Shown here piece by piece: positions 1 to 64,000 of a DNA stretch of 64,000 bases. How positions within the stretch are numbered: position 1 is the stretch's first letter; every line of letters starts with the position of its first letter. Under the pieces are notes generated by a model. That model was not told where the DNA came from. It saw nothing but the letters and a program-made list of their open reading frames with translations, and made no database searches. Source of the DNA: Pandoraea apista (GTDB lineage Bacteria; Pseudomonadota; Gammaproteobacteria; Burkholderiales; Burkholderiaceae); assembly GCF_001465595.2 (NCBI RefSeq), contig NZ_CP013481.2, positions 558,001 to 622,000 of the forward strand, written 5' to 3'. The translations under genes were made by a program, and so were the position numbers.

Positions 1-2
1 GC

Positions 3-134
3 GAGAGTGCGTTCTACGAATGGCGTCGCTATGTCTCGTGGGGCGTGCCGGCAATTGCGATCACGCTGCTGGTTCTGCTGTTGATTCTTGTGCTGGCGCT
101 GCGTGCCGGTCGCAGGAAGAACGGCGGTCATTGA
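3..134 (+). CDS. 3' end of a membrane-anchored protein, upstream gene of the EPS cluster (partial)
   Basis: Only the last 43 codons are in the window, and the gene enters from the left edge. The visible tail has a short amphipathic stretch (ESAFYEWRRYVSWG), one strongly hydrophobic helix (about residues 14-33 of the visible part) and a basic end (RAGRRKNGGH), so the protein is probably anchored by a C-terminal membrane helix. It stops 19 bases before the glycosyltransferase start and is likely in the same operon. BcsB-type periplasmic synthase subunits have this C-terminal anchor, so a BcsB-like partner is possible, but too little is visible to assign a family. Confidence 0.6.
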   Translation, partial: ESAFYEWRRYVSWGVPAIAITLLVLLLILVLALRAGRRKNGGH

Positions 135-153
135 GTAGTAGAGGCACGTCATC

Positions 154-1851
154 GTGATCTCTTCTCTCTATTGGCCCTATCTGGTCGCCGACTACTATCA
201 CGCGCTGGAAGTTGCCGGTGCAGTCGTTGGCGTCGCCATCCTGCTCTCGAGCATCGACGATCTGTTCGTCGATGCCTGGTACTGGGTGCGCCAGATCTAT
301 CGCTCGCTGTTCATCAAGCGGCGCTACACGCCGTTGCAGGCATCGCAGTTGCGCGACGCGCGTGAGCAGCCGCTGGCGATCATGGTGCCGGCGTGGCTCG
401 AGTACGACGTGATTGCCGCCATGCTCGAGAGCATGGTGGGCACGCTTGAGTACAAGAACTACATGATTTTCGTCGGCACGTACAAGAACGACGAGAAAAC
501 GAAGACCGAAGTCGAACGGATGCGCCGCCGCTATCGTCAACTGGTGCGCGTGGAGGTGCCTCACGATGGACCGACCTGCAAGGCCGACTGCCTGAACTGG
601 ATCGTGCAGGCGATCTTCAAGCAGAATCAACAGCAGGCAGAGCCCTTTGCCGGCGTGATTCTGCACGACAGCGAAGACGTGCTTCACCCGCTGGAGCTGA
701 AGTACTACAACTACCTGTTACCGCGTATCGACTTCATTCAATTGCCGGTGACCTCGCTCGAGCGCGAATGGTACGAACTCGTTGCAGGCACCTACATGGA
801 CGAGTTTGCCGAATGGCACACCAAGGATCTGGTGGTGCGCGAGAGCCTGTCGAAGATGGTGCCGTCGGCGGGCGTGGGCACGTGTTTCTCGCGTCGCGCC
901 CTCGAAGAGCTGGCCGCCGAGACGCACAACCAGCCTTTCAATACCGACACGCTCACCGAGGATTACGACATCGGCGCGCGGCTGGCGCGTCGTGGCATGA
1001 AGCAGATCTTCGGCAAGTTCCCGGTCGAGTACGTGATCAAGCGCACCGGACTCTTCGGCTTCGGTAAGGAGAAGGTGTCGACGATCCGCATGCCGCTCGG
1101 CATACGCGAGTACTTCCCTAACACGTTCAAGACGGCATATCGGCAGAAGGCGCGCTGGACATTGGGTATTGGCCTGCAAGGCTGGGCACAGGTCGGCTGG
1201 CAGGGTTCGCTCGCCACGAAGTATCTGCTGTTCCGCGACCGCAAGGGCCTGGCCACGTCGTTCATTGCGATCATCGCTTACGTGCTGCTGCTCAACTTCG
1301 TGCTGTTTCTGATCGCCGACAAACTGGGTTGGTGGACGATCTATTACCCGTCGATCTTTCCGCCCAACGGCTGGGTCATGACACTGATGAGTGTGAATGC
1401 CGTTGCGCTGGCGTTGCGCGTATCGCAGCGCAGCTTCTTCGTGTATCACATGTACGGCTGGGAACACGCGCTGCTCGCCGCACCCCGTATGGTGATCGGC
1501 AATTTCATCAATGCAATGGCCGCCGCGCGTGCCTGGCGTCTGTTTATCGTCCATCTCGTCACGGGCAAGCGCCTCGTGTGGGACAAGACGATGCACGATT
1601 TCCCTTCGACCGATCAGCTCACGCAGCAGCGTCAGCGATTGGGTGAATTGTTGCTGTCGTGGCAAGCCATCGATGAGACCAAGCTGGCATTTGCGCTAGA
1701 GACGCAAACCCGCGAGGGTCGCCCGCTTGGCGAAATCCTCATGCAACTGGGCTGGCTCGACGAAGCCACGCTCTCCGAAGCCATCTCGTTTCAGCAAGGT
1801 GTGGCCGCCCCGTCGCTGCAGCCTGCCAACTCTCCCTCTGCCGCGACATGA
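154..1851 (+). CDS. nfrB: NfrB-like processive family-2 glycosyltransferase with C-terminal MshEN c-di-GMP domain
   Basis: Predicted inner-membrane polysaccharide synthase, 565 residues, GTG start. After an N-terminal membrane helix (about 12-40) comes a GT2 domain with the motifs of processive synthases: HDSED (171-175), TED (268-270) and QKARW (331-335). Further membrane helices span about 365-480. Residues 495-547 match the MshEN cyclic-di-GMP-binding motif: RLG, L...L..Q ending at Q518, then LGEIL (525-529), G, and L...I..Q. This order (GT2, membrane, MshEN) is that of E. coli NfrB, which makes the phage N4 receptor glycan under c-di-GMP control. The stop overlaps the NfrA-like start by 4 bases, implying translational coupling. 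The polymer made here is unknown. It is not BcsA, because there is no PilZ domain. Confidence 0.85.
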   Translation: MISSLYWPYLVADYYHALEVAGAVVGVAILLSSIDDLFVDAWYWVRQIYRSLFIKRRYTPLQASQLRDAREQPLAIMVPAWLEYDVIAAMLESMVGTLEYKNYMIFVGTYKNDEKTKTEVERMRRRYRQLVRVEVPHDGPTCKADCLNWIVQAIFKQNQQQAEPFAGVILHDSEDVLHPLELKYYNYLLPRIDFIQLPVTSLEREWYELVAGTYMDEFAEWHTKDLVVRESLSKMVPSAGVGTCFSRRALEELAAETHNQPFNTDTLTEDYDIGARLARRGMKQIFGKFPVEYVIKRTGLFGFGKEKVSTIRMPLGIREYFPNTFKTAYRQKARWTLGIGLQGWAQVGWQGSLATKYLLFRDRKGLATSFIAIIAYVLLLNFVLFLIADKLGWWTIYYPSIFPPNGWVMTLMSVNAVALALRVSQRSFFVYHMYGWEHALLAAPRMVIGNFINAMAAARAWRLFIVHLVTGKRLVWDKTMHDFPSTDQLTQQRQRLGELLLSWQAIDETKLAFALETQTREGRPLGEILMQLGWLDEATLSEAISFQQGVAAPSLQPANSPSAAT

Positions 1852-4634
1852 TGACGCCCTCAACGCCTCTGACGCCTCTGACGCCTTTGCGCACACTCGC
1901 ACTCGTTGCGGCGATGACCTGTTGTGGGTCCGCGCTTCCGACGTCGGCATTCGCTCAGACATCCTCGGCCACTGCCGACAAGGCAACCGGTGAAGCACCG
2001 CTTTCCGGCCAGGCATGGAAACTCGCCGATCAGGCGTACAAGCACTATCAGGCCGGTCGCTTCGCGCAGGCGGCAACGGCAGCGGCGGGCGCGGTTCGTC
2101 TGCGCCCCGACGTTTTGCGTTTGCGCATGCTGCTCGTTTATTCGCTGCAACGGGCGGGCAAGCTCGACGAGGCGCGCAAGGCTGTCGACGACGCACTCAA
2201 ATACGGTTTCAATGCCCCGGCGTTGCGCGATGCGAATACGAATCTGGCACAGGCGCAGGCAAGCGGGCCGCCGCCGACCGAAGCCTACCGGCGCGGTTTC
2301 CCCATCGCAACGCAAGCCTATACCGAATACAACGCCCAGCAATATGCCGAATCTGCGGCGCACGCGGAGCAGGCGTTCCGCATCGATCCGTCGCAGGGCG
2401 CATGGGCGCTGTTGTGGATCGGCGCGCTCGAAGCTCAGGAAAAGCTCGACGACGGCGTGGCCGCAGCCAACGCCGCGATATCGCTTGGCGCGCCGAATAC
2501 GTCGGATCTGAAGGCCCGTATTCAGGTGCTGCGCGCGCGCAAGGCCGTAGAGCCAGCCAGTCAGGGCTATCAGGCGATCATCGATAACCAGCCGAAGCAA
2601 GCCATTCCTTTTGCACGCGAGGCGGTCGGTCTTGCGCCGGAAGACGACAGCTATCGCTTGCTGCTGATCTCGGCGCTCATGCTCGACAATCAGTTGCAGG
2701 AAGCGGAAGACGCGGCATCCGAGGCGCTCAAGCAAAACGACGAGAACACCGTGGCGCTGGAGATGCGCGGATACCTGCGTCAGCTTCAGGGCAAGAAAGC
2801 CCTCGCCGATGCGGACTTCGACGAAGCGATCAAGCAGGACTGGCTCGACGAAGGGCAGGTTCGCAATGTCCGCCTGATTGCGGCCGACGCGGCGCTCGCC
2901 GGTGGCGATCATGCGAGGGCGATAGCGCTTCTCGCGCCGCTGAGCGACAAAGACGACGCGGTGAAATCACGACTGAAGCTCGCGCGTTCAAGCAAGCGGC
3001 CACCGCCGACGCTCACGCAGGTCAACTTCCCGGCGCCGATTCAGGACCCACGCGAAACGCCGTACGGCACGGTCTACGAACTGCTGCCGTATGACACTGT
3101 CGGGTACGGCGGGCCGTCTGCGCAGGCTTATGCGGCTTATGACCGCGAGGACTATCAGGAAGCGATCAAGCAGGCGCGTCGCGCGGTGGAACTGGACCCG
3201 AAGAGCCCGATCTACCAGAGTCTGTTGACGACGGCGCTGGCGGCCGGGAATTCGACGCAGGCGAAGGAGGCTAGCGAGCGCATCGAAAAGGCGCTCGCAG
3301 AGAAGCCGGGCGATCCGGACCTGCTGATTCAGCGTGGCTATTTGCGTCAGCGTATCGGCGAGCCCGCGCTGGCCGTCGAAGATTTCCAGGCAGCGCGCGC
3401 CAGCGGCAAAGCGTCACCCGATGTCGTGCTTGCCGAGGGGTATGCCCTCTCGGCTGCGGGCCGCAAGGCCGACGCCGAGGCAACCTTCCGCAAGGCCATC
3501 GACGACTACGATGCGAAGCGGCTATCGCTCACGCCGGAGCAACTCTACGACACACGAGGCGCTATTGCCGATGTGTCGCGCCAATGGGGTGCCACGGTCT
3601 CTGTGGGGTATCGCGGTGCGCGCCCCGCGGGCGGAAGTCTTGGCGGGGCGGCGATCTCTGTGCCGGGCAATGCCGTATTCAGTACCGCCGAAGTTTTCTG
3701 GCGTCCGCGCGGCTGGTTGAATTCGAACGATCGCGCGTTCGAGGTGTACGGGCAGTTGACGAACACGTTGTACGACGCCGGGGGCCGAACCATTGCGCAG
3801 TCGGGTCTCGATCCGTGCAGTCAGGCGCCGATCAACATCGATCCGACATCGAACCGGGGCAGCGCCGGCTTTCCCACGACGGTGGGCATTCTTGGCGTGC
3901 GCTTCACCCCGTCGACCGAGTTGGGACTGACGTTCGGTCTGGAGCGACAGTTCCTGCTCGGGTCGGCAACTCGCTCAGGCACCTTCCAGCCGAAACGGCA
4001 GGACCTGCAATGCACGTTGAATCAGAACAATCAGACGGCGAATTACCACGCCAATGCGGGGAATGGCGGTTGGCAGGCCTATGCCACGTACGGGTACTAC
4101 ATCGGCAGTGAACTGCGCATGGACCAGCCGAGCTGGTTCACGCTCGAAAGCTACGTGCAGGCGGGCTATTCGTGGCAAGACCTGCCGTCCGATCTCTGGC
4201 TCACGGACAACACGACGGGCGCGGCCACCACCAGCACCTCGGGCAAGGTCAAGCGGCGGCAGTATTTCGCCGCCTTCGAAGTGCGTGCCGGACAAAGCTT
4301 CCGCATGGACCAGATCAGCGAGCACCTCGTGCTGTATCCCTACGTGGTTCTCGCGGGCGATTGGCTGAAGAACGCCGACAGCGTGGAAGGCCTCGCGATC
4401 AACGATCAGGGCACGCCGCCGCAAGCCGTGAACAGTTACGACCTGCTGGGCAATAGTTCGTCGTGGTCGCTGGGGGCGGGTGTCGGCTTCAACGTCCGTT
4501 ACTACTTCCGCTCGGACCATTACAACACCGCCCGTTCGTATGTCGATTTCGCCACGCAGTATCGCTTCAACATTGGTGGCGGTCAGGCAGATCGCGCGAA
4601 GGGGCTGTTCCTGACGTTCACGCTGTCGTACTGA
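1848..4634 (+). CDS. nfrA: NfrA-like TPR / outer-membrane exopolysaccharide export protein
   Basis: 928 residues. An N-terminal signal peptide (hydrophobic core around LALVAAMTCC, cleavage near AFAQ) is followed by about 500 residues of alanine-rich tetratricopeptide-like helices (for example YKHYQAGRFAQAA and YDREDYQEAIKQARR). The last 350 residues are rich in Gly, Tyr and Trp, alternate like a beta barrel and end in a terminal Tyr. This is the layout of NfrA, the outer-membrane partner of NfrB; PgaA and BcsC share the TPR-plus-barrel plan. It probably carries the polymer made by the preceding synthase across periplasm and outer membrane. It overlaps that gene by 4 bases and lies 44 bases before the next one. 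Confidence 0.82.
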   Translation: MMTPSTPLTPLTPLRTLALVAAMTCCGSALPTSAFAQTSSATADKATGEAPLSGQAWKLADQAYKHYQAGRFAQAATAAAGAVRLRPDVLRLRMLLVYSLQRAGKLDEARKAVDDALKYGFNAPALRDANTNLAQAQASGPPPTEAYRRGFPIATQAYTEYNAQQYAESAAHAEQAFRIDPSQGAWALLWIGALEAQEKLDDGVAAANAAISLGAPNTSDLKARIQVLRARKAVEPASQGYQAIIDNQPKQAIPFAREAVGLAPEDDSYRLLLISALMLDNQLQEAEDAASEALKQNDENTVALEMRGYLRQLQGKKALADADFDEAIKQDWLDEGQVRNVRLIAADAALAGGDHARAIALLAPLSDKDDAVKSRLKLARSSKRPPPTLTQVNFPAPIQDPRETPYGTVYELLPYDTVGYGGPSAQAYAAYDREDYQEAIKQARRAVELDPKSPIYQSLLTTALAAGNSTQAKEASERIEKALAEKPGDPDLLIQRGYLRQRIGEPALAVEDFQAARASGKASPDVVLAEGYALSAAGRKADAEATFRKAIDDYDAKRLSLTPEQLYDTRGAIADVSRQWGATVSVGYRGARPAGGSLGGAAISVPGNAVFSTAEVFWRPRGWLNSNDRAFEVYGQLTNTLYDAGGRTIAQSGLDPCSQAPINIDPTSNRGSAGFPTTVGILGVRFTPSTELGLTFGLERQFLLGSATRSGTFQPKRQDLQCTLNQNNQTANYHANAGNGGWQAYATYGYYIGSELRMDQPSWFTLESYVQAGYSWQDLPSDLWLTDNTTGAATTSTSGKVKRRQYFAAFEVRAGQSFRMDQISEHLVLYPYVVLAGDWLKNADSVEGLAINDQGTPPQAVNSYDLLGNSSSWSLGAGVGFNVRYYFRSDHYNTARSYVDFATQYRFNIGGGQADRAKGLFLTFTLSY

Positions 4635-4678
4635 GTATTGAGCATGAAAGATCTTCATCGATATCTAGGAGTTGGCGC

Positions 4679-5689
4679 ATGACCCCCAATGCTTTCGAAT
4701 CTCGCGCGCCGCGTTGCATAGGCGCCGGCATGCTTCGTTGCCTGACGGCTTGTGCCATGACGCTGGCCTTCGCCGCTGCGCAGGCGCAAGACGCCTCGAC
4801 GCTGATCATTCGCGGCAAGGACAACTGGCTGTTCCCGGGTTGGGGAAGCCTCACGCAGGTGGACACGCGTGGCATCGACGCGAATACGGAACTCGTGCGC
4901 GAAGCGCGCGATGCGCTCGCCGCACGCAATATCAAACTCGAAGTGTTGCTGTTGCCGGACAAGTCGCTCTTCTATCAGGACAAGTTGCCCGACGGCAAAG
5001 TCATGAGTCCCGAAGTCAAGGCGCGCTACAAGACGATTTTGGGCAAGCTGCAAGCGGCCGGCATCAGTACCTTCGACGACGAAACCATCCTGCGCGGCAT
5101 CAAGGATGGCGGTCAGGACGTGTATTACCGCACTGACCAGCACTGGACACAGGTGGCGGCCGATGCCACCGCGCAGGCGACGGCCGACATGATCCGCCGG
5201 GACGTGCCTAATCTGGCGGGTCAGCCCGGCACCGGCCTGCCGCTGGGCGCCATGGTCAACGACCGCCGTTACGGCGATCTGGCCGATCTGTTCATGACGG
5301 CCGACGAACGCAAGAAGATCGGCCGTGAGGTGTTTATGGTACGTCGCCCGTCGGAAGGTCAGGCCCTGCTCGACGATGCGCCTGCACCGGTGCACATCAC
5401 GGGCCACAGCATGATGCAGCCGTACTTCGGCTTCCCGCAGAAGCTCTCGAACCTGCTTGACCGGCCGGTCTCCGTCAACTGGAAGCCCGGCAATGTGGGC
5501 CAATGGGTGATGCTGCTCGAATACCTGGAGTCGCCCGCGTTCAAGCAGACGAAGCCGCAGGTGCTGGTCTGGCAGATCTTCGAACCTGCCTATTCGCAAG
5601 GTCCGGATGCCGCCGGTCTGTGGGACAACGCCTCGATCATGACGCCCGACACATGGCGCAAGCGTCTGAAGGCCGCAACGGGAAATTGA
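4679..5689 (+). CDS. AlgJ/AlgX-like periplasmic SGNH acyltransferase, copy 1
   Basis: 336 residues with a cleavable signal peptide (hydrophobic stretch ending near AQAQD). The start was chosen because an AGGAG sits 7 bases before this ATG and a signal peptide follows; the frame is open further upstream into nfrA. The N-terminal GKDNWLF motif is typical of the AlgX/AlgJ SGNH-like domain. The catalytic Asp-x-His is seen at D153/H155 (TDQHW) and the candidate nucleophile is S244 in TGHSMM. AlgX and AlgJ transfer acetyl groups to alginate in the periplasm, so a similar acyl transfer to the NfrB product is likely. It is followed after 4 bases by a second, divergent member of the family. Confidence 0.75.
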   Translation: MTPNAFESRAPRCIGAGMLRCLTACAMTLAFAAAQAQDASTLIIRGKDNWLFPGWGSLTQVDTRGIDANTELVREARDALAARNIKLEVLLLPDKSLFYQDKLPDGKVMSPEVKARYKTILGKLQAAGISTFDDETILRGIKDGGQDVYYRTDQHWTQVAADATAQATADMIRRDVPNLAGQPGTGLPLGAMVNDRRYGDLADLFMTADERKKIGREVFMVRRPSEGQALLDDAPAPVHITGHSMMQPYFGFPQKLSNLLDRPVSVNWKPGNVGQWVMLLEYLESPAFKQTKPQVLVWQIFEPAYSQGPDAAGLWDNASIMTPDTWRKRLKAATGN

Positions 5690-5693
5690 GCAC

Positions 5694-6809
5694 GTGCCGG
5701 ACATTGAATCCCCCCAAGCGCCGTCGCATCGGCTGACGGCGTTCGTGATGGCGGCGCTGCTCGCCGCCGGCCTCGTCTGGGGCGTGTGGACACTCGCCCA
5801 CGCCCGGCTTGAGCGCGAGCAGGTGAATCTGAGCGCTTGGCTCAACGGCACGGCGGGCGCCGCACTGAACAAGTCGTTGCGCCTCCCCGAGCAGGACACC
5901 GTCGAGACGTGGAACGCCGCGGTTCGCTACCGTGTGCTCGGCGACGTTGGCGAGCAGGTCGCCATGGGCTGCGCGCAATGGATGTTCTATCGCGACGGCA
6001 TGCGACCCAGACCCGGCACGGGTGACGCCGTGTTTGCAGATCGCCTGCGTCTGATGCACGACTGGCTGACGCAGGTGCGCGCGCAAGGCGTGAAGGTGCT
6101 GGTGGTGGCGGTGCCGGACAAATCGCGTATCGAGTCGGCACATTTGTGCGGACGGCAGGTATCGCAAACCATGCTCGCGCGTCTGGATATCGTGAAATCG
6201 GCGTTGCAACGCGAAGGGGTGCCGTTCGTCGATCTGCGCCCGACGCTCGCGGCGGCCGAGCAGCCCATGTTTTTCCGTACCGACGTGCACATGAATGCCG
6301 ACGGGGCAAGAGCGGCGGCGGCCGCGGTGGCGCATGCCGGCCTCTCGCTGCTGCCCGGCAAGGGATCGCAAGCGTTCGATATTGGCACGCCGGCCCCGGC
6401 GCAGCCCCGCGTAGGCGATTTGCTTGCGCTCTCCGGGCTGGCGCATGCGCGCGACCCGTGGCGGCCGCGTCCGGATCTTGCGTCGGCGCAGCACATCGCG
6501 CCGATCCGCGCAGGCGGACTGCTCGACGATACGCCGCCCGTCGAGGTCATGCTCGCCGGTAGCTCGCACGGACGCCGTAGCAATTTCGCAGAGTGGCTTG
6601 GCGTCGATCTGGGGCGCGAAGTGTGGAACCTGAGTATGGACGGCGGCGATTTTGCCGGTGCGCTGACGGTCGCCCTCAAGCAGCGCGCGCAGTGGCCCAA
6701 GAGTTTGAAACTGGTGATCTGGGAATTCTCGGAGAACGCGTTATCGCTGCCGCTCAGCGACGACGAGAAAGCCGCACTGACCCGTTTGCCCCAACGTCCG
6801 ACGACCTGA
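5694..6809 (+). CDS. AlgJ/DltD-like membrane-anchored SGNH acyltransferase, copy 2
   Basis: 371 residues, GTG start 4 bases after the previous stop. An N-terminal uncleaved helix (about residues 15-37) anchors it with the rest in the periplasm. The Asp-x-His pair is D197/H199 (RTDVHM), and the nucleophile region is AGSSHG with S290/S291, closer to the AlgJ form than copy 1. The family moves acyl groups from an MBOAT partner to a polysaccharide, and the MBOAT gene begins 13 bases downstream. The two copies share the fold but little sequence, so they may act in relay (as AlgJ and AlgX do) or on different sites. Confidence 0.72.
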   Translation: MPDIESPQAPSHRLTAFVMAALLAAGLVWGVWTLAHARLEREQVNLSAWLNGTAGAALNKSLRLPEQDTVETWNAAVRYRVLGDVGEQVAMGCAQWMFYRDGMRPRPGTGDAVFADRLRLMHDWLTQVRAQGVKVLVVAVPDKSRIESAHLCGRQVSQTMLARLDIVKSALQREGVPFVDLRPTLAAAEQPMFFRTDVHMNADGARAAAAAVAHAGLSLLPGKGSQAFDIGTPAPAQPRVGDLLALSGLAHARDPWRPRPDLASAQHIAPIRAGGLLDDTPPVEVMLAGSSHGRRSNFAEWLGVDLGREVWNLSMDGGDFAGALTVALKQRAQWPKSLKLVIWEFSENALSLPLSDDEKAALTRLPQRPTT

Positions 6810-6822
6810 TACGCGATATCCG

Positions 6823-8400
6823 ATGCTGTTCAATTCTTATCTGTTCCTGTTGCTGTTCCTGCCGGTGGCGCTGGCCGGGCATTACATCAGCGGGGCGATC
6901 AATCTGCGTCTCGCAGCGTTCTGGCTGTGTCTGACGTCGTTTGTGTTCTACGGCTGGTGGAATCCCCAGTTCGTGGTCTTGCTCGCCATTTCGATCGCAT
7001 TCAACTACGCAATCAGTCAGGGCGTGTTGCGAAACGCGGGCCGTGTACGGGTGCAGAACGCCATCGTTGCGCTGGGCGTGGGTGTCGATCTGGCGGTGCT
7101 GTTCCACTACAAGTATTTCGCCGCGCTGCTCGGATTTCTGCACGATCTCGGTCTGACACATTCGACGATCGACACGTTGGTGCTGCCGCTGGGGATCTCG
7201 TTCTTCACGTTCACGCAGATCGGATATCTGCTCGACTGCCGCTCGGGGCTGGTCAAGGAACGCAGCCTGCTCAGCTATGTACTGTTCGTCACGTTCTTTC
7301 CGCATCTGATCGCCGGCCCCATCCTTCATCACAAGGAGATGATGCCGCAGTTTGCGCAGCGCGAGAATTACCGCTTCAAGGCGGAAAACCTGTCGATTGG
7401 CGGCATTCTTTTCGTGATCGGGCTGGCCAAGAAAGTACTGCTGGCCGACGCTATCGCCCCCTATGCCGATGCGGGGTTTGCTTCGCCGGGCGACCTGCAA
7501 TTCTGGGGCGCATGGGGAACCAGTCTCTGTTATGCGTTGCAGGTGTACTTCGATTTTTCGGGCTATTCGGACATGGCGCTGGGGCTGGCGAAAATGTTCG
7601 GCATTCGCTTCCCGCTGAACTTCAACTCCCCATACAAGGCCACAAGCGTCATCGATTTCTGGGCGCGCTGGCACATTACACTCACGCGCTATCTGACGGC
7701 CTATCTGTACTACCCCGTGGCGATGGCGATTTCGCGTCGCCGGAGTGAGCGCGGATTGCCCGGCGGCTCGGAAGCCGCGCGTACGCCGTCGGGTTTTCTG
7801 AGCACGATCGTCGTGCCGACGGTTTTCACCATGGGACTGGCCGGTGTTTGGCACGGCGCGGGATTTCAGTTTCTGGTCTTCGGCCTGTTGCATGCGGCCT
7901 ACCTTTCGATCAACCACGGCTGGCGCATTTTCGTTGTCGGCCGCAAACCGGCGTCGCGCAAGGTGCATTGGCCGTCGCATATCGCGTCGGTGGCGCTCAC
8001 CTTCGTGGCGGTGCTGGTCGCGCAGGCTTTTTTCCGCGCCAATGGCGTGCACGACGCCTTGTCGCTGCTCGGCGGTATGGTCGGTTTGCGAGGCGTCGAG
8101 GCGTGGCCGTCGCTTAGCTATCTCGATGGCACAAGTCTGGGAGACGGATGGCGTTTGCTGATCGGACATCATCTGCAATTAGCCTATGTCGTGGTGCTGC
8201 TGGGCATTGTCTGGTTCACCCCGAATGCTCATCAGATTCTCGGGCGCTATTCGCCGGCCTTGTTCAAGGTGCAGGAAGCAGCACGCCGATTCATGCGCTG
8301 GCAACCGAATCCGGCGTGGCTGTCGGTCACGCTCGTGTTGCTGTTTTTGTGCCTCGTGAATCTGCACAAGGAAACACGTTTCCTCTATTTCCAGTTTTGA
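6823..8400 (+). CDS. MBOAT-family O-acyltransferase (AlgI/DltB-like)
   Basis: 525 residues, polytopic, about 11-12 hydrophobic helices. Family landmarks include the FFPHLIAGPILHH segment, the WARWHITLTRYL segment and the catalytic histidine H344 in GVWHGAG. MBOAT proteins of the AlgI and DltB groups take an acyl group from a cytoplasmic donor and pass it across the membrane. With a dedicated carrier protein and an adenylating ligase directly downstream, the donor here is probably an acyl- or aminoacyl-ACP, as for DltB, rather than acetyl-CoA. Length is close to AlgI (about 520) and longer than most DltB. Confidence 0.88.
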   Translation: MLFNSYLFLLLFLPVALAGHYISGAINLRLAAFWLCLTSFVFYGWWNPQFVVLLAISIAFNYAISQGVLRNAGRVRVQNAIVALGVGVDLAVLFHYKYFAALLGFLHDLGLTHSTIDTLVLPLGISFFTFTQIGYLLDCRSGLVKERSLLSYVLFVTFFPHLIAGPILHHKEMMPQFAQRENYRFKAENLSIGGILFVIGLAKKVLLADAIAPYADAGFASPGDLQFWGAWGTSLCYALQVYFDFSGYSDMALGLAKMFGIRFPLNFNSPYKATSVIDFWARWHITLTRYLTAYLYYPVAMAISRRRSERGLPGGSEAARTPSGFLSTIVVPTVFTMGLAGVWHGAGFQFLVFGLLHAAYLSINHGWRIFVVGRKPASRKVHWPSHIASVALTFVAVLVAQAFFRANGVHDALSLLGGMVGLRGVEAWPSLSYLDGTSLGDGWRLLIGHHLQLAYVVVLLGIVWFTPNAHQILGRYSPALFKVQEAARRFMRWQPNPAWLSVTLVLLFLCLVNLHKETRFLYFQF

Positions 8401-8427
8401 TTGCGAATTGCTCGCAGGAGTCGTTTT

Positions 8428-8667
8428 ATGAACATCAACGAGATTGAAAGCAAAGTCGCCGAGATCATCGGCAATATCGTTTTGACGCAAGTCGAACCCG
8501 ACACGCTGCTCATTGACTCCGGGTTGGTCGACTCGCTCTCGGCGGTCGACGTGGTCCTCGCCGTAGAGCGCGAGTTCGGCGTGAAAGTGCCGCCGTCGGA
8601 GATCGACGTGTATCTGGAATCGGTGCACACGCTGGCCGAGTTCATTGCGGAACACAAGCGCGCCTGA
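8428..8667 (+). CDS. Acyl carrier protein (DltC-like)
   Basis: 79-residue acidic four-helix carrier protein with the phosphopantetheine site DSL, Ser at residue 36. The ATG is preceded at a spacing of 7 bases by GCAGGAG. It would need a phosphopantetheinyl transferase encoded elsewhere. Placed between the MBOAT and the adenylating ligase, it most likely holds the activated acid as a thioester for transfer by the MBOAT, the role of DltC in lipoteichoic acid D-alanylation. It is not the fatty-acid ACP: no fab genes are nearby and it sits inside the polysaccharide operon. Confidence 0.82.
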   Translation: MNINEIESKVAEIIGNIVLTQVEPDTLLIDSGLVDSLSAVDVVLAVEREFGVKVPPSEIDVYLESVHTLAEFIAEHKRA

Positions 8668-8699
8668 GTCCCGGCGCGATTTGCCAGAGGAGTTCAACC

Positions 8700-10181
8700 A
8701 TGCGCTTCGATTTTGAACGACGGGAATTCGTCGACCTTGCCCAGACGCCCGACGCCCCTGCGGTGATCGACACGCAAGGCACGCTCAGCTGGGCCGCGTT
8801 GCGCGCTGCCACGGATCAGTGGATGACGGATGCCGAAGTCGCGGGGGTATTGCCCGACGTGCCGCTGGTCATTTCGGGACACAAGGAGTCGGGCTTTCTG
8901 GTGGCGATGCTTGGCTGTCTGTGCCTGGGGGTGCCATTCGTACCGGTGGACGTGATCAACCCCGCGCAGCGGATTGCGCGCATTGGCGAACTGGTGCAGG
9001 CGGGGCTTCGCTTCGATGCTCAGGCCGACGCGTTCGTGCCGACCGGGCACGACGCTGCCGTGCTGGCGCAGAAGGGGCTCGCCTACATCATGTTCACGTC
9101 GGGCAGTACCGGCGACCCCAAGGGGGTGCAGATCGGCCGCGACAGCGTGGCGTTGTTTGCCGGTTGGATTCGCGACGATGTGAAGCCGGGTCCCGCCCCC
9201 GCCTTCATGGACCAGATGCTGTTCAGCTTCGATTTCTCGCTGTTCAACTGGGTGGGAGCATTAGCCACGGGCGGTTGTTGCGTCTTGTGCCCGCGCGAGA
9301 TCATTGCCGATCGCGCGGCGTTCGCAAGTTATCTCGCAGACACGCACGTCAATGTGTGGGCGTCGACGCCGTCGTTCGTGCGGCAGCAGTTGCTCAATGC
9401 CGATTTCGATCACGCGCATCTGCCGGATTTGCGGATGTTCGTCTTCGGTGCGGAATCGTTGACCCCGGCGGTGGCCGAAGCGCTCTGGCAACGTTTCCCG
9501 GATGTTCGCATCGTGAACTCTTATGGTCCGACGGAAGCTACGTGTTCGACCACTTGGGTCGAGATCGACCCGGCCTTGCGCGCAGCCGCGCCGCTACCGT
9601 TTCCCATCGGCCGCGCCAAGCCCTACGCCGAGGTGTTCATCGACGACGGCGAGATTTGCATGGCGGGCGATCACGTCATGCGGGGGTATCTGAATCGCCC
9701 CGATCTCAACGAAACGCGGCTGTTTCAGTATCACGGCAAGCGCGCTTACCGCAGCGGCGATCTCGGTGAAATTGACGCGCAAGGGCTCGTCACCTTCCGC
9801 GGTCGCCGCGACGATCAGGTCAAGATGCACGGCTATCGTATCGAACTGGCGGAAGTCGATGCGTCGCTGGCGACGCTGCCGGGCATTCGGGCGGGGGCCG
9901 CTGTGGCGTTGCGGCGTCCGGACGGCGCAATCGTGCGCATGATCGGGTTCGTCGAGCCGGAAACGAACGGCCCGGCGGGACTGCACGATGTGCCCGAAGC
10001 GCTGGCGGGATGGAAGTCACTGCTTGCGCAGCGCTTGCCGCCGTACATGATCCCGTCGGAGCTGGTCGTATGTCACGGCTTCCCGACGACGAACAGCGAC
10101 AAAGCCGATCGCAAGCAATTGGAACGGATGTATCTGGAGGCGCGCACGCGCCCGGCCTCATCCGCAAAAACGGAGTCGTAA
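8700..10181 (+). CDS. DltA-like AMP-binding ligase (amino acid/acyl to carrier protein)
   Basis: 493 residues, the length of DltA (about 500). ANL-superfamily motifs are clear: FTSGSTGDPKG (132-142), SYGPTEAT, YRSGDLG, and a C-terminal Lys in NSDKADRK. It should adenylate a small acid and load it on the adjacent carrier protein. DltA for D-alanine has, as I recall, a Cys in an FCGE motif that shapes the chiral pocket; the matching stretch here reads FVFGAES, with Gly at that place. The substrate may therefore be another amino acid, L-alanine or a small hydroxy acid. It lies 32 bases after the carrier gene and 2 bases before the next. Confidence 0.82.
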   Translation: MRFDFERREFVDLAQTPDAPAVIDTQGTLSWAALRAATDQWMTDAEVAGVLPDVPLVISGHKESGFLVAMLGCLCLGVPFVPVDVINPAQRIARIGELVQAGLRFDAQADAFVPTGHDAAVLAQKGLAYIMFTSGSTGDPKGVQIGRDSVALFAGWIRDDVKPGPAPAFMDQMLFSFDFSLFNWVGALATGGCCVLCPREIIADRAAFASYLADTHVNVWASTPSFVRQQLLNADFDHAHLPDLRMFVFGAESLTPAVAEALWQRFPDVRIVNSYGPTEATCSTTWVEIDPALRAAAPLPFPIGRAKPYAEVFIDDGEICMAGDHVMRGYLNRPDLNETRLFQYHGKRAYRSGDLGEIDAQGLVTFRGRRDDQVKMHGYRIELAEVDASLATLPGIRAGAAVALRRPDGAIVRMIGFVEPETNGPAGLHDVPEALAGWKSLLAQRLPPYMIPSELVVCHGFPTTNSDKADRKQLERMYLEARTRPASSAKTES

Positions 10182-10183
10182 GC

Positions 10184-10858
10184 ATGAACATGTTGCGTAA
10201 TCTGACACTCGCAATGACGCTGACTGTCACGGGCATCGGCACGAGCGCGGCCGAAGGCATCTTCGCCCGGCTGTATGCGGCGCGTCCACCGGCGGGTTCG
10301 TCATTCGTGCGTGTCGTCAATCCGGGCACCTCGGCCATGCGCGCGCAGGTCGCCAACGGGCCGGCGCAGGTGCTGACCGGGGAGAAGGTGGCCAGCACGT
10401 ATGCCATCGTCAAGGGGAACGAAACGTTCCGGGTGGTCATCGACGGCAAGCCGGCCGGCACGCTTCAAGTGGCGCCGGATACCTTCAATACGGTGATCGT
10501 GCGTCGCGACGGTGGCAAAGTGGCGCTCACGACCTTGGTCGACACGGCCGGCACGCAAGACGGCCTGAAGGCCGAACTGCGCTTCTACAATCTCAGCGAG
10601 AAATGTTCGGGAGCGAAGCTGAGCGTGAGCCCGTCGGGACCGACGTTGTTCGACGACGTGGGGCAGGGGGCGTCGGTGGCGCGTGCGATCAATCCGGTGA
10701 AGGCCACGCTGGTATCGGGGTGTGGCGCAGCAGTGTCCGGGACGCTGGCCCTGCCGGGGCTTGAGCCGGGCGATCACTACAGCCTGTTTGTACTCGGTAC
10801 ACAGACTGCGCCGGTGCTGCGCGGGCAGTTGAGCGCGACCGATCCCTATCAGCAATAA
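10184..10858 (+). CDS. AlgF-like periplasmic accessory protein of polymer acylation
   Basis: 224 residues with a signal peptide cleaved near TSAAEG. The body is beta-rich with repeated V-R-V-x-N-P style strands, as in the AlgF family, a periplasmic protein needed for alginate O-acetylation. The start was taken at the ATG after the ligase stop, since the signal peptide begins there. It is the last gene of the plus-strand run. A role in handing acyl groups between the SGNH proteins and the exported polymer is inferred from AlgF; the identity of the family is likely but rests on overall pattern, not a catalytic motif. Confidence 0.62.
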   Translation: MNMLRNLTLAMTLTVTGIGTSAAEGIFARLYAARPPAGSSFVRVVNPGTSAMRAQVANGPAQVLTGEKVASTYAIVKGNETFRVVIDGKPAGTLQVAPDTFNTVIVRRDGGKVALTTLVDTAGTQDGLKAELRFYNLSEKCSGAKLSVSPSGPTLFDDVGQGASVARAINPVKATLVSGCGAAVSGTLALPGLEPGDHYSLFVLGTQTAPVLRGQLSATDPYQQ

Positions 10859-10895
10859 GTGCCACGATGGCCTCGCGCCGTCGTGCTACGCCGTG

Positions 10896-11939
10896 TCAGG
10901 ACAGTGCTGCCTTCCAGTCGCGTAGCAGCGCTTTCGAGCCGGGCGTATCGTCGAACACCCATGGGTCGATGGCGAATGCGACCAGCCGGGCCGCGCCGTA
11001 CTGTCTGGCCGTCTCCCATTGACGCTTGACGCGGCCGAAGTCGGCCGCTATGGCGTTGAATTCCGTACCGTCGTTCTTCTGCGAAGGCAGTTCTTCGAAG
11101 AGTTCGAGAATGATGTCGAAACGCGCGCCCCGCGTTTTGAGCATCGAGAACAATGGCGTGAGCGCCGCGTAGTTCGCCATGCCGGCCACGCCCACGCCGT
11201 CCTGAATCATGGGGTGGAGCTGAACGCGTTCGAGCAGCGTGCCCCACAAATCGGTCAGCGTACCGAGCGTCGGGAGCTTGCTGAAGTAGGTGGAAATGGT
11301 CGGCGCCCGGCCGCTCGTGGCGATGGCCGCCTCCGACATGGCGCCGAGCCATGCACTGAGTTTGTCGATCCGGAAGGGCGTGGCCCAGTGGTATTGCTCG
11401 AGTTCGTAGGGCAGATACCAGCCACGAAATGCCGGGTGTTTTGTCCACCCCGCGTTCTGCATATAGGCCGCGGCGCGCTTCCCGGTGCGTTGCAGATAGG
11501 CGTCGAGGGCGTTCGCCTGTGTGGCATCGATGGCGGTCCACCAGCGCTCGTCGTACGGCACGCCCAGATGAACGCCCATCTCGAGCGCAGCGCTCTCGTC
11601 GAGGAGCGTACGGATCAACGCATCGGGAGCCATCCAGGTGTTGTCGGGCTCGCCGTCGATGCCGACCCATTGCACGAAGATTTCCTTGCAACCGAGCGCA
11701 TGCGTGGCGGCGAGGCGCTCGCGCCATTGCGCGGGCGTCCATTCCAGATGGCTGCGCCAGAGTTGCACGAAACTCCCACCGATTTCCGGCGGCGTCGTAC
11801 ACGCAGCCATCGGCAGGCAGGCGACCAGCGCGGCAGCTTGCAGCAAGCGCCGGCGCAACGGGGAGTCAGGGGCGGCTGCCGGTACAATATTGTCTTTGCG
11901 CGTGGCGTTACGCCATGCGTTGTGTCGCGGATTCCTCAT
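10896..11939 (-). CDS. DUF4434 glycosidase-like lipoprotein
   Basis: The protein carries a lipobox (LPMAAC) after a basic, hydrophobic signal (RRRLLQAAALVAC), so it is probably a lipoprotein. The mature part looks like a TIM-barrel glycoside hydrolase-type fold of the DUF4434 group, with GSFVQLW near its start and repeated Trp and aromatic residues. It converges on the acylated-polymer operon and could trim or degrade that polymer; this is inference. Start: the ATG used here overlaps the ATG of the opposite gene by two bases and leaves 46 residues before the Cys. An in-frame TTG at 11858 would give an ideal 20-residue lipoprotein signal and leave a 79-base divergent promoter region, so the true start may be there. 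Confidence 0.65.
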   Translation of the reverse strand: MRNPRHNAWRNATRKDNIVPAAAPDSPLRRRLLQAAALVACLPMAACTTPPEIGGSFVQLWRSHLEWTPAQWRERLAATHALGCKEIFVQWVGIDGEPDNTWMAPDALIRTLLDESAALEMGVHLGVPYDERWWTAIDATQANALDAYLQRTGKRAAAYMQNAGWTKHPAFRGWYLPYELEQYHWATPFRIDKLSAWLGAMSEAAIATSGRAPTISTYFSKLPTLGTLTDLWGTLLERVQLHPMIQDGVGVAGMANYAALTPLFSMLKTRGARFDIILELFEELPSQKNDGTEFNAIAADFGRVKRQWETARQYGAARLVAFAIDPWVFDDTPGSKALLRDWKAALS

Positions 11940-12159
11940 GAGCAAACCTGCCCTCACCCTCAAGTTCAAGTGCACCAAGTGTGCCAAACCGGTCACGCTG
12001 TATTTGCAGAAGACGACAGCCTGTTCGCACATCACCCCGTATCAGGGATGGTGCAAGTGTGGTCAATTGATGCGTCATGCCACAGGCGACAAGGACGCGG
12101 TTGCGTCGTTCGTCGATTCGATGGACCCGCTGTGGTCGCATCACCACCACCATCATTGA
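11938..12159 (+). CDS. Small zinc-ribbon-like protein with natural C-terminal His6
   Basis: 73 residues. Cysteines at 12, 15, 29, 39 and 41 (CTKC, C, CKC) look like a metal-binding ribbon, and the chain ends in SHHHHHH just before the stop. No signal peptide or membrane segment is seen, so it is probably cytoplasmic. Function is unknown; metal binding or storage, or a small nucleic-acid-binding role, are both possible. It is divergent from the DUF4434 gene with touching start codons and convergent with the acyltransferase gene. The Shine-Dalgarno is weak (GCGGA), so the start is not certain. Confidence 0.6.
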   Translation: MSKPALTLKFKCTKCAKPVTLYLQKTTACSHITPYQGWCKCGQLMRHATGDKDAVASFVDSMDPLWSHHHHHH

Positions 12160-12178
12160 ACGGCGCAGTCCTGCGCCC

Positions 12179-12202
12179 TCATGATCCCGGCTGGGATCAT
12201 GA
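12179..12202. terminator. Hairpin between convergent genes
   Basis: A perfect 10-bp inverted repeat (TCATGATCCC, loop GGCT, GGGATCATGA) lies in the 162-base gap between convergent genes. A second hairpin (8-bp arms CGGTCCGT/ACGGACCG) follows at 12252-12274. Neither has a clear T-run, so these may be weak or bidirectional terminators or mRNA-end stabilisers. Confidence 0.45.
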
Positions 12203-12321
12203 TCTCGATCCGCCCCCAGATTAGACCCATATCGTGCCCTCGGGCCGTCCCCGGTCCGTCCCCCGAACGGACCGCTTGCCGGCGTCTCACCTGATCCTCC
12301 GGCGCTGTCGTATCGCGCCAG

Positions 12322-13461
12322 TCAGGGCGCGGCGTTCACGCGTGACGACCCGCCGAGCCACGCCAGACGCCGTCGAATGAAGGCTTGCGCGGGGGCTTCC
12401 AACGCCCGGTAGACCAGACGCGCCAACGTGAAGACCACGACGAGATAAGCCGCGAGGAACCACGGGCTCATGGCGAGCGTTGCGCTGCTCAAGCCGAACA
12501 ACGACAGCACGATCACGGCCGTCAGTTGCAACGGGAAGTGAATGAGATAGCTCGAATACGTGGTGTTGCCAAGGTTGGCAATCGGCCCGGCCAGCCGCTC
12601 GGGAATCCACGGCTCGACGACTTGCAGCAGCACGATCGACACAGGCGCAATGACCGTAGCTGCGAGATACTTCGTGCCGCCGAACGCGAAGCAAACGCCG
12701 ATCAATCCCAGATAGGCCGCGCAGCACAGCAGTATCGTCGCCTGCCGCCGCGACTCGATCACGCTGCGCAGCCGCTCGTACACCAGATGCACGGCCCCGC
12801 CCATAAAGAAGTAAAAGGCGCAGAAGACGATGTTCGATTCGCTGCCTTTGATCTGTTGATGAATCAGCAGCAGGCCCGCGACAGCCGACAGAACCATGAG
12901 CGACAGCGTCGATACCAGTCCGATACGGAAGAACCGCGCCAGCAGGAAGAACGCAAAATAGATGACGATTTCCGTCGACACGCTCCAGACTGGCCCGTTG
13001 AACGAGTCGGTGTAAGGCGTGAGCCATCCCGAAGCGAAGATCACGTTGACGAAGAAATCGTACGGCGTGTTGTACGGATACACGAAAAACGCGTGATTTT
13101 CGCGCACGTAATACAGCTGAAGCGCGGCGACTGCCACGAGCGTGACGATATGCAACGGATACAGCCGCGAGAACCGGTTCAGGAAGAACAGGCCGCCGGA
13201 CACCCGGCGCGTGGCGATCTTCGTCAGATAGCGATTGAAGAAGATAAAGCCGGAGATCGTCCAGAAGACGTTCACGCCGAGCCACCCGTAATCGTAGAAC
13301 GGGTGGAGCAGGGCGTAGAGCGGCTGGCCGGTACGGGCGACGTCGATCGACGCCGTCGCGGGCTGAAAGAAGAAATGCTGGTAATGCCAGATGAGAACGG
13401 CGAACGCGCTGAAGAATCGCAGGATCTCGATGCCGACCAACCGGTCTTGGCGACTGCTCAT
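12322..13461 (-). CDS. OafA-like membrane acyltransferase (acyltransferase family 3)
   Basis: 379 residues with about ten hydrophobic helices. The N-terminal GIEILRFFSAFAVLIWHY segment holds the conserved Arg and the catalytic-type His of acyltransferase family 3. WLGVNVFWTISGF and NRFSRLYPLH are further family motifs. Such proteins O-acetylate surface polysaccharides using acetyl-CoA. It is the last gene of a minus-strand trio (Wzz-like, DUF6492, this gene; 5-base gap upstream) and probably decorates the Wzy-type polysaccharide of region 2, independently of the carrier-protein line of region 1. Confidence 0.85.
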   Translation of the reverse strand: MSSRQDRLVGIEILRFFSAFAVLIWHYQHFFFQPATASIDVARTGQPLYALLHPFYDYGWLGVNVFWTISGFIFFNRYLTKIATRRVSGGLFFLNRFSRLYPLHIVTLVAVAALQLYYVRENHAFFVYPYNTPYDFFVNVIFASGWLTPYTDSFNGPVWSVSTEIVIYFAFFLLARFFRIGLVSTLSLMVLSAVAGLLLIHQQIKGSESNIVFCAFYFFMGGAVHLVYERLRSVIESRRQATILLCCAAYLGLIGVCFAFGGTKYLAATVIAPVSIVLLQVVEPWIPERLAGPIANLGNTTYSSYLIHFPLQLTAVIVLSLFGLSSATLAMSPWFLAAYLVVVFTLARLVYRALEAPAQAFIRRRLAWLGGSSRVNAAP

Positions 13462-13466
13462 CGGTC

Positions 13467-14456
13467 TTATCCCTTGATTCCCTTTTCTCCGCGAAGTTTT
13501 CGCAGCATTTTGAGCCCCTTGCGTATGGCTGCAGAGTATATCTCTTTGCCCTTCAGCAGGGGGTCGACATGCCGGTCATATGGCTGAATCGTAATGGGGA
13601 AGTAGGGAGAGAGCTTGGCAACTACCTGGTCGATCGGAATCTTGGTGTTGCTCTGAACCACCGCGAACATACCGTCGCTCTCGGGCGCGAAGTAGTGCGC
13701 GGCGTCCCATTCCTGCATTTTGTCGGCGAACCACACGCTTTCGCTCGCGTGCAACGTGCGCTGCGGCGGCACCGCCTGCGTGTGATACCGCTCAAGCAGT
13801 CCCGCATGCTCGGCGTTGAGCCAGTAGAGCGTGTATTCCGTCCAGTCGATGGCGTAGTTCGCAAGCAGCACGCGCTTCCAGTCGGTGCCGTTCACGGCTT
13901 CCAGCCGTTGCTGCAACGACAGGCAGAGCGAGCGGGACAGCGTTGCCGGTGTCCACCAGACACCCTCGCGGTCCAGATGCGGATCGACGTCGAGCAGCTT
14001 GGCTGAGGCTTCCCAGTAGTACGGCTCGACACTGCGCCCCTTGAGGTGCGTTACCGCGCGGCCGTCCACAATCAGCGAATCGTAGTCGAAGGCGTGCGTG
14101 GCAAAGCAATCCGGGTCGAAGATGAGGAAATACTCGGTCTCGATCCACTCGGGTGCGTTGATCTTGATGATCTGCTGGCGATGCCAGTTACGGATCTGGT
14201 GACGTTGGGAGAATTCGGCAAACGCGCCCATGTAAAGCGATTCGTCGATCACCTCGATGGGGAAGTCGGACCAGGCTTTGGCATAACCCCTGACCTCGTC
14301 GACTTCGTCGTGCGGCACGATGATCACAAAGCGATGGAACAGATCCGGCGTTGTGAAGTGCCGCAGCGACGAGAACAGAATGTCGCAACGGCCGATGTTG
14401 TCGGCGTAATGGCGTCCCCGTGTTTTGATCGGCAGAATCGCGCTGATTTGTGGCAT
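13467..14456 (-). CDS. DUF6492-type glycosyltransferase-like protein
   Basis: 329 residues, soluble, no signal peptide. It starts with a hydrophobic strand (ISAILPIKTRG) and contains FDPDCF, a D-x-D-type motif placed as in GT-A glycosyltransferases, then a Trp-rich middle. I recognise the general DUF6492 pattern; enzymatic function is not established from sequence alone. Its position between the chain-length protein and an acyltransferase makes sugar transfer to the lipid-linked repeat unit the best guess. It lies 20 bases after the upstream gene and 5 bases before the next. Confidence 0.65.
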   Translation of the reverse strand: MPQISAILPIKTRGRHYADNIGRCDILFSSLRHFTTPDLFHRFVIIVPHDEVDEVRGYAKAWSDFPIEVIDESLYMGAFAEFSQRHQIRNWHRQQIIKINAPEWIETEYFLIFDPDCFATHAFDYDSLIVDGRAVTHLKGRSVEPYYWEASAKLLDVDPHLDREGVWWTPATLSRSLCLSLQQRLEAVNGTDWKRVLLANYAIDWTEYTLYWLNAEHAGLLERYHTQAVPPQRTLHASESVWFADKMQEWDAAHYFAPESDGMFAVVQSNTKIPIDQVVAKLSPYFPITIQPYDRHVDPLLKGKEIYSAAIRKGLKMLRKLRGEKGIKG

Positions 14457-14476
14457 GGTGATTCGAGGCCGACGGC

Positions 14477-16666
14477 TTAGAAGAAACGGTAGATGAAGCT
14501 CGGGATATATCCCCGGCGATGCGTGAGCGCCACCCCGATCAGTCGTCCGCCTGCATCTTCAACCTGCGCCTTGAGCCCCGCGATGACCGGTTTGCGCGTC
14601 GCTTCGGCGCGCACCACGAGCACGGTGGCGTCTGCCAGCGAGGCGTTTTCGATGCCGGTGAAGGACTGGCTCGACGGCGGCGCATGCACGACGATGTAAT
14701 CGTGCGATTCGCGCAGCGCGTCGAACAGGCGGTTGACTTGCTGCCACGACGAAGGAATCGCCCCGCTGCGCGGCTGCGCCACGACAATATTGTGGCCGTC
14801 CACCCGCGTGAACTTCAGATCCTCGATGGCTGCTGAATCGACCGGCGCTACGGCGTCGGCGTTGACCGTGCCGCTGCCGCCGTTAGACGGCCACGCCAGA
14901 AGCCCCTGCGCGTTGGGCTTGCCGTAGATCGGCGAGTCCGGTGTCGACGCGATATCGAGGATCAGGATCGGTTTGGCCGTGCGGTGTTCCAGTTCCGTAG
15001 TCAGCCCCTGAATCACGGACGCCAGCCCATCGTTCTTACCGGCCGAGAGCACCATGACGACCTTGGCGGGTGCGTCGGTTGCGCTGTTGATGGCGGCAAT
15101 CATGCGGCCGTAGGCCAGATGCGCCGGCCGCGCGAACGCGGGCTCGGCGTCGGCGCTCGCGGAAGTGGCGACGGCACCCGCCGCGCCAGCTACGCCTGCC
15201 GCACCTGCCCGGCGCTCGCCGCCGAGCAACACCGGCGCATTCACGACCGGCAGCAACAGGGCGCGTTCCACCTGCTCGGGGCTCAGGAACGTCTCGCGCA
15301 TGCTCGCCATAATCAGCACGGTCAGCGCGGAAATCAGCAGGCCGGCAACGATCGATGCGGCAATCAACAGGCTCGCCGAGACACTGCGTTGCGAGGGCGG
15401 GAACGGCGCCTGAATCACGCGCACGTTCGTGCCGTTGATCTGGCTGACCTGCCCTTGCTGCACGCGCGCGAGTTCAACCTGGCGCGAGCGATCCTTGAAG
15501 CTGTCGGCAAGGATGTCGCGACGTGCCTGCAACTGGCTCAACTGGCTCGATACATCGCTCATGCCTTGCAGCTTCGAACGCGTTTGCTTGATCTGCTCGT
15601 CGAGCGCGCTTTGCTGTGCGAGACCGCCGGCGATGCTCGCGTTGAGCACGGCCAGACGTTCCTGCACCACATCGTAGTAATTGTTATGACCCAGACGCGT
15701 CGCGGTCATCATCTGCTGCTTCTGATTCGCGATGTTGGCGCGCATGTCGGCGATCTGCTTGTCCAACTGCTGCACGAACGGCGACGTCGGCAAGTAACGC
15801 GAAGCGAAGTCGGCACGCTTGGTCTCCAGCTCCATGAGCGTGACCTGCATGCCGTTGATCGCACGGCTGGATTCGGAGTCGTCAGAGTAGATCGGAATGG
15901 TCGAGCGCACGTCTCTGGTCGACGCCTGCAACGACTTCAGTTCGCTGCGGTCCTGCGCGAGCTTGGCGTCGGTTTCCAGCTTGCGCTGAACCAGTTCGGC
16001 CTCGAGTTGCACGGCGCGCGACGTCTGGTCGTCGATCTTGACGATGCCGTGCTTTTTCTGGAACGCAAGCAAATCGGCGTCGGCCTTGTCGAGCTGCTTG
16101 CCCACGTCATCACGCTGGCTGACCAGCAGATTGACGCGGCCCGAGGTAAAGATCGAAGCACGTTGGCGGAAATACTTGTCGAGCAGACGCGCCAGCGCCC
16201 CGGCCGCCACTTTGGGATCGGTATCCGAATAACTGAGCGAGATGGTGTTGGCGAGGTCGTTCTGCTCGATGTGCAGGCGGCGCTCGAAATTCTGCAATTC
16301 GCGATTGATGTCGCTCTCGGTCGCCCCCGGACCAAGCTTCGACAGGATCACTTCCCGGTGCAGTTCCGGGCTCGACAGAATCTGCGCTTCCACGCCGTTC
16401 AACTGCCCGGGCGGCGGCTGTATCGATACGCTGGGATTCGGGTTGTTGGTCTGATCGTAATAACCCGCGTTCAGGACCAGCAGCGTCGCTTGTGCCTTGT
16501 ACGGAATCGGTACGAACAGCGCAACGAGAATGCCGAGGGCAACGATTGCGAGAAATACGGTTGTCGCAATCTTGCGGTAATAGAAAAGTGTGTTGAGATA
16601 ATCCCGGATCGTCACATCGACGACCGCAGCACGCCGGTCAGGCCTTGTTCTAGTCGTAATCGCCAT
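14477..16666 (-). CDS. Wzz/GumC-type chain-length protein with degenerate BY-kinase domain
   Basis: 729 residues. An N-terminal Wzz domain has a first membrane helix (about 32-52) and a proline-rich start of the periplasmic part; a long coiled-coil region (about 170-400) follows, then a second membrane helix near 440. The C-terminal part resembles the tyrosine-kinase/ParA-like domain of Wzc and GumC relatives (LSAGKNDGLASVIQGL then ILILDIAS). The Walker A Gly-Lys-Ser/Thr is missing, and the Tyr-rich tail is reduced to HRRGYIPSFIYRFF. It should control polymer length and couple to the Wza-like protein encoded divergently, but kinase activity is doubtful. Confidence 0.82.
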   Translation of the reverse strand: MAITTRTRPDRRAAVVDVTIRDYLNTLFYYRKIATTVFLAIVALGILVALFVPIPYKAQATLLVLNAGYYDQTNNPNPSVSIQPPPGQLNGVEAQILSSPELHREVILSKLGPGATESDINRELQNFERRLHIEQNDLANTISLSYSDTDPKVAAGALARLLDKYFRQRASIFTSGRVNLLVSQRDDVGKQLDKADADLLAFQKKHGIVKIDDQTSRAVQLEAELVQRKLETDAKLAQDRSELKSLQASTRDVRSTIPIYSDDSESSRAINGMQVTLMELETKRADFASRYLPTSPFVQQLDKQIADMRANIANQKQQMMTATRLGHNNYYDVVQERLAVLNASIAGGLAQQSALDEQIKQTRSKLQGMSDVSSQLSQLQARRDILADSFKDRSRQVELARVQQGQVSQINGTNVRVIQAPFPPSQRSVSASLLIAASIVAGLLISALTVLIMASMRETFLSPEQVERALLLPVVNAPVLLGGERRAGAAGVAGAAGAVATSASADAEPAFARPAHLAYGRMIAAINSATDAPAKVVMVLSAGKNDGLASVIQGLTTELEHRTAKPILILDIASTPDSPIYGKPNAQGLLAWPSNGGSGTVNADAVAPVDSAAIEDLKFTRVDGHNIVVAQPRSGAIPSSWQQVNRLFDALRESHDYIVVHAPPSSQSFTGIENASLADATVLVVRAEATRKPVIAGLKAQVEDAGGRLIGVALTHRRGYIPSFIYRFF

Positions 16667-16734
16667 AGAGATGCAAGAAACAGAAAGGTTGCCCGGCCAT
16701 TGTGAATGGTTACAAGGCGCATATCTTACGGAAG

Positions 16735-16758
16735 AAAGTCCCCGAAAAGTCCCCCAAA
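16735..16758. repeat. Tandem 11-bp direct repeat in divergent EPS promoter region
   Basis: AAAGTCCCC(G/C)AAA occurs twice with an 11-base period, one helical turn, in the 206-base gap between the divergent wzz-like and wza-like genes. A possible weak sigma-70 promoter for the wza side follows (TTGTCC at 16767, TTTATC at 16790, 17-base spacing). A regulator site is plausible; no known regulator consensus is recognised. Confidence 0.4.
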
Positions 16759-16872
16759 AGCCGATATTGTCCTATAAATCCGACGTTCTTTTATCGTGCT
16801 TGGCGAGACGGCCGAACTGCACTAGAGTACGGTCGAAACCGTGAAACTCCTCCGCTTCTTGCCATCTGTCCC

Positions 16873-17589
16873 ATGAATATTCTCCGCACGACCTGCGCAC
16901 TGATGCTGACGATGCTCACAGCATGCACGCACACGTGGGTCGACACGAAATACCAGCAGGCCGATCGCTTCGCTACCTGGGTGGACGCAGCGCCGAGCCC
17001 GTATCGCTTGTTGCCCGGTGACGATATTTCGGTCGTTCTGCCATTCAACATCGAACTCAACTACAAGGGCCGCGTGGCCCCGGATGGCACGATCGCCATG
17101 CCGTTCGCCGGTAATCTGCCGGCCGCCGGGCAGACGCTCGCCCAGTTCGGCGAGACAGTCAACCGCGCACTGGCGGCCAACGGCATGACCGCCAACGCCC
17201 ACGCGATTGTCGCCGTCACACAGACGGCGGCGCACATCTTCGTCGGCGGCGAGGTGGGCAAGCCCGGCGAACTGGCGCTTACCCCCGGCATGAGCGTGAT
17301 GCAGGCAGTCATTACCGCACAGGGCTTGCTCGATACGGCGCGCACCGGCGAAATCGTGCTGATTCGACGCAGTCCCGACGGCCGTCCTATGCTGCGTACG
17401 GTGGACGTGAAGGCGCTCACTCAGCAAGGCGACCCGGCGCAGGACATCGTGCTGCAATCCAACGACACGATCTTCGTGCCGAAGTCGTCGATCGCCGAAG
17501 TGGACATGTGGGTCGACCAGTACATCAACAAGGGCCTGCCGTTCCAGAAGAACCTGAATTACGACATCAACGGCGCACGCAGCTTCTGA
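16873..17589 (+). CDS. Wza-like polysaccharide export lipoprotein
   Basis: 238 residues. The chosen ATG gives a classic lipoprotein signal with the lipobox LTAC, Cys at residue 18; the frame stays open upstream but without signal features. The poly_export/SLBB pattern is visible: YRLLPGDDISV and G.V.PDGTI.MPFAG, then VGGEVGKPGELALTPGMSVMQA. It forms the outer-membrane export channel with the Wzz-like partner. It is shorter than E. coli Wza (379), with one SLBB-like unit, like many betaproteobacterial export proteins. First gene of a plus-strand run of four. Confidence 0.85.
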   Translation: MNILRTTCALMLTMLTACTHTWVDTKYQQADRFATWVDAAPSPYRLLPGDDISVVLPFNIELNYKGRVAPDGTIAMPFAGNLPAAGQTLAQFGETVNRALAANGMTANAHAIVAVTQTAAHIFVGGEVGKPGELALTPGMSVMQAVITAQGLLDTARTGEIVLIRRSPDGRPMLRTVDVKALTQQGDPAQDIVLQSNDTIFVPKSSIAEVDMWVDQYINKGLPFQKNLNYDINGARSF

Positions 17590-17691
17590 TGCTCTGATGT
17601 AGATAACCGCTCGCGTCCGGCTGCCGCAGGTTTCCCTCGGCCGCCGGACCCGCCGAATCCGCCAAGTCTAACCACCGAATTCAACCACTTC

Positions 17692-19023
17692 GTGACAGCC
17701 GGGCCGCAAACCCTCGAACTGGATTCCGCCACCCCCAGCGAAACGACAGACGCTCTGCCGCCGGTCTTCGCGGGCGACTTGCCGCGCACGTTCGTCGTTG
17801 GGTGTCTGGTTGCGCTCTTGCCGTTTTTCGGCCAGACCTTCCATTACATTACGGCCCTTTACCCGCTGTGGGCACTGTCGAAGGCGTTCCCGATTCTCAC
17901 GCTGCCGCTGGTGCTGCGACTGGGCAGTCAGCCACGCTTTCCGATGACCCGGCAGGTGCTGCTGAGTTTCGCGTGGCTGCTGCTGGTGCCGAGCTTTGCC
18001 GCCGTTATTTATTTCCACGAGAGTGTTTTCGTCAGTATCACGGCGCAGGTGAAGTTGCTGCCGATTCTATATTTCTTTTCGTTTTTGGCGTTGTTGCTGA
18101 TGCTCAAGCCCACCCTGGGCGAATTGGGGCGCAGCTTTGTGATTCTGGGCGCGGTCGTTGTCGGCGCCTTGATTCTCATGTGGATCGTGGTGCCCGCCAG
18201 TTGGTACAAGGAAACCTATGTTTTCGGGCAGGCGCCGTTCTTCACCAGCGACAGTCGCGGGCATCGCATCCGGATGTCGATGTATTTCCCGTTCATTCTG
18301 TTGTTTTTTTGTTACCGCCGCGCATTCTTCGAGCGGCATCTCGGCTATCTGGCCGGTGCGCTCGTCTGTCTGGCCGTTGCGCTGCTGATCGTGAAATCGC
18401 GTGCACTGGCGATCGGCATTCTGGGCGTGCTGGTCATCAACACCTTCGTGTGGGCGCGGCCGCGCGCGCGGATCGGCTTGCTGCTGGTGGCTCCTGTCGT
18501 GCTGGCGGCGATTTTCTCGATGGGGTATCTGGCGACCATTTTCAGCGCCGGGGCCGAGACGGGGTTCGATACCCGCCGCATTTCCGCGCAATTGGCGACC
18601 CGCTTCCTCGGTGACGACGCCCTGCGCTGGTTGTTCGGCGTGGGCACCATCAGCCCTGCGAGCGGCGATACGCTCACGACCTACTTCCACCATTTCTTTT
18701 TCCTGGCGGACATTACCTGGCTGGGTATCGTGTTCGAGTTCGGCCTGATCGGTGCGCTGATCATCCTGTGCCTGCAACTGCGGGGATTGTTTTTCTACCG
18801 GCGGTTGCGTGCGGAAGTCGAAGACGATTTCCTGGGTGCGCTGTACGACTATCTGGTCTTCGTCCTGCTGGCTTCGTTCTTCTATCCTCCAACGCTTGCG
18901 CCGGGCGAGACCGCCGTTATTCTGGCGATCTTCGTCTATATCTGGCGCGAAGGCGGTTTCGATCATCGTGCACATCGTGCAGATACCCGGAGTTTTCATG
19001 CGACGCGTGTTGCCGCGCCGTAG
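17692..19023 (+). CDS. Wzy/O-antigen-ligase-like membrane polymerase
   Basis: 443 residues, GTG start, about 11-12 hydrophobic helices with a longer periplasmic loop near the C-terminal third (FGVGTISPASGDTLTTYFHHF), the typical plan of Wzy polymerases and WaaL-type ligases. Given export, flippase and chain-length genes around it, a repeat-unit polymerase is most likely. Wzy proteins are poorly conserved, so the call rests on topology and context. Its 3' end overlaps the GH44 gene by 26 bases. Confidence 0.7.
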   Translation: MTAGPQTLELDSATPSETTDALPPVFAGDLPRTFVVGCLVALLPFFGQTFHYITALYPLWALSKAFPILTLPLVLRLGSQPRFPMTRQVLLSFAWLLLVPSFAAVIYFHESVFVSITAQVKLLPILYFFSFLALLLMLKPTLGELGRSFVILGAVVVGALILMWIVVPASWYKETYVFGQAPFFTSDSRGHRIRMSMYFPFILLFFCYRRAFFERHLGYLAGALVCLAVALLIVKSRALAIGILGVLVINTFVWARPRARIGLLLVAPVVLAAIFSMGYLATIFSAGAETGFDTRRISAQLATRFLGDDALRWLFGVGTISPASGDTLTTYFHHFFFLADITWLGIVFEFGLIGALIILCLQLRGLFFYRRLRAEVEDDFLGALYDYLVFVLLASFFYPPTLAPGETAVILAIFVYIWREGGFDHRAHRADTRSFHATRVAAP

Positions 19024-20665
19024 TGCGTGTTCCAAACTGGTTCATCTGATGGGCGCGGCCGTGCTGCTGACATCCGCCGCGTGTACGAAGGCGACCTCCG
19101 GCGAACCCCTGCCGGTCGCCATTGCCGTGGACGCCGCCGCGAATCGTCACCCGATCAGTCCGTTGATTTACGGCATCAACTTCGGTACGACGGCGATGTT
19201 GCAGGATCTGCGCGCGCCATTGAATCGTTCGGGCGGCAATAGTGCGTCGGCCTACAACTGGCGGCTCGATGCCCGCAACGCGGGGCGGGACTGGTACTAC
19301 GAGAGCCTGCCGGTGAATCCGGCCGATATCAACGATCAGTTCGGCGACCGGTTCGTGGCGTTGACGCAGGCCGGCGGTGCGACCCCGATCATCACGATTT
19401 CGATGCTCGGGCGCGTAGCCACGCTTTCACGCGCCCGCGAAAGGCTGGCCAGCTTCTCGATTGCCAAGTACGGGCCGCAACAGAATTACGATGTGGACGG
19501 CATGACCGACGCGGGGAACGGTATTCTGCGCGATGGCACGCCCGTTGTGAACGATCCGAACGACGCTACCGTGCCCGACGATCCGGCGAGCCAGCAGGCG
19601 CGTGTCGCGGCGCTGGTGCAGCAATTCGGGCCGGCGCGTGCGGGTGGCGTGCGCTACTACGCCATGGATAACGAACCCAGCCTATGGCAACTGATCCACA
19701 ACAACTCGCATCCCGTTGGCGCACATGCGAGCGAAATTGCCGCCAAGGTGATCGCTTACTCGCGCGCGGTGAAAGCGGCGGACCCGGGGGCCAAGGTGCT
19801 CGCGCCGGAAGAATGGGGCTGGAACGGGTATCTGTATAGCGGTTTCGATCAACAGTATTCGATCAAGCACGGCTATGCGCAGGCACCGGATCGTCAACAC
19901 GAGACCGGCGGCATGCCTTACATCCCGTGGCTGCTCACGCAGTGGAAGAAAGCCGGGCGTCCGGTCGATATCTTCAGTCTGCACTTCTACCCGCAGAGCA
20001 AGGAATATGAGGAGCCGGTCGATAGCAATTCAGAGGCTATCGCGCTGATGCGCAATCGCTCCACGCGCAACCTATGGGACCCGAATTACAAAGATCCGAC
20101 GTGGATCAACAGCGTCGTTGCGCTGATTCCGATGATGCGCCAGTGGGTCGACACGTATTACTACCCCGGCACGCCCATCGCCCTTACCGAATACAACTGG
20201 GGGGCCGATCACCGCATGAACGGCGCGACCGCACAGGCCGATATTCTGGGCATTTTTGGCCGGGAGCGGCTGGACATGGCGACCCGCTGGGGCACGCTCG
20301 ATCCCTCGATGCCGGTCTACAAGGCGATCAAGCTGTATCGCAATTACGACGGCAACGGTGGCGAATTCGGTTCGACCAGCGTTGCCGCCACCGTGCCGGA
20401 CCCGGATACCGTTTCGGCGTTCGCCGCACTGCGTGAGAAAGACGGCGCCCTGACCGTGATGGTCATCAACAAGCAACTCGAGCGAGCCACGCGGGCCACG
20501 ATCTCGCTGGCCAACTTTGCACCGTCGGGCACGGGGGAAGTGTGGCGTCTGGCCGACAACCAATTGACCCGCCAGCCGGACGTCACCTATGCCGGCGGCG
20601 AACTGCGGGCCGATCTGCCGGCCCAGAGCATTGTGCTCTTCGTGCTGCGCAAGCCGGTGAAGTGA
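18998..20665 (+). CDS. Glycoside hydrolase family 44-like lipoprotein
   Basis: 555 residues. The start was chosen at the ATG that begins a signal peptide with lipobox LLTSAAC; GGAG lies 6 bases upstream and the gene overlaps the polymerase gene by 26 bases. The GH44 layout is visible: IYGINFG near the start, the acid/base Glu at E226 in DNEPSLW, the nucleophile Glu at E398 in LTEYNWG, and a C-terminal beta domain. GH44 enzymes cleave beta-1,4-glucan or xyloglucan backbones. Inside a Wzy operon it probably trims or releases the polymer, hinting at a beta-1,4-linked glucan-like backbone; that is inference. Confidence 0.8.
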   Translation: MRRVLPRRSACSKLVHLMGAAVLLTSAACTKATSGEPLPVAIAVDAAANRHPISPLIYGINFGTTAMLQDLRAPLNRSGGNSASAYNWRLDARNAGRDWYYESLPVNPADINDQFGDRFVALTQAGGATPIITISMLGRVATLSRARERLASFSIAKYGPQQNYDVDGMTDAGNGILRDGTPVVNDPNDATVPDDPASQQARVAALVQQFGPARAGGVRYYAMDNEPSLWQLIHNNSHPVGAHASEIAAKVIAYSRAVKAADPGAKVLAPEEWGWNGYLYSGFDQQYSIKHGYAQAPDRQHETGGMPYIPWLLTQWKKAGRPVDIFSLHFYPQSKEYEEPVDSNSEAIALMRNRSTRNLWDPNYKDPTWINSVVALIPMMRQWVDTYYYPGTPIALTEYNWGADHRMNGATAQADILGIFGRERLDMATRWGTLDPSMPVYKAIKLYRNYDGNGGEFGSTSVAATVPDPDTVSAFAALREKDGALTVMVINKQLERATRATISLANFAPSGTGEVWRLADNQLTRQPDVTYAGGELRADLPAQSIVLFVLRKPVK

Positions 20666-20666
20666 T

Positions 20667-22007
20667 ATGACGGATTCGGGCACGCCGCCGGGCAAGACGG
20701 GCGCATCGATGATTCGCGGCAGCGCGATCAGTCTGGGTGTTCGCTTGCTCGACCTGCCCAGCCGCTACGGTTTTCACTTACTGATTGCGGCAGCGCTTGG
20801 CGTTGTCGACACCGGTAACTTCTACATCGTGTTCAGCACGATGGTGGCACTTGCTGGGTTCGGGCGTCTGGGGATCGATCAGGCGCTGACCCGGCAGTTG
20901 GCGATGGACGTCGCTTCAGGCCAGTCAGGCGCCGTTCGCCCGATGATTCGGCGCGCGCTCGTGCGGGTCTTCACCGCGTCGGCTGCGGTGTCGGTTTTGC
21001 TGGCTGCGGGCGCGGGGGTGTTCGCGCACGACATTCTCAGAAAACCCGAACTTACCGTGCCGCTTATGCTTGGCGCGCTCTCGTTCATTCCGCAAAACGT
21101 GGGGGCGGCCCTCGCCGGTGCGCTCGCAGGCTTGCAGCGCGTGGGCTACAGCCAGATGATCTATTCGTGGCTCTGGCCCGCGATTTTCTGCGTGGCGGTC
21201 ATTCCGCTGGTGGTCACCGGACAGTTGACGGTGACGAATACGCTGGTGCTCATCGCCGTGAGCTTCACGCTCGCGGCGGTTGCCGGTGCGGTGCTGCTGC
21301 GACGCTTCCTGCGCGAGGTTCCGGCAGGCATGCCGCACGGCACTCTCCCGGGGCTGCTCAGGCCTGGTTTGTCGCTGTTCTCGCTGGAACTTACGAAGCT
21401 GCTGATTACGTCGGCGCCTGCCATCGTTCTCGGGATTGTCGCAACCTCGCGTGAGACGGGCCTTTTCGCCCTTGCGTGGCGGCTGGCGCTGGTCGTCAAC
21501 ATTCTCATCAGTGGTGTGACCGGCATGGCAGCGCCGCGATTCGCAAGCCTTTATGCACGTCAGGATCTGCCGGGGCTCGAGCGCAGCGCTGCGCAAGCGA
21601 TCGGACTGGTGCTGTGTCTGGCGCTGCCGGTGACCTTGGGCATGCTGGTGATTCCGCAGCATTTGCTGGGCCTGTTCGGTCACGGCTACGACGACGGAGC
21701 GAGCGCGTTGCGTGTGCTGGCGTTGGGGCAGATTGCCGCCGCCTGTTTCACTGCGATGCCCGAACTGCTCGGCATGACGGCGCACACGCGTGCGCTCATG
21801 CGTATCAACGTGGTGTCCGTCGGGGTGCTATTGCTGGGCCTTGCCGTGCTGACACCCCTTGGCGGAAGTGTTGGGGCGTCCGTGGCGGCGTCGCTCGCTA
21901 TTGCCGTGAATGGGGCCGCGGCCACATGGGCGGCCCGCCGATTGCTCGGCGTGTCGCCGTTTGCCACGCTCTGGCAGTGGACGGCGGGACGTGTCGCCCG
22001 CCGTTGA
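20667..22007 (+). CDS. Wzx-like polysaccharide flippase
   Basis: 446 residues with about 12-14 hydrophobic helices in the MOP-superfamily arrangement (N-terminal RGSAISLGVRLLDLPSRYGF; the two halves are similar in plan). It should move the undecaprenyl-linked repeat unit across the inner membrane. Its ATG begins 1 base after the GH44 stop, so the genes are likely coupled. It ends with no gap against the convergent epimerase gene. Confidence 0.82.
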   Translation: MTDSGTPPGKTGASMIRGSAISLGVRLLDLPSRYGFHLLIAAALGVVDTGNFYIVFSTMVALAGFGRLGIDQALTRQLAMDVASGQSGAVRPMIRRALVRVFTASAAVSVLLAAGAGVFAHDILRKPELTVPLMLGALSFIPQNVGAALAGALAGLQRVGYSQMIYSWLWPAIFCVAVIPLVVTGQLTVTNTLVLIAVSFTLAAVAGAVLLRRFLREVPAGMPHGTLPGLLRPGLSLFSLELTKLLITSAPAIVLGIVATSRETGLFALAWRLALVVNILISGVTGMAAPRFASLYARQDLPGLERSAAQAIGLVLCLALPVTLGMLVIPQHLLGLFGHGYDDGASALRVLALGQIAAACFTAMPELLGMTAHTRALMRINVVSVGVLLLGLAVLTPLGGSVGASVAASLAIAVNGAAATWAARRLLGVSPFATLWQWTAGRVARR

Positions 22008-22937
22008 TCAGGACCGCGCCGCTTCTGCCCGAACGGCCTCGCGCCAAGGTGTCCACGTCAAATCGAAGGTCTTCTCCGCCAGACTGGCATCGAGGCAAAT
22101 GTCTTGCTGCCAGAGGTGCGCGAGCGACGGCGGCAGCGGCGGAGGTAATGACGTCAGGCCGATCTTGCGGCCTGCAATCTCCGCGATCTTGAGTGCGGGA
22201 GCGACCAGTTTCGTCTCGATCTTCAGGCGTCGCGTACCGATGCGTTTGACGGGCGTGGCGCCCAGCGCCATCGCATAAGCGATGAAGTACTCGTTCCAGC
22301 GCGGCGCGTTTGCCATTGCGAGGTTGTAGGCCCGGCCGCCAGCGTCGGGCCGTCGCAGCGCGCCGAGCGCGGCGGCGACCACATCGTCGACATGCACGAG
22401 GTTGCTGTGCGCGTCGCCCGCCGCGCCGAGATCGCCGAGGCGGCCAGCGCGCAGCAGTTGCGCAATGCGCTCCGACCATTGCGGACTACCGCCGCCGTAG
22501 ACGCATCCCGGGCGCAACATCGAAACCGTGGGCAGGCCGGCGAGCGCCTGCTCCGCTTCCACTTTGGCCATACCGTAGGGGCTCGCCCCTGCGAGTGCCG
22601 CTGTCTCGTCGATCCGGCCCTCGGCTGTGCCGTAGACAGCCATCGAGCTGAAATACACCACAGGAACCGGTGCGCTGCGCGCTTCGAGCGCAGCGCGCAG
22701 CGCACGCGCGTTGGCAACGATCGTTTCGGGCGACCCGGCAACGCAGTTCACCACACCGTCGACGTCGGCGAGTGCGGCGCCAAACGCGGCGGCGCTGAGC
22801 GCATCCACTGGGCGCAGGCCGGCATCGGCACGGCGGGAGGCGGCGATCGGTTCGGCCCAATCGGTGGCGGCGAGTGCGTTGACGACATGGCGGCCGATGA
22901 AGCCGGTGGCGCCGGTAACGAGGATGCGGGCTTTCAT
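22008..22937 (-). CDS. NAD-dependent epimerase/dehydratase (extended SDR)
   Basis: 309 residues. The start is set at the Met just before the Rossmann strand (KARILVTGATGFIGRHV); the residues before it in the open frame are unlike the family. The glycine motif TGATGFIG, catalytic Ser (FSSMAVYG) and YxxxK (YGMAK) are all present. It probably makes or modifies a nucleotide sugar for the region 2 polysaccharide, but the substrate cannot be read from sequence. It is 13 bases downstream of the GMC oxidoreductase, so the two are likely co-transcribed. Confidence 0.82.
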   Translation of the reverse strand: MKARILVTGATGFIGRHVVNALAATDWAEPIAASRRADAGLRPVDALSAAAFGAALADVDGVVNCVAGSPETIVANARALRAALEARSAPVPVVYFSSMAVYGTAEGRIDETAALAGASPYGMAKVEAEQALAGLPTVSMLRPGCVYGGGSPQWSERIAQLLRAGRLGDLGAAGDAHSNLVHVDDVVAAALGALRRPDAGGRAYNLAMANAPRWNEYFIAYAMALGATPVKRIGTRRLKIETKLVAPALKIAEIAGRKIGLTSLPPPLPPSLAHLWQQDICLDASLAEKTFDLTWTPWREAVRAEAARS

Positions 22938-22950
22938 GGAGCGGTGGGTT

Positions 22951-24669
22951 TCAGGGAGAAGTCGGTGAGAGGGCGGTGGTCGAAGCCTTCGGCAGCGGCA
23001 GCGCGCAGACATTGGCATGGCTTTGCAAGTGATCGGCAAGCCGCAGTGCCAGCGCCACGATGCTCAAGGTGGGGTTCGCCTGTCCGGACGTCGGGAAGAC
23101 CGCCGAGCCGGCAATGAACACGTTGTCGGCCTCGTGTAAACGGCTGTCGGCGTTGACCACACTGCTCGCGGGATCGCTGCCCATGCGCGCGGTGCCGATA
23201 TGGTGGCCGCCGTAGGCACCGTAACGGGTCATTTCGGCTTCCACCTCGGCGGGGTCATACGAGAAGTGGCCAACGCCGGTGCGTTCGATTTCCCGGGCAA
23301 GCGCAGCCAACGCCAGCGTGACGGTCGCCACATCCTGCGGCGTGTACTGCCAGTCGATGTGGATGCGGCGCATGCCCAGTGCATCCACGCCGTCACCCAG
23401 CGTTACGCGGCTATCCGCGTTGGGGACCTGCTCGGCGTGAAAATCCAGGCTGAAACGAAGATTGGCAGGCCGTACGATCACGGAGGGGAATTTCCGTTCG
23501 GCGAGTGTCCGGTTCAACAACCAATGCGTGAGAAATCGCACAGTATTCGGCACATCCGTGACGACGTTTCGCGCGTGCGCCAGCCAGTTCCCCACGCCAC
23601 CCGTGGCGTCGCCATACAGGCGCTTCGCGTATTCATACGGCACGATGGGGCGTGCCAGATACAGCGCCGAGAGAATGCCATTGCGATGTCCGGCATCGGG
23701 AATACGGGGATGGTGCAGACGGGCAATGAAATTGCCCGCATGCAGGTCGCGCTGCGCTTGCGGCCGCAGGGCCAGCCGGCGGCGGCAATAGATGCCTTCG
23801 TCCGATACGTCGTAGCCATGCCAGACCGAGGCGGCTTTCGAGAGGTCCATCGTGCCGATCGTGCCCGCGAGATGGCACATGTAGTACCGCCCGACGACGT
23901 CGTTCGCATTTCCCAGCCCCCGGCCGCTGACGCCGGGGCTGTTCAGCAGCACGCGTGGCACTTCGAGACCGCCGGTCGCGAGTACATAGGCCCGGGCGGC
24001 AACGGTAAAGGTCTTTCCTTCGAGCGTTCGCACGTCGGCCGGTCCGACAAGGCGCGCTTGCCCCTCCTGAATCGGCAGACGGCAGAGGTTGGCGTGCTGT
24101 ATGACGCGTATCCGCCCCTTGGCCAGACGGTTGCGGTAACGCGCGCCGAAGTCCGTCGGGCAACTGGACCTCTCAAGCGTGTTCGTCGAGAAGACATCGC
24201 TCTCGAAGCCGCCGATCATGGGGGGCGAAGGGGGAGACGGAGGGGGGAATGCCTGCTCGGCGGTGTAGGCAAATTCACCGGCCTCGCACAGGGCGTTGGC
24301 TTGCCCGTACCACGGCATCAGGTCGTTCAGCCCAATGGGCCAGCCGCTGTGCGGTATATAGTCGCGGGCGTCGAAGTCGATGGCATCGAGCGGCATGCAG
24401 CGTCCGCCCCACAGCGTGGTCGAACCGCCGAAGCGGCGTACGCGATAACTGTCGGCGGGCGGATGCAGCCGAGGGTCGGCGAGGGTGCCGGCGTAGAGCT
24501 GCTGCACGGCCGGCTCGGGAGTGTCGCCGCCGCTCTCGAGCAGGATCACGTCGAGCCCGCTCGTTTCGAGCGCAAGGGCAAGCGTAATGCCGGCGGCGCC
24601 TGCACCGGCGATGCACAGGTCGGCTTGCAGACAGGTACCGGAGGGAATATCGCGGGCGTCGAGGATCAT
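22951..24669 (-). CDS. GMC-family FAD-dependent oxidoreductase
   Basis: 572 residues. The FAD-binding GAGAAGITLALALE motif follows an N-terminal strand (ADLCIAGAG), and the C-terminal GMC_oxred_C part has the GGHHIGTARMG segment with its His and a final GSAVFPTSGQANPTLSI. No signal peptide is seen, so it acts in the cytoplasm or at the inner membrane. GMC enzymes oxidise alcohols, including sugars. In this cluster it may oxidise a sugar or sugar intermediate together with the adjacent epimerase; this pairing in a polysaccharide locus is unusual. Confidence 0.82.
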   Translation of the reverse strand: MILDARDIPSGTCLQADLCIAGAGAAGITLALALETSGLDVILLESGGDTPEPAVQQLYAGTLADPRLHPPADSYRVRRFGGSTTLWGGRCMPLDAIDFDARDYIPHSGWPIGLNDLMPWYGQANALCEAGEFAYTAEQAFPPPSPPSPPMIGGFESDVFSTNTLERSSCPTDFGARYRNRLAKGRIRVIQHANLCRLPIQEGQARLVGPADVRTLEGKTFTVAARAYVLATGGLEVPRVLLNSPGVSGRGLGNANDVVGRYYMCHLAGTIGTMDLSKAASVWHGYDVSDEGIYCRRRLALRPQAQRDLHAGNFIARLHHPRIPDAGHRNGILSALYLARPIVPYEYAKRLYGDATGGVGNWLAHARNVVTDVPNTVRFLTHWLLNRTLAERKFPSVIVRPANLRFSLDFHAEQVPNADSRVTLGDGVDALGMRRIHIDWQYTPQDVATVTLALAALAREIERTGVGHFSYDPAEVEAEMTRYGAYGGHHIGTARMGSDPASSVVNADSRLHEADNVFIAGSAVFPTSGQANPTLSIVALALRLADHLQSHANVCALPLPKASTTALSPTSP

Positions 24670-24777
24670 CGTCTGCGGGAACCGGCAGCGTAGCTAACGG
24701 TAAAGAGAAAAATGAAGACAAAGGGACGGCGCAGGCAGCCGCTGCGATGGTAGCCGATCCCCCGCTCCGGGATGACA

Positions 24778-24814
24778 ACTTTTCGCGACAGGTGCGCACA
24801 CTGCCGCGAAAAGT
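24778..24814. promoter_or_regulatory. Long complex palindrome in divergent promoter region
   Basis: ACTTTTCGCG and CGCGAAAAGT (perfect 10-bp arms) flank CAG-GTGCGCAC-A-CTG, itself self-complementary, so almost the whole 37-base stretch can pair. It lies in the 233-base gap between the divergent GMC and WecG-type genes, 89 bases before the latter. No T-run follows on either strand, so an operator is more likely than a terminator. Confidence 0.45.
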
Positions 24815-24902
24815 GTCGCTGACGAACAGAAGACTCACTGCTACTATCGTGCCTGCCATCGAATGCACCCGGCATTGCCGCGCGACAGGAACACGCTAAG
24901 TC

Positions 24903-25733
24903 ATGACCCGTGACACCGATCTGAAAAACGCACCGCACACTTCCGTTCGCCCCCGGTTCGAGCCGAGCATCTCGCTGTTCGGATTGAATATCGCAGCCGT
25001 GCCGTTCGATACGGCCGTCGACGTGCTCGCGCAGGCGGCCGCGCAACGCGACGGCCGTGCGCGCATTGTGGTGACGCCGAACGTCGATCACATCGTGCGG
25101 CTCGACAAGCAGCCCGAGTTCAAGCAGCAGTACCGTGAAGCCGACTACCTCTTCGCCGACGGCATGCCGATCATCTGGGCGAGTCGTCTCTTCGGCATGC
25201 CGCTGCCGGGGCGCGTGACCGGTGCCGATCTGCTGCCTGCCTTGTGCGACAGAGTGCGTGCGTCGGGACGCCGTGCAGTCTTCGTTGGCGGCCGGCCGGG
25301 GCAGGAAGCGCAGTTGACCGAAGGATTGTCTCAACGCTTTCCGGGACTCGATTTCACTCTGATGGTCCCGTCGATGACGTTCGATCCGACCGGGCCGGAA
25401 GGCGAAGAGATCGCGCAACGTGTGCGTGCCGCCGCGCCCGATCTCGTCTTCGTCTGCCTTGGCATGCCGAAGCAGGAGCGTTGGGCGATGGCGTACGCGG
25501 GCACTATGCCGGGCGGTCTGATACTGTGCGTTGGCGCGGCGATCGAGTTTGCGGCCGGCATGCAGAAGCGGGCGCCGAGGTGGATGCAGCGCACAGGCCT
25601 CGAATGGGTCTTCCGCATCATGCAGGACCCGGGGCGGATGTGGCGCCGCTATCTTGTCGACGACCGTCGCTTCATTGGTATCTGCTGGCGGCAATGGCGC
25701 AGCTTCGCACGCGAGGGGCGTCCGTCTGTGTAG
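24903..25733 (+). CDS. WecG/TagA/CpsF-family glycosyltransferase
   Basis: 276 residues, soluble. Family features: TPNVDHIVRL, the catalytic-type Asp in YLFADGMPI, RVTGADLLPAL, FVGGRPGQEA and VFVCLGMPKQE. These GT26 enzymes transfer a sugar (ManNAcA in WecG, ManNAc in TagA) to a lipid-linked acceptor. Here it probably adds the second or a later sugar to the undecaprenyl-linked unit started by the WcaJ-type enzyme encoded convergently 44 bases away. Confidence 0.9.
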   Translation: MTRDTDLKNAPHTSVRPRFEPSISLFGLNIAAVPFDTAVDVLAQAAAQRDGRARIVVTPNVDHIVRLDKQPEFKQQYREADYLFADGMPIIWASRLFGMPLPGRVTGADLLPALCDRVRASGRRAVFVGGRPGQEAQLTEGLSQRFPGLDFTLMVPSMTFDPTGPEGEEIAQRVRAAAPDLVFVCLGMPKQERWAMAYAGTMPGGLILCVGAAIEFAAGMQKRAPRWMQRTGLEWVFRIMQDPGRMWRRYLVDDRRFIGICWRQWRSFAREGRPSV

Positions 25734-25777
25734 TGCGGGCATGAGGGGCGTCTCGCGCACGTGGCGAGCGAGGGCGC

Positions 25778-27193
25778 TCAGACCGCGTTGCGTCCCGTCA
25801 CTATCGCCGGGATCGTCTTGAGCAGGATCTTGATGTCGAGCCACAGCGACCAGTGGGTGATGTAATAACGGTCGTATTCCACACGACGCCGCATCTTGTC
25901 CGGCGTATCGGTTTCCCCGCGCAGACCATTGATCTGCGCCCATCCCGTAATACCCGGTTTGACGCTGTGGCGCAGCATGTAGCCGGGAATCACGCGCCGG
26001 TACATTTCGTTGTGCTCTTCCGCGTGCGGGCGAGGCCCGACGAGACTCATCGATCCATTTAGGACGTCGAACAATTGCGGCAATTCATCCAGCGATGTGC
26101 GGCGCAGATGCTTGCCGAGTGGCGTAATGCGGCTATCGCCCGCATGTGCTTGCCGCAAGCCGCCGGTGGTGGCGGCAGCGGCATCTTCCTGCTGGTCCAC
26201 TCGCATCGAGCGGAATTTGCGCACGATGATCGGCTCTCCGCGTTCGCCGTAGCGGCGCTGGCGGAAGAGAATCGGACCGGGCGAATCGAGTCGCACGGCA
26301 ATGGCAATCGCGATCATCACCGGCGCCAGCAACAACAGCAGCACTGTTGCGCCGACCAGATCGATGGTGCGCTTGACCATTCGCAACAGCCCTTGCACGG
26401 TGATGTCGTGCAGCGCAAGCAATGGCACGCCGGCCAGATCGGTGCTGGTCATCGGCAGGTCGCCCGGGAAGCGGAACTCGGGCAGCAGGTAGATCGAGGC
26501 CGTTGAATCGTACAACCGGTTGACGATGTCGCTGGTGAGTTCCTTGTTGTCTTGCTGTCCGATGGCGATGAAGACGATCTCGTAGGCGTTGGCCTGAATG
26601 TGCGCTGCGGCGTCGGCGTAGCGGCCGAGGTAAGGCGGCAATACTTCCCCGTCTTCTGCCGTGACCGGCGTGTCGTTGTAATAACCCGACACTTGGATGC
26701 CGAGAATCGGCGAGCGGCGCAGACGCATATGCAACTTGCGCGCCTCGGGCCCGAGCCCGAAAAATGCGGCGCGTCGCTGATTGCCGGGGGCGTTGTTGAT
26801 GCTGTGCGCCATGCCGCGCAGGATCGCCAGTCCGATCATCTGCATGGGCAATGCCAGCAGCGCCCACTCGGCGACCATCAGACGCACGTCTTCGGTGCGC
26901 TCGTACGTCAGGAACAGCAGCACGATCGTGGTCAGCAGCAACCGGCACCAGCGCATGGCGCCGCGTCTGAGCATCCAGCCTACGTCACGTGCGCTTGCGA
27001 GCAGGTGGAAACTGGCGAAGACGATGAATGCGGCCGCCGCCAGAACACCTACGAGTGTTAGCCCGTATGGGGTATAGGGGTTGTGTCCGTTAAGCAGGAG
27101 GACGACGAAGAAAGCGCCCGCGTTGAGCACGGCGCTGAAGCCGCCGACCATCGCCATGAAAAGCCGATGGTGGTAGGTCGTCTGTGTCGACAT
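25778..27193 (-). CDS. WcaJ-type undecaprenyl-phosphate sugar phosphotransferase
   Basis: 471 residues. The start was set at the Met just before the first membrane helix; the frame extends upstream without support. Four N-terminal helices, a CoA-binding-like middle domain (about 140-260), then a helix and the bacterial sugar-transferase domain with KFRSMR, the catalytic pair in RRTSLDELPQ, and LVGPRP and PGITGWAQ. It loads the first sugar phosphate, often glucose-1-phosphate, on undecaprenyl phosphate and so starts the repeat unit. It marks the right end of the Wzx/Wzy cluster. Confidence 0.9.
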   Translation of the reverse strand: MSTQTTYHHRLFMAMVGGFSAVLNAGAFFVVLLLNGHNPYTPYGLTLVGVLAAAAFIVFASFHLLASARDVGWMLRRGAMRWCRLLLTTIVLLFLTYERTEDVRLMVAEWALLALPMQMIGLAILRGMAHSINNAPGNQRRAAFFGLGPEARKLHMRLRRSPILGIQVSGYYNDTPVTAEDGEVLPPYLGRYADAAAHIQANAYEIVFIAIGQQDNKELTSDIVNRLYDSTASIYLLPEFRFPGDLPMTSTDLAGVPLLALHDITVQGLLRMVKRTIDLVGATVLLLLLAPVMIAIAIAVRLDSPGPILFRQRRYGERGEPIIVRKFRSMRVDQQEDAAAATTGGLRQAHAGDSRITPLGKHLRRTSLDELPQLFDVLNGSMSLVGPRPHAEEHNEMYRRVIPGYMLRHSVKPGITGWAQINGLRGETDTPDKMRRRVEYDRYYITHWSLWLDIKILLKTIPAIVTGRNAV

Positions 27194-27383
27194 GACGGGA
27201 TTCGAAGGGTAGCAATAACTGGCGGGACTCGACAAAGTTCCGGAACGGCGAGAGCCCTCCGATGGTCGCGCGTATCTTATCAGGCAATATTCCCTTTGCG
27301 TGTGAACGCTAAGGCGACGCATTATTGCCGCGTTTCGTCCCCCCGGCGTCCCCCGTCAAAATCAGGCTGACCCAGAAAACAAC

Positions 27384-27415
27384 AACGCCCGCCGGATGGA
27401 AATCCGGCGGGCGTT
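27384..27415 (-). terminator. Factor-independent terminator after glycine-zipper lipoprotein gene
   Basis: Perfect 14-bp stem (AACGCCCGCCGGAT, loop GGAA, ATCCGGCGGGCGTT). On the minus strand it is followed by GTTGTTTTC, and it lies 21 bases after the stop of the lipoprotein gene. Confidence 0.8.
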
Positions 27416-27435
27416 CATTTCGGTGCCGCTTCAGA

Positions 27436-27963
27436 TCAGTACGGGTAAACCGTATCGTTCGCGACGGCGGCGCGCTGGCCCTGCTGCACGCGCAATGGCG
27501 GCGCTTGCGTGACCGTGGCCACGCGGCCGTCGTCCAGACGCACCGTGATGCGATAGAGCACGTTCGGCTGCCCCATGCCGTTCTCGATGCGGTTGCCTGC
27601 GATGGCACCGATCACGGCGCCGCCGATGGTGGTGGCGGTGCGTCCGCGCCCGCCGCCCATGGTGTTGCCGAGCAGGCCGCCGGCTGCGCCGCCGAGCACC
27701 GTCCCCAGAATGTTGGGGCTGTTGTTCGCGCCGTTCATCTGTTCAATCGATTCGACACGGCCGTAAAGCGCACCCGGAATCTGCTGCTGTTGTTGGGGCG
27801 GCTGCTGGTAGCCAGGTTGATAGCCTTGCTGATACCCCGGTTGTTGGTAGCCCTGCTGGTAGCCTGGCTGCTGGTACCCGTACTGCGGGCCCGGTGCAAC
27901 GCAGCCAGCCAACATGACGGCGGCCAGTGCCGCGCTGATTCCCGTAAGTGCTTTGATGTTCAT
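27436..27963 (-). CDS. Glycine-zipper (SlyB/17-kDa-like) outer-membrane lipoprotein
   Basis: 175 residues. The signal and lipobox LAGC are clear (Cys at about 21), followed by a low-complexity Gln/Tyr/Gly/Pro repeat (units of GYQQPGYQQ, about 28-62). A glycine-zipper 2TM segment follows (GTVLGGAAGGLLGNTMGGG and GGAVIGAIAGNRIE), then a C-terminal strand domain ending in the stop. This is the SlyB/Pcp-like plan of envelope-stabilising lipoproteins. The start is at the Met that opens the signal; the frame extends further upstream without features. Confidence 0.82.
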   Translation of the reverse strand: MNIKALTGISAALAAVMLAGCVAPGPQYGYQQPGYQQGYQQPGYQQGYQPGYQQPPQQQQQIPGALYGRVESIEQMNGANNSPNILGTVLGGAAGGLLGNTMGGGRGRTATTIGGAVIGAIAGNRIENGMGQPNVLYRITVRLDDGRVATVTQAPPLRVQQGQRAAVANDTVYPY

Positions 27964-28416
27964 TTTGGTTCGTCCTCGTGAGCGTGAGGTAAATGCGCCG
28001 CCGCCTTGATGGGTGACGTTGCGCACAATGTGTCGCATCTCTTGCGACCACGACGCGGAATGTAGGGTTCCGCAGGCCTTTGTGCTGTAAGAAAAGGTAA
28101 GTGTTTGTAATGGCGACCACGTCGCTATGGCGCGGGTTCGCGGCGCCGCCGCGCATTTTGATGTGTTCCTCGATGATATTCCCGTTGGGTGAGACATGGG
28201 GTCATGCTCTGTAAATGCTTAATGCATGAGTGCAATCAACTAATTTTCATGGAGATATTCGCGCTTTGTTGCTGTGCGACGTCAAAAATTCGCTTTGTGA
28301 CGCGGGAATCGTCTAAGCATATAACCAGAAAACACTTGGATGCACCGGTACCAAGCGGTAACATCGCGACCTTTGGCGCTGGCCAGACCGATCATCGTTT
28401 TTCCCTGTTCCGCATT
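27964..28416. other. Intergenic region between divergent lipoprotein and MFS genes
   Basis: About 450 bases, noticeably more AT-rich than the flanks in its second half (28200-28330). It must hold two divergent promoters, but I see no convincing hexamer pair. A small inverted repeat CTTGG/CCAAG (28335-28355) lies before the MFS start. No gene is supported. Confidence 0.4.
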
Positions 28417-29904
28417 ATGTCCGTCGACGTTTCCTTGTCTTCTGCCGCGTCTGCACACGCGAGCCCCGCGGTATCGTCCGCCTCTCATGCCAAAGGTGCC
28501 GCCGGTCCCGCAGTGATCCGCTCGGCTGCCGATGTCGCGCAACTCGTCAACGAGGGTGGCGCCCGCGTGTCCAACGCGCGCTGGATCGTAGCCATCGCGC
28601 TCGGGGGGGTCTTCCTCGACGCCTATGATCTTGGCGCGCTCGCTTTCGGTCTGAAAGACGTGGCCCGCGAATTCCATCTCACGCCGGCAGGCACAGGCAT
28701 GGTGGCATCGGCCATCACGTTCGGCGCCATCGTGGGGGCATTCCTCGGCGGATACTTCACCGACCGCATCGGCCGTTATCGCGTGTTCATGGCCGACATG
28801 CTGTGCTTCGTGATCGCAGCCATCGCCTGCGCATTTGCGCCGAACGAGTACGTGCTGGCCGGCGCGCGCTTCGTGATGGGGCTGGGCGTGGGGATCGACT
28901 TGCCGGTGGCGATGGCATTCCTCGCCGAATTCTCGAAGCTCAAGGGGCGAGGCAACAAAGCGGCACGGGTCGCGATGTGGTGTCCCACCTGGTATGCGGC
29001 GATCTGCGCGTCGTACCTGCTCGTGCTGCTCTGCTACTCGGTGTTGCCATCGTCGCACAGCGCGCTCTTGTGGCGAATCATTCTCGGCTTCGGCGCGATT
29101 CCGGCGCTGGCAATCATCGCCGTGCGTAGCCGCTATATGAGCGAATCGCCGGTGTGGGCGGCGAATCAGGGCGACCTCGAGGGCGCCGCAAAGATTCTGA
29201 AGCGTTCCTACGGTATCGATGCCGTTGTCGCCGCCGATGCGCAGCGGGTGGCACCGAAGCGCCCTGCCGCATGGCGCAACTACGGGGCGTTGCTCAAGGG
29301 CGTGTATCTGCGTCGTACGACGCTTGCGACCATCATCGCCGTGGCGTCGTCGTTCGCGTACAACGCGGTGGCGTTCGGGCTGCCCGTGATCATCGCGAGT
29401 TTCCTCGCGCAGTCGATGCTCACCACAATTCTGATGTCGCTCGCGCTGAACCTGCTGTTCGCGTTCACCGGTGGGTTGCTGGGCGTGCGCCTTGTGCCGA
29501 AGGTGGGGGCCTGGAAGCTGACGGTACTCGGCTACGCCTGCCAGTTGGCGGCGCTCGTCGGTCTTGCGCTGGTCGGCAAGCCGGACGGTGCGGTGCAGGT
29601 GGCATGGGCGTTGGGTTTCCTCGCGCTGTTCCTGCTGGGACAGGGTTTTGGTCCGGGGGCGCATTCGATGACGTTTGCATCGCTGAGCTACCCGACGTCG
29701 CTGCGCGGCGTGGGGGTCGGCTTCAACCAGACCCTGATGCGCACCAGCTCGACCGTCTCGCTGTTCCTTTTCCCGGTGCTGGCGGCTGCGCTGGCGACGA
29801 AGGTGTTCTGGGTTATCGCCGCGGCGCCGGCTATCGGTTTGCTGGCGCTGCTCGCGATCCGTTGGGAACCGTCGAATTACGACGTCGACGCAGAAGACTT
29901 CTGA
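28417..29904 (+). CDS. MFS transporter (12-TM, sugar/aromatic-acid porter type)
   Basis: 495 residues. The start is set at MSVDVS, since upstream codons are AT-rich and unlike the family. About 12 helices begin with WIVAIALGGVFLDAYDLGALAFG; MFS motif A follows helix 2 (GGYFTDRIGRYR), and there is an acidic Asp-Tyr-Asp site in helix 1. This resembles the metabolite:H+ symporter branch for organic acids or sugars. The substrate cannot be set. It stands alone, with the envelope lipoprotein divergent on one side. Confidence 0.8.
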   Translation: MSVDVSLSSAASAHASPAVSSASHAKGAAGPAVIRSAADVAQLVNEGGARVSNARWIVAIALGGVFLDAYDLGALAFGLKDVAREFHLTPAGTGMVASAITFGAIVGAFLGGYFTDRIGRYRVFMADMLCFVIAAIACAFAPNEYVLAGARFVMGLGVGIDLPVAMAFLAEFSKLKGRGNKAARVAMWCPTWYAAICASYLLVLLCYSVLPSSHSALLWRIILGFGAIPALAIIAVRSRYMSESPVWAANQGDLEGAAKILKRSYGIDAVVAADAQRVAPKRPAAWRNYGALLKGVYLRRTTLATIIAVASSFAYNAVAFGLPVIIASFLAQSMLTTILMSLALNLLFAFTGGLLGVRLVPKVGAWKLTVLGYACQLAALVGLALVGKPDGAVQVAWALGFLALFLLGQGFGPGAHSMTFASLSYPTSLRGVGVGFNQTLMRTSSTVSLFLFPVLAAALATKVFWVIAAAPAIGLLALLAIRWEPSNYDVDAEDF

Positions 29905-30013
29905 GCGTTGCCCGCCTGCGGGCGGATCCGTGGCGGCGCCGCAATGGCGCCTGCCAATATCGGGCGGCGAGGGTCGCGAGACCGTAGGACCTGTGACAGG
30001 GACGCCCGACAAT

Positions 30014-30880
30014 TCAGCGCAACCCGATCTCGGGCGAGAACAGGCGCTCACGCTTCATGAACGGGTCGATGTCGCTCGCCAGATTGCGCTGGCGCGAACA
30101 CGACGTTTTCCCGTTCATCTCGATACACTCCCGGGTGCCCAACGGATTGCCGCCTTCGCGCGTGGCCTTCGGTCCGCTTACCGCCGCCTGACCCGATCCG
30201 AATTCACGCGCGAAGGCGCGTTGTGCGACGTTGCCCTGCACCGACGGCGTATCGAGTGATGCGGCGCGCTGCGACTGGTCGGTGACCGCGCGCTCGGCGC
30301 TCGCGATTGGCGACGAGGCTTTCGCCGCCGATTGTGCGCCGGCGTTCCGCGAAATATCGGCGCGCCAGTCAGGTGCCGGGGCGCTCGGCGCTGGCGACGG
30401 CGCCCCCCGTAGCTCGGCGGGCTTGACGGATAGTGAGGGCGGCGAAGTCTGCGGCTGCGGTGTTGCAGGTGCCGGTGCACGGGCTGTGGGCGGGGCGCTG
30501 GCGCTGCGCGGTGATTCGGCGCCGGAAGAGGCTCGATGCGCCGGATTGCGCGGCGCGGGTGTTACCGACGGCGTGGATGGCGCGATGAGCGTGACCTGCA
30601 TGGCCGTGCGTCCGGAGGCGTTGTCGCTGAGGTCGACGAGAGAGGCCGGGGTGGCGATCCACGCCAGCCAGTGCAGCGCGAGCACCGCCCCCGCGGCCCA
30701 CCAGACGCCGCGAGGCAAGTGCGTGTCAACGGCATGGAACGCCGAACGTCCGTCGATCGAAGACGCCTGGCGGGCGAAGGCCAGATCGGTTGAGTTAGCG
30801 GGTGTGAGGGACAAGGGCAGGCATGGACGCTGTCGAAAACCGGGAGGGGCGTTTGCATTTTGGCATACGCCGCCCAACAC
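30014..30880 (-). CDS. Single-pass proline-rich protein, TonB-like N-terminal plan, function unknown
   Basis: 288 residues with a GTG start; a shorter start nearer the membrane helix is possible. One hydrophobic helix (VWWAAGAVLALHWLAWIA, about 58-76) is followed by a long Pro/Ala/Ser-rich linker (about 95-190) and a small C-terminal part with two Cys (TRECIEMNGKTSC). This recalls TonB or TolA N-terminal architecture, but no TonB C-terminal domain is present. An opposite-strand frame also lacks features. It starts 38 bases downstream of the CBS-gene terminator, so it is a separate unit. Confidence 0.5.
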   Translation of the reverse strand: MLGGVCQNANAPPGFRQRPCLPLSLTPANSTDLAFARQASSIDGRSAFHAVDTHLPRGVWWAAGAVLALHWLAWIATPASLVDLSDNASGRTAMQVTLIAPSTPSVTPAPRNPAHRASSGAESPRSASAPPTARAPAPATPQPQTSPPSLSVKPAELRGAPSPAPSAPAPDWRADISRNAGAQSAAKASSPIASAERAVTDQSQRAASLDTPSVQGNVAQRAFAREFGSGQAAVSGPKATREGGNPLGTRECIEMNGKTSCSRQRNLASDIDPFMKRERLFSPEIGLR

Positions 30881-30917
30881 AGCGGACCACGTCTGGCTGT
30901 TTGTGTCATGTCCCCGA

Positions 30918-30946
30918 AAAAACGGCGCTTCGAACGAAGCGCCGTG
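30918..30946 (-). terminator. Factor-independent terminator after the CBS gene
   Basis: ACGGCGCTTCG and CGAAGCGCCGT form an 11-bp perfect stem around AA; on the minus strand TTTTTTC follows at once. It lies 81 bases after the CBS-domain gene stop. Confidence 0.8.
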
Positions 30947-31026
30947 CCCCTGATTGCGCTGCCGGTCTTAATGTGACGAATGCGACGCGATGCCGGGTGG
31001 CATCGATGTGCGGAGTGAGCGCTGGC

Positions 31027-31503
31027 TCAGCTTGGGCGCGATGACGTGCGGCCCGTCAGCGCGGCGCCGCCGCCCATGATGTAGTTCTCGAGCTGGTCGA
31101 TGGTGAACTGCTGTTCCGTAATGATGGCCTTGACCAGATCGCCAATGGACAGCAGGCCGATCAGTTCGCCGTCTTTCATGACAGGCAGGTGACGAATGCG
31201 GTGCTCCGTCATCAGCGACATGCAGTCTTCGTTGGTCTGCTCGGGGCTGACGTAACGCACGGCCGAGGTCATCACGTCGCGTATCGGCGTGTTGACCGAG
31301 GTGCGTCCCATGAGCGCCACTTTGCGCGCGTAGTCGCGTTCGGTGAAGATGCCGACGATCTTGCCGTCGTCTTCACTGACCAGCACCGCGCCGATCCGTG
31401 CTTCGGCCATCAGGGTCAAGGCATCGAGGACCGAGTCGGTCGGGCGTACCTGGTACACCGTGTCGGCCGATTTCGACTTCAGGATCTGAGCGACTGTTTT
31501 CAT
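31027..31503 (-). CDS. Tandem CBS-domain protein
   Basis: 158 residues made of two CBS domains (about 8-62 and 75-130): VYQVRPTDSVLDALTLMAE then VGIFTERDYARKV, and VRYVSPEQTNEDCMSLM then LPVMKDGELIGLLSIGDLV. Such stand-alone Bateman modules bind adenine nucleotides or act as regulatory partners. A strong AGGAGGA lies 7 bases before the ATG. No partner gene is adjacent, so its target is unknown. Confidence 0.88.
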   Translation of the reverse strand: MKTVAQILKSKSADTVYQVRPTDSVLDALTLMAEARIGAVLVSEDDGKIVGIFTERDYARKVALMGRTSVNTPIRDVMTSAVRYVSPEQTNEDCMSLMTEHRIRHLPVMKDGELIGLLSIGDLVKAIITEQQFTIDQLENYIMGGGAALTGRTSSRPS

Positions 31504-32089
31504 GGTCTTCCTCCTGCGGGCTACGGGTACTTACAGCATAGTTGAGTGCTCGTCGCGCGTCATGCCCGCGTTGACCCCGAGTGAAGGGTCCGAGGGGCAG
31601 CCCCATGCGTGAGCCGTAGGTGCCGTCATTGGTGCATTGCGTCACAAATAGACGACAAAAGCTTCCAAAAGGGCTTGCCATTGCTATATTTTTCCCACGG
31701 CCGACGTAGAAAGGCGTATCCTAGCGGGATCGGCGAAAATTCGCCGATCATCGCCTGACGATCGCGAAATGCTTTATCGGCGCCGCTGACAGCCATGTCC
31801 TGCGAGCCGGATCACTCGGTGTGCCGATGACGCGGACCCTACGGTCTTCGCCCTCCCGACACGCACTGCTCGTCATTGTGGCACTGCCGCAATGTGCCTT
31901 GCTCCTTCGAACCATCGCCGCTTTTCGGTGCGCCGTCATGCCTTCGTGGCCGGTCCACCGGGTAGGCTCCTTTTGGCGTTCGATGTGCACTCCGTCAAAG
32001 ACAGGAGTGCGGCGAGGGTATTGGCGAACGAACCTTCAGTAACATCGGTGCTGCGCCCTCGCGAGCGGCACCCTCAAGAGGACACGATA
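31504..32089. other. Long intergenic/leader region upstream of infA, with a hairpin
   Basis: About 585 bases with no supported gene. It includes a perfect 22-base inverted repeat GATCGGCGAA-AA-TTCGCCGATC (31728-31749) with no T-run, which may be an operator or a leader structure, and a TATATT element at 31685 that could be a minus-10 box with a poor minus-35. The infA transcript may therefore have a long leader, but no start site can be fixed. Confidence 0.4.
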
Positions 32090-32311
32090 TTGGCCAAGGA
32101 AGAACTGATCGAATTCAGCGGACACGTCTCGGATGTGCTGCCGGACAATCGCTTTCGCGTCACGCTCGAAAACGGCGTGGAAGTGATGGCATATGCGAGC
32201 GGTCGCATGCAGAAGAACCGCATCCGCATTCTGGCGGGTGACCGCGTGACGCTGGAAATGTCGCCCTATGACCTGAGCAAGGGCCGCATCAACTACCGTC
32301 ACAAGAATTAA
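32090..32311 (+). CDS. infA: Translation initiation factor IF-1
   Basis: 73 residues of the S1-like OB fold; [23 protein letters not shown] and [10 protein letters not shown] are diagnostic. IF-1 binds the ribosomal A site with IF-2 and IF-3 during initiation. The start is TTG: AAGAGG sits 8 bases upstream and the next codons read [10 protein letters not shown] as in the family. It lies outside any ribosomal-protein operon, like the second, stand-alone infA of many Burkholderiales. Its last 4 bases overlap the convergent GNAT gene. Confidence 0.93.
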
Positions 32312-32766
32312 GTCAGCGAAGACGTCTGGCTTTTGCGCGCAAGCCGTTGCCCGTCACGGGCATAGCCATGCCGCGCATAGAAGCGATGTGCGGCGACCCG
32401 ATGGTCGCTGCTCGTCACTTCGAATTTCTCGCATCCCTGCTCGATGAACCATGCGTGCGCGGCCGCCATCAGCGCGTGCCCGACGCCCGAGCCTCGCACA
32501 TTCTCCTCGACCACCAGCGCTGTAATGCGCCCCAGACGCCCCGCCAGATGAAACATGGTGAGCGCGTGCAAACCCATGCATCCCACGATTTGACCGTTTT
32601 CGTCGACCGCGACGAACGCTGCGTCGTCGCCATTGGCCGCTGACAGGGCGATGTTCCGGAGAACGATCTCCAGCGGCGTGTCGTAGCCCAGTTGTGCGAG
32701 CAAAGCGACGATGCGAGGAGCGTCGTCGTCGACGGCGCGGCGGGTCGTGAGTGGGGGTGTCGTCAT
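32308..32766 (-). CDS. GNAT-family N-acetyltransferase
   Basis: 152 residues. The GNAT motif A is visible ([20 protein letters not shown]), then the C-terminal [13 protein letters not shown]. Substrate unknown. The start was set at MTTPPL, one base from the acylphosphatase stop, so the two genes form an operon. The end overlaps infA by 4 bases on the other strand. Confidence 0.85.
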
Positions 32767-32767
32767 G

Positions 32768-33064
32768 TCAGAGCTGTTCGAAACGGTCGAAGCGGCGGCC
32801 GGTGTACTCCACTTCGCTTTCAAATTCAGTTACGCGTGCGCCGGGCGGCCCATGCCGCATCCATTCGAGCATCTTGTCGACCTGGTCGGGCGTGCCTTGC
32901 ACCGTCGCGAGGATGTCGCCCTCGGGCAGTGCCTGCACCCAGCCGCGGACACCAATCAGATGCCCCTCGCGCACCGCCGCCTGTCGATAGCCGACGCCCT
33001 GAATCTTCCCGCGCAAACGGACGACAACGGTTTCGAGCGAGGAACTGGGCGGGAGTGACTTCAT
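32768..33064 (-). CDS. Acylphosphatase-fold protein lacking the catalytic Asn
   Basis: 98 residues, the usual acylphosphatase length. GKIQGVGYR carries the conserved Arg (R27) of the phosphate loop and RGWVQALPEGD is the second motif. In acylphosphatases the W-V-x-N asparagine positions the nucleophilic water; here that place is A45, so hydrolytic activity may be lost or altered. The start was chosen at MKSLPP, where family similarity begins; the longer frame upstream is Arg- and Leu-rich with no support. Confidence 0.8.
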   Translation of the reverse strand: MKSLPPSSSLETVVVRLRGKIQGVGYRQAAVREGHLIGVRGWVQALPEGDILATVQGTPDQVDKMLEWMRHGPPGARVTEFESEVEYTGRRFDRFEQL

Positions 33065-33221
33065 GGCGGCGAGTAACAGGAAAACGAGCAGGAAAACGGG
33101 CAGGAGAACGAGCGAGAAGCACGTACGCGAACGCAAACGACAGGCTTTCGGGGCAGGCGCGATTGTAGCGTCATCGCGTGACGGCCACGCTCGCGCCTTC
33201 CCTGGCGCGCGGTGTTGACGC

Positions 33222-34442
33222 TTACGCCTTGCCCGGCACCAGATGCAGGCGCGTGATCTCCGATGGCGCACCGAACCGCTTGGGCGGTCCCCAATAGCCC
33301 GTGCCACGGCTCACATAGATCGCCAGCCGGCCGAGCCGGTGCAGGCCATGCACATACGGCTGTTGCAACGGTACGAAGTACATCCACGGCCAGAATTGTC
33401 CGCCGTGTGTGTGTCCGGAGAGTTGCAGATCGAAGCCGGCTTCCTGTGCCGCCGGTGCGCTGCGCGGCTGGTGCGCGAGCAACACACGCGGCACCCCCTC
33501 GGGGGCGCCGGCGATGGCGGCGAGCGGGTCGCTGCGCTTCTCCGGATCGAAATGGTGCGCGGTGAAGTCTGTCACGCCTGCCACGGTCAGCGACGCGCCT
33601 TCGTGCTCAAGCACCACATGCTCGTTTTCGAGTACGGTCAGGCCGATGCGGCGCAATTCCTCGACCCATGCCGGGGCCCCCGAGTAGTACTCATGGTTGC
33701 CCGTGCACACATAGGTGCCGTGGCGCGAGGTGATCTGCGCGAGCGGTGCGATGTGATCGCGCAAGGCGTGCACGCCGCCGTCGACCAGATCCCCGGTGAT
33801 GGCGACCAGATCCGGCTTGAGTTCGTTGGTCGCTTTGACGATGGCTTCAATGTAACGGCGGCGAATGGTCGAACTGACGTGAATGTCGCTCAACTGCACG
33901 ATGGTGAAGCCCTTGAGTTCGGGCGGCAGGTTGGCAATGGGTACGTCGATGTCGACGACGCGTGCGAGGCGCCGCGCGTTATAGAAGCCAAATACGGTGG
34001 CCAACGCGGTCAACCCCAGCACAATGACCGCGGAGCGGGTCACGAGTTGTTCGTCGAGTACCGAGAAGGCCATCGCAACGCCCAGCACGAGATCGCGCAG
34101 CAGCGTGAGAACGAATAGCGTAGAGAAAATGCCGATGGCCGTCATGCCGGTCCAGGTCAGCAATGTCGCGAGTGGCTCACGCTGAATGGCACGGCTCATG
34201 AGGCCGAGCGGGATCAGGACGGTCGAGGCGATCAGCCATAACCCTCCCAACACCTTCCAGCCCGCGTCAACCGGCAGGGGCGTGAGCAGCCGCCAGCCAA
34301 TATACGCGTGCAACAGCGCGATGAGACCGAGCATCAACCAGCGCGGCCGTGCGGGTAATGTGCGTCGCGACGACTTGCCGTGCGCGTGTGCGCTACCGGA
34401 AGGGGGCTGCGGCGCCTGTGAGGCGTGAGACGGTTGAGACAT
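33222..34442 (-). CDS. Membrane-bound metallophosphoesterase (YkuE/YaeI-like)
   Basis: 406 residues. Four to five N-terminal hydrophobic helices (about 34-160) precede a calcineurin-like phosphoesterase domain with LSDIHVSSTI, AITGDLVDGG, CTGNHEYY, LLAHQP and LSGHTHGGQFWP, which supply the two-metal ligands. Relatives of this plan include YkuE and the UDP-diacylglucosamine hydrolase type, but the substrate is not known. It stands alone on the minus strand. Confidence 0.88.
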   Translation of the reverse strand: MSQPSHASQAPQPPSGSAHAHGKSSRRTLPARPRWLMLGLIALLHAYIGWRLLTPLPVDAGWKVLGGLWLIASTVLIPLGLMSRAIQREPLATLLTWTGMTAIGIFSTLFVLTLLRDLVLGVAMAFSVLDEQLVTRSAVIVLGLTALATVFGFYNARRLARVVDIDVPIANLPPELKGFTIVQLSDIHVSSTIRRRYIEAIVKATNELKPDLVAITGDLVDGGVHALRDHIAPLAQITSRHGTYVCTGNHEYYSGAPAWVEELRRIGLTVLENEHVVLEHEGASLTVAGVTDFTAHHFDPEKRSDPLAAIAGAPEGVPRVLLAHQPRSAPAAQEAGFDLQLSGHTHGGQFWPWMYFVPLQQPYVHGLHRLGRLAIYVSRGTGYWGPPKRFGAPSEITRLHLVPGKA

Positions 34443-34530
34443 GGCGTGGTCTGATCGGAAATCGGGGCGGCGTGGGCGCTATGCCAGCGTTATGCGGGCG
34501 CGGCGCGCGATTACAAGAGCGCGCGAAAAA

Positions 34531-34917
34531 CTATGCGCGCGGCGCTGGGTACTTTTGTGCGTTCATCACGAGTTTCTCCGACACCGCCCGGTTCAGATCA
34601 ACGCCCAGCACCGACGACAGCCGCACGAGATACATGGCGATATCCGCCAGTTCCTGTTCAACATGCCGCGCCTCGCTTGTCTGCATGACGGCTTTGGCTT
34701 CGGCATCCGTATGCCACTGAAAGATCTCGACCAGTTCGGCCACTTCGACGGACAACGCCATCGCAAGGTTCTTCGGCGTGTGGTACCGGTGCCAGTCGCG
34801 CGCGTCGGCAAATGCTTGGAGGGCGGCTTCCAGCCCGGTCGTATCGATGAGGCGGTCGTTCGCGACATCGGTGCCGACGTCACCGGAAACAGCGGATTCC
34901 TTTGGGGCAGCAGACAT
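34531..34917 (-). CDS. MazG-like nucleotide pyrophosphohydrolase
   Basis: 128 residues, all-alpha. WHRYHTPKNLAMALSVEVAELVEIFQW and EQELADIAMYLVRL give the E-x2-E and E-x3-D metal-binding residues of the MazG/RS21-C6 group. It likely hydrolyses non-canonical dNTPs to monophosphates. The start was set at MSAAPK, since upstream codons do not fit the family. Divergent from the ferredoxin gene, 92 bases away. Confidence 0.85.
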   Translation of the reverse strand: MSAAPKESAVSGDVGTDVANDRLIDTTGLEAALQAFADARDWHRYHTPKNLAMALSVEVAELVEIFQWHTDAEAKAVMQTSEARHVEQELADIAMYLVRLSSVLGVDLNRAVSEKLVMNAQKYPAPRA

Positions 34918-35009
34918 GGGAGACGGTATTCGGAAGGGTTGGCCGCAGATGGGCTCGGGGACGCGACAAAAAGCCGCAGGAACGAGGTATGGTAGCGCGT
35001 TGAGGCAAG

Positions 35010-35411
35010 ATGCGCCGTGCACTGCTCCGATCTCTTCCGAAACCGTATCCCTTGGACAGTTCCTCTTCCGATCCCGTCGCCGCACCGAATGAGCACCGGG
35101 AAGCGCCCGAGCCGGCGGCTCACCGTGTGACGGTCATGCCGTCGGGCTGGCAGTTCGATGCGCCGGCCGATACACCGATTCTGCTGGCGGCGCTGGCGGC
35201 AGGTATCAAACTGCCGAGCTTGTGCCGCAACGGCACCTGTCGCGCGTGTCTGTGTCAGGCTCGAACCGGCGGTGAGCCTGCACCGGTGGCCTATCGGATC
35301 GACTGGCCGGGGTTGTCGCGCGAAGAGAAGGGGCAGGGTTGGCTGCTGCCGTGCTGTGCGTACGCGCGCGCGGACCTCGTCATCGACGCGCCCGACGCTG
35401 CGCTTTGTTAA
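35010..35411 (+). CDS. Small plant-type [2Fe-2S] ferredoxin
   Basis: 133 residues. The cluster ligands C-x4-C-x2-C are in LCRNGTCRACLC and the fourth Cys is in LPCCAYA. The beta-grasp strand begins near VTVMPSGWQF. GAGG is 4 bases before the ATG; an in-frame TTG 14 codons downstream is an alternative. An electron carrier of unknown partner; ettA follows after 63 bases. Confidence 0.82.
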   Translation: MRRALLRSLPKPYPLDSSSSDPVAAPNEHREAPEPAAHRVTVMPSGWQFDAPADTPILLAALAAGIKLPSLCRNGTCRACLCQARTGGEPAPVAYRIDWPGLSREEKGQGWLLPCCAYARADLVIDAPDAALC

Positions 35412-35474
35412 ACTTGGCGCTATCTGGCGCTCGCCTCCGAGCCGTCATAACCGTTTCAGGATCAGGAAAGCCGA

Positions 35475-37142
35475 ATGGCACAGTACGTATTCAGCATGAA
35501 CCGCGTGGGCAAGATCGTGCCGCCCAAGCGTCACATCCTCAAGGACATCTCCCTGTCGTTCTTCCCGGGCGCCAAGATCGGCGTGCTGGGCCTGAACGGT
35601 TCGGGCAAATCCACGCTGCTCAAAATCATGGCGGGCGTGGACAAGGAGATCGAGGGTGAAGCGATTCCGATGGCGAACCTGAATATCGGTTATCTGCCGC
35701 AGGAGCCGCAGCTCGATCCGGAACAGACGGTGCGCGAAGCCGTGGAAGGCGGCATGGGCGAAGTGTTCGAAGCGCGCACGAAGCTCGACGAGATCTACGC
35801 CGCGTATGCCGAGCCGGATGCCGACTTCGATGCGCTTGCCGCCGAACAGGCCAAGTACGAGGCGATTCTCGCCGCGAGCGACGGTAACAACATCGAACAA
35901 ACGCTGGAAGTCGCCGCCGATGCGCTGCGTCTGCCGCCGTGGGACGCCAAGATCGGCGTGCTCTCGGGGGGTGAAAAGCGCCGTGTGGCGCTCGCCCGTC
36001 TGCTGCTCTCGAAGCCGGACATGCTCCTGCTCGACGAACCGACCAACCACCTGGACGCCGAATCCGTCGACTGGCTCGAACAGTTCCTCACGCGTTTTCC
36101 GGGCACCGTGGTCGCCGTTACCCACGATCGCTACTTCCTGGATAACGCCGCCGAGTGGATTCTCGAACTCGACCGCGGTCACGGCATTCCCTGGAAGGGC
36201 AACTACAGCTCCTGGCTCGATCAGAAGGAGCAGCGCCTGAAGCAGGAAGAGTCGACCGAGTCGGCCCGTCAGAAAGCGCTCAAGAAGGAGCTGGAGTGGG
36301 TGCGTCAGAACCCGAAGGGCCGTCAGGCAAAGTCGAAGGCACGTCTTGCCCGTTTCGACGAGCTGAACAGCCAGGAATACCAGAAGCGCAACGAAACCCA
36401 GGAAATCTTCATCCCGGTGGGTGAGCGTCTGGGTAACGAAGTCATCGAGTTCAAGAACGTGTCGAAGGCTTTCGGCGACCGTCTGCTGATCGACGATCTG
36501 AGCTTCACCGTGCCGCCGGGCGCGATTGTCGGCATCATCGGCCCGAACGGCGCCGGTAAGTCGACTTTTTTCAAGATGCTCACGGGCCGCGAACAGCCGG
36601 ACAGCGGCGAGATCAAGGTGGGGCCGACGGTCAAGATGGCTTACGTCGACCAGAGCCGCGACGCGCTGGATGGCACCAAGACGGTGTTCGAAGAGATCTC
36701 GGGCGGTGCCGATGTGCTGACGGTGGGTAAGTACGAAACGCCGTCGCGTGCCTATATCGGCCGCTTCAACTTCAAGGGCTCGGACCAGCAGAAGCAGGTC
36801 GGTTCGCTCTCCGGCGGTGAGCGTGGCCGTCTGCACATGGCCAAGACGCTGATCTCCGGCGGCAACGTGTTGCTGCTCGACGAACCGTCGAACGATCTGG
36901 ATGTCGAAACCCTGCGAGCCCTTGAGGACGCGCTGCTCGAGTTCGCCGGTTGTGTGATGGTCATCTCGCACGATCGCTGGTTCCTCGACCGTATCGCCAC
37001 GCATATTCTGGCCTTTGAAGGCGACTCGCACGTCGAGTTTTTCCCGGGCAACTATCAGGAGTACGAGGCGGACAAGAAGAAGCGCCTCGGCGAGGAGGCC
37101 GCAAAACCGAAGCGAATCCGCTACAAGCCGATCGCGCGGTAA
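35475..37142 (+). CDS. ettA: Energy-dependent translational throttle protein EttA (ABC-F)
   Basis: 555 residues, the EttA length. Two ABC domains: Walker [10 protein letters not shown] and GPNGAGKST, signatures [15 protein letters not shown] and [15 protein letters not shown], Walker [12 protein letters not shown] and [11 protein letters not shown]. The arm and P-site linker of ABC-F proteins lies between them (about 240-310, rich in Lys/Glu). EttA binds the ribosomal E site and gates entry into elongation according to the ADP/ATP ratio. A terminator follows its stop. Confidence 0.95.
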
Positions 37143-37148
37143 TGCAGG

Positions 37149-37178
37149 AAAAGGCGCCGCAAGGCGCCTTTTCTGTTT
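37149..37178 (+). terminator. Factor-independent terminator after ettA
   Basis: AAAAGGCGCC, loop GCAA, GGCGCCTTTT then CTGTTT: a 10-bp stem beginning 7 bases after the ettA stop. Confidence 0.85.
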
Positions 37179-37297
37179 GAACGGTGGCATGGCAGGTCGC
37201 CGCAACCGGCTTGCCGTCCACCACCCGTGTTCGACGTGCCATGCCGACGCGCACTGCGCGGCATGACCCGCCATTTTGACGAATCAGGAGTGAGCAA

Positions 37298-38095
37298 ATG
37301 AGCCAGTCAGTGAATCAGTTGAATGGGAAGGTCGCCGTGGTGACCGGTGCGGCCAGCGGTATCGGGAAGGAAATTGCGCTGACGCTCGCGCGCGCCGGAG
37401 CGGCCGTGGCGATTGCCGATCTTAACCAGCAGGGTGCCGACGCCGTAGCCGAAGAGATCAAGGCGGCAGGCGGCAAAGCCATCGGCGTGGCGATGGACGT
37501 GACCAGCGAAGAGGCGGTGAACAGCGGCATCGACAAGGTCGCCGATACGTTCGGTTCGGTCGACATCCTGATCTCGAACGCGGGCATCCAGATCGTCAAT
37601 CCCATCGAGAACTACGCGTTCTCCGACTGGAAGAAGATGCAGGCCATTCACGTCGACGGCGCGTTCCTCACGACCAAGGCGGCGCTCAAGCATATGTACA
37701 AGGACGACCGCGGCGGCATCGTCATCTACATGGGCTCGGTGCACTCGCATGAGGCGTCGCCGCTCAAGTCGGCCTATGTGGCGGCCAAGCATGCATTGCT
37801 GGGCCTCGCGCGCGTGCTTGCCAAGGAAGGGGCGAAGCACAACGTGCGCTCGCACGTTATCTGCCCGGGCTTCGTGCGCACGCCGCTCGTGGACAAGCAG
37901 ATTCCGGAGCAGGCCAAGGAACTGGGTATTTCGGAAGACGAGGTCATCAAGAAGGTCATGCTCGGCGGCACGGTCGACGGTGTGTTCACCACGGTCGACG
38001 ACGTTGCACAGACCGCGCTCTTCCTGTCCACTTTCCCGACGGCCGCGTTCACGGGCCAGTCGTTCGTGGTGAGCCACGGCTGGTTCATGCAATAA
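37298..38095 (+). CDS. 3-hydroxybutyrate dehydrogenase (SDR)
   Basis: 265 residues. Classical SDR motifs: [15 protein letters not shown], catalytic Ser in MGSVHSH and YxxxK in YVAAKHA; the C-terminal [16 protein letters not shown] is characteristic of 3-hydroxybutyrate dehydrogenases. It oxidises 3-hydroxybutyrate to acetoacetate in polyhydroxybutyrate breakdown. AGGAG is 7 bases before the ATG. The patatin gene lies 82 bases downstream on the same strand and is probably linked in function. Confidence 0.9.
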
Positions 38096-38177
38096 GCAGA
38101 CGGTTGCACCGCGCCGGCAGTCTTGAACGCCGGCGCCGCCCCGAAGGTCAGTATCAGGAAGTTTCAGGAGAACGGTC

Positions 38178-39359
38178 ATGACGGCCAATCCGCCGAAAGT
38201 CCCCAAGCGCGCTATCGATCTGCCGCCCTACGAGACGGTCGCACTCGTTTTGCAAGGCGGGGGAGCACTCGGGGCCTATCAGGCGGGGGTGTACGCCGGC
38301 TTGTTCGAAGCGGGCATTGCTCCGAACTGGATCGCGGGCATTTCCATCGGCGCGCTCAATACGGCGGTCATCGCGGGGAATCCGCCGGCGCGTCGCGTGG
38401 CCCAGCTCGAAGCGTTCTGGCGCACGATCTGCGAACCTGCCGTGTTCCCTCCGCTGCCCGCACCGCTCGAAGCGGCCATTCTCAACGGCCCGGAGTCGGG
38501 CCGCATTGCTTACAGCGCGTGGCAGGCCTGGCGCGCCATGGTCGAAGGCCAGAAGGGCTTTTTCTCGCCGCGCTGGCCGCAGCCGCTGCCTACCGCCATG
38601 GGCGATCCGGCGCATGCGAGTTATTACGACACGTCGGCGCTACGTAGCACGCTGGAGCGTTTCGTCGACTTCGACCGCATCAATTCGCGTGAGGTTCGGG
38701 TGTCCGTTGGCGCTGTCAACGTACACACGGGTAATTTCGTCTACTTCGACAACACACGTGAGGTGTTACGCGCGGAACACTTCATGGCGTCCGGCGCTTT
38801 GCCGCCGGGTTTCCCTGCTGTGGAAATCGACGGTCAGTTTTTCTGGGATGGCGGCCTCGTATCGAATACCCCGCTCTCGGAAGTACTGGGCACGTCGCCG
38901 CGTCGTGACACGCTCGCGTTTCAGGTCGATCTGTGGAGTGCGCGGGGGCCGCTGCCCGACAATCTGAACGACGTTGCCGACCGGCAGAAGGACATTCAGT
39001 TTTCGAGCCGCACGCGTCTCGTGACCGACAATCTTCAACGCGCTCAGCATTATCGTCGGGTCCTGCGCGAGGTGCTCGAACGGGTGCCTGCGGAGGTGCG
39101 CGCGCGCGACCCATGGTGTCATGCCGCCGAAGAGATCGCTTGCAGCAAGCGTTACAACGTCATTCAACTGATCTATCGCAACAAAGAGTACGAGGGGCAC
39201 TACAAGGATTATCAGTTCGGCCTGTCCACCATGCTCGATCACTGGGCGAGTGGCCTCGACGATGTGCGACGCACACTCGCGCACCCCGAATGGCTGACGA
39301 TGCCCAACGACACGACCGGCTTCATCACGCACGATATTCATCGTCACGAAGTCGTCTGA
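38178..39359 (+). CDS. Patatin-like phospholipase with DUF3734 tail
   Basis: 393 residues. Oxyanion loop GGGALGAYQAGVY, nucleophile Ser56 in GISIG, catalytic Asp224 in WDGGLVSN, and a C-terminal part matching the DUF3734 extension (NKEYEGHYKDYQFG). No signal peptide. AGGAG lies 7 bases before the ATG. A lipid acyl hydrolase; pairing with 3-hydroxybutyrate dehydrogenase, common in Burkholderiales, suggests a link to storage-lipid or polyhydroxybutyrate metabolism. Confidence 0.9.
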   Translation: MTANPPKVPKRAIDLPPYETVALVLQGGGALGAYQAGVYAGLFEAGIAPNWIAGISIGALNTAVIAGNPPARRVAQLEAFWRTICEPAVFPPLPAPLEAAILNGPESGRIAYSAWQAWRAMVEGQKGFFSPRWPQPLPTAMGDPAHASYYDTSALRSTLERFVDFDRINSREVRVSVGAVNVHTGNFVYFDNTREVLRAEHFMASGALPPGFPAVEIDGQFFWDGGLVSNTPLSEVLGTSPRRDTLAFQVDLWSARGPLPDNLNDVADRQKDIQFSSRTRLVTDNLQRAQHYRRVLREVLERVPAEVRARDPWCHAAEEIACSKRYNVIQLIYRNKEYEGHYKDYQFGLSTMLDHWASGLDDVRRTLAHPEWLTMPNDTTGFITHDIHRHEVV

Positions 39360-39514
39360 CGCCGTCTGCATCCCGCGTTCCCCGCCCGGCACCTCACCGC
39401 ACTGCTGCCATACCACCCCTGCGACGTGCCCCCCGACACGCCGCAGGGCCATGCAACCAGCGCGGGTCTCGCGCCGGCATTACACCGAAAATCCCTCCCG
39501 AGCATCGCCTGCAA

Positions 39515-41326
39515 TTACTGCACCAGCGCGGTCTCCAGCCGCGTTTTGAGCGGTTGTAAATCGAGCAGCATCGCAGTGCGTGCAGCACCATCTGCCGCAG
39601 GCAACTCGACCGCTTCGCGCATGTCGTTGCGCATTTCATGGGTGGCCCGGCCGAGCAACATGGCGGGCACCGGCAGCTTGTCGGCTTCGTCGATCGTGAC
39701 AATGTTCTCGATCGCGTCGACGAGCAGCCCGAACTTGTCTTTGCCGTGTTCGATCACGAGAATCTTGCGCGCTTGCGTATCGTCTTGCGACGGCATGCCG
39801 TACAGCGCTCGCAGATCGACGATAGTGACCAACTCGCGCCGCAGGTTGAGCATGCCGCGCACGAACGGTGGCGCACCCGGCGCGGGTATGACGTCCGGCG
39901 AATCGTGAATGATCTCGCGCAACTGATCGAGACGCACCGCCAGCATATGTTGCAGACGGAACGACACGTAAGCGTGCCGCGTGCCTCGGGCCGACTTCGC
40001 CCCGGTGCCTTGATACGCCGAATCGCCCGCCTTCGCGGGCTGCGCCTTGTCGGTCTCGCGGTACAAGTCGCGATGGCCACGCGTGAGGTCGAGTACCTGC
40101 GAGTGCGTGAAGAGTTCGTCCGCGTTGAGCAACACGATGTCGTCGGCTTGCTCGCGTGTGATGCAGCCCGAGAAAAGCTGCGCGTGCGAGGCACTGAACG
40201 ACGGCATGGCGAGCAATTCATCGGCGTAGTACGTCACGATACTGTCGACGGCATCCACCAGCAAACCGAAGTGCACGTCTTCCTGCTTGACGATCAGAAT
40301 GCGCCGCGGGTCCGACGCCGTACCCGCAATGCCGGCTTCCGGGCGGCTCGCGTGCAATCCGAGGAAATGCGCGAAGTCGACGACCGGCACGACGGTGCCG
40401 CGCAGGTTGAGCATGCCGACGCAAAACTCGCTGGCAAGCGCCGAGCTCTGCAAGTCGGGAATGCGGATGATTTCGCGAATCGCACTCATCGGCAGTGCGA
40501 GGCGCGAGTGCTCGACAATGAACGACACGCATTGCGATCGCTGACGTTGCTGGCGGCGTTGCGGCGCCGTGAGCGCCTGCCGCGCGAGCAACTGCGGCAT
40601 GTTCTCGATGTGCACGAGCGCGGCCGGTGCGAGGATCTGGAGAATGCGGTCGCCGCCGTCGAGTTTGATCGCACCGGAGACCACCTGTGGCGCGGTGTGC
40701 GATGCGTCGTACTCGAACCCGGTGCGTTGCGAGGCGCGCACGCGCAGGATCTCGCTCGTCGTGTCGAACAGCAGCCCAACGCGCACGCCGTCGACATCGA
40801 CAATGGCGATCTTCTCGGTCGCGGGTGCGGCGTCGACCGATGTGTGCGACGTCATGGCGAGCAACGGCTTCAGGTCGACGATCGGGATGAGGGTGCCGCG
40901 CAGGTTGAATAGCCCGAGCAGAAACGATGGCGAAAGCGGTACGGGTGTGACGCGCTCAGGGTAGTTCACGACCTCCTGCAACGCGGCAATGGGCAGGGCG
41001 AACTCGACATCGCCCAGATGAAACGAGCCGAAGACTTCGATGTCGTCCGGACTCGACGGACTCTGAGCGGGGGGTATGCGTGCGGCTGCGGCACCGGGCG
41101 CGGGGTCTGCCGCTCCGGCTTGCGCTTCGGCCGGCTGCGCACGCGCCGAGGCGGTCGGCGATGCCGTGTCGCCGTGAGACGGCATGTCGCGCAGGCGCGT
41201 CGTCGTGCCGGCGGGCGTGCCGTAATCGGCATACCCCCGATAAGGCGACACCGTGGGCGGCAGTACGGCCGTGCCCGCGACGGCGTCGCGATGCAGAAAT
41301 GGAAATCCTGGCGTGCGTGCGTTCAT
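39515..41326 (-). CDS. Triple-CheW-domain chemotaxis scaffold protein
   Basis: 603 residues. After a Pro/Ala-rich N-terminus (about 1-105) come three CheW domains in tandem (about 110-275, 285-430 and 455-600), each with the core FxGxxNLR.xxxPxVD type strand (LLGLFNLRGTLIPIVDL, VGMLNLRGTVVPVVDF, RGMLNLRRELVTIVDL). CheW couples receptors to the CheA kinase; a triple unit could bridge several receptors. The ATG overlaps the cheD stop by 4 bases. No CheA is in view, so it must act with one encoded elsewhere. Confidence 0.85.
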   Translation of the reverse strand: MNARTPGFPFLHRDAVAGTAVLPPTVSPYRGYADYGTPAGTTTRLRDMPSHGDTASPTASARAQPAEAQAGAADPAPGAAAARIPPAQSPSSPDDIEVFGSFHLGDVEFALPIAALQEVVNYPERVTPVPLSPSFLLGLFNLRGTLIPIVDLKPLLAMTSHTSVDAAPATEKIAIVDVDGVRVGLLFDTTSEILRVRASQRTGFEYDASHTAPQVVSGAIKLDGGDRILQILAPAALVHIENMPQLLARQALTAPQRRQQRQRSQCVSFIVEHSRLALPMSAIREIIRIPDLQSSALASEFCVGMLNLRGTVVPVVDFAHFLGLHASRPEAGIAGTASDPRRILIVKQEDVHFGLLVDAVDSIVTYYADELLAMPSFSASHAQLFSGCITREQADDIVLLNADELFTHSQVLDLTRGHRDLYRETDKAQPAKAGDSAYQGTGAKSARGTRHAYVSFRLQHMLAVRLDQLREIIHDSPDVIPAPGAPPFVRGMLNLRRELVTIVDLRALYGMPSQDDTQARKILVIEHGKDKFGLLVDAIENIVTIDEADKLPVPAMLLGRATHEMRNDMREAVELPAADGAARTAMLLDLQPLKTRLETALVQ

Positions 41327-41850
41327 GATTCCCGTCCTACGAGTCGAAGCGCGGGGCGACGCAGCGTCGCAGCGCCCCCGTTGGTGCCGATCGCGCGAAC
41401 GTGGAACGCGTGATTCGCACAATCGATGGTGAGTTGCCGTCCGATCTCACCGCCGACTTCGACGTGCACGATCGGAATACCGGTCTCGGCAAGCAACGCC
41501 TGCGCCATTTGGGCGTTGGCCACGCCGATCAACCCGTGCCGGGCGGGCGGCTGGTGCGGCATCATGTTGCCGCCGCCAGCGATCACGGCTTCGATCTCGC
41601 CGCGGCGTGCGCCATCGGCCTTCATGAGTGCGAGCAACGATGGCACGGCTTGCGTTACGTACTTTGCCCCGATAGCGAGCGTGGGATTCGGCGCCTCGGG
41701 CAGCAGGCAGTGCGCGAGTCCGTAGAGTCCGCGTGCGCGCCACATCAGACCGATGCCCACACACGAGCCGAGCGTGGCGCGCAGCACGTCTTCGCCGCGC
41801 CCGATGCGCACCTCGCCCATCAACACCTGAATGTCATGCGACGGCCCCAT
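41323..41850 (-). CDS. cheD: Chemoreceptor glutamine deamidase CheD
   Basis: 175 residues. The catalytic Cys in TLGSCVGI and the His in GLAHCLLP are present, with GGGNMM typical of CheD. CheD deamidates Gln residues on chemoreceptors. The start was chosen at MGPSHD, which overlaps cheR by 17 bases; the gene overlaps the CheW gene by 4. The order cheR-cheD-CheW implies one transcript and translational coupling. Confidence 0.9.
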   Translation of the reverse strand: MGPSHDIQVLMGEVRIGRGEDVLRATLGSCVGIGLMWRARGLYGLAHCLLPEAPNPTLAIGAKYVTQAVPSLLALMKADGARRGEIEAVIAGGGNMMPHQPPARHGLIGVANAQMAQALLAETGIPIVHVEVGGEIGRQLTIDCANHAFHVRAIGTNGGAATLRRPALRLVGRES

Positions 41851-42676
41851 TTGACGCTCCCTGATTCCGGTAAATGAGAGGTTGCTCAAACTGATAGCCG
41901 GTCGAGAGCCGCGAGAGCGACTCGGATTCACCGACGATCAGCACGCCTTCGGGGGCAAGTGTGCGGCGTACGTTCTCCAGAACGCGTTCCTGGTCGGTGG
42001 TTTCGAAATAGATGAGCACGTTGCGCAGCATGACGAGATCGAACGCCTCGCGACGCACCATGCGCTGATACAGGTTGTGTTCGGCAAATGTAATGTGAGC
42101 CCGCAATTCCGGCGCGACGCTGAAACCGCCGGCGTTCGGACGGAAGTACTTCGCGAGCATGGCCGGGCGTTGCTGCTTGAGGCCGTCGATGCTGCGCCCC
42201 CCGTAGTTGCCGGCCATCGCCACGGCCAGCACCTGACTCGAAATGTCGGTGGCATGAATCTGGTACTGGAACCCGGCGTGCCGAATGCGGAATTCTTCGC
42301 AGATCATTGCGGCCGAGTACGACTCTTCGCCGGACGACGCGGCGGCCGACCACATCCGGAAGGTGCCCCCGGGATTGGCGGCGTGCCAGCGCGGCAGATA
42401 GTGCTGGGAGAAGTAGTCCCAGACACGCGGCGTGCGAAAGAATGTGGTCTCGTTCGTCGTTACGAGATTCACGAAGTTGCGCACTTCCTCTGGCGTGTTT
42501 TCGAGCAGCGCGAGATAGTCGCCGTAGCAACGCAGTGAGAGCGTGCGCAGGCGAGGGCGTAACCGGCCCTGCAACATCGTCCACTTCTTCTCGCTCATCG
42601 AGATACCGGTGTACCGGTGAACGGCGCGTAGTAGCGCTAATTGGGTACCGGGGTCGGCGTCGGCTTCAATTTCCAT
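41834..42676 (-). CDS. cheR: Chemotaxis methyltransferase CheR
   Basis: 280 residues. N-terminal CheR helical domain (about 12-75), then the SAM-binding domain with TTNETTFFR, MWSAAASSGEESYS and LVMLRNVLIYF. It methylates glutamates on chemoreceptors, very likely on the adjacent two-PAS receptor. GAGGG lies 9 bases before the ATG. The receptor gene is separated by 105 bases holding a hairpin. Confidence 0.93.
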   Translation of the reverse strand: MEIEADADPGTQLALLRAVHRYTGISMSEKKWTMLQGRLRPRLRTLSLRCYGDYLALLENTPEEVRNFVNLVTTNETTFFRTPRVWDYFSQHYLPRWHAANPGGTFRMWSAAASSGEESYSAAMICEEFRIRHAGFQYQIHATDISSQVLAVAMAGNYGGRSIDGLKQQRPAMLAKYFRPNAGGFSVAPELRAHITFAEHNLYQRMVRREAFDLVMLRNVLIYFETTDQERVLENVRRTLAPEGVLIVGESESLSRLSTGYQFEQPLIYRNQGASNGAVA

Positions 42677-42742
42677 AGTCAGCCCTCTTGGAGGACATTC
42701 GATCCGGTTCTGTACCGTCGGACAGCGCCGGAAAATACCGGT

Positions 42743-42770
42743 CGGCGACCGCGCAAGCCTGCGGTCGCCG
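42743..42770 (-). terminator. Hairpin after the chemoreceptor gene
   Basis: CGGCGACCGC and GCGGTCGCCG form a 10-bp stem with an 8-base loop; on the minus strand only TATTTTC follows after a few bases. It may partly separate the receptor transcript from cheR. Confidence 0.5.
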
Positions 42771-42781
42771 CCGGGTAGTGC

Positions 42782-44479
42782 TTACACCTTGAATCGCGAT
42801 ACGGTGCGGTCGAGTTCCTCCGCGCCCTGATTGAGACCGGTCGTTGCCTGCGCGATCGTCTCGCAGGCGCCGGCGGACTTTTCCGTCTCTTCCGCAACGT
42901 GCTGAATGGCGAGACTGACTTCACGCGCGGCAACGAGTTGCTCTTCGGCGGCACACGAAATCTCGGAGATTGCCTGCGTGGTGCGCGACACACCGCCAAC
43001 GATCTTCTCGAATGCCTCGCCCGCCTGACGCGACACTTCGCTGCCCTGCGCTACGCGCTTGGTCGACTCGTTGATGAGCTTGGAAATCTCCTTGGTCGCC
43101 TGCGACGAGCGCTCGGCGAGCTTGCGCACTTCGTCGGCCACGACCGAGAAGCCGAGGCCGTGCTCGCCCGCGCGCGCCGCTTCGATCGCCGCGTTGAACG
43201 CGAGCAGGTTAGTCTGCCCGGCAATCTCGCCGATCACCTTCACGATCTCGCTGATGTCTTCCGACGACTTGTTGATCAGCTCCATCGCTTCGACCGAGCG
43301 GGCAATGGCGCGCGCGCCGGTTTCGGCTTCCTGCTGCGTCGATTTGGCGAGCTGGTCGGCGCCTTTGGTGTTGTCCGCAATCGAGTTGATCGACGCCGTG
43401 AGTTCTTCGATGGACGCGTTCATCTCTTCGACGGTTGCGCCGAGCGCCTGGGCACCGGTGGCGACGGTATTTGCACGATCCGCAATGTCGCGCGACGCGC
43501 CGGAGAACTCGCCTGCCGAATTGACGACCTTGCCGATCACGCCGCGCAGGTCATCCATCATGTGACGAATACCGTCGGCCAACTGGTCGATGGGGTCGCT
43601 GCCCGAAACGGCGATTTCGCCGGTCAGGTCGCCCGCAGCCGCACGATTGACCGTGTCGAGCAGCAAAGCCACCTTGCGCTGGTCGTCTTCGGCGCGGCGC
43701 TTCACGCTCGCCTCCAGTTCGACCTGCTGCGTAATGTCGGTGGCGAACTTCACGATTTTGTACGGACGCCCGTTCGCATCGAGGATCGGGTTGTACGTCG
43801 CCTGAATCCAGATTTCCCGTCCGCCGCGCGCGATGCGCTTGTAACGGCCCGCGTCGAATTCGCCGCGATTGAGCTTCGCCCAGAAGTCGTGATACAGGTG
43901 CGAGGCGACGTATTCCGGCTCGCAAAACAGACGGTGATGCTTGCCGCGAATGTCGTCGAGCGAGTAGTCAAGCGCCTTCAGGAAGTTGTCATTGGCCGTG
44001 ATGACGGTGCCGTCGAGGTTGAATTCGATGACCGCTTGCGCAAGGTCCATGGCGCGCACCTTGCCTTCGAATTCGGCCTGACGTTCCCGGTCGGCGGTGA
44101 TGTCGGTGGCGAACTTGATGACCTTGTAGGCCACGCCGTTGGCGTCGAATACGGGGTTGTAAGAGGCGCGAATCCATACCTCACGGCCGCCCTTGCCGAT
44201 GCGCTTGTACTCGCCGGCATCGAATTCGCCGCGGCCGAGTTTGGCCCAGAATTCGCGATAAGCGCCAGACGCCGCGTAACTGGCCTCGCAGAACATGCGG
44301 TGATGCTGGCCCTGAATTTCGTCGAGCCGGTACCCAAGCGTCTGCAGGAAATTATCGTTGGCGTGCAGAACGCGCCCTTGCAAGTCGAACTCGACGACGG
44401 CCTGCACGCGATTGAGCGCGGCGCTGACGGCCTGTAGCTCCTGCTGTTCCATCTGGAATTCAGGCGTGGCGATTTCCAT
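42782..44479 (-). CDS. Soluble two-PAS methyl-accepting chemotaxis protein (BdlA-like plan)
   Basis: 565 residues, no membrane helix. Two PAS/PAC units (about 20-130 and 142-255), each with the GEFDAG.YKRI.(K/R)GGREIW core, are followed by a HAMP-like segment and a signalling domain (about 330-565) with the receptor hairpin tip ([20 protein letters not shown]). The PAS repeats are near-duplicates. BdlA of Pseudomonas, which controls biofilm dispersal, has two PAS domains and a signalling domain without membrane helices; this protein is longer. It may sense redox or oxygen through a PAS cofactor, but no ligand residue is certain. Confidence 0.88.
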
Positions 44480-45176
44480 GACCTTCTCCCCTGATACGCT
44501 AGCCCCGGCGCGTGTCGTGCGGCCGTCACGAAAGGGATGCTGCGGTATGCCCCGTAGTTGGCGCGCAGTCCTCTATAGACGCGATTACGACAGCGCAATA
44601 GGCAACTTGAGATCAGTGCCTACCCGCATGTTGTTTTTGCATCGAACCGTAAAAACGCTTCGAAAGCCGCGTCAAATAAGGAGTTAAAGATATAGGAATG
44701 GCGCGCGAAGTCGACGCTGTTATAGCGTCAATACACTTCAAACGTGCAGATGAAATGGATAATCAGTTTTCGCCTGCACGATAACGGCGCAGGAAATGGT
44801 CGCGATCCGGAATCGGAGATTCTCGATATGGCGGATCGGAGGCGTGGCGAAAAAGACCCCCTCCCGCGTCTGAAACGGGAGGGGGGGCGTACTCAAAGTC
44901 GCACTCTTCGGGGCAATTGAAAGGGCGACGCACATGACTATGCAATCCCCGTGCCAGACGGGGCGATGCCTGGAAGTGCCCGTCGTTATTGACTTGTGGC
45001 ATACCCGGGCATGCGATGTTACGACCGCATACGCCACGTGTTACGTAACAAAGTGCGACACATTCCCGATTTGGCAACCTTCGCTTACACGGCTTACAGA
45101 CGCGTGATGGGCTTCCTACAGGCGCGACGATATAAAGAAAGCGAACGGATTCACGTTCCATTTCAGGAGTTAGATC
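44480..45176. other. Gene-poor region between chemoreceptor and small lipoprotein genes
   Basis: About 700 bases with no supported protein gene, and AT-richer than the flanks. It holds an isolated minus-strand terminator (44852-44886) and a perfect 12-bp palindrome TGTTACGTAACA (45039-45050) that may be an operator for the downstream lipoprotein or for a small RNA. Confidence 0.5.
44852..44886 (-). terminator. Orphan minus-strand terminator
   Basis: CCCCCTCCCG and CGGGAGGGGG pair (10-bp stem, 9-base loop) and are followed on the minus strand by TCTTTTTC. No minus-strand protein gene lies upstream within 600 bases, so a small RNA may end here. Confidence 0.6.
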
Positions 45177-45290
45177 ATGAAGTTCGTCGTTGCTGCGCTG
45201 CTTGCCGTCACGCTTGCCGGGTGTGTTGTCGTTCCGGCCAGGCCGTATTACGGAGGCTATTACGGCCATCCGTGTTGCTATCGCTATTAA
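45177..45290 (+). CDS. Very small Tyr/Cys-rich lipoprotein
   Basis: 37 residues: signal and lipobox LAGC (Cys16), then VVVPARPYYGGYYGHPCCYRY. AGGAG is 7 bases before the ATG. Small YY/GY-rich lipoproteins are seen in Burkholderiales but no function is known. A strong hairpin follows after the stop. The intact signal, lipobox and ribosome site support a real gene despite its size. Confidence 0.65.
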   Translation: MKFVVAALLAVTLAGCVVVPARPYYGGYYGHPCCYRY

Positions 45291-45391
45291 TGCTTAAAAA
45301 TGTTTTACTCAATAAAAAACGATGGCCGACTTCGGGAATTGAAAATCAAGTTCCATCAATGAACAGGGAGCCATGTTTTTTCCAATTCCGA

Positions 45392-45425
45392 TAAAAAAAG
45401 CCCCGCAGGTTTTACCCTGCGGGGC
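45392..45425. terminator. Bidirectional terminator between convergent small genes
   Basis: GCCCCGCAGG and CCTGCGGGGC form a 10-bp stem with a 6-base loop. On the minus strand CTTTTTTTAT follows, a strong signal for the gene ending at 45502; the plus-strand side (ACTTCTTG) is weaker but may also end the small lipoprotein transcript. Confidence 0.8.
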
Positions 45426-45501
45426 ACTTCTTGTCGGTCGTCGCGAACCCGCGTCATCGGTGGGGCGGGGTTCGCGATAGCGATAGGCCGCTTTGACTCA
45501 C

Positions 45502-45819
45502 TTAACGGTGATGATGCCAGTCGCGGCGATCGTAATCGCGACGATCCCAGCCCCGATCATGACGCCAATGGCCCGGTGGCGGGCCACGCCAGTAATGCGG
45601 TCGCGGTGCGTAGACCACGGGCGGGGGCGGAGCGATGACCATCGGGGCCGGGGCTGCGTACACCGGCGGCGGTGCATAGACCGGGCCCGGCGCTACGATG
45701 GCCGGCCCGGGAATGCCGATATTCACCGAGACGTCGGTGCGGGCGAACGCACTGCTCGAAACGAGTACCGCCGCGATGGCTGTGACGGCCGCAGCAGCGA
45801 TCCGGAATTGACCTTGCAT
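45502..45819 (-). CDS. Exported proline-rich, Arg/His-tailed small protein
   Basis: 105 residues. A signal peptide cleaved after SAFA; the mature protein begins with TDVSVNIGIPGPAIVAPGP, then Pro/Val/Tyr/Ala repeats, then a basic tail rich in Arg, Asp, His and Trp (RRDYDRRDWHHHR). AAGGAGA is 6 bases before the ATG. This pattern is common in small periplasmic or envelope proteins of Burkholderiales with unknown role. Confidence 0.75.
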   Translation of the reverse strand: MQGQFRIAAAAVTAIAAVLVSSSAFARTDVSVNIGIPGPAIVAPGPVYAPPPVYAAPAPMVIAPPPPVVYAPRPHYWRGPPPGHWRHDRGWDRRDYDRRDWHHHR

Positions 45820-46026
45820 CTGTTCTCCTTGTTTTCCGTCTGGGCCGGTGCGCATCGACTCGATGCGTCACCGGCGCGCGATTCGTTGTGCAGATTTTAC
45901 GGTTCGCGTTTGCCGGCCTGTGCTACGGCGGCACTACAGATGTAACAAGGCGTAAGGAAATTTGCGATGACGATCGCAGGCAAGGGCCTTTCGCTGACTT
46001 TGGCTCGCTTTGTCTTGCTTAGCGAT

Positions 46027-46320
46027 TCAGCGTCGTTCGTGATCTCGCGGCGCGAGAAAACTCGCAGGACGACGTCCGCGTCGCGCGGACGTCGCGAAGT
46101 ACGACGGGCGCCGCAGGTCCTGGGTATCGTTCGGCGAGCGCCAGTAGGGGGTACGCTGCGTGCCGAGCAGATCGCCCGGACGGTGTGGCGATAGTGGCGG
46201 CATCGACGCTGGCCAGGCCACCTGACGCCAACGCGCGCCGGCGGGCACGACGAGTACCAGCATGACGAAAACGAGGGTCACGACTGCGTAGACGACAACA
46301 GGCGAGAGGGTGGTCTCCAT
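46027..46320 (-). CDS. Small single-pass membrane protein, function unknown
   Basis: 97 residues. One hydrophobic helix at the N-terminus (VVVYAVVTLVFVMLVLVVP, about 7-25), then a basic Arg/Pro/Ser-rich cytoplasmic or periplasmic tail. GGAG lies about 7 bases before the chosen ATG. The frame continues upstream without support. No family is recognised; the tail composition could partly be chance in high-GC DNA. Confidence 0.5.
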   Translation of the reverse strand: METTLSPVVVYAVVTLVFVMLVLVVPAGARWRQVAWPASMPPLSPHRPGDLLGTQRTPYWRSPNDTQDLRRPSYFATSARRGRRPASFLAPRDHERR

Positions 46321-46539
46321 GACAAACTCCGGTCGCGAACATGTCACACCACGGGGGGATGCGGCTTGGCACGCAAAGTGTGGCGTTTTCACTATAGTCC
46401 ATGCGGCTCTTGCTGACACTCGGTTGCTGCTACGCAGGTTGCGGGACTACACTACAGGCGCAGTTTCCCGAATGCCGCTGCCATGCTGCGCGGCGGCCAC
46501 GCTGGCGTCAATCGCCACTTCGCTGTCCGGGGGATCGTG

Positions 46540-47064
46540 ATGAATCAGGTCGAGCCAGACTCCACGCTCGCCGTCGCGTCGACGGCACCTGTGACCCCTG
46601 TGGCCATCGATCACGTCGCGTACCCGAGTTACGACGCAATTCTCACACATCGATTCTACGTCGACGTCATGGGTTTCACGCTCGCCGGCGCGCAGACCGG
46701 CATGAGCCGCCTGTGGGGCAAGCCTTATCTGCTGGTGAGCTATGAGATTGCGACGGGCGAAGCGCTGGCGTTCTTCAATTGCGACGGTCTGGCGCCGGAC
46801 GGGCATTCCGACACCCCTGCGGCACAGATTCATCACGTTGCTCTGCGCGTGAGAGACCTCGAAGCGCTTGAGCGCTGGAAGTCACACCTCACTGCGCACG
46901 ACGTGCGGTTCGCGGTTGAGCATCATGGCGATGGAGACCATCTCTATCTGCTCGATCCGAACGAGATCATGTTGGAGTTGTGTGTGCAGACCCCCGAGTC
47001 GGCTGCCGGGCAGTGGCAAGGGGCGCTCGACACTTTGCAGCGCTGGGTCGACGGCGTGAGGTGA
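46540..47064 (+). CDS. VOC-family (glyoxalase/dioxygenase fold) protein
   Basis: 174 residues. Vicinal-oxygen-chelate pattern: IDHVAYPSYD (first metal His), FYVDVMGF, IHHVALRVRDLEAL (second His region) and LLDPNEIMLEL (Glu ligand). It may be a glyoxalase, dioxygenase or resistance protein; the substrate is not clear. The start was set at MNQVEP. It is convergent with ubiX. Confidence 0.82.
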   Translation: MNQVEPDSTLAVASTAPVTPVAIDHVAYPSYDAILTHRFYVDVMGFTLAGAQTGMSRLWGKPYLLVSYEIATGEALAFFNCDGLAPDGHSDTPAAQIHHVALRVRDLEALERWKSHLTAHDVRFAVEHHGDGDHLYLLDPNEIMLELCVQTPESAAGQWQGALDTLQRWVDGVR

Positions 47065-47135
47065 GCGGCCGCGAAGGCGCTCGACGCACTCGCAACGCGC
47101 GTCACAGCGTCACACACCGCCGCAGACAAACCAAC

Positions 47136-47744
47136 TCAGGCTTCGGTGTCCTTGCCAAGGCCGTCCCAACTCGTCGCGACGGGGGGCGCGATGTCGAACA
47201 GGTCGATCACGCGCGAGACCGTATCGTCGACCATGGCATCGAGCGATGCCGGATGGTTGTAGAACGCCGGCAGCGGCGGGTAGACGATGCCGCCCATTTC
47301 GGTAACCGCCGTCATATTGCGCAGATGCGCGAGGTTGAAGGGCGTTTCGCGCACCATCAGCACGAGGCGGCGGCGCTCCTTCAGGGTGACGTCGGCGGCG
47401 CGGGCGATCAGATTGTCCGAAAGCCCGTGCGCCACGCTCGCGAGCGTCTTCATCGAGCAGGGGGCTACGACCATGCCCGCAGTCGCGAACGAGCCGCTCG
47501 CGATGTTGGCGCCGACCTCACGCACGCTATGGTAGTGATCGGCTAGCGCCTGCACGTCGGCACGCTCCAGCCCGAGTTCGTGACGCAGCGTCAGCCAGCC
47601 TGCGCCCGACACCATCAGATGCGTCTCGACGCCGCCCATGGCACGCAGGCGCTCGAGCAGACGCACCCCATAGATCGCGCCGGTCGCGCCAGTGATGGCA
47701 ACGACCAGACGCGCGGGCCGGGGGGTTCCCGTCGATACCGTCAT
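47136..47744 (-). CDS. ubiX: Flavin prenyltransferase UbiX
   Basis: 202 residues. Flavoprotein motifs: AITGATGAIYGVRLLERL, VAPCSMKTLASVAHGLSDNL and VRETPFNLAHLRNM. UbiX joins dimethylallyl phosphate to FMN to make the prenylated flavin used by UbiD in ubiquinone synthesis. It is the last gene of the hemA-prfA-prmC-grxD-ubiX run, 10 bases from grxD. Confidence 0.95.
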   Translation of the reverse strand: MTVSTGTPRPARLVVAITGATGAIYGVRLLERLRAMGGVETHLMVSGAGWLTLRHELGLERADVQALADHYHSVREVGANIASGSFATAGMVVAPCSMKTLASVAHGLSDNLIARAADVTLKERRRLVLMVRETPFNLAHLRNMTAVTEMGGIVYPPLPAFYNHPASLDAMVDDTVSRVIDLFDIAPPVATSWDGLGKDTEA

Positions 47745-47754
47745 CGAGGCGGAA

Positions 47755-48069
47755 TTACGCGAGGTCGGCGAGAACCTGCTTGAGTTCGCCGCTCTGGTAC
47801 ATCTCCATCATGATGTCCGAGCCGCCGATGAATTCACCGCCGATGTAGAGCTGGGGAATGGTCGGCCAGTTGGCGAATTCCTTCACGCCCTGACGAATTT
47901 CCTCGTCTTGCAGCACGTCCACCGTGAACAGATTGTCGACGCCGCAGGCCTTCAGGATCTGCACGGCGCGGCCCGAGAAGCCACACATCGGGAATTGCGC
48001 ATTGCCCTTCATGAAGAGCACGACGGGATGTTCGGTGACGATTTGCTGGATACGTTGCTGGGTGGTCAT
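47755..48069 (-). CDS. grxD: Monothiol glutaredoxin Grx4 type
   Basis: 104 residues. The monothiol active site CGFS is preceded by FMKGNAQFPM, and QLYIGGEFIGG and GGSDIM make up the glutathione-binding part. Grx4-type proteins carry [2Fe-2S] clusters and help iron-sulphur delivery. It lies between prmC (81 bases) and ubiX (10 bases). Confidence 0.95.
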   Translation of the reverse strand: MTTQQRIQQIVTEHPVVLFMKGNAQFPMCGFSGRAVQILKACGVDNLFTVDVLQDEEIRQGVKEFANWPTIPQLYIGGEFIGGSDIMMEMYQSGELKQVLADLA

Positions 48070-48150
48070 GGTGGAAAAGCCCGTTGGGATGCCGGAAATT
48101 CGGCGTATCTGGCATTTTAGCGGTTTTCGGCCGCGTCCGTCGGCGTGTGC

Positions 48151-49023
48151 TCAGACGCGCCGGCCGCCGGTCGTGCGCTCGATACCCGCCAGATCGCGCT
48201 CGGAGAAGACGTCGGCGAAGCCCGCCGCCCGGCAAAGCGCACGAACGTCGGCGGCCTGATGATAGCCGTGCTCGCAAAGCAGCCAGCTATCCGGCAGTAG
48301 GCGCGACCGTGCCCCGGCCACGATGGTGCGCAGCGCGGCCAGACCGTCGGCGTGATCGGTCAGGGCGTCGACCGGCTCGAAACGCAGATCGCCCTGCGAG
48401 AGATGTTCGTCCCCTGACACGATGTACGGCGGGTTCGAGACAATGATGTCGAACGGGGCAGTGTCGCCCGGCAACGCGGCGTACCAGTCGCTGGCGACGA
48501 AGGTGACACGGGCGTCCAGCCCAAGTCGACGGGCATTCTCGCGCGCGACGTCGAGCGCGTCGGTCGAGCGGTCAAGGGCGGTGACGCGGGCGTCGGGCCG
48601 GCTGTGGGCGATGGCCAGTGCAATCGCGCCGCTGCCGGTGCCCAGATCGAGCACGCGCGGCGTTGCGCGTCCGTCGAGCCGCGCCAGGGCGAGTTCCACG
48701 AGCAATTCGGTTTCCGGCCGGGGAATGAGGACTGACGGGCTGACCGTCAGCGTCAGGCCGAAGAACTCGCGTGTGCCGGTCAGATAGGCAATGGGCTCGC
48801 CCGCGAGGCGACGCGCATGCAGCGCGCGATAGACGGCGACGGTCTCGGGCGAGAGCGGCTCGCGATCCCGGGTAATCAGTTGCGTGCGGGTCCAGCCGAG
48901 CACATGGCCGAGCAGAATGCGCGACTCCGGCGGCGGGAGTCCCGGTTCGCGCAGCAGCGAGGCAACGGTAGCGTCCGTGGTGCCCGTCTGCGCAGCGTGA
49001 GCGTCGCCGGCGCCGTGCGGCAT
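48151..49023 (-). CDS. prmC: Release factor glutamine methyltransferase PrmC (HemK)
   Basis: 290 residues. N-terminal helical domain, then the SAM domain with LDLGTGSGAIALAIA and the catalytic NPPY motif (VSNPPYI). It methylates the Gln of the GGQ motif in release factors, including the one encoded directly upstream. Its ATG overlaps the prfA stop by 1 base. Confidence 0.95.
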   Translation of the reverse strand: MPHGAGDAHAAQTGTTDATVASLLREPGLPPPESRILLGHVLGWTRTQLITRDREPLSPETVAVYRALHARRLAGEPIAYLTGTREFFGLTLTVSPSVLIPRPETELLVELALARLDGRATPRVLDLGTGSGAIALAIAHSRPDARVTALDRSTDALDVARENARRLGLDARVTFVASDWYAALPGDTAPFDIIVSNPPYIVSGDEHLSQGDLRFEPVDALTDHADGLAALRTIVAGARSRLLPDSWLLCEHGYHQAADVRALCRAAGFADVFSERDLAGIERTTGGRRV

Positions 49024-50105
49024 CAGGCGGCCTCGCCCAGCGACGCCAGCAGTTCGGCCTGATGCTCGGTGACGAGGGCGTTGATCATCTCGTCGAGATC
49101 GCCGTCCATGATGTATTCGAGTTTGTAGAGCGTGAGGTTGATGCGGTGATCCGTCATGCGCCCTTGCGGGAAGTTGTACGTGCGGATGCGTTCCGAACGA
49201 TCGCCCGAGCCGATCAGGCTTTTGCGGGTGGCGGCTTCCTTGGCTTGCTGGGCGCGCAGTTGGCCGTCCTTGATACGCGCGGCCAGCACTTTGAGTGCCT
49301 TGTCCTTGTTGCGGTGCTGCGAGCGGTCGTCCTGACATTCGACAACGATGCCCGTCGGCAAGTGCGTGATACGCACGGCGGAGTCCGTTTTGTTGACGTG
49401 CTGCCCGCCCGCGCCCGACGCGCGGAACGTATCGATGCGGATGTCGGCCGGATTGATTTCGACTTCGGCGACATCGTCGGCTTCCGGCATGACCGCCACC
49501 GTGCACGCCGACGTGTGAATGCGGCCTTGCGTTTCGGTGGCCGGTACGCGCTGCACACGATGACCGCCCGACTCGAACTTCAGACGCGAGTACGCGCCCT
49601 GTCCGATCAGACGCACGATCACTTCCTTGTAGCCGCCCAGATCCGATTCGCTGGCCGACATGATCTCGACCTGCCAGCGCTGGCGTTCCGCGTAACGCGT
49701 GTACATGCGCAGCAGATCGCCCGCGAACAGCGCCGATTCGTCGCCGCCGGTGCCCGCGCGGATTTCCAGAAAGATGTTGCGGTCGTCGTTCGGATCGCGC
49801 GGCAGCAGCATGCGTTGCAGCGTGCTTTCCATGTCGTCCATACGCGCTCGGGCATGAGCGGCTTCGTCTTCCGCGAACTCGCGCATTTCCGGGTCGGCCG
49901 CCATTTCCTGGGCTGCTGCGACATCGCTCTGGGCGTCGCGGTACTGGCGATATTGTTCGACGACCGGCGCCAGCTCGGCGTGTTCGCGTGTGAGCTTGCG
50001 GTAGTTGTCCAGATCGCGCGTGACGTCGCCCTGGCTCAATAGCCCATCAAGCTCGACCAGACGTTGTGTCAACTGGTCGAGCTTGGCTTGCATGCTCGCT
50101 TTCAT
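49023..50105 (-). CDS. prfA: Peptide chain release factor 1
   Basis: 360 residues. The codon-recognition motif PAT ([13 protein letters not shown]) distinguishes RF1 from RF2, and the catalytic GGQ is in [16 protein letters not shown]. It ends translation at UAA and UAG. Its ATG directly follows the hemA stop with no spacer, so the genes are probably coupled. Confidence 0.97.
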
Positions 50106-51398
50106 CTATTTGTCGGCGTTTCCCGAGGTGCGGAACAGTTCGGGAATGAGGTGAATGATTTGCTCGCGCGAATCGCCGCGCGCCGTATTCAGCGCGTGCG
50201 TCGGGCCGTGCAGGAATTTCTTGGTGAGGGACAGGGACAGGGCTTCGAGTACGGCGGCGGGATCGTCGCCACGCGCGAGCATGCGCTGGGCACGCTCAAG
50301 CTCGGTCACGCGCATTGCCTCGGCGGTGCCGTGAATGTCGCGGATGACCGGCACGACGCTGCGGGCGTCGAGCCATTGCATGAAGTTCTGAACACGCGTC
50401 TCGATGATCGCCTCGGCCTGTGCGACCGCGGCCTGACGCAGCGCATTGCCTTCGCGCACTACCGCGCCGAGATCGTCGACGGTGTACAGGAAAACGTCGG
50501 CCAGACGGCCGACTTCCGGTTCGATGTCTCGTGGCACGGCCAGATCGACCATGAACATCGGCTTGTGCTTGCGGGCCTTGATGGCGCGCTCGACGGCCCC
50601 CAGGCCGATCAGCGGCAACGTGCTCGCTGTGCACGACACGACAATGTCGAACTCATGCAGGCGCTGCGGCAGCTCCGACAGACGGATGGCCGTGCCGCCC
50701 AGACGCTCGGCGAGCTTCTCGCCGCGCTCGGCCGTCCGGTTGGCGATGAACAGCGCCTTCGGATTTTGCGCGGCGAAATGCGTGGCGCATAGCTCGATCA
50801 TTTCGCCCGCGCCGATGAACAGCACCTTCTGCGTGCTGATGCTCTCGAAAATGCGCTGGGCGAGACGAACCGCTGCGGCGGCCATCGACACCGAATGCGC
50901 ACCGATCTCGGTCTGGCCGCGAACTTCCTTGGCGACCGCGAACGTGCGCTGGAATAGCTGATTCAGATAGGTGCCCAGTGCGCCCGCCTCGGATGCGGTG
51001 CGCACGGCATCTTTCAACTGACCGAGGATTTGCGTCTCGCCGAGCACCATCGAGTCGAGTCCGCTCGCCACGCGAAACGCATGACGTACGGCATCGGACT
51101 GGGGAAGGGCGTACAGATGAGGAGCAAGGTCGCCGGCCGGAATGTTGTGGAACTGGGCCAGCCAGTGCACCGCGCGCTCGCGCGCGGCGGCGTCGTCGGT
51201 GACGCAGTAGATCTCGGTGCGATTGCAGGTCGACAGAATGGCGGCCTCGGGGGTGCTCAATCTGCCGCTATCGCCGCCGGTCCACAAACTCTTCAGACCT
51301 GCCAGCGCCGGCTCGATTCGCTCGAACGGAAACGCCACCCGTTCGCGCAGCGAGACGGGCGCCGTGTGGTGGTTCAGGCCGAGAGCGAGCAGTTGCAT
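50106..51398 (-). CDS. hemA: Glutamyl-tRNA reductase HemA
   Basis: 430 residues. N-terminal catalytic domain with [14 protein letters not shown] and the active-site Cys in [10 protein letters not shown], the NADPH domain with VLFIGAGEM, and a C-terminal dimerisation helix. It makes glutamate-1-semialdehyde, the first step of C5 tetrapyrrole synthesis. It heads a minus-strand run and is preceded by 284 bases shared with divergent stress-protein genes. Confidence 0.96.
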
Positions 51399-51567
51399 GA
51401 TGTGGGGGATCTGATAGCCCCTGATTATAGCGCGTCGACGCGATACCCGTTTCGGGGGTGCCGCAGCTACCGCGCTTTGGGATCGCGTGCTCCATCATGG
51501 CGCAGACGTCCGGTTTTGACAAATAGACATCCCTTATACCCGGCATAGCGCGGACCGCTACCGGTGT

Positions 51568-51591
51568 CGCCGTCTGATATATCAGACGGCG
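51568..51591. promoter_or_regulatory. Perfect 24-bp palindrome upstream of YeaQ-like genes
   Basis: CGCCGTCTGATATATCAGACGGCG is a perfect, uninterrupted 24-base palindrome, with an AT-rich centre and GC-rich ends, 91 bases before the first YeaQ-like gene and 170 bases before hemA. A TTGACA at 51516 upstream could belong to a promoter. No T-run is present, so an operator is likely. Confidence 0.55.
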
Positions 51592-51682
51592 GCCAAGCCC
51601 GGCGGGGCTGCAAATGGCGATTGCCGAAACGGCCGGTTTCAAGGCTATACTGCCTTCGGATTCCCGTCCTTGGAGACACGTC

Positions 51683-51937
51683 ATGGGCATTATCGGCACC
51701 ATCGTTGTCGGTCTGATTGTCGGCCTCATCGCACGCGCCCTGCATCCCGGCCGGGACAGCATGGGCATCATCATGACCATCATCCTCGGCATTGCCGGCG
51801 CGCTGCTCGCCCGCTATGTCGGACAGTTTCTCCACTTCTACACCGAAGGCCAGTCGGCCGGCTGGATCGCCTCTATCATCGGTGCGATCGTGTTGCTGGT
51901 GATCTACGGCGCCATCAAGCGGAGCCGCGCGGCCTGA
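51683..51937 (+). CDS. GlsB/YeaQ/YmgE-family stress membrane protein, copy 1
   Basis: 84 residues with three hydrophobic helices; IGTIVVGLIVGLIARALHPG is the transglycosylase-associated (YeaQ/YmgE) signature. These small inner-membrane proteins rise under envelope or acid stress; function not fixed. The start was set at the Met before IIGTIV; GGAGA is 9 bases upstream. A second copy follows after 32 bases. Confidence 0.85.
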   Translation: MGIIGTIVVGLIVGLIARALHPGRDSMGIIMTIILGIAGALLARYVGQFLHFYTEGQSAGWIASIIGAIVLLVIYGAIKRSRAA

Positions 51938-51969
51938 GCGCGCGCTGACGCTAACCACGAGGCCCTGTC

Positions 51970-52209
51970 ATGGACATCGTCGTGCTTTTGCTGGTAGGAC
52001 TCGTCGCCGGGTGGCTTGCCGGGCTGGTGGTCGGCGGCAGCTTCGGTCTTATCGGCGACATGGTCGTCGGGGTGATCGGCGCGTTCGTCGGCGCATGGCT
52101 GCTCCGGCATCTGGGCATTGCCGTGGGATACGGCACGCTCGGTCGCATCATCACTGCCACCATCGGCGCGATCGTGCTGCTCGCGTTGTTACGTCTGGTG
52201 CGACGATAG
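51970..52209 (+). CDS. GlsB/YeaQ/YmgE-family stress membrane protein, copy 2
   Basis: 79 residues, three helices, same signature in the form VGLVAGWLAGLVVGGSFGLI. It is a divergent duplicate of the preceding gene, likely on the same transcript. Tandem pairs of this family occur in Burkholderiales. Confidence 0.82.
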   Translation: MDIVVLLLVGLVAGWLAGLVVGGSFGLIGDMVVGVIGAFVGAWLLRHLGIAVGYGTLGRIITATIGAIVLLALLRLVRR

Positions 52210-52599
52210 GCCGCACGCGCGCTCCGGAATTCGAGACGTTCTCCGGCGGTTTGTGTCGCGCCGGGGCAACGTTGCCTGACGGATCGGCGTAACGGGCGTT
52301 TTGCGTAGTCCGAGACCTTCCAAAACCAGCCTCCGAGCAGGGTTTTGCGGGCCGCAGAGGCCCGTGGGACAAGGGTTTTGGCCTCGCGGCCCGATGACGC
52401 CGCGGGCGTCATACGCGTTTTCCCGCGTTCGGCTATGCTTGTCGCCATCGCCAGGCCCAAGTCGTCTTGACTACGCGTGCGGCACCGCCGCCACGTTCGA
52501 TCCCCGTCTTCCGTCCTCTGGCGTGGCTGCCGTGCCTGACAGGGCGCGGCGGCGCTCCTCGCAAGTTGGTACGCCCGATCCCCCTCATTAAAAGAACAC
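52210..52599. other. Intergenic region before the MFS pump gene
   Basis: About 390 GC-rich bases with several short inverted repeats (for example GACGCC-GCG-GGCGTC near 52395) but no T-run terminator, no convincing promoter and no supported gene. Confidence 0.4.
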
Positions 52600-54099
52600 A
52601 TGTCTGCGACACGCAATTCCATGCGGCCATTCATCGTGGCATCCGTCATGGCGGCGACCTCCATGGTCGCCATCGAGGCCACGATCATTTCGACCGCCAT
52701 GCCGCAAATCGTCGCCCAGCTCGGCGGCCTGAATCTGTATAGCTGGGTCTTCTCCGCGTTTTTGCTCGCACAGACCGCCATGACCGTGGTGTTCGGCAAG
52801 CTGGCCGATCTCTACGGCCGCAAGCCGGTCATCCTGGTGGGCATTGTTGTCTTCCTGGTGGCCTCGCTCGGCGGCGGGCTGGCGTGGTCGATGCCCGCGA
52901 TGATCGCTTTCCGCCTGTTGCAGGGTGTGGGCGCCGCGTGCATTCAACCGGTCAGCCTGACCATCATTGCCGATTACTACCCGATCAGCGAGCGCGGCAA
53001 GGTGCAGGGCTATCTGGCAAGCGTGTGGGCCATCTCGGCCGTGCTTGGTCCGATGCTCGGCGGCCTCATCATTCGCGAGTTGTCGTGGGCGTGGATTTTC
53101 TGGATCAACATCCCCATCGGTTTGCTGGCGGCAGTGGGCTTCATCGCTTATCTGCATGAAGAGGCACCGCGCCAGCGTCCGAGTATCGACGTGCTCGGCG
53201 CCGTATTCTTCACGATTGCCGTGGCGGCGCTGATGATTGCGCTCACTGATGCCAACGCCTTCTCCGACACGCATGTCTGGGCCGGGGTGCTGGCTTGTGC
53301 CATCGCGTCGCTGCTGTTCGTGTGGCAGGAACGTCGCGCGAAGGACCCGATGATCTCGTTCGCGCTGTGGAGCCGTCGTCCGATTGCCGCGGCCAATGCG
53401 GCGACACTGCTCTCGGGCATGGTGCTCATGGGGCTGACTACCTTCCTGCCGATGTATGCGCAGGGGGTGCTGCGTCAAACGCCGGTGGTCGCAGGCATGG
53501 CGCTCACCATGATCATGGTCGGCTGGCCGATTGGCGCGACGCTTGCCGCCAAGACCTTCACGCGCTTCGGTCTGCGCCGCATTCTCGTGGGCGGCAGCCT
53601 GCTAATGCCGGTCGGCGGGATCGTCTTCGCGTTGCTGGGGCCGAGCAGTTCGCCGTTGCTCGCGGGCTTCGGCTCGTTGCTCATGGGTTTCTCGATGGGC
53701 ACGGGCAGCGTGAGCGCGCTCGTGCTGATTCAGGAACTGGTTGACCCGTCGCAGCGTGGCAGCGCCACGGCGTCGAACATCTTCTCGCGCAATCTGGGCA
53801 GCACGCTGGGCGCAACGCTCTTCGGGGCCGTGCTCAATTTCGGGCTGACGCATTCGAGCGATGTGGGCGTCGTGACCTCAGATCAGTTGCGTCACGTACT
53901 CGAAGACCGGGGCGTGTCGACGGTGGCCGATCAGGCGATTCGCGCGGTGTTGCAACATTCTCTGCACCTGACGTTCCTCTCGATTCTGGCGATTTCGGTC
54001 GGCGTGGTGGTGTTGCTGCTGCTGGTGCCCACCAACGCAGTGGACCGTTCGCGCGGCGCCAAGCGTGAAAAGCCCGAATTCGTGCCGGGCGGACACTAA
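52600..54099 (+). CDS. DHA2-type (14-TM) MFS multidrug/efflux transporter
   Basis: 499 residues, about 14 hydrophobic helices. Motif A (GKLADLYGRKPVI) after helix 2 and a motif-C-like stretch (AVLGPMLGGLI) in helix 5 mark a drug/H+ antiporter of the EmrB/QacA group. Substrate unknown. No regulator gene is adjacent. A strong terminator follows. Confidence 0.88.
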   Translation: MSATRNSMRPFIVASVMAATSMVAIEATIISTAMPQIVAQLGGLNLYSWVFSAFLLAQTAMTVVFGKLADLYGRKPVILVGIVVFLVASLGGGLAWSMPAMIAFRLLQGVGAACIQPVSLTIIADYYPISERGKVQGYLASVWAISAVLGPMLGGLIIRELSWAWIFWINIPIGLLAAVGFIAYLHEEAPRQRPSIDVLGAVFFTIAVAALMIALTDANAFSDTHVWAGVLACAIASLLFVWQERRAKDPMISFALWSRRPIAAANAATLLSGMVLMGLTTFLPMYAQGVLRQTPVVAGMALTMIMVGWPIGATLAAKTFTRFGLRRILVGGSLLMPVGGIVFALLGPSSSPLLAGFGSLLMGFSMGTGSVSALVLIQELVDPSQRGSATASNIFSRNLGSTLGATLFGAVLNFGLTHSSDVGVVTSDQLRHVLEDRGVSTVADQAIRAVLQHSLHLTFLSILAISVGVVVLLLLVPTNAVDRSRGAKREKPEFVPGGH

Positions 54100-54125
54100 T
54101 CGGCGCATTCGTCTGCGAGATATTG

Positions 54126-54163
54126 AAAAACGGCCGGCCGGGATCTCCCGCCGGCCGTTTTTT
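54126..54163. terminator. Bidirectional terminator between MFS and penicillin-acylase genes
   Basis: ACGGCCGGC-C-GGGA pairs with TCCC-GCCGGCCGT (one bulged C), flanked by AAAAA on the left and TTTTTT on the right, so it should work on both strands between these convergent genes. Confidence 0.85.
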
Positions 54164-54193
54164 CATGGCTTCGGCACATCAACTACCGAGGTC

Positions 54194-56635
54194 TCAACGC
54201 GACGCTTCCGGCACCAGATGCAGACGCGACTCGGTATCCGCTTCAACGGCCGCACGCGAGTACGGCAACTTGAAGTACTCGCCATCGAGCCACTTCTGTG
54301 CCAGATCGCGATAGTGCGGGCTGTCAGGGTTGCCCGATTCGCCGGGCAGGTTCATCGCCCGCGTGTTGTCCCAGTTGCCTACATCGACCACGATCCGGAA
54401 CGACGGCCCGTTCGTCTGCCGGAAATCGCTCACCCGGTAGGTCGACTGGTTCGGGGTGAACGGACTGCCGCCCTTGGGCAGCGGGCCGACGTTGAGCTTG
54501 GCGCGCATGTCGGCGTCTACCGCGTCGGCGAGCGGGTGGGCGTTCAGATTCGTCTGAAGTTTGCCCCACTGCCATGCGCCGGGATCGCTCCCTTGCAGCT
54601 TGACCATCTCACCCCAAGCGTCGCCCAGACTCGAGAGCAACACGGCGTCTCGTCTGGCGTTGGCATTCTCGCCGAAGCGGGCCGCGGGCTGTTCGAGCGC
54701 ATCGAGCATGGCGGCCGGGTCGGGGGCGCCGAAGCTGTCTGCCGCGGCCTTGGGCAGCACCGCATTCTTGTAGGCGCGGCCAAGATGACGGCTGAACCAG
54801 ACTTCCTCGAGCGCAGCCTGAGCGGAGTCTGCCCGCATGTCGGCATCCCAGCCTTTGAGCAGCTTGAGCGCGGCGGCCGTTTGCGGGTCGTCGCTCGAGA
54901 GCGGGGCGAGCAACGCCATCAGACGCCGCGCCGGAATCGACACGATGTCGTTTTGCAGCCGCTCGGAGTCCTCGATCGACACCTTGTCCTTCGCCTTGAG
55001 TACCTCGTCGATGCGGGCGTGCCGTGAGCCGTTGGTCCATTCGAAGCCGAGCTTGCGTTCGGCGTAAGGGTAGCCGGCCGGCATGTTCATCTCGTTGGAT
55101 GTCGTGAAGTAACCGGTCGCCGGGTTATAGGCGGACGGCAACTGGTCGCGCCGCCAGAAGCCAGCCCACTCATAGCGGCCGTCGCCCGGCACGGGCATCA
55201 GGCCGTCCCAGTTGGGACGAATCGGGGCCATGCCGCTCGGCACCCAACCGATATTGCCCGCCGTATCCGCGTAGACCTGATTGACGGTCGGTGCGCCCCA
55301 TGTGTTCAGCGCCGTCTGAAACTCGGCGTAGGTTTTCGCGCGCATGTAACGCATGGCGTCGAAGTAGGGCGACATACCCGGCTCCAGCCAGGCGGTGCGC
55401 ACGGCATAGGCGCGGTGCTTCGCGGCGTCGACGTAAATGACCGGGCCGTGCTTTGTGAACTTGAGGTCGGTCTGGACCGGCGCACCGTCGCGCACTTCGA
55501 TGGTCTCGTGGACGGTGCGCATCGGCACCCACTTGCCGCGATAGCGATACTGATCGGGGTTGGCGGGGTTCAGCTCGTAGACGTACAGATCTTCCTGATC
55601 GATGTTGAAGATCGTGAGGCCGAACGCGATGGTGCCGTTATGGCCGATCGCCACACCGGGAATGGCCGGCTCGCCCGCGCCGATCAGATTGAGCGTGGGC
55701 GTGCTCACCTGCACGATGTAGCGCAGGCTCGGCGCGGCGTAAGCGCGGTGCGGATCGTTCGCCATAATGGCGCGGCCCGTGGCGGACTTCTGCGGGGAAA
55801 TGACCCAGTTGTTGCTGCCTTCGGCCGATTCGGTCGAGACATCGTACGGGCCGTTGTCCGCGAGTTGTACCACGTCGGCGTCGGCGCGTTGCAGCGAATC
55901 CCGGGTGATCTTCACGCCTTGCGTGGCGAGATCGAAGACTTTGAGCAGATCGTCGGGAAGGCACGGATCGAGTCCCTCGGGCACTTGCGTTTTCCATGCC
56001 GGTTGCAGGCCCACGCGCACGCTGTCGGCGTCGAGCGAGGCACGGCACACGACTTTGGCGCGAGCGACTTCGCTCTTCAGATTACGCGTCAGACCGTGGC
56101 TGCGAATGCGCACGATGTCTTCGGCCGACCATTTCGCCGGCCAGTAGCCGACCTTGCGGAATTCGTACGGCATCTGATCGGGGTGTGATGCAAGCCAGCC
56201 GATATAGGCGTTCACGCCAGCGGCAAACGCCTCGGCGGCGGGCTTGGCGTCGGGGCCGTAACGGCGCCACTCGGTGGCCATGTCACCCCGGTAGACGAAG
56301 CGGCGTGCGGCGTCGTCCTGCGCGACGTAGGCGCGTCCGAACACTTCGGATAACTGGCCGAGGCCGCGGCGTCGCCACAGGTCGATCTGGAAAAGACGGT
56401 CGCGTGCAGCGTTGAAGCCCTGCACGAAGAAGCCATCGCGCTCATTAGCGGCGAAGATGTGCGGCACGCCGTTATGATCGATCAGGATGTCGGCCGGTTG
56501 CGACAGGCCGGCGACGGTCAGGGTTTGTGTTGGCGTTGCCGCCGCTGCGCCATCGGCAGCATGCAGCGACGCACTCCACGTCGTGACGGCAAAGGCCAGC
56601 ACACTGGCGGCGTGGATAGCATTGGGGCGATGCAT
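54194..56635 (-). CDS. Penicillin acylase / AHL acylase-type Ntn hydrolase
   Basis: 813 residues, exported (signal peptide ending near LHAAD). Two-chain plan: alpha part (about 45-250), a linker, then the beta chain starting at the autocatalytic nucleophile Ser274 in EG-SNNWVIS. The family (PvdQ, QuiP, penicillin G acylase) hydrolyses amides such as N-acyl homoserine lactones or penicillins in the periplasm. The exact substrate is not readable. AGGAGGA lies 6 bases before the chosen ATG. Confidence 0.87.
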   Translation of the reverse strand: MHRPNAIHAASVLAFAVTTWSASLHAADGAAAATPTQTLTVAGLSQPADILIDHNGVPHIFAANERDGFFVQGFNAARDRLFQIDLWRRRGLGQLSEVFGRAYVAQDDAARRFVYRGDMATEWRRYGPDAKPAAEAFAAGVNAYIGWLASHPDQMPYEFRKVGYWPAKWSAEDIVRIRSHGLTRNLKSEVARAKVVCRASLDADSVRVGLQPAWKTQVPEGLDPCLPDDLLKVFDLATQGVKITRDSLQRADADVVQLADNGPYDVSTESAEGSNNWVISPQKSATGRAIMANDPHRAYAAPSLRYIVQVSTPTLNLIGAGEPAIPGVAIGHNGTIAFGLTIFNIDQEDLYVYELNPANPDQYRYRGKWVPMRTVHETIEVRDGAPVQTDLKFTKHGPVIYVDAAKHRAYAVRTAWLEPGMSPYFDAMRYMRAKTYAEFQTALNTWGAPTVNQVYADTAGNIGWVPSGMAPIRPNWDGLMPVPGDGRYEWAGFWRRDQLPSAYNPATGYFTTSNEMNMPAGYPYAERKLGFEWTNGSRHARIDEVLKAKDKVSIEDSERLQNDIVSIPARRLMALLAPLSSDDPQTAAALKLLKGWDADMRADSAQAALEEVWFSRHLGRAYKNAVLPKAAADSFGAPDPAAMLDALEQPAARFGENANARRDAVLLSSLGDAWGEMVKLQGSDPGAWQWGKLQTNLNAHPLADAVDADMRAKLNVGPLPKGGSPFTPNQSTYRVSDFRQTNGPSFRIVVDVGNWDNTRAMNLPGESGNPDSPHYRDLAQKWLDGEYFKLPYSRAAVEADTESRLHLVPEASR

Positions 56636-56854
56636 TGTCTTCCTCCTGTTCTTGTTGGGGGGCGTGATACTGCGGAGTACCACGCAATCCTAGACGGATC
56701 GCAAAGGTGTGCAACCCATATTTTTGAAAATGGAATAAATTCTTAATCGTCGAGCCGCAACGGGGTGTTTCGCCGCGTCTTGCCGTGAGGGGAATGCGCC
56801 CGTCTCGTCAGGTGAACCCGCCGCCTTTTACTTGTCGCTTCTGCGAGCACGCCA

Positions 56855-57304
56855 ATGCCGGATATGCCTCAGACGCCCTCGAATGAACCTGCCACGCGGA
56901 TGGAACGCTGGCGTGCGTCGCCGCATGTGCGCACGCTCGTGGTGCCGCTCATGCGCTTCGGGGTCTCGGGGGTGATTTCAACGGCGGTGCATGTGATCGT
57001 TGCGATCACACTCATCGAGGTCTTCGGGGCGGGGTCGGTACCGGCGAATGCCGTGGCGTTCTGCACTGCCACGCCGTGTTCCTATCTGCTCAATACGCTA
57101 TGGAGCTTCTCTGCGCGAGTGCATCGCACAAGTCTCGCGCGTTTCGTCCCGGTGTCGATTTTCGGGCTGATACTCACCACGGTCGTCGCGCGTATGGTCG
57201 AACATCTTGGCGGCAACCCCTGGATGGGCATCGCCGCCGTCGTGCTCATCGTGCCGCCGACCACGTTTGCACTACATCGCTACTGGACCTATCGTCAGGG
57301 ATAA
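56855..57304 (+). CDS. GtrA-family membrane protein
   Basis: 149 residues, four hydrophobic helices with RFGVSGVISTAVHVIV at the start and SYLLNTLWSF between helices, the GtrA pattern. GtrA proteins are proposed to flip undecaprenyl-phosphate-linked sugars. It is convergent with a GtrB-like gene 36 bases away, so the pair likely works together although on opposite strands. Confidence 0.85.
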   Translation: MPDMPQTPSNEPATRMERWRASPHVRTLVVPLMRFGVSGVISTAVHVIVAITLIEVFGAGSVPANAVAFCTATPCSYLLNTLWSFSARVHRTSLARFVPVSIFGLILTTVVARMVEHLGGNPWMGIAAVVLIVPPTTFALHRYWTYRQG

Positions 57305-57340
57305 CACCGGTCACGGCAGTTCAATGCGTTCGCCGTCGCC

Positions 57341-58459
57341 TCAACGAACGATGAAACGATGGGCGCGCGACGCGAGCGACTTGCCGCCGCCGGCGTGTGC
57401 CCGGATCGCCTTTCGCGCAGGTGCCGGCCGTGCACCGGATTCGTGCAGCGGCGCGCGCGACGGCAAGTGGCTCACCTTGACGCTCGACTGGTAGCGACGC
57501 CGCACCAGATACAGCGGACGGCCTTTCGACTCGTAGTAGATCCGCCCGACGTACTCCCCGATCACCCCGATTCCCACGAGCTGAATGCCGCCGAGGAACA
57601 GAACACCGACAAGCAGCGAGGCGTAGCCGGGCACGTCGACCCCGTGGATAAGTGTGCGCAGCGCGATATAGCTGCCGTAAGCGAGCGAGACAAGGGCGAG
57701 CGACACGCCGATATAGGTCCAGCAACGCAGTGGCACGGTGCTGAAACTGGTAATGCCTTCGAGCGCGAAATTCCACAGCCGCCAGCCCGAGAACTTGGAT
57801 TCGCCCGCGCTGCGCGCTTCGCGCACGTACTCCACGATTTCCGTGTGGAACCCCACCCACGCGAACAGTCCCTTCATAAAGCGGCGGCGCTCGGGCAGCC
57901 GCTTGAGCGCGGTCACGACACGCCGGTCGATCAGACGGAAGTCGCCAACGTTCTCGGGCAACTTCACTTCCGAGAGACGATTGTGCACCCAGTAATAGAG
58001 GCCCGCGGCGACCCGTTTGGCAACGCTGTCGCTCGCCCGGTTCGTGCGTTTGGCCAGCACGACTTCAGCGCCGTTGCGCCAGCGCTCGATCATCACGGGG
58101 ATAAGGGCGGGCGGGTCTTGCAGGTCGGCATCGATGGGGATCACGGCGTCGCCCTGCGCTTCGTCGATGCCTGCGCTCAGCGCCGCTTCCTTGCCGAAAT
58201 TGCGGGTGAAGTCGATCACGCGGATACGCGCGTCGGCCCGGCGCAACGCGAGCAGAGTACTTAGCGTGTCGTCGGTACTCCCGTCGTTCACGCATACGAT
58301 CTCGAAGCGCACATGGCTCATGCTGTCGAGCACGGGGGCCACGGCGCGGTAGAACTTGTCGAGCGCGGGCGCTTCGTTGTGACAGGGCACGACGAGCGAG
58401 ACGAGCGGCGTGCGCAGCTGCGGCGGCGGTGAGTGGCGGGTATCGACGGCGCGGGGCAT
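57341..58459 (-). CDS. GtrB/DPM1-like undecaprenyl-phosphate glycosyltransferase (GT2)
   Basis: 372 residues. GT2 domain with SLVVPCHNEAPAL, VNDGSTDDT and DADLQDPP (D-x-D), then two C-terminal helices and a basic tail (about 310-372). It charges undecaprenyl phosphate with a sugar. The start was set at MPRAVD, 5 bases after the GT87 gene stop, implying an operon. The tail is longer than in typical GtrB. Confidence 0.87.
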   Translation of the reverse strand: MPRAVDTRHSPPPQLRTPLVSLVVPCHNEAPALDKFYRAVAPVLDSMSHVRFEIVCVNDGSTDDTLSTLLALRRADARIRVIDFTRNFGKEAALSAGIDEAQGDAVIPIDADLQDPPALIPVMIERWRNGAEVVLAKRTNRASDSVAKRVAAGLYYWVHNRLSEVKLPENVGDFRLIDRRVVTALKRLPERRRFMKGLFAWVGFHTEIVEYVREARSAGESKFSGWRLWNFALEGITSFSTVPLRCWTYIGVSLALVSLAYGSYIALRTLIHGVDVPGYASLLVGVLFLGGIQLVGIGVIGEYVGRIYYESKGRPLYLVRRRYQSSVKVSHLPSRAPLHESGARPAPARKAIRAHAGGGKSLASRAHRFIVR

Positions 58460-58464
58460 GGTAG

Positions 58465-59778
58465 TTACCTCGTGAACGCAGGCGCGGTGGCAGACGAGCG
58501 GCGACGTGAGATGAGGCTGCCCGAGGTGTGCGAGGTGTCCGGCACATCCGGCAAATCGGGGACATGCGCAAGGCGGCGACGGCGGCGCCACAACAGCGCG
58601 AGCGTCGTCAGCGTGATGAACGGCATGAACTGGAAGCCGATGTGTTGCACGCCGAGCAGACCGCACAGCGGTGTGAGCCATAGCACGACGAGCCATTCGC
58701 GTTCACCGCGCAGCCATCCGCGCGCGATGCCGTCGCGCACATACCAGGCGATGACGAGTGCGAGAATCGCGAGATCGTAGTCGTAGAGATAGGGGCTCAC
58801 GAGTGTGGTCGCGCACACGAGCATGGCGGCGCGCAACGCGAACGCCGTCGGCCGCCGCCAGAAGTCGATCATCGCCGCCACGGCGCACAGTGCGACCCCG
58901 CCATGAATAACGGCCGCCATCAGGAGCGATGCGCCCAGCATGCGTGCCGTGACGAAGAACGTCGGCACGCGGGCGATCTGCGCAGTGCCGTCGACGATGC
59001 TCTGCCGTGCAAATGCCGTCGCGTGCAGGAACGCCGGATAGACATCGGGGCCGAAGACCGCCGCGGCGAGCGCCGTTGTGCCAATGACCGTGACGACACA
59101 CGCCGTCAACGCGCGCCACTGGCGAGCGCAGAGAAAGGCCAGCGGGAAGAGCAGGGCGAGATGCGGTTTGATGAAGAGCAGACCGGTGAGAACCCCCGCC
59201 CAGACCGGGCGCTTGCGCAGCATGGCCAGCGAAAAGCCTGCGAGTCCGGTGGTGTAGAGCGAGATTTGTCCTGCGAGGATTACCACCAGCACACCGGGGA
59301 AACCGACGGTGGGCAGTCGGGCATCGCGCCACGGGGCAGTGCGTCGCAGGGCGGCGTAGTAGAGCGCGAAGCCGACACAGGCATACCCCGTGTAAGCGTA
59401 GGTGAACGAGAGCAGCGCGACCGGCGCGAGCAGCAGCATGGCGACGGGCGGATAGAGCCACGGCATCACCCCGCCCAGCTTCTCGGCCCAGGGTTGCCCG
59501 GCAATCTGTACGCGCGTCATCAGTTCGATGTTGTAGGCGTCGAGCGGATGCCCTTGCAATACGAAATGCGACGCCCCCCAGAACGGCAGGAAATCGAGGC
59601 CGACAGGGCCGATCTTCGGCGTCGGGAGATACGAGTGCTGATACCACCAGGCCACGCCCACGGCGATGGCGAAGAACAGGCCGGCGCCGCTGTACAGACG
59701 AATGCGCGCGCGGTCGTCGGACCAGTGTCGGCGCTCGCGCGGTGCTGCTTCAACGACGGTCGACGGCTTCGATGTCAT
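58465..59778 (-). CDS. GT87-family (DUF2029) polyprenyl-sugar glycosyltransferase
   Basis: 437 residues, about ten hydrophobic helices, with the early periplasmic Asp in VGLDFLPFWGASHFVLQG and PWLYPPVAMLLL typical of GT87. It probably transfers the sugar from undecaprenyl phosphate to a cell-envelope glycan on the periplasmic side, completing the gtrA/gtrB module. Start set at MTSKPS. Confidence 0.8.
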   Translation of the reverse strand: MTSKPSTVVEAAPRERRHWSDDRARIRLYSGAGLFFAIAVGVAWWYQHSYLPTPKIGPVGLDFLPFWGASHFVLQGHPLDAYNIELMTRVQIAGQPWAEKLGGVMPWLYPPVAMLLLAPVALLSFTYAYTGYACVGFALYYAALRRTAPWRDARLPTVGFPGVLVVILAGQISLYTTGLAGFSLAMLRKRPVWAGVLTGLLFIKPHLALLFPLAFLCARQWRALTACVVTVIGTTALAAAVFGPDVYPAFLHATAFARQSIVDGTAQIARVPTFFVTARMLGASLLMAAVIHGGVALCAVAAMIDFWRRPTAFALRAAMLVCATTLVSPYLYDYDLAILALVIAWYVRDGIARGWLRGEREWLVVLWLTPLCGLLGVQHIGFQFMPFITLTTLALLWRRRRRLAHVPDLPDVPDTSHTSGSLISRRRSSATAPAFTR

Positions 59779-60181
59779 GCATGAACCTCCCCTCGGCTGC
59801 ATGAAAACGGCGATGTGCGACTACGGTGACTGCATGGGGTAACGCGCGGTGATTCCGGTTTGCTTCTTGTCTGATGAACGATTGTCGCGGGTCGCGCGCC
59901 GCAATCTCAAGCAGGGCATTCCCGGTATGGCGCGCGTTGCGGCATTGTGCGCGGCGTCTCACACGCCGAAGGCTTCGAACGGCGAAGCATTGTCGCCATG
60001 CCCGGCACGCACGGTTCCATATTAGACGAGACGGTCTGCGAAAGGATCGGGACAAGCGGCTTCGGCACTTGGCGAATCGGATTCCCCTGGCCGATGTGGC
60101 AAACCGGCGTTTGAAGGAAGAATTCGAGCCGCGTGATCGGACAATGTGCCGCCATGCGCTCTACGTCGTACGTTGCAACGG
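59779..60181. other. Intergenic region upstream of GT87 and downstream of SLC13 gene
   Basis: About 400 bases between two minus-strand genes. I see no supported gene, no clear terminator after the transporter and no clear promoter for the GT87-gtrB pair. Confidence 0.4.
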
Positions 60182-61636
60182 TCAGTGAAGGCGAAGGAGA
60201 CCGATGAGTTGCCACCAGAGCGCGGTGAGCGGTACGACCGTGACGAGCGCGACAAGCGCGGTTGCGACGCAATAGCGGGTGGCGTCGCGAACGCCGATGC
60301 CGGCCAACGCCATGGCCAGCACGAGCGGCGGGGCCTGATATGGCAGCGCGATGGTGGAGATGCCGACGGCTTGCGTCAGCAAGACTGCCTTCACGCTGAG
60401 AGGTGCGCCGAGGGCAAGGGCCGGTACCAGCGGGGTGTACAGAGCGGGCGCAGCATTCGAGGTGACGAGAAACGTCAGCGCCACCGACAACCCGACGAGG
60501 ACCAGATACGCCCATGCCGTCGACATTTGCGCGAGATCGAGCCGGGACAATACCGGGCGCAGTGCATTGGCGAGTCCCGCATGATCGACGGCGGCCGTCA
60601 GTCCGATGATGGCGGCGACGAACCACAGCGGCGCGAGCTTGACCTGTTTGAGAAACGCATCCGGATTCACCAATCGCAACGGTCCGAGGCACAGCAGCGC
60701 AATGCCGAGTCCGACCCAACCGGCGGCGATGTGATGCCAGGGCTCCGTGAGCCAAAGACCGAGCATCAACGCCAGTGCGGCCAGCAGACGCCATTCGTGC
60801 GGGTGCATTGCGCTGTGTGAATTGTCGTTCGCCAGTGTTTCGGGGAGGGGCGTCAACCGGTCAGGAAAGCACCGCATCGCCACGGCGACCAGCACGATCC
60901 CGCGCACAACGGCAAGCACCGGCACAAGCGCAACCGCGTATTCGCCATAGCCGAGCCGAATGCCGAGCACCGTCTCGGCAGTCCCGGCCATCACGAGGTT
61001 AGGCAGATTGGCAGGAAGAATGGCGGTCGACAACTCGCAACTGGCCAGCGCCGTCGCGAGCAGAAGACCGATGCGGCCGGGGCGGCCCTCGGTCAATCCG
61101 ACACGCTCGCAGAAGCTCAGCACGATCGGCGTGAGGATGGCAATGCGGCCAAGCGTTGACGGCATCACAATGCCGAGGACGAAAGCGATGACAACGAAGC
61201 CTGTCAGCGCGATGCCATAAGCATGGCCGCAATGGTCGGCGAGCCGCGAGGCGACTCGCTCGCCGAGTCCGGTGACACTGAGTGCCATGCCGATGACCGC
61301 GCCGCTGAAGACAAGCCAGAACGCACTCGACGTGAAGCCCGAGAACACCACATTCGCACCGAGCGACGTGCCGGTCGCGAGCAGGAACATCAACACGAGC
61401 GATACGAGGAAGTCCGGCAACCAGCCGGTCGCCCAGTAGCCGAGGCAAAACAGAACGATGATCGCCACGGCGAGCGTGTCGCCGCGCAGACCCGCAGCGT
61501 GCAGAGCGAGACCGGCGCCGGCGCTTAACCCGGCGAGCAGGGCATGACGCCAAAGTCGGCCGGGCATAAAGGCGTCGGCAGGGGCTGCGGCGACCGCAGA
61601 CACGGGGGCAGACGAGGAGGGGCTGACCGGGGGCAT
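60182..61636 (-). CDS. SLC13/DASS-type anion transporter
   Basis: 484 residues, about 12 helices. The divalent anion:Na+ symporter pattern is visible, with Asn/Pro-rich hairpins (ILPANLPNLVMAGTAE and LVTSNAAPALYTPL). The substrate is probably a di- or tricarboxylate or another organic anion. The start was set at the ATG with AGGTGA 5 bases upstream; a GTG 9 bases earlier has a badly spaced site. Divergent from a GntR-type regulator that probably controls it. Confidence 0.82.
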   Translation of the reverse strand: MPPVSPSSSAPVSAVAAAPADAFMPGRLWRHALLAGLSAGAGLALHAAGLRGDTLAVAIIVLFCLGYWATGWLPDFLVSLVLMFLLATGTSLGANVVFSGFTSSAFWLVFSGAVIGMALSVTGLGERVASRLADHCGHAYGIALTGFVVIAFVLGIVMPSTLGRIAILTPIVLSFCERVGLTEGRPGRIGLLLATALASCELSTAILPANLPNLVMAGTAETVLGIRLGYGEYAVALVPVLAVVRGIVLVAVAMRCFPDRLTPLPETLANDNSHSAMHPHEWRLLAALALMLGLWLTEPWHHIAAGWVGLGIALLCLGPLRLVNPDAFLKQVKLAPLWFVAAIIGLTAAVDHAGLANALRPVLSRLDLAQMSTAWAYLVLVGLSVALTFLVTSNAAPALYTPLVPALALGAPLSVKAVLLTQAVGISTIALPYQAPPLVLAMALAGIGVRDATRYCVATALVALVTVVPLTALWWQLIGLLRLH

Positions 61637-61658
61637 AAACGTCACCTGTCCTTAAATA

Positions 61659-61684
61659 ATATATAATTTGTTTTGATTATATAT
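61659..61684. promoter_or_regulatory. AT-rich palindromic operator between transporter and GntR genes
   Basis: ATATATAAT and ATTATATAT (perfect 9-bp arms, 8-base spacer TTGTTTTG) form a 26-base palindrome in a 70-base AT-rich gap in otherwise GC-rich DNA. It is well placed to bind the GntR/FadR-type regulator and to hold overlapping divergent promoters. Confidence 0.6.
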
Positions 61685-61706
61685 AGTTAACCGACGGAGA
61701 AGGTCG

Positions 61707-62363
61707 ATGCGTCAGGATGCGGGCACGGGCACGGCGGTGGAGCGCACATACGAAGCACTGCGCGAGCAGATCGGCCGTGGCGAGTTGAAGCCGGGCGAGG
61801 CGCTGCGTCAGGACCATCTGGCGGCGGCGTTGGGCGTGAGTCATGTGCCGGTGCGCGAGGCGCTCACCATGCTGGCGTCAGATGGATTGGCGGTAAGCCG
61901 TGTCAATCGCGGCACGGTCGTCACTTCGCTCACGGAAGACGACGCGCTGGAACTGGCGGATTTCCGGGCGTTGCTGGAGGGGAGATTGATGGCGCTGGCG
62001 ATGCCGAATTTGTCGCGGGCGGATCTCGCGCGGGCGCGGGCGGCGCTCGACGCCCTGGAGGCGGCGACAGAGCTTGCGGACATCGTGACACGCAACGCCG
62101 CGTTTCACGGCATGCTCTACGCGAAGGCCGAGCGTCCCTACTTTCAGCGTGCTGTGGCAACGGCGAGACTGAACCTTGGGCGCTATCTGTTCCTCACTTG
62201 GCAGAAGACGGGTAACGCGACGCGCTCGCATGAAGAGCATCGTGAGTTGCTGCGTTTGTGCGAGGCGGGTGACGATGCCGGCGCCGTTGCGTTGGTGCAA
62301 GCGCACAACCGCGCGACAGGCGAGCAAATTGCACAGATCATTCGGGAAGGATGGGCGGCGTGA
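61707..62363 (+). CDS. GntR-family (FadR/FCD) transcriptional regulator
   Basis: 218 residues. N-terminal winged helix (GELKPGEALRQDHLAAALGVSHVPVREAL) and C-terminal FCD domain (about 80-215) with metal-type His/Asp residues. It likely senses the anion transported by the divergent SLC13 protein or a product of it. Its stop overlaps the GNAT start by 4 bases. Confidence 0.9.
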   Translation: MRQDAGTGTAVERTYEALREQIGRGELKPGEALRQDHLAAALGVSHVPVREALTMLASDGLAVSRVNRGTVVTSLTEDDALELADFRALLEGRLMALAMPNLSRADLARARAALDALEAATELADIVTRNAAFHGMLYAKAERPYFQRAVATARLNLGRYLFLTWQKTGNATRSHEEHRELLRLCEAGDDAGAVALVQAHNRATGEQIAQIIREGWAA

Positions 62364-62833
62364 GCGAGTTCGGAACCTGTCATGCCGACGGCGGCGATTA
62401 CGTTGTCGAGGCGCTGGCGGATGCGGATCGGCGTGCGGTTGCGAGACTCTATTACGAGGTGCGCGTCGCCACCATGACGTGGCTCGATCCGTCGACCTTT
62501 GGCGAGAACGATTTCGCGTTGCATTCGGCGGGCGAAGAGGTGCTTGTCGCGAAATCGGACGATGGCAGCGTTCTGGGCTTCGTTTCGGTGTGGCGCGCCG
62601 ACGAATTCATCCACATGCTCTATGTTCGCCAGTCTTCGCAAGGAAGTGGCGTTGGCGCGCGGCTACTGCAAGCGCTGCCCGGTTGGCCGGGGCGTCGCTA
62701 CCGGCTGAAGTGCCTTGTCCGAAATACGCGCGCCAGCGCGTTTTACGCACGTCATGGCTTCCGTGTGACGGGGCATGGCGTGTCGGACGAGGGCGAATAC
62801 GAGGAGATGACGTTTGCGGGGCCACGGAGCTGA
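62360..62833 (+). CDS. GNAT-family N-acetyltransferase
   Basis: 157 residues from the GTG that overlaps the GntR stop (GTGA); AAGGA lies 9 bases upstream of it, whereas an ATG 9 bases earlier has no spacing. GNAT motif A is in HMLYVRQSSQGSGVGARLLQAL, and AFYARHGF is the C-terminal element. Substrate unknown. Confidence 0.85.
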   Translation: MSEFGTCHADGGDYVVEALADADRRAVARLYYEVRVATMTWLDPSTFGENDFALHSAGEEVLVAKSDDGSVLGFVSVWRADEFIHMLYVRQSSQGSGVGARLLQALPGWPGRRYRLKCLVRNTRASAFYARHGFRVTGHGVSDEGEYEEMTFAGPRS

Positions 62834-62856
62834 AACCCTCGCATTTCCTGCGCTGA

Positions 62857-62890
62857 AAACAAAACACCCCGGCGCGATGGCCGGGGTGTT
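62857..62890 (-). terminator. Factor-independent terminator after ychF
   Basis: AACACCCCGGC and GCCGGGGTGTT make an 11-bp stem with a 6-base loop; TTTTGTTTTC follows on the minus strand. It lies 25 bases after the ychF stop. Confidence 0.82.
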
Positions 62891-62914
62891 CGGGAATCCT
62901 GCGAGACGGCAGCG

Positions 62915-64000
62915 TCAGACGTTGAACAGGAAGTTCATCACGTCGCCGTCATGCACGACGTATTCCTTGCCTTCGGCGCGCATTTTGCCGGCTTCCTTCG
63001 CGCCCTGTTCACCCTTGTACTGGATGTAGTCGTCGAAGGCGATGGTCTGCGCACGGATGAAGCCGCGCTCGAAGTCGGTGTGAATCACGCCGGCGGCTTG
63101 CGGAGCGGTGTCGCCCACATGGATCGTCCACGCGCGCACTTCCTTTACGCCTGCCGTGAAGTACGTTTGCAGGCCCAGCAGCTTGAAGCCCGCGCGAATC
63201 ACGCGATCCAGACCCGGTTCGTCCATGCCCATGTCGGCCAGGAATTCCGCCTTGTCGGCGTCTTCCATATCGGCAATTTCCGCCTCGATAGCGGCACATA
63301 CGGCAACCACCGGCGCATTCTCCGCTTCGGCGTACTTGCGCACGGCGTCCAGATGCGGGTTGTTCTCGAAGCCGTCGTCCTTCACGTTGGCAACGTACAT
63401 CGTCGGCTTGGCGGTGATCAGGCAGAACGGCTTGATGAGCGCCTGCTCGTCGTCCGAGAGCTTGAGCGAGCGCACCGGACGCGCTTCGTTAAGCACCGGT
63501 ACGACCTTCTCGAGCACGGCCACGAGCTTCGCCGCTTCCTTGTCGTTGCCCGACTTGGCGGCCTTCGAATAGCGTTGCAACGCTTTTTCGACGGTGCCCA
63601 GATCGGCCAGCGCCAGTTCGGTGTTGATGACCTCGATATCCGAAATCGGGTTCACCTTGCCGGCAACGTGGATGACGTTCTCGTCTTCGAAGCAGCGCAC
63701 GACGTGCGTAATGGCGTCGGTTTCACGGATGTTGGCGAGGAACTGGTTGCCCAGCCCTTCACCCTTCGATGCGCCTGCCACCAGACCGGCGATGTCCACG
63801 AATTCGACCGTTGCCGGCATGATGCGCTCGGGTTTGACGATCTCGGCCAGCTTGCCCAGTCGCGGGTCCGGCACTTCCACCACGCCGACGTTCGGCTCGA
63901 TGGTGCAGAACGGGTAGTTTTCGGCAGCGATGCCCGCTTTGGTCAGGGCGTTGAAAAGGGTCGACTTGCCGACGTTGGGCAAGCCGACGATGCCGCATTT
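62915..64000 (-). CDS. ychF: Redox-regulated ATPase YchF (partial at window edge)
   Basis: The gene runs off the right edge; 361 codons are visible, reading inward from [14 protein letters not shown], so only about the first three residues are missing. G1 is GLPNVGKS, followed by [22 protein letters not shown] (G3), a coiled-coil insert and the C-terminal TGS domain (about 275-360). YchF (OLA1-like) is a Obg-family P-loop ATPase that binds ribosomes. It is not a GTPase-type GxxNKxD protein: the G4 motif is changed, as in the family. Confidence 0.95.

Follow-up and report, generated by a model that had tools for sequence, protein, structure and literature searches.

In Pandoraea apista, a run of eight genes probably encodes an Nfr-type factory for an exopolysaccharide under c-di-GMP control, equipped with a carrier-dependent acylation line of its own. 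The genes, all of them on the (+) strand, fill positions 154-10858 of the window (the whole stretch of 64,000 nucleotides that was analyzed). The original prediction had delimited this acylation-linked cluster by the same coordinates, which proved right when checked against the window. It had counted nine genes; we found eight, as many as its own list names, and the observation as such was confirmed. What it missed were wecB, a BcsB-like gene and a YbcH homologue, located outside or just beyond these coordinates. The largest intergenic gap among the eight genes is 44 bases (4634 to 4679), and such short gaps suggest a single operon. The components are as follows (a window coordinate equals the L002 coordinate minus 10000):

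154..1851 (+), nfrB, predicted c-di-GMP-binding membrane glycosyltransferase (NF012033, NF053729)
1848..4634 (+), nfrA, predicted TPR and outer-membrane exporter (PF13283)
4679..5689 (+), SGNH1, acyltransferase of the AlgJ/AlgX type (PF16822)
5694..6809 (+), SGNH2, second acyltransferase of the AlgJ/AlgX type (PF16822)
6823..8400 (+), MBOAT with a fused C-terminal acyl-shuttle motif, FLYFQF (FXYXXF) (PF03062)
8428..8667 (+), acyl carrier protein (ACP), 79 aa (PF00550)
8700..10181 (+), DltA-like amino-acid adenylating ligase with a non-DltA pocket (PF00501)
10184..10858 (+), AlgF-like periplasmic protein (PF11182)
10896..12035 (-), YbcH homologue (DUF4434), predicted glycoside-hydrolase-like TIM barrel, convergent with the eight-gene run
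1..134 (+), 3' end of the BcsB-like gene (whole gene L002:7852-10134, mostly outside the window)
L002:6584-7744, wecB (TIGR00236), wholly outside the window, 5' of the BcsB-like gene

Scans for promoters and terminators, around wecB and at the 3' end, gave no signal above the shuffle level, and of the Rfam families only two tRNAs passed the gathering cut-offs in L002:5400-10200.

The core of the cluster resembles the NfrB-NfrA-YbcH system of the Escherichia coli NGR glycan, the receptor of phage N4. NfrB passes the NCBIfam family NF012033 (935 bits, cut-off 537), carries an MshE-type c-di-GMP domain (NF053729, 56.5 bits, cut-off 38) and is 43% identical to E. coli NfrB across 552 columns, the E. 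coli protein having 745 aa vs. 565 aa here. The glycosyltransferase motifs DxD, TED and QxxRW are present in all of the 25 nfr loci. NfrA contains the exporter domain NfrA_C (PF13283, 85.8 bits, above the curated cut-off) together with TPR matches in Pfam, and its match to E. coli NfrA is weak and local (E 2e-8). Directly 5' of the BcsB-like gene and nfrB lies a gene for a WecB-type epimerase (467 bits, cut-off 210 in TIGR00236), a further likeness, since passages of PMC8669469 and PMC8669472 report that the E. coli glycan requires WecB. In contrast, E. coli has no gene for BcsB, SGNH, MBOAT, ACP, ligase or AlgF beside nfrBA-ybcH. The BcsB-like protein itself has no match in Pfam, NCBIfam or the PDB sequences. 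Its assignment is based on certain relatives, which carry PF03170 and the name BcsB, and on the fold of a low-confidence model (pLDDT 62.8). The top 22 Foldseek matches of this model all came from cellulose synthases (best E 8.5e-16), and 18 bear the name BcsB, with low TM-scores of 0.25-0.39.

Both SGNH proteins belong to the ALGX family (PF16822), with 226.6 bits for SGNH1 and 209.3 for SGNH2, above the curated cut-off in each case, and both match AlgJ (4o8v; E 1.4e-16 and 1.5e-11, respectively). Their catalytic DxH and Ser are conserved in 25 of 25 loci. In Pfam they had ALGX matches only, apart from a GDSL match of SGNH2 below cut-off, and none to DltD at E 0.01 or better. The AlgF-like protein passes PF11182 (44.8 bits, cut-off 34.4) and matches AlgF (6czt, E 7.7e-7). 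The MBOAT (PF03062, 76.2 bits, above the curated cut-off) matches the DltB structures 6bug and 8jem (E about 1e-25) and stays below the DltB family cut-off (168.5 of 375 bits). It ends in RFLYFQF, a motif of the FXYXXF type whose function as an acyl shuttle we take from a passage of PMC12148441; this C terminus was found in all 25 nfr loci, and the 12 dlt- or dra-type MBOATs compared all lack it. Two ALGX-domain proteins, AlgF and an MBOAT with such an ending are reminiscent of the alginate system AlgI/J/F/X. Unlike in alginate synthesis, a carrier and an adenylating ligase have been added within the gene run, and their presence makes it probable that acyl-CoA is not the donor.

The phosphopantetheine Ser of the ACP (PF00550 PP-binding, 37.6 bits, above the curated cut-off) sits in LVDSLS, and the protein scores below the DltC cut-offs (27.1 of 52.35 bits; 34 of 68). 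The ligase (PF00501 AMP-binding, 166.4 bits, above the curated cut-off) is related most closely to DltA, both among the curated families and among solved single-domain relatives, and it too remains under the DltA family cut-offs of NCBIfam (327.9 of 559.85 bits; 331.4 of 476). The combination of ligase, carrier, MBOAT and SGNH follows the logic of the D-alanylation of teichoic acids by Dlt and of the dra locus, but here the SGNH proteins are of the ALGX family instead of DltD, the DltX-type motif is fused to the MBOAT, the ligase pocket is different and the presumed target is a secreted polymer from the same operon. The complete Dlt line that had been announced for this cluster could therefore not be upheld, as the cut-offs of DltA, DltB and DltC are all missed, DltD is unmatched and the shuttle motif is part of the MBOAT. 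We rejected plain Dlt membership on the family cut-offs together with the pocket.

The pocket code of the ligase is DFFAVGSCSK. The amine-binding Asp178 is retained (D197 of 3dhv by alignment), the DltA pocket residues (Cys269 and its neighbors, 3dhv numbering) are absent, and pockets of the window type have changed relative to DltA at several positions together (F for L/V, Gly-Ala for Cys-Gly, Ser for Thr and Cys-Ser for Val-Ala). Pocket counts are biased in favor of the window ligase, whose best matches make up 115 of the 149 rows, and the locus of genome G171 was counted twice (L013 and L117). In 3l8c, one of the solved DltA structures, Asp takes the place of the Cys, so that a change there alone is not decisive. 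The code equals none that we know of and for this reason we name no substrate; the bulky F179 and F182 hint weakly at a small amino acid. Ordinary D-alanylation, with a plain DltA and a polymer bearing D-alanine esters as in Dlt systems and the dra locus of Bordetella, is a possibility that we consider unlikely. It would account for the proximity to DltA (328-331 bits for the curated families, and the solved relatives) and for Asp178, and four nfr-linked loci (L023, L117, L024 and L025) do have a DltA-type pocket, which makes D-alanine their likely cargo. However, the scores under the DltA cut-offs and the concerted pocket differences make D-alanine a doubtful cargo for the window ligase. Moreover, genome G138 contains a window-type ligase in its nfr cluster as well as a separate dra-like ligase with a DltA pocket (L011, L012), and the coexistence of both types argues for differing substrates.

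Returning to a dedicated acylation line of the Nfr polymer, what the sequences show are the genes present, their recurrence, the conservation of catalytic residues, the differences in the pocket and the replacement of the block. From these we infer its chemistry, substrates and order of transfer as follows, the polymer, its acylation and the control by c-di-GMP being predicted from homology. WecB would supply UDP-ManNAc, which NfrB, activated by c-di-GMP at its MshE-type domain, would polymerize, and the polymer would be guided out by the BcsB-like protein and NfrA. The ligase would adenylate an alpha-amino acid (probably small, not clearly D-alanine) and load it on the ACP. From there the MBOAT would take the aminoacyl group at the inner face and hand it to the Tyr of its own C-terminal RFLYFQF at the outer face, and SGNH1, SGNH2 or both, with AlgF, would then place it as an ester on polymer hydroxyls. 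The loader appears to be exchangeable, judging from four sister genomes in which its place is occupied by an FkbH-like enzyme, a predicted producer of glyceryl-ACP, along with an ACP of its own. Transfer of a carrier-bound acid to a polymer made by NfrB, as first proposed, is the reading that best fits the gene order, the conserved catalytic residues, the recurrence and the exchange of loaders.

The gene set was also found in Achromobacter, Cupriavidus and Stenotrophomonas, and the same arrangement in other genera indicates that it is not due to chance. The original prediction depended on ligase and carrier being linked to nfr elsewhere, and they are: the window-type ligase is located in an nfr cluster at 17 of 17 loci read (the window, nine congeneric genomes, L108-L116, and L010, L011 and L014-L018). 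Neighbors were annotated for 24 (L014-L037) of a set of 80 loci; from the other 56 we used only L038, L054 and L070, as DltA rows in the pocket and MBOAT comparison. In 18 of 21 ligase loci, from several genera, ACP and ligase come straight after the MBOAT and share its strand. At L013/L117, L024 and L025 they are on the strand opposite to the cluster, and thus co-transcription is not universal. Of 300 genomes sampled from the order, 14 encode NfrB and four the nfr-type MBOAT, the same four that have the ligase beside NfrB. These MBOATs are 68-100% identical, the next by score being at 48% and partial matches reaching 53%; at E 1e-60 or better the MBOAT search matched 62 genomes, and in 58 of them there are other MBOATs only. 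The other 10 NfrB genomes have no acylation genes near NfrB (two of the stretches end at contig ends), making acylation an optional layer. In a class-wide sample the ligase appeared in one of 369 genomes, that of the window itself.

What hints most strongly at a carrier-borne cargo is a natural swap of the loader. In four of 32 congeneric genomes (L128-L131) WecB, BcsB and NfrB are 81-91% identical and the genes downstream have been replaced, with an FkbH-like enzyme and a different ACP in the place of ligase and ACP. At L129 the FkbH domain scores 304.6 bits (cut-off 146.65) and the ACP 22.6 bits (PF00550, cut-off 20.8). FkbH, its ACP and a VOC gene are present in all four loci (85-97% identical to the L129 copies), and no FkbH turned up when 20 loci with the ligase and 10 bare nfr loci were tested alongside. 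Between ligase-type and FkbH-type loci identity drops sharply, from 88-90% in NfrB to 28-29% in NfrA. Along these lines, the block types are mixed in the NfrB tree, with starred support, and split at 100/100 in the MBOAT and NfrA trees. The replaced block reaches from nfrA to ybcH and includes nfrA, both SGNH genes, the MBOAT and algF, which speaks for modularity of the entire block and not of the loader alone. FkbH/ACP pairs are known as glyceryl-ACP loaders from polyketide pathways (in the part of PMC7489565 that treats them), and by analogy the enzyme of the swapped loci probably makes glyceryl-ACP, adding glycerate. An FkbH-like protein with a stand-alone ACP is what the four loci share with those loaders, as described there; unlike them, they adjoin MBOAT and SGNH genes in a polysaccharide cluster, and their product is a prediction.

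These observations suggest a surface coat with exchangeable chemistry. We are inclined, with some reserve, to see the nfr locus as a c-di-GMP-controlled glycan factory with a WecB-BcsB-NfrB core and exchangeable nfrA-to-ybcH blocks, two types of which would have been exchanged within one genus behind a nearly constant core. The ACP loaders would then be a variant amino-acid ligase, a ligase with a DltA pocket or an FkbH glyceryl-ACP enzyme, and the result a surface polymer that switches chemotype, plausibly driven by the phages that use the Nfr glycan as receptor.

Plain O-acetylation, in which acetyl-CoA is the donor for the MBOAT and SGNH proteins, as it is for alginate, and ligase and ACP serve another purpose, is quite improbable. 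SGNH, AlgF and the fused shuttle motif do resemble the alginate and Pat systems, and similar clusters are interpreted as acetyltransferases in passages of PMC8669469 and PMC8669472. However, each of the 25 nfr clusters read with this MBOAT type contains both an ACP and a loader, which is the ligase in 21 of them and FkbH in four, a different ACP loader standing in wherever the ligase is missing. Besides, the only PF03062 protein of the genome is this MBOAT (its two ALGX proteins, SGNH1 and SGNH2, are likewise in this cluster), leaving the ACP without any other MBOAT to serve. The plain acetyltransferase reading was rejected because ACP and loader accompany this MBOAT type in every cluster read. 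That ligase and ACP form a small module for biosynthesis, serving free aminoacyl-ACP chemistry or regulation and merely co-traveling with the polysaccharide genes would agree with their divergent position in certain genera and is highly improbable given their place 3' of the MBOAT in most ligase loci and the parallel substitution by FkbH and ACP in four.

The original interpretation, supported in part, also needs correcting with regard to earlier descriptions. Clusters with nfr and alginate-type O-acetyltransferase genes were reported in 2021: passages of PMC8669469 and PMC8669472 describe nfrA, nfrB, wecB and homologues of BcsB and periplasmic O-acetyltransferases together in Achromobacter xylosoxidans, and alginate-type acetyltransferase genes within the nfr cluster of Simplicispira suum. 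The ligase and carrier, carried by the Achromobacter loci L014 and L015, are absent from both main texts, where "ligase," "carrier protein" and "AMP-binding" have zero occurrences. Among open-licence papers we found none on NfrB with DltA, on FkbH with MBOAT and polysaccharide or on HAD-IIIC with MBOAT, and, judged by titles and the opening of the abstracts, nothing relevant on NfrB with an acyl carrier.

Acylation of synthase-dependent exopolysaccharides in Gram-negative bacteria is thought to be mainly acetylation. If our reading is true, this would be, within the literature searched, the first aminoacyl- or glyceryl-ester line described for such a polymer. A carrier-borne amino acid or glycerate would alter the charge and hydrophobicity of a biofilm polymer and likewise of a probable phage receptor. 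Each part yields a testable prediction, namely the substrate of the ligase, the loading of the ACP and the Tyr relay. Genomes of the ligase type and of the FkbH type, occurring naturally within one genus, lend themselves to direct comparison.

As to the YbcH homologue, its gene is convergent with the operon and outside it. We found no open-licence paper on DUF4434 with exopolysaccharide. The protein is remote from E. coli YbcH (26% over 194 aa, E 1e-8), and invariant residues are common to both. E. coli YbcH thereby also gains a predicted glycosidase-like fold from the present reading.

The gene cluster at the start of the window looks like a carrier-dependent acylation line acting on the Nfr polymer, the loader of which (the enzyme charging the acyl carrier protein, ACP) has been naturally exchanged. 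The original prediction had described a carrier-bound acid put on an Nfr-made polysaccharide by a complete Dlt/Alg-like line. The system is real and conserved, and the general idea is right. By their definitions, though, the cluster is neither a Dlt nor an alginate system.

The window (558001-622000 on a contig of 5.49 Mb; genome of 5.57 Mb, stated completeness 100%) starts within a same-strand gene run. Eight plus-strand genes lie at 154-10858, and an extra 10 kb read upstream (locus L002, window coordinates plus 10000) gave the full order wecB, bcsB-like, nfrB, nfrA, SGNH1, SGNH2, MBOAT, ACP, ligase and algF-like. The flanking genes are:

L002:6584-7744, wecB, upstream of bcsB-like (TIGR00236, 467 bits, cut-off 210)
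L002:7852-10134, bcsB-like gene (760 residues), matched by no family model
10896-12035, minus strand, convergent with the operon, DUF4434/YbcH homologue with a predicted glycosidase-like TIM barrel
12322-16666, minus strand, genes for an AT3 acyltransferase (PF01757), a DUF6492 protein and one product matching Wzz below the cut-off

Two tRNA genes, a possible integration point, are found just upstream of wecB (L002:5755-5920). Some relatives of the bcsB-like protein carry PF03170 and the name BcsB. Its structure model is poor (mean pLDDT 62.8). When the model was compared with the PDB by Foldseek, each of the top 22 matches was a cellulose synthase entry, and 18 bore the name BcsB; the best E was 8.5e-16, but TM-scores were low (0.25-0.39). 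Downstream, the YbcH homologue has two invariant Glu residues that E. coli YbcH also keeps, and the remaining minus-strand genes may form the terminal part of another polysaccharide cluster.

According to passages of two 2021 mBio papers (PMC8669469, PMC8669472), NfrB is a c-di-GMP-binding synthase required along with WecB for N4 infection, an A. xylosoxidans cluster has BcsB and O-acetyltransferase homologues, and the nfr cluster of Simplicispira suum holds alginate-type acetyltransferase genes. The terms "ligase", "carrier protein" and "AMP-binding" do not occur in their main texts; the supplementary figures may show these genes. Our literature searches found no link between NfrB and DltA or between FkbH, MBOAT and polysaccharide, and nothing on topic for NfrB and acyl carriers.

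Several features suggest that the acyl group probably travels through the ACP and the MBOAT. The window MBOAT ends in RFLYFQF, an ending shared by all 25 nfr loci checked and lacking from all 12 of the dlt- or dra-type MBOATs compared. The same 25 nfr loci, the four of FkbH type among them, all keep the MBOAT His, the ACP Ser and, in each SGNH protein, the DxH and Ser. The one MBOAT and two ALGX proteins of the whole genome all belong to this cluster. According to PMC12148441, a C-terminal hexapeptide of this kind is acetylated on its Tyr by PatA, and PatB is able to accept acetyl from such a peptide; in the Dlt system a motif of the same sort (FXYXXF) is located on the microprotein DltX.

The window ligase is, by its sequence, DltA-like yet not a DltA: the NCBIfam DltA models give 328-331 bits against cut-offs of 476-560. 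Its pocket region aligns without gaps to solved DltA enzymes. Relative to the DltA structure 3dhv, from B. cereus, Asp197 corresponds to Asp178, Cys269 to Gly250 and Val301 to Cys282. Over ten pocket positions, 149 ligases formed two main groups. DFFAVGSCSK and near variants (P0098 among them being intermediate) account for 112 rows; this count is inflated, 115 of the 149 ligases being best matches of the window ligase itself. The DltA-type pocket (CTVA at the last variable positions) appears in 35 rows. These come from dlt loci of Gram-positive bacteria, dra-like loci of the Achromobacter type, a single Photorhabdus locus, unplaced database proteins and four loci linked to nfr, which make up five rows because genome G171 is entered both as L013 and as L117. 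Two rows from enterobacteria fall outside both groups. In the Dlt-like loci L028 (a Pluralibacter MAG, DLIVIISVAK) and L029 (Pectobacterium versatile, DLIVVISIAK), the ligase pocket has Ile at the position that is Cys in most DltA rows. Because the pocket Asp178 is present, the ligase substrate is likely an amino acid, and so, likely, is the acyl group of the cluster. D-alanine itself is doubtful; the solved DltA 3l8c has Asp where 3dhv has Cys, and therefore the pocket difference is no proof against it. An exopolysaccharide of Vibrio alginolyticus is decorated with amide-linked alanine and serine (PMC4663550).

Ligases with the window-type pocket were accompanied by an nfr cluster in 17/17 loci whose neighbourhoods were read: the window, L108-L116, L010, L011, two of Achromobacter (L014, L015), one of Cupriavidus basilensis (L016) and two of Stenotrophomonas (L017, L018). 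DltA-pocket ligases occur in four further nfr clusters (a Paraburkholderia MAG, L023; L117; and L024 and L025 of Pseudacidovorax); in L117, L024 and L025 both ligase and ACP are encoded on the opposite strand. Achromobacter-type genomes also have a separate dra-like locus (L012, L019-L022, L037, L120) with a clade-2 ligase and a short MBOAT; the four of these ligases compared have the DltA pocket, and the four MBOAT C-termini compared lack the fused shuttle motif. No NfrB was found near the ligases of these or other separate dra-like or dlt loci in the stretch read. One genome, G138, holds both ligase types in separate loci (L011, L012). Among 300 genomes of the order, NfrB was found in 14 (E <= 1e-100), the ligase in seven (E <= 1e-90) and the nfr-type MBOAT (68-100% identity) in four, the same four in which the ligase adjoins NfrB; the next MBOATs by score had 48% identity, with partial matches up to 53%. 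Ten of the 14 NfrB loci had no acylation genes nearby in the stretch read, two stretches ending at contig ends. Within the genus, 14 of 32 genomes have NfrB and ten the ligase, which in a class sample of 369 genomes occurred only in the window's own.

Four genus members (L128-L131) have NfrB without the ligase. We have compared their proteins, and those of nine other ligase-type genomes, with the window proteins.

Identity to window proteins (FkbH type; ligase type)
WecB: 82-91%; 87-92%
BcsB-like: 81-83%; 83-91%
NfrB: 88-90%; 89-96%
NfrA: 28-29%; 59-97%
SGNH1: 44-46%; 74-95%
SGNH2: 49-52%; 65-91%
MBOAT: 59%; 79-97%
AlgF: 38-43%; 60-89%
YbcH: 55-56%; 70-90%

The first three proteins are within or slightly under the ligase-type range. 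Between SGNH2 and MBOAT these loci carry an FkbH-like protein (predicted to make glyceryl-ACP) and a different ACP, and after MBOAT a VOC/glyoxalase-family gene. This stretch is L129:14461-18666, with counterparts in L128, L130 and L131. The L129 FkbH-like protein scores 304.6 bits with TIGR01686 (cut-off 147), and the FkbH, ACP and VOC genes of the other three are 85-97% identical to its copies. None of 20 ligase loci and none of 10 bare nfr loci examined for it has the FkbH gene. This cluster is predicted to be a glycerate-ester line.

In the NfrB tree the two types are intermixed, ligase-type L116 grouping with FkbH-type L128-L130 (97/95, starred), and the starred branches require two changes of type. 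By contrast, each type lies on one side of a 100/100 branch in the trees of MBOAT and NfrA, counting only these two groups; several deep branches of these trees are open or long. The drop in identity after nfrB and this conflict between trees show that a block has been exchanged behind a nearly constant core (wecB, bcsB-like, nfrB). L130 keeps two upstream neighbour genes (93%), which puts its exchange at an unchanged position in the chromosome; in L128, L129 and L131 the stretch read did not contain these neighbours. That phages drive the exchange is speculation. The BcsB and FkbH relatives of Paraburkholderia unamae are on contigs of one length (334466), as are those of Achromobacter deleyi (6470756), and similar pairs may exist there.
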